Shown here: piece after piece, positions 1 through 27,608 of the stretch
Position numbering within the stretch: position 1 is the stretch's first letter
How the letters are laid out: every line of letters starts with the position of its first letter
Virus record (IMG/VR): IMGVR_UViG_3300036715_004475
Coordinates: 1-27,608 of that record
From: a virus
DNA: 27,608 bases
Direction: 5' to 3' (one strand)
Notes under the pieces: generated by a model
What the model was told of the DNA's origin: nothing
The model's input: the letters and a program-made list of their open reading frames with translations, nothing else
The model's database searches: none
Program-made: the position numbers and the translations under genes

Positions 1-391
1 GAGTGCGGAGAGGAGGCCGAGGGTGAGGTGGGCGCGGAAGACGTCCGGGTCCTCGATGCGCGGGATGGAGTCCGGCCCGAGGACGCGGGCGCGCCAGCGG
101 AGCCCGTGGTCGAGCGCGATGGGTTGGCGGGCGCGGCGGGCGACGGCGGGGTCGAAGGCGACGACGAGGACGATGGCGGGGCACTCGTGGGTGGCGCGGG
201 TTTGCATCGCGTAGGCCGGCCAGGTGAAGCGCTTGCGGTCGTCCCACTGCCGCTGGACCTCGAGGATGACGGCCTTCTCGGTGTGCGCGTCCCGGGTGCG
301 CAGGAGGAAGACGCCGTCGGCGCGGAGCTCCACCGGGGCCGCGGCCGACAGGTCCGCGTTGGAGACGACGCACTCCAGCCCCTCGGGGAGC
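1..391 (-). pseudogene. Host PD-(D/E)XK (Rpn-like) protein gene interrupted by the prophage
   Basis: The minus strand encodes a continuous protein-like frame running off the left edge of the window, beginning near QLPEGLECVVSNADL and continuing through VELRADGVFLLRT, KAVILEVQRQWDD and KRFTWPAYAMQTR. The arrangement of an acidic residue (RAD) followed by an ExQ motif (LEVQ) on a predicted strand is what PD-(D/E)XK/Rpn-type nuclease-like proteins show. It also resembles a family of uncharacterised proteins common in streptomycetes and myxobacteria. That family normally has about 30-40 further N-terminal residues starting with Met. Here the frame upstream of QLPEG reads into unrelated Arg/Pro-rich sequence without a plausible start, so the gene lost its 5' end to the phage insertion. 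The C-terminus lies outside the window. Family-level function is inferred only from the motif pattern. Confidence 0.6.
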
Positions 392-400
392 TGTGAACGG

Positions 401-416
401 CCCGATGATCTGCGAA
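401..416 (+). repeat. Terminal repeat copy 1 (putative transposase site L1)
   Basis: Sequence CCCGATGATCTGCGAA, beginning 9 bp inside the presumed prophage end. It matches the consensus CCCGATGGTTTGCGAAACG, built from the other three copies, at 14 of its 16 positions. An inverted copy lies at 501-518. The spacing, about 10 and 110 bp from the end, resembles the MuA sites at Mu's left end. The binding role is inferred. Confidence 0.6.
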
Positions 417-500
417 TTCTAGTGGGCGTTCCCGGGCGGTACCTGGCTATACCGGGCTGGCCGTGATTTTCAGCGTTTCCGCGCGCTCGCGGCCCCTGCG

Positions 501-518
501 TTTCGCAAACCATCGGGC
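501..518 (-). repeat. Terminal repeat copy 2 (putative transposase site L2), inverted
   Basis: Reads TTTCGCAAACCATCGGGC on the plus strand, the inverse of copy 1. It is identical over 18 bp to copy 4 at 13111-13128, and its extended 15 bp CGTTTCGCAAACCAT (499-513) is identical in inverted orientation to 8885-8899. It is too long and too specific to be chance, even in a GC-rich genome. Confidence 0.65.
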
Positions 519-689
519 TTCGAAGCCGCGATCTGAAACACGGTGTTTTTGAGAGGTCGCGCGGCGCGCTCGCGGAGGGGCTGGAACGGCGGCTGGGCGG
601 CCCGAGGAGCCCGTGGAGGCGGAGATCGCTGTGCCGTGTCGCGATTCATCATTCCGCTCCATTGATCCGCGAGCATCATACACCAAAAC

Positions 690-733
690 GGCGCCTTTGG
701 AGGCATTCTGTTGTCAAAGAACGGCGAGGCGCC
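690..733 (-). terminator. Weak terminator candidate after the leftward operon
   Basis: Arms GGCGCCT (690-696) and AGGCGCC (727-733) form a 7-bp stem with a 30-nt loop. In the leftward direction it is followed by GTTTT. It lies just past the stop codon of the last leftward gene (751). The long loop makes it weak evidence. Confidence 0.3.
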
Positions 734-750
734 CCAGCGTGCAGGCAACC

Positions 751-1404
751 TCAGAACTCGACGGACAATGCGATGCCGCACTGGAGCGAGCTCAGTGCCC
801 ACGCGCCGAACCAGACAGGGCCGAGGAGGCGCCGCTCGACGCCGAGGCCGTACGCGAGCGGGCCGCCCACCGGGGCGAGCGGCGAGCCGAGGCCGGGGAG
901 GTTCACGCCGACGAGGAGGCCGGCGCGCCACTGGGCGAGCGCGGGAGACACCTTCACCTGCACCTCTCGGACGCGTTCCACCTCTTTGACGACGTCGCGG
1001 TAGACGATGCGCTCCTGCGTCGCGGTCGCGGTGGCCTGCGTGGCTGTCGTGGCGGTCACGCGGCCCTTGTCCTGGAGCGTCAGGTCCTGCTCGTCGGTGG
1101 TGTGGCCGTCCGGCGTCGTGGTGCGCTTGCGGTGGACGTGGACGACGAGGTTCTTGTTCTCGGCCGCGGCGACGAAAGACTGCAGGGCGAGCGACTGATT
1201 CGCGGTGTCGACGGAGGCCTGAACGTCGTGGGCCTTTTCGTGGACCTGCTCGCGCTCACGCCGCTCGATGGTGGGGCCAGTGCGGCCGAGGTAAAGCGCC
1301 AGCGCCGCGCCGAGGAGGAAGCAGACGACGCCGATGACGGGCCGGCTGGTGAGGCCGTCGCGGAGCTGGGCCCAGCGCGCGTCCGTGGAGACAGCGCCGC
1401 TCAC
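751..1404 (-). CDS. Membrane-anchored coiled-coil protein of unknown function
   Basis: 217 residues, GTG start, preceded by GAGGT inside the end of the upstream methylase gene (9-bp gap), so it is probably translated with it. One hydrophobic segment at about residues 22-40 (VIGVVCFLLGAALALYL) is followed by a charged, probably helical/coiled-coil stretch at about 45-150. The C-terminal third is Gly/Leu-rich, from VSPALAQWRAGLLVGVNL to the final VEF, with alternating small and hydrophobic residues like a beta-sheet-forming domain. This gives an N-in, periplasm-facing topology. It could be an inner-membrane spanin-like or phage-conversion protein, but there is no family match that I recognise and no lysozyme or holin next to it. 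It is the last gene of the leftward operon. Confidence 0.75.
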   Translation of the reverse strand: MSGAVSTDARWAQLRDGLTSRPVIGVVCFLLGAALALYLGRTGPTIERREREQVHEKAHDVQASVDTANQSLALQSFVAAAENKNLVVHVHRKRTTTPDGHTTDEQDLTLQDKGRVTATTATQATATATQERIVYRDVVKEVERVREVQVKVSPALAQWRAGLLVGVNLPGLGSPLAPVGGPLAYGLGVERRLLGPVWFGAWALSSLQCGIALSVEF

Positions 1405-1413
1405 GACAGCACC

Positions 1414-2265
1414 TCAACGCGACCGTCCGACCGCCTCACAATGCGGCGAGAACCAGACACGCTCGCGGTCGCCTTGATGCTTGTAGCCGCCCTGATTCTT
1501 CCAGCGGAGGACGCGCCAGCTCTTCGGCATGGTGTGCTCGCCCTCGTAACCGCACAGGGCGATGCGGAGGCGTGGGTTGTCGCCGTTCGCGAGGGCCCAC
1601 TCGCGGACGCGCGCGGAGATCGACTTGTCGTCGTTCGCGTAGAGCCCGTCCTCGCCCGCGTCGTAGGGAGGGTCCAGCAGAACGCCAGTGATTCCGGTTT
1701 TGCTGCCTCCGAAGAGGTACGAATCGCTGAGGACGCGCTGCCAGTCACCGCAGGGCAGGACGACCGACTGCAGGCGCTGAGCGAGCCACGAGAGCTCGTC
1801 GAAGGTGAAGGTGTGAACGCCTCCGGGCCGTGCCTGAGGAAGCTGCTGATAGAGCGGCTTGTCGACACGACACCACGTCGCCGTGCCACCAATCCACGCG
1901 GAGAGGCCGTAGACCCACCAGCCGGCGACCTGGACGTCGTAGTAGCCGGGGTCCGCCCCGAGTCGACGCACGAGGTCGTGGCGAACGCGGAGCCACTTGT
2001 GACGCGCGGTGACATCCAGCTCGGACACGGGACAGTGCGCGAAGCGCCAGACGCCGAGAGGGTCGGCCTGGCAGGCGCGCCAGAAGTTGACGACGTGGCC
2101 GTCGAGATCGTTGACGACCTCTCGACCAGGAGGATGAGGCCGAGCGAGAAGAACAGCCATCGAACCAGCGAAGGGCTCAACGTACGAGTGGACCTCGCCG
2201 AACCCTCGCCAGACAGCGCCGGCAACGAGCCTCTTGCCTCCGAAGTACTGAAACGGTGCGCGCAT
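1414..2265 (-). CDS. D12-class (Dam-like) DNA adenine N6-methyltransferase
   Basis: 283 residues, a usual length for the class D12 alpha-type adenine methylases. The N-terminus carries the AdoMet-binding motif PFQYFGGK (residues 4-11). EPFAGS follows at 30-35 and the catalytic DPPY at 198-201. The region between DPPY's partner motifs contains the target-recognition part, with WWVYGLSAW at about 116-124. It should transfer a methyl group to N6 of adenine in a short DNA target; the target sequence cannot be read from the protein. No endonuclease gene is adjacent, so it is more likely a phage methylase that protects or marks phage DNA than half of a restriction system. It starts at ATG 2265 after a G-run (GGGGGGAACC), 37 bp after the P-loop gene. 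Confidence 0.9.
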   Translation of the reverse strand: MRAPFQYFGGKRLVAGAVWRGFGEVHSYVEPFAGSMAVLLARPHPPGREVVNDLDGHVVNFWRACQADPLGVWRFAHCPVSELDVTARHKWLRVRHDLVRRLGADPGYYDVQVAGWWVYGLSAWIGGTATWCRVDKPLYQQLPQARPGGVHTFTFDELSWLAQRLQSVVLPCGDWQRVLSDSYLFGGSKTGITGVLLDPPYDAGEDGLYANDDKSISARVREWALANGDNPRLRIALCGYEGEHTMPKSWRVLRWKNQGGYKHQGDRERVWFSPHCEAVGRSR

Positions 2266-2302
2266 GGTTCCCCCCGACAGTGGGAGTGCAGATTAGTTCC
2301 CT

Positions 2303-2680
2303 TCACGGTTGCCCCCGGAGAAGCACGCCGCGCCGAACGAGCGAGCCGCGAATCTCGTCAAAGATTGTCTGGCAGGCCTTCCCCATGCCGTACTGCCGGC
2401 GCGTGCGCTCGACGACGGGTCGGTCGAACCAGTAGACGATCTCGCACGGGAGACCGCTCTCGTTCGCGTCGAGCCACTTGCGCAGCGCGCGCACCGCGGC
2501 GACGCCTTCGATCACCCACGGCCCGGGCTCGTCGAACCACTTCGCGACCTGCTCGCTCGCCTCAGACCAGTCGAGCTCCGCGATGAGATCGTCCGTGTGG
2601 AGGATGTGGCCGCCGAGCTCGGCCGCGAACGTGGTCTTGCCGGTGCGCGGTCCACCCGCGACGACGATGCGGTCGCTCAT
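2303..2680 (-). CDS. Small P-loop NTPase, kinase-like
   Basis: 125 residues. The start at ATG 2680 overlaps the portal stop codon by 4 bp (ATGA), which fixes the start and implies translational coupling. The N-terminus DRIVVAGGPRTGKTTFA is a clear Walker A motif (GGPRTGKT, residues 9-16). It is followed by HTDDLIAELDW, where a TDD pair could serve as the substrate/Mg site, and later by VIEGVAAVRALRKWL and a basic C-terminal helix with ERTRRQYGMGK, which resembles the Arg-rich lid of small nucleotide/nucleoside kinases. The fold is therefore adenylate-kinase-like, but the substrate is unknown. In Mu the gene after the portal is the MuF head protein; here that place is taken by this NTPase and the methylase. 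Confidence 0.8.
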   Translation of the reverse strand: MSDRIVVAGGPRTGKTTFAAELGGHILHTDDLIAELDWSEASEQVAKWFDEPGPWVIEGVAAVRALRKWLDANESGLPCEIVYWFDRPVVERTRRQYGMGKACQTIFDEIRGSLVRRGVLLRGQP

Positions 2681-3957
2681 GGCAGCGGCCTCCGGTTGAG
2701 TGGTGCGAGCGTGTCTGCTTCGTCCTTCGGAGGACGCAGGCCGAGCTTGCTGATGACGTCCGCGTTGCTGACCTTCACGCCCATGGGGATGAGCTGGGGC
2801 AGCAGCTTCAGCGGTTCGAGATCGACCTTGGGCGGGCGCGAGAGGACGATGCTCGGATACCGCTCCTGCGGCCCGTGGTTGAGCACGACGTAGGGCACGG
2901 CGAGCCCGCGCGTGAGCGTCATGCCCATGCGGCGGAGGTCGTAGGCGTTGCGGCCCGACTCGAACGCGCGCTCGTGAACCTCGCCCTGCGAGCGCGACGA
3001 GCCGGAGTCGGTCGTCATCGTCTGACCGAGGACCGCCTTGCTGACCTGCTTGTCGAGATAGTCCGCGAGCGTCGCGAAGATGCGGCCGTCGCCCTGGGCG
3101 CTGCTCTCCACGAACTCGATCTTCATCGAGTCGGGAATCACGGCGGCCGCGTCCGTCCCGAGGTTGACGACGGCGTTGATGAGCTTCCGAATGTCCGCGT
3201 CGGAGGCCCGCGGACCGTAGCGGCCGAGGCGCACCGGGATGCCGAAGATCTCCGCGAGCGCGAGCCAGTCCCGAATCGCGAAGCTCTTCACGCAGAAGCA
3301 GGCGGCCACCAGGCGCGCGAGGCCGCCGCGCCCCGGCAGTCCGCTCTTCCGGCCGGGCGTGTGGATGAGGAAGCGGTACGGCGTGAGCGGGAGGCCGTAG
3401 ACGAGGTCCTGCACGTCGCGGAGCCGGAGCTCGCGTCCCGTGTTGCGGTCCCACTGGAAGAAGCGCGGGTCGCGCCAGTCGAAGCCGGCCGGCTCCAGCA
3501 CGCGGCGTCCGCCGCGCACCTGTGACTTCCAGTCGATCTCCACGACGGCGTAGCCCTTGCCGAGCGCATCGGAGAGGTCGGGCACGAGCTCGAACGCCTC
3601 CGGGCGCCGCAGGAGGTCCGCGAGCTCGCCCGCGAGGTCGACGTCGCGTTGGTCCTCGGACGCGGGCTGCACGGTGGGCAGGACGGAGGAGATCGCGAGC
3701 TTCCGGGTTTCGAGGACGCTCGCGTAGTGGGGCTCACGCTCCTCCATTTCCTCCGCGAGGGTGAGATAGGCCTCCATGTCGCCGTGCGCGGCGTTGTTGA
3801 GGATGGTGGCGAGCCGCTGGGGCGTGAGATCGCCCGCGATGCTGGGCAGCACCGGGCGACGCACGCCGGAGACGGTGGAGGAGGCCTGGTCCGGCGTCGT
3901 AAGCGCCGCCAGGTCGATGGGGCGGCCCGTGTGGTCGAAGAGAGTCACGTCGCTCAC
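2677..3957 (-). CDS. Portal protein (DUF935, Mu gp29-like)
   Basis: 426 residues; Mu gp29 is somewhat longer. Recognised as the DUF935 family from the N-terminal arrangement (LTPQRLATILNNAAHGD, YLTLAEEMEEREPHYASVL, then KLAISSVLPTVQPA), the central RDWLALAEIFGIPVRLGRYG, and the helix-rich core with LADYLDKQVSKAVLGQTMT and the charged SRSQGEVHERAFESGR. Portal proteins form the dodecameric ring at one capsid vertex through which TerL drives DNA and to which the neck attaches. The ATG at 3957 overlaps the TerL stop by 4 bp (ATGA), and its own stop overlaps the next ATG. It is placed directly after terminase as in Mu but lies on the strand opposite to the capsid and tail genes. Confidence 0.93.
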   Translation of the reverse strand: MSDVTLFDHTGRPIDLAALTTPDQASSTVSGVRRPVLPSIAGDLTPQRLATILNNAAHGDMEAYLTLAEEMEEREPHYASVLETRKLAISSVLPTVQPASEDQRDVDLAGELADLLRRPEAFELVPDLSDALGKGYAVVEIDWKSQVRGGRRVLEPAGFDWRDPRFFQWDRNTGRELRLRDVQDLVYGLPLTPYRFLIHTPGRKSGLPGRGGLARLVAACFCVKSFAIRDWLALAEIFGIPVRLGRYGPRASDADIRKLINAVVNLGTDAAAVIPDSMKIEFVESSAQGDGRIFATLADYLDKQVSKAVLGQTMTTDSGSSRSQGEVHERAFESGRNAYDLRRMGMTLTRGLAVPYVVLNHGPQERYPSIVLSRPPKVDLEPLKLLPQLIPMGVKVSNADVISKLGLRPPKDEADTLAPLNRRPLP

Positions 3958-5564
3958 AGCACACCTCCAGAGCTGCGACGGACACCGCTCGTCGTCGAGA
4001 TCTGCCGCTCACGCTCGCTGTGCGGCCAGGATTGGGTATCGCTCGCGGTGGAGGTCAGAGACGCGGCGTGGAAGCCGTACTCCTCCACCTCCAGGCGGCT
4101 GGCCACGTGCGCCATGAGGAGCGCGATGCCGGCGTCACCGTGGCGCGGCTTGCCTTTGTCGCCGTTGCGGACGTCCGCCATCTTCGGCTTGCCGCGGATG
4201 ACCTGGAACATGCGCAGGTCGCTGAGGATGAGCGCGTGTCTGGGCACGAGGAGCGTCGCGTCCTCGAAGGCCGCGCGGAACGGCGGGAGGTTGTCGCTGT
4301 ACCAGCGCTCCGTGATTCGGACCTCGCGGACGCGCTCCTCGCCCCACTGCTGAGCGGCGACCTCGGCGAGGTAGGCGCCGTTGCCTCCCGCGTCGAGGCA
4401 CGCGCCGAAGAAATGGGGCAGGCGCTCCAGGATGAAGAACAGCACCTGCTTCTGCGCCTCGAACGGGACGTTCCTCAGCTCCACGACGAAGGGCACGCGG
4501 CGCGTGAGGTCGGGCTGCAGCGTGAGCGGCGCGAAGACGGTGAGGTCCGTCACGCGGCCGAAGTCGCCGCCGAGCGCGTGCTGGCAGTTGCGCGGGAGCG
4601 CGTCGAGCAGCTCCGTGAGGTGCTCGACGTACCACTCGTCGATCTGCCGGATGCGCTCGCCCTCGGGCAGCATCTTGAAGGCGGCGTCACATTCGAGCGA
4701 GACGATGGGCGTCGGCGTCTCGAACATCCGCTCTTCGATCAGCTGCCGCGAGAGGTACGCGCCCTCCGTGTTGCTCGGCTGGCAGAAGAGCTCCTGCGCC
4801 GCGGCGCGGCCCGCCTTCTTGACGATCTCCGCGCGCCACTTGTCCTGGGCGGCCTGCGTCCACGCCTGATGCTTTGAGAAACAGACGCGCTTGTAGAGGC
4901 CCTGCTCGATGGCCTTGTCGAAGTCGACCGTGTGGAGCGACCAGTCCTCGCGGTCGTTCCGCTTCGCCTTGATGTCTTCAACGATCTCGTTGAAGTAGTT
5001 GTCCGCGCCGAAGTGCGTGCTGATGATCGCGAGGCGCCCGCCCCAGATGAGCAGCGGCATGGCCGCGTCGATGGCCTCCTGCAGGTCGTTGTGGTGCGCG
5101 GCCTCGTCGATGATGACGTAGCCCTGGCGGCCGCGCAGGCCGGCCGGGCGCGAGCTCAGCGCGGTGATTCGGAAGCCGGAGGAGAAGCGCACGGAGTAGG
5201 TGTTGATCGACCGCTCGCCCTCGATCAGCACGCTCTCTTCGATCTCGCTCGCGGCCTCATCCACGAACCGCGCGAAGAACGCGCAGTACTGGATGAACTC
5301 GGCCGCCATCGTCTTTTCGTGGCCGAGGTACCAGACATCCATGCCCCCCGCTTCCTTCGCGCGGGCGGCCGTGTCGACGGCGTCCGGCGCCGTCGCGTAG
5401 GTCCAGCCGATGCGGCGGCCCTTCTCCGCGACCTTCACGGACGCGCGGTCCGCAATCCAGTCCTTCTGGTACTGCAGCAGGACGTCCGGCACGGTCGACA
5501 GGTCGACGCCCGGCGGGACCTTCGGAGGCGCGCGCTTGCGCGGTGTGGGCTTCTTCTCCGTCAC
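3954..5564 (-). CDS. Terminase large subunit (Mu gp28-like)
   Basis: 536 residues, near the family length. The ATPase domain comes first: a Walker A-like segment at KGRRIGWTY (residues 48-56), Walker B YVIIDEAAH (149-157, D153/E154) and the coupling motif ISTHFG (181-186). The RNase H-like nuclease domain follows with three acidic positions: D334 in GGDFGR, D391 in LDAGGNG and D477 in RHGDAGIA. It pumps phage DNA through the portal into the prohead and, in Mu-type phages, cuts in host DNA beyond the right end in headful fashion. The start is GTG at 5564, overlapping the small terminase stop (GTGA). The Lys/Pro-rich first 20 residues are a flexible tail. Confidence 0.94.
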   Translation of the reverse strand: MTEKKPTPRKRAPPKVPPGVDLSTVPDVLLQYQKDWIADRASVKVAEKGRRIGWTYATAPDAVDTAARAKEAGGMDVWYLGHEKTMAAEFIQYCAFFARFVDEAASEIEESVLIEGERSINTYSVRFSSGFRITALSSRPAGLRGRQGYVIIDEAAHHNDLQEAIDAAMPLLIWGGRLAIISTHFGADNYFNEIVEDIKAKRNDREDWSLHTVDFDKAIEQGLYKRVCFSKHQAWTQAAQDKWRAEIVKKAGRAAAQELFCQPSNTEGAYLSRQLIEERMFETPTPIVSLECDAAFKMLPEGERIRQIDEWYVEHLTELLDALPRNCQHALGGDFGRVTDLTVFAPLTLQPDLTRRVPFVVELRNVPFEAQKQVLFFILERLPHFFGACLDAGGNGAYLAEVAAQQWGEERVREVRITERWYSDNLPPFRAAFEDATLLVPRHALILSDLRMFQVIRGKPKMADVRNGDKGKPRHGDAGIALLMAHVASRLEVEEYGFHAASLTSTASDTQSWPHSERERQISTTSGVRRSSGGVL

Positions 5565-6010
5565 GCGGCAATCCCGAAGATTTTGGCGCGGATGAGCGCG
5601 GCCTTCTCGTCGGTCAGGCCGGCCTGCTTGATCTCGGTCTCGACGTCCTCAGCGACCTTCGCCACGCGCTCGCGGACGGCCGTCTGCCACTTCTTCTGCG
5701 CCACGCCGGCCCGGGCGAGGTCCGCGAGGACATGGCCAATCTTCGCCAGGTCCTTCGTCTCGAAGGCGCCCTCCGAGTCGATCAGCAGCTTGAAGAGCTG
5801 CGTCTGCACGAGGCGCACGGACGCGTCGCCGAGCGCGTTCTCATCGTCCCCGGACTCGCGCGAGAGCGCGACCGCCACCTGCGTCGTCTCGCGGATGCCG
5901 TCGATCTTGTCCTGGAACGACTTGCCGTAGCGCTTGAGCGCCGACGAGGAGATCGCGAGCTGCAGGTCGTGCTTGGCGAGCTTGCCGTTGAGTGCCTCGA
6001 CGAGGTCGTT
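5561..6010 (-). CDS. Small terminase DUF3486 (Mu gp27-like), 5' end broken
   Basis: The frame carries clear DUF3486 sequence: NDLVEALNGKLAKHDLQL, ISSSALKRYGKSFQDKI, RLVQTQLFKLLIDS, IGHVLADLARAGVAQKKW and, at the C-terminus, LIRAKIFGIAA. Family members are about 170-190 residues and begin with 20-30 residues, rich in Leu-Pro and Arg, before the NDLVEALN part. Here homology is open back to 6010, but a TGA lies at 6011-6013 and there is no ATG, GTG or TTG before GTG 5878. Starting at 5878 would give only 105 residues and lose the helix-turn-helix half (SSSALKRYG). The upstream region is occupied, in another frame, by the transposase C-terminus. The gene therefore looks 5'-truncated or frameshifted. 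The stop overlaps the TerL start (GTGA). DNA recognition for packaging would depend on the missing part. Confidence 0.75.
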   Translation of the reverse strand, partial: NDLVEALNGKLAKHDLQLAISSSALKRYGKSFQDKIDGIRETTQVAVALSRESGDDENALGDASVRLVQTQLFKLLIDSEGAFETKDLAKIGHVLADLARAGVAQKKWQTAVRERVAKVAEDVETEIKQAGLTDEKAALIRAKIFGIAA

Positions 6011-7832
6011 TCAGGAGCGCGCGGTCAAGGTCATTGCGTTCGGAGGGCGGCGTCGCGAGGGCGCGCTGGTACTTCTCCCAGAGCTCGTTGTCCCGCCTCT
6101 CGTCGTCCGTCTGCGTCACGGGCTTCGGCGCCGGCTTGTCGACGCTCACCGGGCCCGTGAGGCGCTGGCCCTTCTCGGCGTCGAGCGCGGCCGCGGCGAC
6201 GGCGGCCGTGTCGAGCGCCTCCGACTGGTACGGCGTGCCCGAGCGCTGCAGCGCGGTGATCTGCGCGGCTTCCCGTTCGTAGAAGGCGAGGAGGTCCGCC
6301 TGCAGATCACCGATGCGCTCCTCACGCTTCGCGACGCGGGTCTCCTCGCGGATGCGCGCGTAGAACTCGTTCTGCCGCGCTTGCCCCACCGCGGCGATCT
6401 GCCGGCGCTCGACGCCCGCGAGGTCCGCGTTGATGGCGATGCACACGAACTCGTTCGGCTTACCGTTCTCATCAACGCGGCCGGGCTTGAGGACGACGAT
6501 GCGACCGAGATCCATCGGGTCGCGCTTGATGACCACGTCCTGCCCTTCGAGCGCGCCCAGCTCGCCGTGGATGAACCACATCCTCTGCAGCGGGATGCCC
6601 TTCTTGAGGACCTTCCGGGTTTCGTTCGGCAGCAGCAGGAGATCGAGCGCGCGCGCCTTGTCCGCCGGCACCTCGAAGCGCGGCCCGGTCCAGGACTGCG
6701 CCTTCTCGAACGGCGTCATCTTCAGCTTGCTGTGGACGGTGCGCTCGTAGACCGTCGTGCACCAGGTGTCGCAGAACTTCTGCAGCTCCTCCGGCGTCCA
6801 CGACAGCTCGATGGTCGCCTTCTTGCTCATCAGCAGTCGCTCGGCGAAGGAGTGGCGCGACTCGATCGCTTTGCGCTCGGCGACGTTGTGGCCGATGAAG
6901 CCCGGCGCGAGCTCCAGCAGGCCGTGAGAGAACGTTCGGAACACGCGCTCGATGTGAGGCTTGTCCTCGCCGTGGAACGGCCGCGCTGTGATGTGGCGGA
7001 TGCCGAGCTCGCGCAGCACGTCGTCGTAGTAGGCGGACACGTAGTCGGAGCCGTTGTCCGTGAGGATCTCTTCGGGCTTGCCCCAGTGCTGCAGGCACCA
7101 GCGCGTGAGCGAGGCGATGTGCGCGGACGCGGAGACGGGCGCCACGTGGATCTTGAAGCGGCGCGACCAGACGTCGAGGCCGCCGACGAGCGAGTAGCGC
7201 TTGCCCTGGAGCATCACGTCGGCGGGCGTCGAGTCCTGCTCCCAGCGCTGGTTGAGCCGCACGATCGATTCGTCGGCGTCACCCATCGCCATCTGGTGGC
7301 GGTTCTTCGCGTCGTCCGGGTTCTTCAGCCGGTCCAGGTAGGACGCGTTCTCCTTCCTCCATGCCGTCGCCCACTTGATGAGCGCGCGCTCGCCGATCTT
7401 TTCGGCGAGGTCGGGCCGCTGGGCGCGCAGCAGCGTGTAGAGCCCGGCGTTGCGGATGTCCGGGTTCCCCTTCTCCGGGTCGAGGACCTGCAGCCACCAC
7501 TTCCTGAGCGACGGCGTCTGGTCACAGACGCCCTTTCCTTTGCGCGTGCCGTAGCCATCGCAGAGCCCGACCAGCCCGCGCGCGTCGTAGCGCTGCTTCC
7601 AGCGGTACAGCGTCGACACCGTGAGGCCGTCGACCTGCCGGCGCAGCTCGGGATCGATGGAGAAGTCGTTGAACGCCTGGACGAACGTCTTCGTCCCCGC
7701 GACGCGGCCCGCGGCGACGTGATTGACCAGGTACGTCTCCCAGAGTTCGAGCACACGCTGCCGCTGCTCGACGCGGAGGCGCTTGTACTCGGGGATCGTG
7801 GAGAGATCCGGCAACGACTGAGGGGCGCTCAT
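5841..7832 (-). CDS. MuA-like DDE transposase
   Basis: The N-terminal part holds a helix-turn-helix (TVSTLYRWKQRYDARGL, about residues 71-87), as in the end-binding domains of Mu-type transposases. The RNase H-like catalytic core has D200 (EQDSTP), D259 (LTDNGSD) and E295 (KPHIERVF), giving DD35E spacing. A Mu-type beta-barrel C-terminal domain follows (VIKRDPMDLGRIVVLKPG), then a charged helical tail. It cuts and joins the phage ends into target DNA for integration and replicative transposition. It starts at ATG 7832, overlapping the Ner-like gene by ATGA. The authentic protein probably ends near residue 606 (about 6011-6015). The remaining codons down to 5841 read Arg/Ala-rich nonsense over the small-terminase gene, so the natural stop codon appears to be missing. 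No MuB ATPase gene follows. Confidence 0.92.
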   Translation of the reverse strand: MSAPQSLPDLSTIPEYKRLRVEQRQRVLELWETYLVNHVAAGRVAGTKTFVQAFNDFSIDPELRRQVDGLTVSTLYRWKQRYDARGLVGLCDGYGTRKGKGVCDQTPSLRKWWLQVLDPEKGNPDIRNAGLYTLLRAQRPDLAEKIGERALIKWATAWRKENASYLDRLKNPDDAKNRHQMAMGDADESIVRLNQRWEQDSTPADVMLQGKRYSLVGGLDVWSRRFKIHVAPVSASAHIASLTRWCLQHWGKPEEILTDNGSDYVSAYYDDVLRELGIRHITARPFHGEDKPHIERVFRTFSHGLLELAPGFIGHNVAERKAIESRHSFAERLLMSKKATIELSWTPEELQKFCDTWCTTVYERTVHSKLKMTPFEKAQSWTGPRFEVPADKARALDLLLLPNETRKVLKKGIPLQRMWFIHGELGALEGQDVVIKRDPMDLGRIVVLKPGRVDENGKPNEFVCIAINADLAGVERRQIAAVGQARQNEFYARIREETRVAKREERIGDLQADLLAFYEREAAQITALQRSGTPYQSEALDTAAVAAAALDAEKGQRLTGPVSVDKPAPKPVTQTDDERRDNELWEKYQRALATPPSERNDLDRALLKRPRRGTQRQARQARPAARDLLVGAQALRQVVPGQDRRHPRDDAGGGRALARVRGR

Positions 7833-8119
7833 GCTCCTCCCTTCGTGGCCTTCTTCTTCTTGGGCTTCTTCTCGTACCGCTCCGGCCAGAGGTCCTTCGG
7901 CTTCATCCCGAGGGCGCGGGCAATGACACGTGCAGCACGCCCGCCCGTGTCCTGCCTCTTGCTCCTTCGCATGGCCTGCGAGAGTGCCGAGTGACTCTTG
8001 AAGCCGTTTGTACGGGCAAGCTTCGAGATGTTCAGGCCCCGACGCGCCAACTCAAATTTAATCCACGCGTTGCGGTGTGCTATGTCGGCCGGCATCTGCG
8101 TGGTCACTACTGTCACCAT
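7829..8119 (-). CDS. Ner/Nlp-family DNA-binding regulator
   Basis: 96 residues. The middle part follows the Mu Ner plan: RNAWIKFELARRGLNISKLARTNGF (first helices and helix-turn-helix), SALSQAM (recognition helix end), then RVIARALGMKPKDLWPERY, the last matching the conserved IWPSRY-type ending of Ner/Nlp proteins. In Mu, Ner represses the early and repressor promoters during lytic growth. Here the gene is first in the leftward operon and divergent from the repressor, the same logic. The tail after WPERY is a Lys-rich extension (KKPKKKK). Start uncertain: ATG 8119 or the internal ATG 8095 (MPADIAHRNAW); neither has a strong ribosome-binding site. Its end overlaps the transposase start by 4 bp. 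Confidence 0.9.
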   Translation of the reverse strand: MVTVVTTQMPADIAHRNAWIKFELARRGLNISKLARTNGFKSHSALSQAMRRSKRQDTGGRAARVIARALGMKPKDLWPERYEKKPKKKKATKGGA

Positions 8120-8208
8120 GGGAGGTCATCCCGACCGAAGAAGATGGTCTGAGTCAAGCCACATCTGTGCCCACATTCCACCCGAGACTCCCCGAACGGA
8201 GGAACGGC
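8120..8208. promoter_or_regulatory. Divergent control region between Ner-like gene and repressor
   Basis: Short spacer between two divergently transcribed regulators, the expected place for the lytic and lysogenic promoters and their operators. Visible elements are the repressor's GGAGGA ribosome-binding site (8198-8203, 5 nt before ATG 8209) and, at its left edge, a direct repeat GTCAC-tact-GTCAC overlapping the start of the Ner-like gene. I cannot identify -10/-35 boxes with confidence. Confidence 0.5.
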
Positions 8209-8859
8209 ATGGCGACGAAGGATTTGGGGAAGAGAATCGGCCTCGCCATTGGGACCGAAGGGGCCTACGCGTTCGCGAAGCGAACTGGCATGTCTTACAG
8301 CCTTCTTCGGAGGTACGTCGCTGGGGAGGTTGAGCCACGCTCCGACAAGCTCAATCAGATCGCGGCGGGGACTGGTGTTGCTCTCGACTGGTTGATGACA
8401 GGAAAGGGGGCGGGGCCTGTAAATCCCGTCGTGCATACGCCAGTGCCGTCAGGGCTCCAACCGCTTTCGGTGTCTGCATTCCGTCCGGAAGCTGCCGGAT
8501 TGCCTCGCGAGTTTCTGCGCGACCTTGATGTTGCTCCGGAAAAGGCAGAGTTCGTCGTTGCCCCCGATGATGCGATGGCCCCAGGAATTGCCAAAGGGGA
8601 CCTCGTTCTTCTGAATACCGGCGAGCGGAACATTACGAAGGGCATCCAGGTCATCGCGACAACGGCGGAGCCTCTGCTGCGATTCGTGCGCTTCGACGAT
8701 GCGTTGGGTCAGTGGGTTCTGACAGCGACCAACCCGTCGTTCAAGACGATGGTTCTCTCTCCGAGGGACATGTTGCAGAGCCACTTCTTCCACGGGGCGG
8801 TGGTCGCCGTCATGAAACGCGCCGAGCAAACTCCAACGCCGCCGTCAAGCAAGAAGTAG
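8209..8859 (+). CDS. CI/LexA-like phage repressor with degenerate protease site
   Basis: 216 residues; ATG 8209 chosen because GGAGGA lies 5 nt upstream and because an XRE-type helix-turn-helix follows at once (AYAFAKRTGMSYSLLRRYVAGEVEP, about residues 19-43, then ALDWLMTGKG). A linker leads to an S24/LexA-like beta domain (about 112-200). At the place of the Ser nucleophile (normally GDSMEP) the sequence is DDAMAPGIAKGD, so Ser is Ala122. At the place of the catalytic Lys (normally VKRL) it reads LLRFVRF, so Lys is Arg158. It should bind operator DNA to keep lysogeny but should not undergo RecA-stimulated self-cleavage. The gene is divergent from the Ner-like gene and the only rightward gene between 392 and 9724. 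Confidence 0.9.
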   Translation: MATKDLGKRIGLAIGTEGAYAFAKRTGMSYSLLRRYVAGEVEPRSDKLNQIAAGTGVALDWLMTGKGAGPVNPVVHTPVPSGLQPLSVSAFRPEAAGLPREFLRDLDVAPEKAEFVVAPDDAMAPGIAKGDLVLLNTGERNITKGIQVIATTAEPLLRFVRFDDALGQWVLTATNPSFKTMVLSPRDMLQSHFFHGAVVAVMKRAEQTPTPPSSKK

Positions 8860-8880
8860 CGGAGCACGTACGAATCTTGA

Positions 8881-8896
8881 CCCAATGGTTTGCGAA
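8881..8896 (+). repeat. Repeat copy 3, downstream of the repressor
   Basis: CCCAATGGTTTGCGAA, same orientation as copy 1, differing from it at three of 16 positions. Positions 8885-8899 are identical, inverted, to 499-513. It sits 21 bp after the repressor stop codon, directly after TTGAC. In Mu an internal transposase-binding enhancer lies near the repressor, so an enhancer or operator role is possible (inference). Confidence 0.6.
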
Positions 8897-8983
8897 ACGG
8901 ACGGTCTGACCGACTCGTCGCAGGCGCCCGAGGAGCGCCCGGACGACTCAGAGCCCGTCTTGGGGGGCGATCGCGCGCCAATC

Positions 8984-9003
8984 CGCATCACATCGCATCA
9001 CAT
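8984..9003 (+). repeat. Perfect 10-bp tandem repeat
   Basis: CGCATCACAT occurs twice back to back, one helical turn apart, in the 165-bp gap between the converging repressor and lipoprotein genes. It may be a protein-binding site or chance. Confidence 0.5.
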
Positions 9004-9024
9004 GGCCTTCGACGTGGCGGTCGA

Positions 9025-9552
9025 TCACCGGCCGGAATCAGGCGTCCCGTCCAGGCAGGCGCCGTTCTGGCAGATCTGACCCGCGTCACAGTGCCGATCG
9101 CACCGTCCGCAGTTGTCGACCGAGCTCACGTAGTCGACGCAGACATCGTGGCAGGTCGTCTGGTGGTGTGGGCAGTAGCAGTGAGCCCGACTGCACGACG
9201 CGCCTGCTTGGCAGACGCTCCCGCACGCCCCGCAGTTGGCTGCGTCGTTCCAGGTGTCCTCGCAGAAGTCGCCACACGCCATCAAATCCCCCGGCGCGCC
9301 TGGGCAGCCGCCATCGATTACTCGGGTTCCGGCGTCGGGGCAGGCGGGGCAGGCAAACGTCACGGCCGCCCCGCAATTCGTCATTTCCAACGGAGCGCCG
9401 CAAATACCGGCGTCCGCGCAGGCCGCTTCGGCTGAGGCGAAGCAGATACCGGCGTCGGTCCCCGCGTCCTGGGCGTCGAGGGTCGCGGCGCGTGTGGCGC
9501 CGCCGCAGCTCGTCAGGACCAGTGCCAGGCCGAGGAATTCGCGAATTGTCAT
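9025..9552 (-). CDS. Cys-rich secreted lipoprotein, myxobacterial type (prophage cargo)
   Basis: 175 residues. The N-terminus is a lipoprotein signal: MTIREFLGLALVLTSC, lipobox LTSC with Cys16 as the lipidated residue. The rest holds 22 further cysteines, with paired motifs NCGACGSVCQAGASC and NCGRCDRHCDAGQIC each followed by a GxC or HCYC element, like the NCGxCG(x)nC repeats of many myxobacterial surface lipoproteins (Stig1-like). They should form disulfide-bonded small domains outside the cytoplasm. The start at ATG 9552 is supported by GGAGG (complement of 9560-9564). It lies opposite to the flanking genes and has no role in a Mu virion, so it looks like a lysogenic-conversion gene acquired from the host. 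Its ligand is unknown. Confidence 0.85.
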   Translation of the reverse strand: MTIREFLGLALVLTSCGGATRAATLDAQDAGTDAGICFASAEAACADAGICGAPLEMTNCGAAVTFACPACPDAGTRVIDGGCPGAPGDLMACGDFCEDTWNDAANCGACGSVCQAGASCSRAHCYCPHHQTTCHDVCVDYVSSVDNCGRCDRHCDAGQICQNGACLDGTPDSGR

Positions 9553-9723
9553 GGGGAAACCTCCGTGCGGGACTCTCTATCGCAAACGCCACCATATGAC
9601 CAGTGCGCAGCCACGGCGCACGCTTGACCGCGACCCCCGGAAGCTGTTTGCGTAGGGTCCGCCTTCCAATCCAGTTCCCTGGAAAATGCTTTCCACTGAT
9701 GCGCTTCCCGAACTTTTGGGACG
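9553..9723. promoter_or_regulatory. Spacer between lipoprotein and head operon; promoter region for both
   Basis: Divergent spacer that must hold the lipoprotein promoter (leftward) and the late promoter for the 18-kb rightward operon. TTGACC at 9624-9629 resembles a -35 box, but there is no matching -10 at 16-18 bp, which would fit an activator-dependent late promoter as in Mu (inference). Fragments resembling the end repeat (TCGCAAAC near 9579, GTTTGCG near 9646) are too short to call. Confidence 0.35.
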
Positions 9724-11187
9724 TTGCGCTTCGTGACGACGTCCTCCGCCCAGAAGCAGCCGGCCCGCCGGGTTCTCGAAGCGATTACTTCGCAGCCGTG
9801 GGCTTTGCCCCCGGCGGCGCTCGAAGTGATCCTTTCGATTGCCGCGCGTGAGAACGATCCGGGCGCGTTCGACCAGACGGATGAGAACGGCAACCGGTCG
9901 AAGGCGCCGTTTGAATTGCTGGACGGCGTGGCGGTCATCCCGGTGCGCGGCGCGCTCACCCGGTATGCCTCCATCTTCGACGCCATCTGCGGCGCGGTGT
10001 CGTACGAGGGGCTCCGCTCGAATATCGATGCGGCGCTCTCCGACTCCTCGGTTCGCTCCCTCGTCCTGAAGTTCGACTCCCCGGGCGGCCAGGTCGCCGG
10101 CCTCTTCGAGCTCGGCGACTACCTCCACGGCGCGCGCGGCACGAAGCCCATCGTCGCGTTCGGCGACGGCCTCACCTGCAGCGCGGCGTATCTGCTCGCG
10201 AGCTCCTGCGACGAGATCGTCGGGACGGAGTCGGCGCTCGTCGGGTCCGTGGGCGTCTGCACGACGCTCGTCGACCGCAGCGCGATGGACGCCTCCCTGG
10301 GCATCAAGCGCCGGCAGATTCTCTCGTCAGGCTCGCCGCTCAAGAACCCCGAGGGCGTGAGCCCGGCGGCGGTCGAAGCGGCGCAGCGCATCGTCGACGG
10401 CCTCATGGCGATCTTCGTCGACAAGCTCGCGCGGAACCGCGCGACGACGAAGGCCGACATCCTGGCGAACTACGGGAAGGGCGCGGTCCTGTTGGCCGGC
10501 GCTTCGAGCCAGGCCGAGGGCGACCACTCCGCGCTCGACGCGGGGATGGTCGACCGCATCGCCACGTACGACGAGCTCCTGCACGACCTGCAATCGCAAA
10601 CCTCTCGGCGTGCCCCGCGCGCCGCCCCACCCAGCAATGGAGGAATCCAGATGAAGAACCTCGTCTCCGCCGTCTTTGCCGCACTCGCCCTCAAGCCCGA
10701 CGCCACCGAGGCCGAAGCCGTCGCCGCGTTCCAGGAACGCTTCGCCGCGCGCGCGTCCGCGCCGCCCTCGCTCGACCAGTACGTCCTGCGCGCCGACTAC
10801 GAGAAGACGGTCCAGGCGCTGCGGACCGCCGAGGCCGGGCTCGCGTTCGAGGCCGGTGAGGCCGCGCGCACGCGGGTGAACGCGCTCATCCAGAAGGGCC
10901 ACGACGAGCAGTGCATCACGCCCGCGACGGAACCGATCCACCGCGAGGCGATGGGCACGGAGACGGAGATCGGCGGGCGCAAGGTGTTCCAGGCGAACGC
11001 CGCCGGCATCGCCGCCTTCGAGCGGTTCCTCAAGGTCGCCCCCAAGGTCGCGCCGCCCTCCGGCCTCGGCGACCGCACGCCGCCGGGCACGAAGGGCGCG
11101 ACGCGCGAGCTCGACGCCGACGAGCAGACGATGTGCCGCGTCTTCTTCAACGGCGACGTTGCCGCGTTCCTCGCTGCCAACCCCTAA
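9724..11187 (+). CDS. Prohead protease S49/SppA type fused to scaffold (Mu gpI-like)
   Basis: 487 residues from TTG 9724; GTG 9733 is an equally possible start. The protease domain spans about residues 15-290: SQPWALPPAALEVILSIAARE, then VAVIPVRGALT, KFDSPGGQVAG, the nucleophile region LTCSAAYLLAS (Ser153) and a candidate general-base Lys207 in SSGSPLKN, as in SppA-type Ser/Lys proteases. The C-terminal 178 residues (from Met310) are charged and helical and correspond to the scaffold that is also made separately from an internal start. As in Mu gene I, the enzyme would cleave the scaffold and itself during prohead maturation. It is the first gene of the rightward late operon. Confidence 0.92.
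   Translation: MRFVTTSSAQKQPARRVLEAITSQPWALPPAALEVILSIAARENDPGAFDQTDENGNRSKAPFELLDGVAVIPVRGALTRYASIFDAICGAVSYEGLRSNIDAALSDSSVRSLVLKFDSPGGQVAGLFELGDYLHGARGTKPIVAFGDGLTCSAAYLLASSCDEIVGTESALVGSVGVCTTLVDRSAMDASLGIKRRQILSSGSPLKNPEGVSPAAVEAAQRIVDGLMAIFVDKLARNRATTKADILANYGKGAVLLAGASSQAEGDHSALDAGMVDRIATYDELLHDLQSQTSRRAPRAAPPSNGGIQMKNLVSAVFAALALKPDATEAEAVAAFQERFAARASAPPSLDQYVLRADYEKTVQALRTAEAGLAFEAGEAARTRVNALIQKGHDEQCITPATEPIHREAMGTETEIGGRKVFQANAAGIAAFERFLKVAPKVAPPSGLGDRTPPGTKGATRELDADEQTMCRVFFNGDVAAFLAANP
10651..11187 (+). CDS. Nested capsid scaffold protein (Mu gpZ-like), internal in-frame start
   Basis: 178 residues, same frame and stop as the protease gene. The start is marked by a strong GGAGG (10639-10643) 7 nt before ATG 10651, which is unexpected inside a coding region unless used. 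The sequence starts MKNLVSAVFAALALKPDATE and continues through a coiled-coil-like YEKTVQALRTAEAGLAFEAG section, typical of scaffolds. In Mu, gpZ is made from inside gene I in the same way. It would fill the prohead core and be removed by the protease. Confidence 0.8.
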   Translation: MKNLVSAVFAALALKPDATEAEAVAAFQERFAARASAPPSLDQYVLRADYEKTVQALRTAEAGLAFEAGEAARTRVNALIQKGHDEQCITPATEPIHREAMGTETEIGGRKVFQANAAGIAAFERFLKVAPKVAPPSGLGDRTPPGTKGATRELDADEQTMCRVFFNGDVAAFLAANP

Positions 11188-11243
11188 CCGATCCGCCCAC
11201 CACCAGCCTGAGCGGCCACGGCCGCGATTGAAAGAAGGAAGCG

Positions 11244-12011
11244 ATGTCAGCAGCCACCTCAGACAGGAAGTCCGCCGAGCGCTCAGGACGGGCGTCGGTC
11301 ATGTCCGTTCTCTCCGCCGTCGTCATCTTCGGGCGCACGCTCGTTGGTAAGACGATCGCGGGCCTCGCCCGCCCCGGCGCGAAGAGCATCCCCGGCCTCA
11401 CCATCGTCGGCGTGTCGAGCGAGTACGTCGACAACAGCGCCGGCGCGGATGGAGACAAGACCGTCGCGTTCGAGCGCGGCGTCTACCCGTTCGACAACGG
11501 CGGGGACATCACGGTCGCGCACGTGGGCAAGGCCTGCTACGCGGACGACGACTCCACCGTCTACCTGGACGACCTCGTCGGCGTGCGGCCGTACGTCGGC
11601 CGAATCAAGGACGTCGACAGCAACTACGTCTGGGTGGACGTGGGCGACGGGAAGGCCCCGGTGAAGACGGCACTCGTCGTGAACGTGGCGGACCTCGTCG
11701 CCGCGGACGCGAAGGTCTACCGAGTGATCGCGCCGTGCGCGGGTCTCATCAAGCGCATCCACACGGGGCTGAACGAGCACGCCGTGGCCGGCGCGGACGC
11801 CACCATCACCAGCAAGATCAACGGCGTCGCCGTCACCGGCGGTGTCGTCACCATCGCGCTCGCCGCCAGCGTCATCGGCGACAAGGACGTCGCCACGCCC
11901 ACCGCGGCGAACGTCGTGGCCGAGGGCGATGAGATCTCCCTCACCGTCGGCGGTGGGAACACGAACACGGCAGCCTTCGCCCTCGCGACCATCGAGATCG
12001 AGCCCTTCTAA
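11244..12011 (+). CDS. Head decoration protein, DUF2190-like with extra beta domain
   Basis: 255 residues; AAGGAA just before ATG 11244. Residues about 30-140 match the DUF2190 capsid-cement pattern: GKTIAGLARPGAKSIPGLTIVGVSSEYVDN, VAFERGVYPFDNGG, ITVAHVGKACYADDDSTVYLD, VGRIKDVDSNYVWVDVG. A second domain (about 155-255) starts YRVIAPCAGLIKRIHTGL and is Thr/Ala/Val-rich with alternating strands (ITSKINGVAVTGGVVTIAL), ending TAAFALATIEIEPF. DUF2190 proteins are usually only about 110 residues, so this is a two-domain version. It should bind the outside of the capsid lattice. It lies between scaffold and capsid genes, the place of decoration genes in Mu relatives. Confidence 0.8.
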   Translation: MSAATSDRKSAERSGRASVMSVLSAVVIFGRTLVGKTIAGLARPGAKSIPGLTIVGVSSEYVDNSAGADGDKTVAFERGVYPFDNGGDITVAHVGKACYADDDSTVYLDDLVGVRPYVGRIKDVDSNYVWVDVGDGKAPVKTALVVNVADLVAADAKVYRVIAPCAGLIKRIHTGLNEHAVAGADATITSKINGVAVTGGVVTIALAASVIGDKDVATPTAANVVAEGDEISLTVGGGNTNTAAFALATIEIEPF

Positions 12012-12077
12012 CCGGCTCTTCACGCCCACAACCGAACTGCATTCGCCCCGAGCGGGCGCCACACGAGGAGGATTGAA

Positions 12078-12983
12078 ATGCTCGCAAATAAAAGGAACGT
12101 GGACGGCATCTTCAACGGCTGGAAGAAGGACTTCGCGGAGACGTCGCTCTTTTACGCGAGCTCCGACTACGCCAAGGTCTGCACGATCATCAAGTCGGAG
12201 ACGGAGACCGAGAACTACCCGCGCTTCGACGACGTGCCGGACATGCGCGAGTGGCTCGGCGACCGCGTCGTGAACGACCTCAGCGTCAGCAACTACTCGC
12301 TGCGCAACAAGGACTACGAGCTGACGTACGCCCTGAAGCGGACCCAGGTGGAGGACAACACCTGGGCGAGCCAGGGAATCCACGTGAAGCAGGCGGCCTA
12401 CGTCTCGGCGACGAAGCCGGACCGCCTCGTGTTCGGCGAGCTCCTCCCGAACGGCTTCGACCCCGTGAAGGGGAAGTGCTCGGACGGCAAGGCGTTCTTC
12501 GCGGCGAATCACCAGGTGGGCAACGGCACGAAGTCGAACGTGCTGACCGGCTCGGGCCCGACGCTCGTGAACCCCTGGTTCATCGTCGACGGCCGCATGC
12601 CGCTGAAGTCCTTCATCTTCCAGGACCGCAAGCAGCCCGAGTTCGTGGTGATGGACAAGATCGACGACGAGGCGGTGTTCACCCAGGGCAAGATCCGCTG
12701 GGGCGTCGACTCGCGCTGGGCCGCCGGTTACGGCCTCTGGCAGACCATCGTGGGCAGCACGAAGAAGTTCTCCGCGGACTCGCTCGAGGAAGCGCTGGGG
12801 CTCATCGCCGGTCAGACGAACGACAAGGGCGTGAACCTCGGCCTCATGGGCACGATGGTCATCTTCGGCCAGTCGAACCGCGCGGACATTCTCGACGTCA
12901 TCGGCATCGACCGCATCGCGGGCGGCATGGGCAACAAGAACTACAAGGCGCTCGAACTGCTCCGCACGTCCTGGCTGAAGTAG
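12078..12983 (+). CDS. Major capsid protein (Mu gpT-like)
   Basis: 301 residues; Mu gpT is 305. Recognised from the N-terminus MLANKRNVDGIFNGWKKDF (in gpT, a helix starting at a phage-type IFxGFxxxF), the strand-rich core YPRFDDVPDMREWLGDRVVNDLSVSNYSLRNKDYELT, the glycine loop LVFGELLPNGFDPVKGKCSDGKAFFAANHQVG, and the C-terminal WAAGYGLWQTIVGS. It forms the HK97-fold icosahedral shell. GAGGAGG (12065-12071) 6 nt before the ATG is the strongest ribosome-binding site in the window, as expected for the most abundant virion protein. A tRNA-like gene starts 8 bp after its stop codon. Confidence 0.95.
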   Translation: MLANKRNVDGIFNGWKKDFAETSLFYASSDYAKVCTIIKSETETENYPRFDDVPDMREWLGDRVVNDLSVSNYSLRNKDYELTYALKRTQVEDNTWASQGIHVKQAAYVSATKPDRLVFGELLPNGFDPVKGKCSDGKAFFAANHQVGNGTKSNVLTGSGPTLVNPWFIVDGRMPLKSFIFQDRKQPEFVVMDKIDDEAVFTQGKIRWGVDSRWAAGYGLWQTIVGSTKKFSADSLEEALGLIAGQTNDKGVNLGLMGTMVIFGQSNRADILDVIGIDRIAGGMGNKNYKALELLRTSWLK

Positions 12984-12990
12984 CGCTCGC

Positions 12991-13066
12991 CGCGGGGTGG
13001 AGGAGCGGCTGACCTCGCCGGGGCCCCATGACCCCGGAGGCGCTGGTTCGAGTCCAGCCTCCGCAA
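12991..13066 (+). tRNA. Initiator-like tRNA (CAT in an 8-nt anticodon loop)
   Basis: A full cloverleaf can be drawn. Acceptor 12991-12997 (CGCGGGG) pairs with 13059-13065 (CTCCGCA) except C1xA72. D stem GAGG/CCTC (13000-13003, 13013-13016) with a 9-nt loop containing GG. Anticodon stem CGGGG/CCCCG (13019-13023, 13032-13036). T arm GCTGG-TTCGAGT-CCAGC (13042-13058). A73 at 13066 is followed by CCT, not CCA. Three hallmarks of bacterial initiator tRNA are present: the C1xA72 mismatch, A11:U24 in the D stem, and consecutive G:C pairs in the anticodon stem. The oddities are the anticodon loop CCCCATGA, which has 8 nt with C before CAT instead of U33, and one extra base after the D stem. It lies between the capsid and gp36-like genes. 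The antisense strand reads LDSNQRL, a known false-ORF signature of tRNA genes. Confidence 0.75.
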
Positions 13067-13110
13067 CCTCTGCAGGTGTGACCGGGCCGCCACGCCCACC
13101 ACCTGCTCCC

Positions 13111-13128
13111 TTTCGCAAACCATCGGGC
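13111..13128 (-). repeat. Repeat copy 4, between tRNA and head-tail genes
   Basis: TTTCGCAAACCATCGGGC on the plus strand, identical over 18 bp to copy 2 at 501-518 near the left end. It lies in the non-coding gap after the tRNA and partly overlaps the first arm of the GC hairpin at 13125. Its presence 13 kb inside the phage suggests a binding site shared with the ends (inference). Confidence 0.65.
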
Positions 13129-13157
13129 CGGCCCGTGGCGGGGCCGGCCCCCCTTTC
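13125..13157 (+). terminator. GC-rich hairpin with short T run after the tRNA
   Basis: GGGCCGGCCC at 13125-13134 and again at 13141-13150 form a perfect 10-bp stem with a 6-nt loop, followed by CCCTTTCC. It would stop or slow transcription after the capsid gene and tRNA, reducing expression of the low-copy genes downstream. Each arm is itself palindromic, so alternative small foldings exist. Confidence 0.55.
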
Positions 13158-13187
13158 CGCTCCTGACCGAGCGCACGGAGACCGACG

Positions 13188-13631
13188 ATGCAGACGCTCC
13201 TCACCATCACGACCTTCCGCGAGCGCCTCGGGGAAGAGAACTACATCCTCGTCGCGGATCCGCGGCGCACCGGCACCGTCGACGAGACGAAGGTGCAGCG
13301 GGCCATCGACGACGCGACTTCGTACGTCTGGGGCAAGGTCCAGGCGGGCCAGCACAAGCTTCCGCGCAACGTCGTGCCGGACGTGCTCGTCGGCCTCGCC
13401 TTCGACCTCGCCGTCTACAAGGTGTGCCGCTTCACCGGCGCCGGCATGACCGACGACATCCGCGAGGGCTACAAGGCCGCGCGCCAGGACTGCGCCGATC
13501 TCGCGTCCCGCGAGCTGATGCTCGGCGAGGAGCTCACGGCCGAGCAGCCCAGCGCGGGCGACGCGCCGATCTTCGTGGCCACCGGCGGCCCGCGTCAGTT
13601 CGAGCGGAGCAAGACGGGGGGCGCTCTGTGA
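13188..13631 (+). CDS. Head-tail joining protein DUF1320 (Mu gp36-like)
   Basis: 147 residues, the family's usual size. The N-terminus has the DUF1320 pattern: a short region with ITTFRERLGEENYILVADPR, then DETKVQRAIDDATSYVWGKVQAG (first adaptor helix), HKLPRNVVPDVLVGLAFDLAVYKVCRF (second helix), and DIREGYKAARQDCADLASREL. A proline-rich, charged tail follows. Members act as neck adaptors joining the portal to the tail. GGAG at 13177-13180 precedes the ATG. Its stop overlaps the next start (GTGA). Confidence 0.9.
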   Translation: MQTLLTITTFRERLGEENYILVADPRRTGTVDETKVQRAIDDATSYVWGKVQAGQHKLPRNVVPDVLVGLAFDLAVYKVCRFTGAGMTDDIREGYKAARQDCADLASRELMLGEELTAEQPSAGDAPIFVATGGPRQFERSKTGGAL

Positions 13632-14062
13632 TCTCACTCGATGTCCAGGGCTTCGAAGCCGTCGAACGTCTCCTGCGGCCCTTCGCGGCGCGCGAGCTCG
13701 ACGACGCGCTCCGCCACCTGGAGCCGCTGCTCGTCGCGCAGACGCGTCGCCGGCTGCAGGACACGAAGACGGCGCCGGACGGCACGCCCTGGGCGCCGTG
13801 GGCCCCGAGCACGGCGCGACGCGCGCTCCCAGGACAAAGCCTGCTGGAGCGCACGGGCCAGCTGCGCGACCAGCTCGAAGTGCAGGAGGACAGCCAGGCC
13901 GTCGAGATCGGCAGCGACCTCGTCCGCGCCGCGGTGCTCTCCGAAGGCCGTCCGTCGGTAGGCATGCCGGCGCGGCCGCTGCTCGGCCTGAGCCCGCGCG
14001 ACGAGGAAGAGATCGTCGACGCCATCGACACCTGGCTCGCGCGGCGACTGGAGGGGCGATGA
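13628..14062 (+). CDS. Virion morphogenesis / tail completion protein (Mu gpG-like, phage_tail_S)
   Basis: 144 residues from GTG 13628, a start fixed by its 4-bp overlap with the previous stop codon. Family pattern: ALRHLEPLLVAQTRRRLQDTKTAPDGTPWAPW (the conserved F/W region after a DGxxW-type turn), LLERTGQLRDQL, and the closing ARPLLGLSPRDEEEIVDAIDTWL, which matches the FLGLS..d..eI ending of phage_tail_S proteins. Such proteins cap the tail or fit heads to tails. Translation is coupled to both neighbours. Confidence 0.88.
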   Translation: MISLDVQGFEAVERLLRPFAARELDDALRHLEPLLVAQTRRRLQDTKTAPDGTPWAPWAPSTARRALPGQSLLERTGQLRDQLEVQEDSQAVEIGSDLVRAAVLSEGRPSVGMPARPLLGLSPRDEEEIVDAIDTWLARRLEGR

Positions 14063-14658
14063 GCGACAACGTCCCCAGCTCTCTCGCGCAGCTCCTCGAC
14101 CTCATCGTCGCGCGCATGGCCGAGAAGCTCGGCAACGCCGTGCGAGTGGAACCGCACGACGGCCGCTTCGACGCCGAGGAGATTCGACGCTGCGCGGCGT
14201 TCGCGCCCGCGGTGTTCGTGTCGTGCCTGGGCACCGTGCCCGAGCAGAACCCGCGCGTGGGCAAGAACCTCAACCCGCGCGTCCAGTGGGGCGCCTGGAT
14301 TCTCACGAAGGACCAGGCCATCCCCGCGCAGATCGGCCGGATGAAGGTCGCGCTCAACCTCGGCGAGGTGCTCATGCGGCTCGTCGCGGTGGAGACGTGG
14401 GACGCCTGGAACACCAGCGCGGCGATGAACCTCTCGCTCGCGAACCTCTACAACGGCAAGAAGACGGACGCCGCGGGCGTGGCGCTGTGGGTCCTCTCCT
14501 GGGACCAGCGCGTCGAGCTCAACCTGTCGACGCCCATCGACCAGCTCGACGCGTTCACGCAACTCGACTCGACGATCGTCGCCACGACCCCTTCCACCAC
14601 TCCCACCGCCGAACGACAGGTCCTCGCTGAGGACCTGATCGCACTGGAGCAAGAATGA
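14059..14658 (+). CDS. Tail terminator-like protein DUF1834 (Mu gp37-like)
   Basis: 199 residues from ATG 14059, overlapping the previous stop by 4 bp (ATGA) with GAGGGG upstream. Position between the gpG-like and gp38-like genes and the beta-rich sequence (AFAPAVFVSCLGTVPEQN, VQWGAWILTKDQAIPAQI, GVALWVLSWDQRVELNL) fit the DUF1834/gp37 family, which is thought to end the tail tube at the neck. It is acidic at the C-terminus (VLAEDLIALEQE). Identification rests on synteny and general pattern more than on a sharp motif. Confidence 0.8.
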   Translation: MSDNVPSSLAQLLDLIVARMAEKLGNAVRVEPHDGRFDAEEIRRCAAFAPAVFVSCLGTVPEQNPRVGKNLNPRVQWGAWILTKDQAIPAQIGRMKVALNLGEVLMRLVAVETWDAWNTSAAMNLSLANLYNGKKTDAAGVALWVLSWDQRVELNLSTPIDQLDAFTQLDSTIVATTPSTTPTAERQVLAEDLIALEQE

Positions 14659-14882
14659 GCGAGCGCCTCTTCGTCAAACCCGCGCGGCCCGGCCTCGTGG
14701 TCCGCGACCCCGTCACACTCAAGCCGCTCGCCGAGAAGGGCGAGAGCAAGCCCCGCGACAACTACTGGCGCCGTCGCCTGAAGGCGAACGACGTCGTCGA
14801 GTGTCCCCCGCCGGCCGAGCCGTCCGAGGCCGCGGCGGTCGTCCCCCCTGCCATCCCTGCTGACCCCGAGGCCCACGAATGA
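14655..14882 (+). CDS. DUF2635 small protein (Mu gp38-like)
   Basis: 75 residues. The first 50 give the DUF2635 signature: LFVKPARPGLVVRDPVTLKPLAEKG followed by DNYWRRRLKANDVVE (conserved YW-RRL-GDV). The Pro/Ala-rich tail of about 25 residues is disordered. It lies in the constant place just before the sheath gene, with overlapping start (ATGA, 14655-14658) and stop. Its role in Mu tails is not established. Confidence 0.9.
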   Translation: MSERLFVKPARPGLVVRDPVTLKPLAEKGESKPRDNYWRRRLKANDVVECPPPAEPSEAAAVVPPAIPADPEAHE

Positions 14883-16345
14883 TCGCCTTCACGCTCCTCG
14901 ACAACGACTCACTCATCCCTGGCACGCGCGTGGAGAACGACAGCACGCGTGCGTCGCGTGGGCTGCCCGGCATCCGCGGCCGCATCCTCGTCATCGGCCA
15001 GCAGCTCTCCACCGGGACGGCGCCGCTGCTGACGCCGAAGCGCGTGCAGAACGCGAAGCAGGCGGTCCAGTTCTACGGGCCGGGCTCCATGCTCGCGAAC
15101 GAGCTCGCCGCGCTCATCCAGGCGAACCCGCGCGTGGAGGTGTGGGCCATCGGCCTGGATGACCCCACCGGCTCGAAGGCCGTGGGCAACTTCGCGTTCG
15201 CCGGCACCGCGACGGCGGACGGAATCGCGCGCCTCTACATCGGCGGCGTGCGCGTGAACGTGCCTGTCGCGAAGGGCGACACGGCGGCGGTCGTCGCGGC
15301 GGCGGCCGTCGCGGCCATCAACGCCCTCACGACGTTGCCGGTGACGGCCGCGCAGGGCTCCACCGGTCACACGGGCGAGGCCATCCCGACGTGCAAGTGG
15401 AAGGGCACGACGGGCAACCTCATCGACCTGCGCACGAACTACTACGACGGCGAATCGCTCCCCGCCGGCATCACCTGCACCGTCACCGCGATGGCGACCG
15501 GCACCGGCTCTCCCGCGCTGTCGGACGCGCTCGCGGTGGTGACGAACACGCAGTACACGAGCTACGTCTCGCCCTTCTCCGACTCCACGAACTTCACCGC
15601 GCTCGACACGGAGCTCGAACGGCGATTCGGCCCCGAGGTCCAGATGGAGGGCGTCGGCTACGTGGGCGTCTCGGGGAGCTCGTCGACCATCGCCACGTTC
15701 GGCGCGGGGAAGAACTCGAAGCAGATCGTCGCGCTGGGCACCGGGCTGTCGCCCACCGCGCCCTGGGAGGCGGCCGCCATCCTGGCCGCGACGTCCGAGC
15801 TGGAGGCGAGCCCGGCGCGGCCGCGCACGACGCTCAAGCTGCAGGGGATGCTCCCTCCGGCCGACGTCGACCGCTTCGACAAGACGGAGCGCAACCTCCT
15901 GCTCGTCGACGGCGTCAGCACGTACACGGTGAACGACGACGGCTCCTGCCGCATCGAGCGGCTCGTCACCACGTACAAGACGAACGACGCGAACCTGCCG
16001 GACACGTCGTATCAGGCGCTCACCATGCTCCTCGTGCTCTCGGCGATGCGCGTGTCCGTGCGGACGCGGTTCGGCCTGAAGTATCCGCGCTGCATCCTCG
16101 CGGACGACGACGCGGAGGTCGACGCCGGCATCCCGGTGATGAAGCCGAAGATCGCACGTGCGGAGCTCACCAGCCTCTTCGAGGAGTGGATGGGCGCGGG
16201 CTGGTCCGAGAACAAGGCGCAGTTCGAGCGAGACCTCCTGGTCGAGCGCAGCGAGAGCAACCGCAACCGGCTGCAGGCGCTCATCGCGCCCGAAAAGGTC
16301 GGCGAGTTCCTCCAGATGGACGTCCTCAACCAGTTCGGCACGTAA
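14879..16345 (+). CDS. Contractile tail sheath protein (Mu gpL-like)
   Basis: 488 residues against 495 for Mu gpL. Family features: the N-terminal strand region LLDNDSLIPGTRVENDSTRA, GRILVIGQQLSTGTAPLLTPKRVQNAKQAVQFYGPGSMLA, NPRVEVWAIGLDD, the middle protruding domain (about 100-250), and the C-terminal core SCRIERLVTTYKTN, RVSVRTRFGLKYPRC and LAPEKVGEFLQMDVLNQFGT-type ending. It polymerises around the tube and contracts at infection. The start overlaps the gp38-like stop by 4 bp. Confidence 0.94.
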   Translation: MIAFTLLDNDSLIPGTRVENDSTRASRGLPGIRGRILVIGQQLSTGTAPLLTPKRVQNAKQAVQFYGPGSMLANELAALIQANPRVEVWAIGLDDPTGSKAVGNFAFAGTATADGIARLYIGGVRVNVPVAKGDTAAVVAAAAVAAINALTTLPVTAAQGSTGHTGEAIPTCKWKGTTGNLIDLRTNYYDGESLPAGITCTVTAMATGTGSPALSDALAVVTNTQYTSYVSPFSDSTNFTALDTELERRFGPEVQMEGVGYVGVSGSSSTIATFGAGKNSKQIVALGTGLSPTAPWEAAAILAATSELEASPARPRTTLKLQGMLPPADVDRFDKTERNLLLVDGVSTYTVNDDGSCRIERLVTTYKTNDANLPDTSYQALTMLLVLSAMRVSVRTRFGLKYPRCILADDDAEVDAGIPVMKPKIARAELTSLFEEWMGAGWSENKAQFERDLLVERSESNRNRLQALIAPEKVGEFLQMDVLNQFGT

Positions 16346-16372
16346 GGCTTTCTCTCTCGAAGGGATTCGATA

Positions 16373-16732
16373 ATGGCCCAGTACACAGGCATCGTGACCA
16401 TCACCATCGACGGCGTGAAGTACTCCTCCATGTCGGGCGCGAAGCTCGAAATGGGTGGGTTCAAGCGCAAGTCGATCATCGCGAACGGCAGAGTCAAAGG
16501 CTTCTCCAAGACGGGCGTGGAGTCGCGCGTCACCTTCACGATGCCGCACGGCCGCGGCGACGACGCGACGATCTTCGACGACATGGAGGACGTCACGCTG
16601 CTCTTCGAGTGCGACAGCGACCAGATCTACAAAATCAACGGAGCCTTCTCCGAGGAGCCCGGCACCCTGAACGAGGAAGAGGGGAAGCTCGACCTCAAGT
16701 TCGCCGGCCCGAAGGCACAGCTCCAGAAGTAA
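16373..16732 (+). CDS. Tail tube protein (Mu gpM-like)
   Basis: 119 residues against 118 for Mu gpM. Beta-rich with the usual tube plan: TGIVTITIDGVKYSSMSGAKLEMGGFKRKSI, VKGFSKTGVESRVTFTMPHGRG, DVTLLFECDSDQIYKINGAFSEEPGTLNEEEGKLDLKFAGPKA. It stacks as hexamer rings inside the sheath. GAAGGGA upstream of ATG 16373. A strong hairpin follows at 16771. Confidence 0.93.
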   Translation: MAQYTGIVTITIDGVKYSSMSGAKLEMGGFKRKSIIANGRVKGFSKTGVESRVTFTMPHGRGDDATIFDDMEDVTLLFECDSDQIYKINGAFSEEPGTLNEEEGKLDLKFAGPKAQLQK

Positions 16733-16770
16733 CCACCGAGATCAACCCAACCCACCGAGAGCAAGTGCGT

Positions 16771-16800
16771 CGAGAGGGGCCGGGGCCCCGGCCCCTCTCG
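16771..16800 (+). terminator. Perfect 30-nt palindrome after the tube gene
   Basis: CGAGAGGGGCCGG at 16771-16783 pairs fully with CCGGCCCCTCTCG at 16788-16800: a 13-bp stem with a 4-nt loop. There is no T run, so it is not a classical intrinsic terminator. It may stabilise the upstream sheath/tube mRNA end or attenuate transcription into the tail-chaperone and tape-measure genes. Confidence 0.5.
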
Positions 16801-16864
16801 CGGCGGGCGAGGACCATTCACCCACGCGTCCACGGACGCCCATTCAAAGGAAGGCAGGCACCCC

Positions 16865-17221
16865 ATGGCTCCCCCGAAAGGTTTCATCGAAGAGCACGAC
16901 GACGGGTCGATCACGGTCACGCTGGAGTTTCCCGTCGAGATTCGTACGAAGGCGAAGGGCGACGACGAGGACGCGAAGCCCGTGACGTCGAAGGTCATCG
17001 AGAAGATCACCTTCAAGCCGGCGATCGCGGCGCACCTCATGGCCATCGACGAGGTGAAGGGCCCGGTCTCCCGTGACATCGCGCTGATGGAGCAGCTCAG
17101 CGACTACACGCAGAAGGAGCTCCGCCGCATCCGTTGGACCGACCACCAGCGGTGCGTCCTGGCCGTGCAGCAGCTCCTGGGAAAATCCCAACCGACTGGC
17201 GAGGAATCCTCCGAACCCTGA
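16865..17221 (+). CDS. Tail assembly chaperone, zero-frame product (Mu gp41-like)
   Basis: 118 residues. MAPPKGFIEEHDDGSITVTLEFPVEI with an acidic beta-rich N-terminal half, then KITFKPAIAAHLMAIDEVKG and DIALMEQLSDYTQKELRRIRWTDHQRCVLAVQQLLGK: this is the gp41-type pattern in which the last part names a helix with LS.Lt...l..l. Such chaperones coat the tape measure while the tube assembles. Near its end it carries a slippery site giving a longer product. AAGGAAGG lies about 11 nt before ATG 16865. Confidence 0.88.
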   Translation: MAPPKGFIEEHDDGSITVTLEFPVEIRTKAKGDDEDAKPVTSKVIEKITFKPAIAAHLMAIDEVKGPVSRDIALMEQLSDYTQKELRRIRWTDHQRCVLAVQQLLGKSQPTGEESSEP

Positions 17222-17310
17222 TTGCCCACTTCGGCGGGCTTCCGGTTCCACTCGACCAGTTGGATGGCAAGGCCTTGAGGTTCTGGCTTTCGCAGGTGCC
17301 CCGTGAGTAG
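16865..17310 (+). CDS. Tail assembly chaperone, -1 frameshift product (Mu gp41-42-like)
   Basis: The zero frame is read to codon 107 (AAA, 17183-17185); a -1 slip then continues at ATC 17185-17187 to TAG 17308-17310, for about 148 residues. The added 41 residues, starting IPTDWRGILRTLIAHFGGLP and ending FWLSQVPRE, read like protein, with conserved-looking PLDQLDGKALRFWL, and not like a chance frame. Established knowledge: almost all long-tailed phages, Mu included, make two chaperone forms by a frameshift just upstream of the tape measure gene. The extended form ends 8 bases into the tape measure gene. Confidence 0.85.
17179..17185 (+). other. Programmed -1 ribosomal frameshift site G GGA AAA
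   Basis: Heptamer GGGAAAA in register with the zero frame (CTG GGA AAA), a canonical X XXY YYZ slippery site that allows both P- and A-site tRNAs to re-pair after slipping back. It lies 12 codons before the zero-frame stop. I did not identify the downstream stimulating structure. Confidence 0.85.
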
Positions 17311-19162
17311 CAAGCTCACCACATCGCTGCTGCTGCGCTTCATCGACGCAGCGTCGGGCCCGATGGGCACGACGCTGCGCACGGCGGCGAACGGGTTCGC
17401 GACGCTGAAGACGGCGGCCGCCGCAGCGGACAAGCACTTCGACACGGCGTCCCACCTGAAGCACGCCGCGGACGGCGCCGCACAGTTCGCGCAGGGGGCG
17501 GCCACGTTCGTGGAGCGACCCATCAAGACGGCGGCCGACTTCGAACACGCCATGAATCGCGTGGGCACGAAGCTGGAGGCGAGCGCCGCCGACGTCGCGA
17601 CCCTCACGACCGCGGCGAAGGAGATGGGCTCCACGACGCGCTACAGCTCGGGCGAGGCCGCGACGGGCATGGAGATGCTGGCGCAGGCCGGCTACAGCAC
17701 GACGCAGATCCTCTCGGCGCTCCCCGCGGTGTTGGACCTCGCGGCGAACGACGACATGCAGCTGGGCCCGGCGGCGCTCATCGCCTCCACGTCGCTGCAC
17801 TCCTTCGGGATGGAAGCGAAGGAGATGACGCGCCTGGTGGACGTCCTGGCGAAGACGTCGACGGCCACCGACACGACCGTCACGGACCTGGGCGAGAGCC
17901 TGAAGTACGCGGCGCCGTCGGCGCACCTGCTCGGCCTCAACGTCGAGCGCACGAGCGCGATGCTCGGCGTGCTGGCGAACAACGGCCTGCGCGGGACGGT
18001 CGCCGGTACAGCGCTCAAGGATGTGTTCTCCAGGCTCGCGGCGCCGAAGTCGATCGGCCGGCAGCTGCTCGATCACTACGGAATCAAGCCGGAGGACGCG
18101 AAGCACAACCTGCGTCCGGTGGAGACGGTGCTCGCGGAGCTCGACGCGAAGATGGCCAAGCTGGGCACTGCGCGGCGCTCGCTCGTACTGGACCGCGTGT
18201 TCGGTCAGGAGGGCGCGGGGGCGGCCGCCATCCTCATGCACTCGGCGGCGTCGGGGGAGCTCGCGTCGTCGAACGCCGACCTGATGAACGCCCAGGGCTA
18301 CGCGGCGTCGCAGGCCGCGCGAATGATGAACGACACGGAAGGGGCGACGAAGCGGCTCACAAGCGCAACGGAGCGGTTGAACATCAGCGTGGGAGACTCG
18401 CTCCTTCCTCAGACGAAGGAACTCGAAGAGCGGGTCGCGAAGTACATCAACACGGCGACCGGATGGATTGAGAAACACCAGGGCGTGGCGCAGGGCTCTC
18501 TTGTCCTGGTGGGCGGCCTCGGCCTCCTCGCCGCGGGCGCCGCCGGCACCGCGCTCGCGCTCTCCACGCTGAGCACGTCGCTCGGCGTCCTCGCGGTCGC
18601 GGTGGGCAGCAAGTCGACGGGCGTGCAGATCCTCGGGGCCGGCCTCCGGTGGTTGGGCGCGACGGCGCTCAGCGTCGTGCCGGGGCTCGGCGCGGCGACC
18701 GAGGCCGTCTGGGCGTTCGGCGCGTCGATGCTGGCTTCACCGCTGGCGCCGTTCGTCATCGGCGCGGCCGCGCTCGGCGGCGCCGCCTATCTCATCTGGC
18801 GGAACTGGGACGGGCTCAGCGCGTTCTTCCACGACTGGTGGCAGGGCTTCGAGCAGGACTGGAACACGGGCGTCTCCGGCTTCGTCGATTCGTGGCTCGA
18901 AGGCTTCAAGCAGATCCGGGCGGGCGCGGAGTCGCTCTGGCACGGGACCGGCCCGGCCGCCGGCACGGGCAGCGGTGCGGAGGCGAGTGGACCGCCTGCG
19001 CTCGGGCCGAACTCGTCGAGCAGCTCCTCGTCACAGTCTCAGATGTCCGGCGAGCTCCACGTGAAGATCGACAGCGAAGGGCGCCCGCGCGTCGTGACGA
19101 TGCGCAGCGGCAAGAAGCTGCGGCTCTCGACGGACACCTCGTTCTCGCTGGCGGGGTCGTAG
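17303..19162 (+). CDS. Tail tape measure protein
   Basis: 619 residues from GTG 17303, overlapping the end of the frameshifted chaperone. The N-terminal half has the phage-minor-tail pattern: FERPIKTAADFEHAMNRVGTKLEASAADVATLT, MGSTTRYSSGEAATGMEMLAQAGYST, ALPAVLDLAANDDMQLGPAALI, LGVLANNGLRGTVAGTALKD. The middle has helix/coil with two hydrophobic stretches (about residues 393-425 and 450-498), ending in PFVIGAAALGGAAYLIW, which may enter the host membrane during DNA delivery. A Ser run (SSSSSSSQSQ) and a short C-terminal beta segment close it. It fixes tail length and lies where expected, after the chaperone gene. Confidence 0.93.
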   Translation: MSSKLTTSLLLRFIDAASGPMGTTLRTAANGFATLKTAAAAADKHFDTASHLKHAADGAAQFAQGAATFVERPIKTAADFEHAMNRVGTKLEASAADVATLTTAAKEMGSTTRYSSGEAATGMEMLAQAGYSTTQILSALPAVLDLAANDDMQLGPAALIASTSLHSFGMEAKEMTRLVDVLAKTSTATDTTVTDLGESLKYAAPSAHLLGLNVERTSAMLGVLANNGLRGTVAGTALKDVFSRLAAPKSIGRQLLDHYGIKPEDAKHNLRPVETVLAELDAKMAKLGTARRSLVLDRVFGQEGAGAAAILMHSAASGELASSNADLMNAQGYAASQAARMMNDTEGATKRLTSATERLNISVGDSLLPQTKELEERVAKYINTATGWIEKHQGVAQGSLVLVGGLGLLAAGAAGTALALSTLSTSLGVLAVAVGSKSTGVQILGAGLRWLGATALSVVPGLGAATEAVWAFGASMLASPLAPFVIGAAALGGAAYLIWRNWDGLSAFFHDWWQGFEQDWNTGVSGFVDSWLEGFKQIRAGAESLWHGTGPAAGTGSGAEASGPPALGPNSSSSSSSQSQMSGELHVKIDSEGRPRVVTMRSGKKLRLSTDTSFSLAGS

Positions 19163-19164
19163 CC

Positions 19165-20538
19165 ATGGCCGTCTCGTTCGTCGACCAGTTCGACCAGGAC
19201 ACGCTCACGCAGCCGGCGGTCGATCTGCCGGCGCCGACGCGCGGCTGGCAGGACACAATCGACGGGCGGCCCGCCTCCTTCCGTGGCGTCCCCTTCACGG
19301 CGGGCGACCTCGACACGACCGTGGGCCGTCGCACCGTCGTGAAGTCGATGCCCGGCCAGGACAAGCCGTTCGTCCCCGACCAGGGGCGACGCACGCGGCG
19401 GTTCCGGGTGCGCGGCGTGGTGTTCGGCCGCGACTACATGACCCAGCGGGACTTCCTGCTGGCCGCGTTCGAGCAGGAGGGCTCGGGCACGCTGGTGCAT
19501 CCGACGCTCGGCACCTTCGAGTGCAAGGTGGAGGGCGACGTCCGGCTGCACGAGTCGGTGGAGCGCGACCAGGGCCGCGCCGACTTCGAAGCGGTGTTCG
19601 TGCAGGTGACGGACACGCTGCTGGAGGTGTCACCCGACACGACGGGCGACGTGGTGCGGGCGGCCGCGGTCGCGCGGGCGACGCTGGCGCCGGACTTCGA
19701 GGCTCACTTCACCATCGGCGGCATGGCGGCCGCCTTCTCGCGCTCGGCGGTGGAGGCGATGACCGCGGCCTCGCGGGCGTTCTACTCCGTGCAGGCGAAG
19801 CTCAACGTCGGCCTCGGCGCCATCGACCAGGCGGAGTCGCAGGTCCTCGATCTCAGTCAGGGCATCGACCACATCGCGCGCACGCCCAGCACGTATGCGG
19901 AGGAGGTCATCGGCGCGTACGGCATCCTGGGCGGCGTCATCAGCAAGCTGCAGGAGGACTATCGGGAGTCGGCGGCGAAGGCGACCGAGGTCGCGCGGTT
20001 CGCGAGCGTGACGCGGCCGGTGGAGACGCGGAAGTTCGCGAGCGCGACGCAGACGCTCGTCGTGGACAGCTGCGACTTCGCCGCGGCCCCGCTCCCCTCC
20101 GCGGTGACGGCGCTGCTGCAGGAGACGCCCACGCGCGTGCAGCAGCGGGCGAACGTGGCCGCCATCGAGGCGCTCACCCACCGCGCGGCGCTCGTCGCCG
20201 GCTGCCAGGCGGCCGCCCTCGTCGACTATCCCTCCTCGGCCGACGCGCTCGGCCTGCTGACCATCCTGGTCGACCGCTTCGCGGTGGAGGAGAACACGGC
20301 CTCCACGGACGTCTACGCCGCGCTGGTCGACCTCCGCCGCGCCATCGTGCGGCACCTGTCCACGGTGGCCGACGAGCTCCCGGGTGCGGTGACGTACACG
20401 CCGGCGCGGACGATGCCGGCGCTCGTCGTGGCCCACCAGATGACCGGCGACGCCTCGACCGAGGCCGAGCTCATCGACGCGAACAACATCCGCCATCCGC
20501 TCTTCGTGCCCGGCGGGCAAGTGCTGAGGGGCGCATGA
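19165..20538 (+). CDS. Mu gpN-like DNA circularization / tail-tip protein
   Basis: 457 residues, ATG 19165, 2 bp after the tape measure stop. The N-terminal domain (about 25-165) shows the gpN pattern: RGWQDTIDGRPASFRGVPFTAGDLDTTVGRRTVVKSMPGQDKPFVPDQGRRTRRFRVRGVVFG, GTLVHPTLGTFECKVEGD and RADFEAVFVQ, a strand-rich baseplate fold. Long helices follow (VQAKLNVGLGAIDQAESQVLDLSQ). In Mu, gpN sits at the tail tip with gpP; the older name DNA circularisation protein persists in databases. The stop overlaps the next ATG by 3 bp. Confidence 0.9.
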   Translation: MAVSFVDQFDQDTLTQPAVDLPAPTRGWQDTIDGRPASFRGVPFTAGDLDTTVGRRTVVKSMPGQDKPFVPDQGRRTRRFRVRGVVFGRDYMTQRDFLLAAFEQEGSGTLVHPTLGTFECKVEGDVRLHESVERDQGRADFEAVFVQVTDTLLEVSPDTTGDVVRAAAVARATLAPDFEAHFTIGGMAAAFSRSAVEAMTAASRAFYSVQAKLNVGLGAIDQAESQVLDLSQGIDHIARTPSTYAEEVIGAYGILGGVISKLQEDYRESAAKATEVARFASVTRPVETRKFASATQTLVVDSCDFAAAPLPSAVTALLQETPTRVQQRANVAAIEALTHRAALVAGCQAAALVDYPSSADALGLLTILVDRFAVEENTASTDVYAALVDLRRAIVRHLSTVADELPGAVTYTPARTMPALVVAHQMTGDASTEAELIDANNIRHPLFVPGGQVLRGA

Positions 20539-21629
20539 CTCCGCGCATCGCTGTCACGCTCGACGGCCGCCCCTTCACGAACTGGCTCTCCCTCTCCGTG
20601 CGCCGGTCGATGGAGGAGCTCAGCGCCTCCTTCGAGTTCGAGGTCGCGGACGACTGGCACGAGACCGGGCGGCGGCTGCCGTTCGACGAGACGTCCTCGT
20701 GCGCCATCCAGGTGGGCAGCGAGACGCTCCTCACCGGCTGGGTGGAGGACATCGACGAGGACGACGGCGGCGACGAGGAGGGCACGCTCGTCTCCGGGCG
20801 CGATCTCCTCTGCGACCTGGTCGACTGCGCCGCGCAGTTCAAGGGCGGTCAGTGGTCCAGCGCCACCGTCGACCGCATCGCCTCGGATCTGATTGCGGCG
20901 GGCGGCTACCAGCAGCTCGTCGTCACCGCGGACGGCGTCTCCCTGGGCGACCCGATCTCCGCGTTCACCCTCGCGGACGGCGAGTCGGTCGCCGAGGCGA
21001 TTGTGCGGGCCTGTCGCCTGCGTGGGCTGCTGCTGGTGGGCGATGGCAGCGGGACGCTCGTCTTTACGCGGCCTGGCGCCTCCACGACGGCCACGGTGCT
21101 GCAGCGCGGCGTGAACGTCGAGCGGTCGCGGCGGCGCCGGAGCTCGCGCGAGCGCTTCTCCGACTACATCGTGAAGTCGCACAGCCCGGCCACCGGCATC
21201 GACCGCATCTTCGGTGTCTCGGCGGCGTCGCATAGGGCCGTCGCGAAGGATCCGGCGGTGAAGCGGCCGCGGCCCGTGATGGTGCTCAGCGATGACACGG
21301 TGCAGATCTCGACGCAGCGGCGCGCGGACTGGCAGCGCAACGTCCGCGCCGGCCGGGCGGTCCGCTATCGCTACACGGTGGAGGGCTGGCAGACAGCGGA
21401 GAACCGGCTCTGGCAGCCGAACACGCTCGTGGGCGTCATCGACGACCGCTACCAGCTCGAAGACATCCTCCTCATCATCGAGACCGAGCACTCGGTGAGC
21501 GAGGACAGCGGCCCCATCACGGAGCTGGAGGTCTGCGACCCGCGCGCGCTCGAGGTGGAGGTGCCACCGGGCCGCAAGAAGCCCCGCAAGCGCGCCGAAC
21601 ACAACCGCGTCGGAAAGGCGGCCTTCTGA
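20535..21629 (+). CDS. Baseplate hub protein gpP-like (Mu gp44)
   Basis: 364 residues against 379 in Mu. ATG 20535 is fixed by the ATGA overlap. Pattern of gpP/late control D hubs: RIAVTLDGRPFTNWLSLSVRRSMEELSASFEFEVAD, TLLTGWVEDIDEDD, the strand ALADGESVAEAIVRACRLRGLLL, GTLVFTRPG, and VRYRYTVEGWQTAENRLWQPNTLVGVIDDRYQLEDILLII. It forms the trimeric hub beneath the tube, to which the spike is attached. The C-terminal tail is Lys/Arg-rich (PPGRKKPRKRAEH). Confidence 0.92.
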   Translation: MTPRIAVTLDGRPFTNWLSLSVRRSMEELSASFEFEVADDWHETGRRLPFDETSSCAIQVGSETLLTGWVEDIDEDDGGDEEGTLVSGRDLLCDLVDCAAQFKGGQWSSATVDRIASDLIAAGGYQQLVVTADGVSLGDPISAFTLADGESVAEAIVRACRLRGLLLVGDGSGTLVFTRPGASTTATVLQRGVNVERSRRRRSSRERFSDYIVKSHSPATGIDRIFGVSAASHRAVAKDPAVKRPRPVMVLSDDTVQISTQRRADWQRNVRAGRAVRYRYTVEGWQTAENRLWQPNTLVGVIDDRYQLEDILLIIETEHSVSEDSGPITELEVCDPRALEVEVPPGRKKPRKRAEHNRVGKAAF

Positions 21630-22183
21630 TGAGCGTCTTCTCTCCGGGGTTCGAGCTCGGCCAGCAGATCGAGCGGCGGCTGAAGACGCTGGGCGAGGCG
21701 CTGCGGCGCACGGCCGTGCGCGGCTTCGTGCAGCTGGTGAAGGACAGCGGGGACGTCCAGTTCGTGCAGCTGCAGCTCGACGCGGACAACGTGCGCGACG
21801 ACGTGGAGCACTTCCAGCCGTTCGGGCTCGCCGGCCATCCGTTGAAGGATGCTCAGGGGCTCGTCTTCATGGTCGCCGGCAACCCGCGCCACCTGGTGGC
21901 GATGGGGCTGTTCAACCCGGACAAGCGCCCGAAGGACCTCGAAGAGGGCGCGACCGCGCTCTACGACGCCGAGGGGGTGAAGGTCCACCTCAAGCCGGGC
22001 GGTGGCCTCAGCCTCGGCTCGCGCGACGCTACGAAGGGCGCGGCCCGCGTCGGGGACACCATCAAGATCTCAATGGCGGCCCTGAACGCAGCGTTCAACC
22101 CGGGCTCCGGCGGCGCCTCGTTCACGACGGATGTGGAGGGCTCCATTACTGAGGTCTCCAGCTCCGTCACGGTGGCCGACTGA
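21629..22183 (+). CDS. Baseplate spike / central spike protein gp45-like (gpV family)
   Basis: 184 residues, one-base overlap with the hub stop (TGATG). N-terminal OB-like region: RGFVQLVKDSGDVQFVQLQLDADNVRDDVEHFQPFGLAGHPL, then GLVFMVAGNPRHLVAMGLFNPDKRP, typical of Mu gp45, which is the membrane-piercing central spike. The C-terminal region repeats strands: VKVHLKPGGGLSLGSRDATKGAARVGDTIKI, followed by a Ser-rich end (SSVTVAD). A metal-binding HxH at the very tip, seen in some spikes, is not visible. Confidence 0.9.
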   Translation: MSVFSPGFELGQQIERRLKTLGEALRRTAVRGFVQLVKDSGDVQFVQLQLDADNVRDDVEHFQPFGLAGHPLKDAQGLVFMVAGNPRHLVAMGLFNPDKRPKDLEEGATALYDAEGVKVHLKPGGGLSLGSRDATKGAARVGDTIKISMAALNAAFNPGSGGASFTTDVEGSITEVSSSVTVAD

Positions 22184-22617
22184 TGCTGCTCCTCCGATGG
22201 CTCAACGAGAAGCAGCGCGCCGACCTCATCCGCGACGAGGACGGCGAGTTCACGGTCGATCCGGGGCTGGAGTCGGCGCTGGTGATCTCGCTCTTCACGG
22301 ACCTGGCGGCGCCGCCGGAGCTCGCGGAGCCGGGCGCGATGCGCGCGGGCTGGTGGGCGGACGCGTACCAGGACGACCGTCCGGGCTCGCTCATCTGGAC
22401 GCTCCGCCGTCGCACGCTCACGGACGTGTCGCTGCAGCTGCTGGAGACCTACGCGAAGGACGCGACGGTGTGGCTGGTCGACGACGGCGTGGCGAAGAGC
22501 ATCACGGCGACGGCGCGGCGCAAGTCGCGCACGGCCGCGCTGCTGACCCTCGTCATCACGCCGCCGGACGGGACTCGATTCTCGCGCACCTGGGAGGTGC
22601 CCTTTGGCGTTCAATAG
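22183..22617 (+). CDS. Baseplate protein gp46-like (Mu gp46, GP46 family)
   Basis: 144 residues, one-base overlap with the spike gene. Recognised from FTVDPGLESALVISLFTD, then WWADAYQDDRPGSLIWTLRRRTLTDVSLQLLETYAKDA and LVIT-type end strands, which match the GP46 family (pattern LetavviaLfTDrra....RGWWgD..........lGSrLWll.R). It links the hub and the wedge of the baseplate. Its 3' end overlaps the gp47-like gene by 14 bp. Confidence 0.92.
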   Translation: MLLLRWLNEKQRADLIRDEDGEFTVDPGLESALVISLFTDLAAPPELAEPGAMRAGWWADAYQDDRPGSLIWTLRRRTLTDVSLQLLETYAKDATVWLVDDGVAKSITATARRKSRTAALLTLVITPPDGTRFSRTWEVPFGVQ

Positions 22618-23707
22618 ACCCACGCTCGCCGCGCTCATCGCACGCGGCCGCGCCGACGTGGAGGGCCGCCTGCGCGGCACCGACGCGCTGCTGCGCTGGA
22701 CCCCGGAGCGAATCCTCAGCACGTCGACCGCCGGCTACGCGAACGAGCTGCACGGGCGCATCGACTGGCTCTCGAAGCAGATCGTCCCGAACCCGGACAT
22801 GGACGACGCGTTCGCGGACCGCTGGGCGGCCGTGTGGTTCGCGGAGCCGGACGATCTCCTCCTCGGCATCCCGGCGGGCCGGAAGCCCGCGTCGCCTGCG
22901 GTGGGCGCCGTCGCGGTCGCCGGCACGAACGGCAGCGTGCTCGACCAGTACTGGGAGGTCATCCGAAAGAAGGACGGCTACCGTTACCGCACGGACAACC
23001 TCTACACCTACGTGGCCGATGGGACGGTGAACATCCCCATCACGGCGATCCTCGCGGCGGGGACGCTCGACGGCTCGCCGGGCAACACGCCCGCCGGCAC
23101 CGCGATGTTGCTGTCCAATCCGGTGGCCGGCATCACGACCGAGTGCGTCGTGGCCGAGGGCGGCCTCACGGGCGGCCAGCCGCGGGAGACGACGCCTCAG
23201 CTCGTCTCCCGCCTCCTCAGGCGAATCCAGACGCCGCAGCGCTCGGGCGCGCAGGGCGACTACGCGAACTGGGCGCTGCGCGTGCCAGGCGTCACGCGCG
23301 CGTGGGAGGTCGCACGCGCCGCCGGGCCCGGGACCGTTTACGTTTTCGTCGTCTCGGACAGCGTGCCCTTCGTCGTGGCCAACGACATCCTCGTCGCGTC
23401 CGTCCAGGCGTATCTCGACGTGAAGCGCCCCAGCACGGCGGACGTCACTGTATTCGCCGCGGGCGCGCACGGCGTCTCCGTGACCATCCACCTGCGCGAC
23501 GACACCACGGCGGCGCGCGCCGCCGTCGTGGCGGAGCTCCAGAACCTGTTCCTCACCATCGGCAGCGGCCAGACGGTGGCGCTCGCAGATCTGAACTTCG
23601 CGATCGCGGCCGCGGTGGGCTCCGGCTACGTCCTCTCGGCGCCGACCGCGGACGTCACCGTTCCCTCGGGCCAGCAGGCCACCTTCGCCGGAGTCACCTG
23701 GACATGA
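22604..23707 (+). CDS. Baseplate wedge protein gp47-like (baseplate J / JayE)
   Basis: 367 residues from TTG 22604, supported by GGGAGGT at 22592-22598. Baseplate-J signature: FNRPTLAALIARGRADVEGRL, HGRIDWLSKQIVPNPDMDDAFADRWAAVWFAEP, then QGDYANWALRVPGVTRAWEVARAAGPGTVYVFVVSD (conserved YxxWaxxvpGVtra), SVQAYLDVKRPSTADVTVFAAG and VTIHLRDD. It forms the outer baseplate wedge to which fibres attach. ATGA overlap with the next gene. Confidence 0.93.
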   Translation: MAFNRPTLAALIARGRADVEGRLRGTDALLRWTPERILSTSTAGYANELHGRIDWLSKQIVPNPDMDDAFADRWAAVWFAEPDDLLLGIPAGRKPASPAVGAVAVAGTNGSVLDQYWEVIRKKDGYRYRTDNLYTYVADGTVNIPITAILAAGTLDGSPGNTPAGTAMLLSNPVAGITTECVVAEGGLTGGQPRETTPQLVSRLLRRIQTPQRSGAQGDYANWALRVPGVTRAWEVARAAGPGTVYVFVVSDSVPFVVANDILVASVQAYLDVKRPSTADVTVFAAGAHGVSVTIHLRDDTTAARAAVVAELQNLFLTIGSGQTVALADLNFAIAAAVGSGYVLSAPTADVTVPSGQQATFAGVTWT

Positions 23708-24138
23708 GCCTCTATCTCGGACTGACGACCTCAGCGATTCGCGCGGCGCTTCACGCACTCCTGCCCGACGGCGGCGCGACGCAGTACGTGGGGCTCCTCA
23801 CCGCCTTCGGCGAGGCCGCGGATGGCAGCGACGTGACCGAGGCCAGCGTCGCGCGCGTGGGGACCAACGCCTGGATGGACATCACGACGGAGGTGGAGGG
23901 GAACAACGTCTCCGGCTCGGCGAACACGAACGATCTCACGTTCGAGACGCTGGGCGGCGCGCTCACCATCAAGGGCGTCGCGATCTACACAGCGAGCTCC
24001 GGAGGGACCCCAAAGGCCATCGGGCTGCTGCTCGGCGGCGACGGGCCGCTCGACTCGCTCGCGTTTGGCAGCGGCGACACGCCGCAGATCGACGCTGGCA
24101 GCATCCTCGTGGCAATCGACCGCATGGTGGTGGGGTAG
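23704..24138 (+). CDS. Small tail/baseplate-associated protein of unknown function
   Basis: 144 residues between gp47-like and gp48-like genes, ATG 23704 fixed by ATGA overlap. MSLYLGLTTSAIRAALHALL and TQYVGLLTAFGEAADGSDVTEASVARVGTNAW, followed by LTFETLGGALTIKGVAIYTASSGGTPKA, recalls small phage proteins of the form TPhhVGLht....DGS-EVs...YAR (Gp80/tail-fibre-like superfamily). There is no equivalent at this place in Mu. The placement suggests a baseplate or fibre-attachment part, but a function cannot be assigned from sequence. Confidence 0.8.
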   Translation: MSLYLGLTTSAIRAALHALLPDGGATQYVGLLTAFGEAADGSDVTEASVARVGTNAWMDITTEVEGNNVSGSANTNDLTFETLGGALTIKGVAIYTASSGGTPKAIGLLLGGDGPLDSLAFGSGDTPQIDAGSILVAIDRMVVG

Positions 24139-24141
24139 GCC

Positions 24142-24744
24142 ATGGCCGTCGTCCACTTCGGCGCCGGGCTGCTCGCGCACAGTCGCTTCGGCGCGTCGCT
24201 CTCCGTGGCGCTGCCGTCCTACTCCGGGCACCTGAGTGTCTCGGGGCGCGCGCTGCAGTCGTTCCTCCCTCCGGGCATTGCCTGGTCACGTGAGGAGGCG
24301 GCGGACCTCAGCGCGCTCATCGACGGGCTCGCGGCCGAGTTCGGTCGCGTCGAGCAGCGGCTGGCGGACGTGGAGAACGAGTTCCTGCCCGACAGGGCCA
24401 CGGAGCTCATTGGAGAGTGGGCGGCCACGGTCGGCTTCCCCGGGGAGCTCCCGGATGATCTCGCGCTGCAGCGGCTCCTGCTCTGCAAGAAGCTCACGGC
24501 CGTCGCGCGCCAGGACAACGCCTACTGGATCGCCCTCGGTCTGACGCTTGGCTACACCCTCACCATCCACGAGTACCGTCCCTTCGTCGCCGGCAGCCCG
24601 TGCGGCGCGCCGATGACGCAGAGCCCGTGGATTCATCGGTGGGACATCCACACCGCGCACGGCGCCCACGACGCACTGCTCGAAGCGCTGATCCGCCTCC
24701 TCGCGAACGAACACACGCTCGTCCGTTTCTTCTACGACGCCTGA
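24142..24744 (+). CDS. Baseplate/tail protein gp48-like (YmfQ, DUF2313)
   Basis: 200 residues. Family pattern: LQSFLPPGIAWSREEAADLSALIDGLAAEFGRVEQRLADVENEFLPDRATELIGEWAATVGFPG (LlPpG.aw....s.l..ll.g.a.ela.v..r...ll.e.dP.ta.elL.eWE...G), then LLCKKLTAVARQDNAYWIALGLTLGYTLTIHEYRPFVAGSPCG. The final part is H-rich (WIHRWDIHTAHGAH). It attaches fibres to the baseplate in Mu. Starts at ATG 24142, three bases after the previous stop. Confidence 0.9.
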   Translation: MAVVHFGAGLLAHSRFGASLSVALPSYSGHLSVSGRALQSFLPPGIAWSREEAADLSALIDGLAAEFGRVEQRLADVENEFLPDRATELIGEWAATVGFPGELPDDLALQRLLLCKKLTAVARQDNAYWIALGLTLGYTLTIHEYRPFVAGSPCGAPMTQSPWIHRWDIHTAHGAHDALLEALIRLLANEHTLVRFFYDA

Positions 24745-24752
24745 GGTCCGCC

Positions 24753-26381
24753 ATGCACCGCATCGACACCGCCACCAAAGCGCTCGACCTCTTCGGCCCT
24801 GGCAAGCACGGCCACACGCTCGGGGACCCCGAGGGAGATCAGCCCGCCACGAACACGAGCGCCGACCAGTTCAACGCCTGGCAGGAGGAGATTGGCCGCG
24901 CGCTGGAGTTCTTCGGCATCCCGCTCGACAAGACGAACAACCAGCAGCTCGCGGGGCTGCTGCGCGGGATGCTCGAATCGAACTGGCTCTCGGAGGGGTT
25001 CGGAGAGTCGGCGGACATCCGGGCGGTGTTCTACCAGTCGGGCGCGGGGCTCTGGGTCGCGGTGCTCTCGGACGGAGGCATCGCGCGGTCGGCGGACGGC
25101 TTCGTGTTCCGGCGCGTGGCCATCACGTCCTCGGACGACTACGGGCCCGGCACCGTCACGGACGACAACTTCACGCCTGACGCGGCCGCGAGCCCCGCGT
25201 GGGTGGGCGGCGCCTACGCACAAAAGTACTTCATCGACTCGGCGGGGAACCGCTGGTTCATCGAGGCGAACAGCGCGACGGCCGGCGGCGACCACGGCAC
25301 GCTCGACCTGGACGGCACGCCCACTGCCGGCGCGCACGCTCGCACGGCCATCGTCGAGCCGTATCCCATCGGTGGCCAGCTGAACGACATCGTGGGCGGG
25401 ATCTCCGGTTCGGCCAACGTGCTCCTCGTCGTCGGCGTCGAGGGCCGCCTCTACCGCACGACGAACAACGGCGTCACGTGGAGCGTCATCAGTCCGGTTG
25501 TCTCCTCGGACGTTGCTGCGGGCTCAGGCACGCTCACGGCAAACGTCTTCGATGTGGGCGGTATGCCTGGATGGACGAACAACGCGTTCGTGGGGAAGTT
25601 CTGGATCGACGCGAACGGCGCACGCTGGCCGATCGTCGCTAACGACTCGAACACTCTCACGGTCGATGGTGCGCCGCCGGACGGCACTCACCACAACTGG
25701 CAGGTCATCACTCCGATTACGAAGGAGGACCTCCACGCGGTGCTCGACGTCCCGAACATGGGCCAGCTCGCAGTGGGCGACAACGCGACGTTCCTCTCCA
25801 GCGGGAACACGTCGAGCTGGACGGCGCGCACCTTCTCGCTCGGCTTTTCCGCGCACGTGAAGAAGCTCGTCGCGCTCGCCCACAACTACGACGGCGCCGT
25901 CTCGTCGGCGGACGCGCGTTACCACGTCCTCCTCGTGAACAACGCGGACGGTGGCGGCGACAACGGCTTCGTCCTCGGGCCCATCAACGCGGACTTCGGC
26001 TACTTCGACTCGCAGGCCAGCTGGCACGACGCGCCCGCGGGCTTCACGCCGCGCTCGGCCGCCTGGCACGTGCCGAGCTCGCGGTGGATCGTCGTCGGCA
26101 GCGGCGGGAAGGTGTACGCGTCGCCGCACAACCTCGTCGGCGGCTGGACGCTCCAGGCGACGCTCGGCGGCAACCTCACGCAGGTCCGGTGCGCGAACGG
26201 CGGCGTCCTCCTCGCGTGCGGCGACGACGGCGCGCTCTTCACCTCCGTGGACGGCATTCACTGGACGCGTCGCTTCGTCCCCGGCTACAGCGGCGACTTC
26301 CTCGGCGCGGCCTACGGCGGCAGCGGCTACTGGCTCGTCACCGGCGAAGCGGGGCTCGCGGCCTCCTGCCTGCGGATCTGA
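24753..26381 (+). CDS. Tail fibre / receptor-binding protein 1 (beta-propeller-like)
   Basis: 542 residues. The N-terminal 75 residues are the attachment part shared with the next gene: RIDTATKALDLFGPG, WQEEIGRALEFFGIPLDKTNNQQLAGLL. The rest is a string of short beta units with Asp-box-like turns: GRLYRTTNNGVTWS, GGKVYASPHNLVGGWT, GALFTSVDGIHWT, like the blades of sialidase-type propellers. Two copies of an inserted domain (residues about 131-206 and 258-323), each with the pattern F-IDxxGxRW-I-AN followed by L-DG-P-xGxH, are placed inside the propeller. Position after gp48 is the fibre site. Starts at ATG 24753 after TGAGGTCC. Confidence 0.85.
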   Translation: MHRIDTATKALDLFGPGKHGHTLGDPEGDQPATNTSADQFNAWQEEIGRALEFFGIPLDKTNNQQLAGLLRGMLESNWLSEGFGESADIRAVFYQSGAGLWVAVLSDGGIARSADGFVFRRVAITSSDDYGPGTVTDDNFTPDAAASPAWVGGAYAQKYFIDSAGNRWFIEANSATAGGDHGTLDLDGTPTAGAHARTAIVEPYPIGGQLNDIVGGISGSANVLLVVGVEGRLYRTTNNGVTWSVISPVVSSDVAAGSGTLTANVFDVGGMPGWTNNAFVGKFWIDANGARWPIVANDSNTLTVDGAPPDGTHHNWQVITPITKEDLHAVLDVPNMGQLAVGDNATFLSSGNTSSWTARTFSLGFSAHVKKLVALAHNYDGAVSSADARYHVLLVNNADGGGDNGFVLGPINADFGYFDSQASWHDAPAGFTPRSAAWHVPSSRWIVVGSGGKVYASPHNLVGGWTLQATLGGNLTQVRCANGGVLLACGDDGALFTSVDGIHWTRRFVPGYSGDFLGAAYGGSGYWLVTGEAGLAASCLRI

Positions 26382-26390
26382 GGAGCGCCC

Positions 26391-27608
26391 ATGTACCGCA
26401 TCGACACCGTCACGAAGCACACGGACCTCTTCGGCCCCTCCCGGGACGGCTGGGATCTCGTGCGCCCGGACGTGGCCATCGGGCCCACGCTCAACGACGT
26501 CCCCTGGATGAACGCCACGCAGGAGGAGCTCAGCCGCGCGCTGGAGTTCAACGGCGTCGCGCTCGACAAGAGCAACAACCAGCAGCTCGCGGGGCTCCTC
26601 GCGAACTTCTCCGTCGGGAACTGGGAGCGCGTCGACACGGGCGTCACCGCGTGGACGCCGAAGGCCATCGCCTACGACCCCACGACCTCCGACGCGCGCC
26701 CCTTCGGCCTCTGGGTCGTTTGCGGCCTCGGCGGCGGCCAGTTCGCGACCTCGCTCGACGGCCGCACGTTCACGCTCGCCGTGGTCGACGCGAACCCCGC
26801 GAACGTCTACGTCGCGATCGCCTTCTCTCCGGGCGTGGGCTGGATTGCGGTCGGTTGGAACGACGAGGGCACCTACCGCGTCCCCCTCGCCGCGACGAGC
26901 GCGGACGGCGTCACCTGGACGACGGGGCTCAACGCCGACGACATCTGGGGCGACTCCGGCCTCATGGCGGTCGCCCGCGACACCACGCACAACGTCTGGG
27001 TCGCTGCCGGCGAATCCGGCCTCGTCGTTCACTCCGCCGACGGCGCCGCGTGGAGCGCGCACGCCGGCATCGGCACCGGCCGCTTCACGTCGATCAACTT
27101 CACGGGCGTGGCGGCGAAGGGCGGCACCGTCGTCCTCACCGGCGCCTACCTCACCACCGGCCTCTCGACGTTCCGCTCCACCGATGGCGGCGCCCACTGG
27201 ACCGGCAACGCCGGCACCGGCGCGGCCGCCAACGGCCAGAGCGCGATCTCGTGCGACGGCTCCACGTTCCTCCGCGTCGGCAACGGCCACGCGTACAGCT
27301 CCCCGGACGGTGCCACGTGGACCGACGTGAGCTCCGGCCTCCCCAGCTCCGCGGACCTCCGCTTCGTGGCCGTCTACGGCGGCCCCTGGCTCTCCGTCTG
27401 GGTCGCGGGCGGCGCGCCCTCCACCGGCACGCCCGGCCGCTTCTGGACGCGCACCGGCACCTCCGCCTGGCAGGAGCGCCACGCCCTCCACACCCCCGGC
27501 CACACCGACTCGATTCTCCTCTCCGGCTGCTGGGGCGGCGGGGGCTTCACGCTCGTCTACAGCAGTTACGCCACCGGCAAGGTCGCCGTGAGCCGGCGGG
27601 TGCTGTAA
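26391..27608 (+). CDS. Tail fibre / receptor-binding protein 2 (paralogue)
   Basis: 405 residues, beginning 9 bp after gene 1's stop codon, stopping at the last base of the window (TAA). Residues 1-70 repeat the head of the previous protein (MYRIDTVTKHTDLFGP, ATQEELSRALEFNGVALDKSNNQQLAGLL), but the inserted domains are absent. The rest is again a propeller-like series: GGGQFATSLDGRTFT, VPLAATSADGVTWT, GLVVHSADGAAWS, STFRSTDGGAHWT, HAYSSPDGATWTD. It should fold as a six- or seven-bladed Asp-box propeller. The two fibres share a baseplate-binding domain but differ in the exposed part. A fibre-assembly chaperone could follow outside the window. Confidence 0.85.
   Translation: MYRIDTVTKHTDLFGPSRDGWDLVRPDVAIGPTLNDVPWMNATQEELSRALEFNGVALDKSNNQQLAGLLANFSVGNWERVDTGVTAWTPKAIAYDPTTSDARPFGLWVVCGLGGGQFATSLDGRTFTLAVVDANPANVYVAIAFSPGVGWIAVGWNDEGTYRVPLAATSADGVTWTTGLNADDIWGDSGLMAVARDTTHNVWVAAGESGLVVHSADGAAWSAHAGIGTGRFTSINFTGVAAKGGTVVLTGAYLTTGLSTFRSTDGGAHWTGNAGTGAAANGQSAISCDGSTFLRVGNGHAYSSPDGATWTDVSSGLPSSADLRFVAVYGGPWLSVWVAGGAPSTGTPGRFWTRTGTSAWQERHALHTPGHTDSILLSGCWGGGGFTLVYSSYATGKVAVSRRVL

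What the first reader, a model, noticed from the sequence alone, without database searches (positions are those of the whole stretch)
12991..13066. Phage-borne initiator-like tRNA with an 8-nt anticodon loop
Between capsid and head-tail genes is a cloverleaf with all three features that bacteria use to mark tRNA-fMet: C1xA72 mismatch, A11:U24, and a run of G:C pairs closing the anticodon stem. CAT is in the loop. But the loop has 8 nt (CCCCATGA), U33 is replaced by C, and CCA is not encoded (A73-CCT). Known: +1 frameshift suppressor tRNAs have 8-nt loops, and phage tRNAs in Mu-like elements are rare. Inference: it may act in initiation on phage messages, act as a decoy for initiation factors or formyltransferase, or be a decayed copy of the host gene.
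Basis: partly seen in the sequence, partly recalled or inferred. Interest (0 to 1): 0.75.

Follow-up and report, generated by a model that had tools for sequence, protein, structure and literature searches.

The report
Odd initiator tRNA in phage capsid operon
A virus of bacteria related to phage Mu carries, right after its capsid gene, its own altered copy of the tRNA that starts protein synthesis; at least ten other Mu-like phages carry such a tRNA at or beside the same place, which suggests they gain something from controlling translation start late in infection.

Summary
At 12991-13066 (+) there is a tRNA gene (Rfam tRNA 40.2 bits, ARAGORN) with initiator marks (C1xA72, A73, A11:U24, G:C-rich anticodon stem, CAU). 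Its anticodon arm has 6 bp and an 8-nt loop, with C33, G37, a 4-nt variable loop and no encoded CCA. Without the anticodon arm it is still nearest to Met initiators. All 20 canonical stem pairs stay paired, through compensatory changes, so it is not an old relic. It starts 7 nt after the stop codon of the gpT major capsid gene, so it is presumably co-transcribed with it. Beyond the finding: among 211 distinct gpT+gp36 loci, 7 of 7 genuine tRNAs are Met and all lie between gpT and gp36. A tRNA-first scan added four more Mu-like phages (three in the slot, one just before gpT). On a gpT tree the 11 carriers are 11 separate tips, so the association recurs. Bacterial initiators have an invariant loop (54/54 CTCATAA); phage ones vary (14/79 altered). 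Best reading: a phage initiator tRNA made from the late capsid transcript to keep initiation going, its altered loop possibly escaping host anticodon nucleases. Whether the 8-nt-loop form still initiates is unproven; recent decay or an RNA-processing role are live rivals. New variant of a known kind.

The parts
12991..13066 (+). initiator-type tRNA-Met gene (bases 1-73; CCA not encoded, CCT follows at 13067-13069)
   Evidence: ARAGORN; Rfam RF00005 40.2 bits; initiator model R1 57.5 bits
12991..12997 (+). acceptor stem 5' strand CGCGGGG; C1 faces A72 (mismatch)
   Evidence: sequence; model alignment
13000..13016 (+). D arm GAGG-AGCGGCTGA-CCTC with A11:U24 and a compensated G13:C22
   Evidence: sequence
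13018..13037 (+). anticodon arm: 6-bp stem CCGGGG/CCCCGG with 8-nt loop CCCCATGA (13024-13031)
   Evidence: sequence; fold; ARAGORN four-base anticodon
13042..13058 (+). T arm GCTGG-TTCGAGT-CCAGC, canonical
12078..12983 (+). major capsid protein gpT; its stop codon lies 7 nt before the tRNA
   Evidence: Pfam PF10124 7.9e-70; PHROG 371; spacing
13125..13150 (+). 10-bp G+C-rich hairpin between the tRNA and gp36; possible transcript end or processing stop (not scored as a terminator)
   Evidence: fold (z -2.5 for 13067-13187); terminator scan negative
13188..13631 (+). gp36-like head-tail adaptor, downstream border of the slot
   Evidence: Pfam PF07030 2.5e-14; PHROG 195

Best explanation
This is a phage-owned initiator-type tRNA-Met. 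It is transcribed as part of the late capsid message, cut out by the host's RNase P and 3' tRNA-processing enzymes, and given CCA by the host's CCA-adding enzyme. It is charged with methionine and formylated, and so adds initiator tRNA while capsid proteins are made. Its altered anticodon loop, like those of other phage initiators, would make it a poor substrate for host anticodon nucleases such as VapC, which cut tRNA-fMet between A38 and C39. Shown here: the tRNA fold match, the initiator marks, the position 7 nt after the capsid stop codon, maintenance of the stems, recurrence at one slot in Mu-like phages, and loop diversity in phage but not bacterial initiators. Inferred: transcription, processing, charging, formylation, and nuclease escape.
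For: Rfam and ARAGORN matches. With the anticodon arm masked, the 30 nearest tRNAs are all Met; the next isotype scores 20 against 36. C1xA72, A73 and A11:U24 are read directly. Against six relatives all stem pairs compared (15-20) stay canonical despite 4-11 changed stem nucleotides; P of this under random change is 0.004 or less. Among 211 distinct gpT+gp36 loci the 7 genuine tRNAs are all Met and all in the gpT-gp36 interval, 7.5% of the bases, p about 1e-8. Three more Mu-like phages with an in-slot copy (L290, L305, L358) and one just before gpT (L384) came from a tRNA-first scan. All 11 keep CAT and A72. In 9 of 11 the tRNA starts 3-11 nt after a stop codon. Carriers are 11 separate tips on the gpT tree. 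Bacterial initiators 54/54 CTCATAA; phage ones 65/79 (Fisher p 8e-4). VapC cleavage site: PMC4105405; the phage-tRNA evasion hypothesis: PMC10264068.
Against: An 8-nt loop without U33 is not expected to read AUG well. CCA is not encoded, whereas nine of the other ten Mu-like copies encode it. The A-C step that VapC cuts is still present. The cloverleaf is not the lowest-energy fold. The initiator model scores the window (57.5 bits) below ordinary elongator tRNAs (66-80 bits), because of the anticodon insert. Some sister copies are damaged: L358 has an insert of about 30-40 nt near the T arm, L165 has C55 and a stem mismatch. No close relative of this phage was found (best gpT identity 39%), so conservation of the 8-nt loop could not be tested. 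The host is unknown, so no host tRNA or nuclease could be compared.
Confidence: 0.45

Rival explanations
1. Recently disabled copy: an initiator tRNA that was useful to the phage lineage but has lately lost CCA and gained indels in its anticodon arm, and now does nothing.
For: 8-nt loop, C33, no CCA, cloverleaf not the lowest-energy fold. Other Mu-like copies show damage (L358 insert, L165 C55 and stem mismatch, L305 2:71 mismatch). Runs of G and C are easy targets for slippage.
Against: Every stem is intact, with double compensatory changes. The inserted G and C pair with each other. The T arm and tertiary positions are canonical. CCA is not needed in the gene if the host adds it.
Confidence: 0.27
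2. RNA punctuation: the tRNA shape is used as an RNase P / tRNase cutting signal that separates capsid message from the less abundant head-tail message; decoding does not matter.
For: Start 3-11 nt after a stop codon in 9 of 11 carriers. RNase P does not need the anticodon arm, which fits an arm free to change. In L207 a second head-operon gap holds tandem tRNA-like units without an anticodon arm (L207:1509-1639).
Against: All 11 carriers keep the CAT anticodon and A72, which RNase P does not need. Most Mu-like phages do without any tRNA there.
Confidence: 0.15
3. Decoy: the RNA binds formyltransferase, MetRS, IF2 or an anticodon nuclease and titrates it instead of being translated with.
For: Acceptor-end marks read by formyltransferase are intact while the loop read by the ribosome is not.
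Against: MetRS reads the CAU loop; a single operon copy is a weak titrant; most sister copies have normal loops.
Confidence: 0.07
4. Frameshifting initiator or suppressor: the 8-nt loop exposes CCAU and reads AUGG as a four-base codon.
For: ARAGORN reads a four-base anticodon. 8-nt loops are the hallmark of +1 suppressor tRNAs (established knowledge; PMC9094753 and PMC3617221 listed).
Against: No phage gene is known here that needs such a shift; several window genes start with ATGG. The extra base is 5' of CAT, and C33 replaces the U-turn base.
Confidence: 0.05

Closest known systems
Bacterial initiator tRNA-fMet
   Same: C1xA72, A73, A11:U24, G:C run at the anticodon stem, CAU, canonical T arm and core
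   Different: 6-bp stem with 8-nt loop, C33 and G37 (bacterial loops 54/54 CTCATAA), 4-nt variable loop, CCA not encoded
Phage-encoded tRNA-Met of Donnerlittchen, D3 and Haboob
   Same: nearest sequences (0.79-0.80 identity); same C33 and GCTGG T stem
   Different: 7-nt loop CCCATAA, 5-bp stem, CCA encoded, not Mu-like
Met tRNAs in the gpT-gp36 gap of other Mu-like phages (L063, L066, L154, L165, L202, L207, L290, L305, L358; L384 lies just before gpT)
   Same: same slot, strand, isotype, A72, and short distance after a stop codon
   Different: 7-nt loops; nine of the ten encode CCA; six of the ten have elongator-type Y11:R24
+1 frameshift suppressor tRNAs (laboratory mutants such as sufB2)
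   Same: 8-nt anticodon loop
   Different: not an initiator; the laboratory mutants typically carry the extra base 3' of the anticodon (own knowledge)
Anticodon-nuclease-resistant phage tRNAs (van den Berg et al. 2023, PMC10264068)
   Same: altered loops in phage but not host tRNAs
   Different: that study reports that phages generally avoid tRNA-fMet where VapC-LT2 targets it; here many phages carry it

Membership tests
bacterial initiator tRNA-fMet | no Watson-Crick pair 1:72 | tested here: met
   C1xA72
bacterial initiator tRNA-fMet | A11:U24 (purine-pyrimidine) | tested here: met
   GAGG/CCTC
bacterial initiator tRNA-fMet | three G:C pairs closing the anticodon stem | tested here: met
   CCGGGG/CCCCGG
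bacterial initiator tRNA-fMet | body closest to Met initiators | tested here: met
   top 30 all Met
bacterial initiator tRNA-fMet | 7-nt anticodon loop CTCATAA with U33 | tested here: not met
   8-nt CCCCATGA; hosts 54/54 CTCATAA
bacterial initiator tRNA-fMet | formylated and used in initiation | not testable with these tools
   needs biochemistry
tRNA (Rfam RF00005) | covariance score over the gathering cut-off | tested here: met
   40.2 against 29 bits
Mu-like phage gpT-gp36 tRNA-Met slot | Met tRNA on the same strand between gpT and gp36 | tested here: met
nuclease-evading phage tRNA | loop differs from host at the nuclease site | tested here: inconclusive
   loop differs, but the A38-C39 step remains; no host known
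+1 frameshift suppressor tRNA | 8-nt loop | tested here: met
+1 frameshift suppressor tRNA | reads a four-base codon | not testable with these tools
   needs a reporter assay

The most novel reading that the evidence does not exclude
Mu-like phages have repeatedly and independently placed an initiator-type tRNA into their capsid operon, so that initiation capacity rises with capsid synthesis and resists host nucleases that cut tRNA-fMet; this phage uses a working natural initiator with an 8-nt anticodon loop.
Probability: 0.15. Interest if true: 0.8.

Novelty: new variant of a known kind. Interest (0 to 1): 0.5.

Why it matters
Why phages carry tRNAs is an old open question. A single tRNA, always the initiator kind, at or beside one slot in unrelated Mu-like phages is a cleaner case than large tRNA arrays, because codon compensation can hardly explain one Met tRNA. 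Together with the loop diversity of phage initiators against the invariant bacterial loop, it gives a direct test of whether phages defend translation initiation. A natural initiator with an 8-nt loop would also test how much the P site tolerates.

Tried and rejected
Direct relatives by capsid protein alone: none in viral or genome contigs; the terminase found one distant relative without a tRNA. Exact scans of viral contigs for the 6-bp/8-nt arm: none. A looser scan gave one other probable 8-nt-loop phage Met tRNA (L410, not near gpT). Integration site (attP) remnant: many viral contigs do carry only the 3' half of tRNA-fMet, starting at the anticodon loop, but the window has the whole tRNA in the middle of a transposase phage, so this is rejected. 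Host contamination: rejected, since capsid and adaptor genes flank it. Assembly indel error in the G/C runs: cannot be excluded without reads, but the flanking genes are full length without frameshifts. Bit score of model R1 as a proof of initiator identity: rejected, since elongator tRNAs score higher. Host search by gpT in 353 further genomes: best 39% identity, no tRNAs in the fetched loci. Literature: no report of this slot found, but most subscription journals are not held.

Full report
What is there. The window is a 27,608-base virus record of a Mu-like phage: transposase, terminase and Portal_Mu on the minus strand, then head protease, gpT capsid, gp36 adaptor and tail sheath on the plus strand. 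Between gpT (stop codon ends at 12983) and gp36 (start 13188) lies the reported cloverleaf. ARAGORN calls it, with a four-base anticodon; Rfam tRNA scores 40.2 bits against a cut-off of 29. The stems read C1xA72 plus six pairs, 4, 6 and 5; the loop is CCCCATGA; A73 is followed by CCT.

Is it an initiator, and is it maintained? With the anticodon arm masked, the 30 nearest among the tRNAs of all fetched loci are Met; the nearest whole sequences are phage Met tRNAs of Donnerlittchen and Haboob/D3, which also have C33. Compared with six relatives, the window keeps all pairs canonical despite 4-11 changed stem nucleotides, 1-5 of the pairs changed on both sides; random change would do so with probability 0.004 or less. 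This argues for selection over most of its history. It does not exclude very recent damage to the anticodon arm. A limit: the cloverleaf is not the lowest-energy fold (-33.7 against -38.5), and the initiator model R1 scores it below elongator tRNAs because of the insert.

Recurrence. Protein-guided searches gave 211 distinct loci with gpT and gp36. Seven genuine tRNAs were found in their 1.94 Mb, all Met, all on the same strand and all in the gpT-gp36 interval, which makes up 7.5% of the bases. Two further ARAGORN calls without a clear isotype (L064, L097) and one in L207 lie outside it. A scan for the initiator-type 3' end, blind to context, found three more phages with a copy in the slot (L290, L305, and L358, whose copy carries an insert) and one with the tRNA just before gpT (L384). 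In 9 of 11 the tRNA starts 3-11 nt after a stop codon, leaving little room for a promoter, so it must come from the capsid transcript (inference). All 11 keep CAT and A72; ten have no 1:72 pair and one has U1-A72. Six of the eleven have an elongator-type Y11:R24, so the A72 is kept in otherwise mixed sequences. On a gpT tree (FastTree) the 11 carriers need 11 changes: either repeated gains or many losses. Pair counts on an alignment of 15 phage and host copies support the fold (94% of cells paired, 15 of 21 pairs with compensatory change).

Loop diversity. Bacterial initiators from two phylum samples plus seven earlier loci have one loop, CTCATAA, in 54 of 54; phage contigs chosen by the 3' end alone show 65 of 79, Fisher p 8e-4. 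Some of the 79 may be host copies at prophage ends, which would make the difference larger, not smaller. The 6-bp/8-nt arm itself was found in no other viral contig; one other probable 8-nt loop is L410.

How it works. VapC toxins cut tRNA-fMet between A38 and C39 (PMC4105405), and phage tRNAs have been proposed to evade such nucleases through loop changes (PMC10264068). An initiator made late from the capsid message would restore initiation when the host's is cut or limiting. I give this 0.45 as a whole. The nuclease step is weaker than the rest, since the A-C step is still present in the window's loop and no host or nuclease is known. Rivals are recent decay (0.27), RNA punctuation (0.15), decoy (0.07) and four-base reading (0.05). 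Punctuation gains from L207, where another head-operon gap holds tandem tRNA-like units lacking the anticodon arm, and loses because CAT and A72 are kept in all 11.

Known or new. Phage-borne tRNA-Met of initiator type is common: 388 phage records match one of them. The recurrent Mu-like slot and the 8-nt loop were not found described in the held literature. It fails one defining feature of tRNA-fMet, the 7-nt loop with U33, so it should be called an initiator-derived variant, not a proven tRNA-fMet.

Noticed in passing
L207:1509-1639: Tandem tRNA-like units with D and T arms but no anticodon arm, between the head protease and the next virion gene of a Mu-like phage that also has an intact Met tRNA in the gpT-gp36 slot.
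   Followed up: partly
L358:3609-3718: Met tRNA in the gpT-gp36 slot with an insert of about 30-40 nt (with a small hairpin) in the variable/T arm region.
   Followed up: partly
L410:1962-2038: Phage Met tRNA with a probable 8-nt loop TTTCATAA and no encoded CCA, in a locus where no gpT was found.
   Followed up: partly
L064:2591-2670: tRNA-like gene with a four-base anticodon gctg (8-nt loop) and encoded CCA, upstream of the head genes of another Mu-like prophage.
   Followed up: no
L289, L292, L293, L303 and about 30 others: Viral contigs carrying only the 3' half of tRNA-fMet from the anticodon loop on: probable attP blocks of integrases that use tRNA-fMet as attachment site.
   Followed up: partly
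window 9025-9552 (-): Cysteine-rich lipoprotein-like protein with NCGACGxxC repeats, reminiscent of Myxococcota proteins; a cargo gene and a clue to the host (not tested).
   Followed up: no
window 24600-26381 and 26391-27608 (+): Two tail-end proteins with similar N-terminal regions (RIDT..T...DLFGP) in tandem.
   Followed up: no
window 1-8119 (-) against 9724-27608 (+): Portal, terminase and transposase lie on the opposite strand to protease, capsid and tail genes, unlike phage Mu.
   Followed up: no
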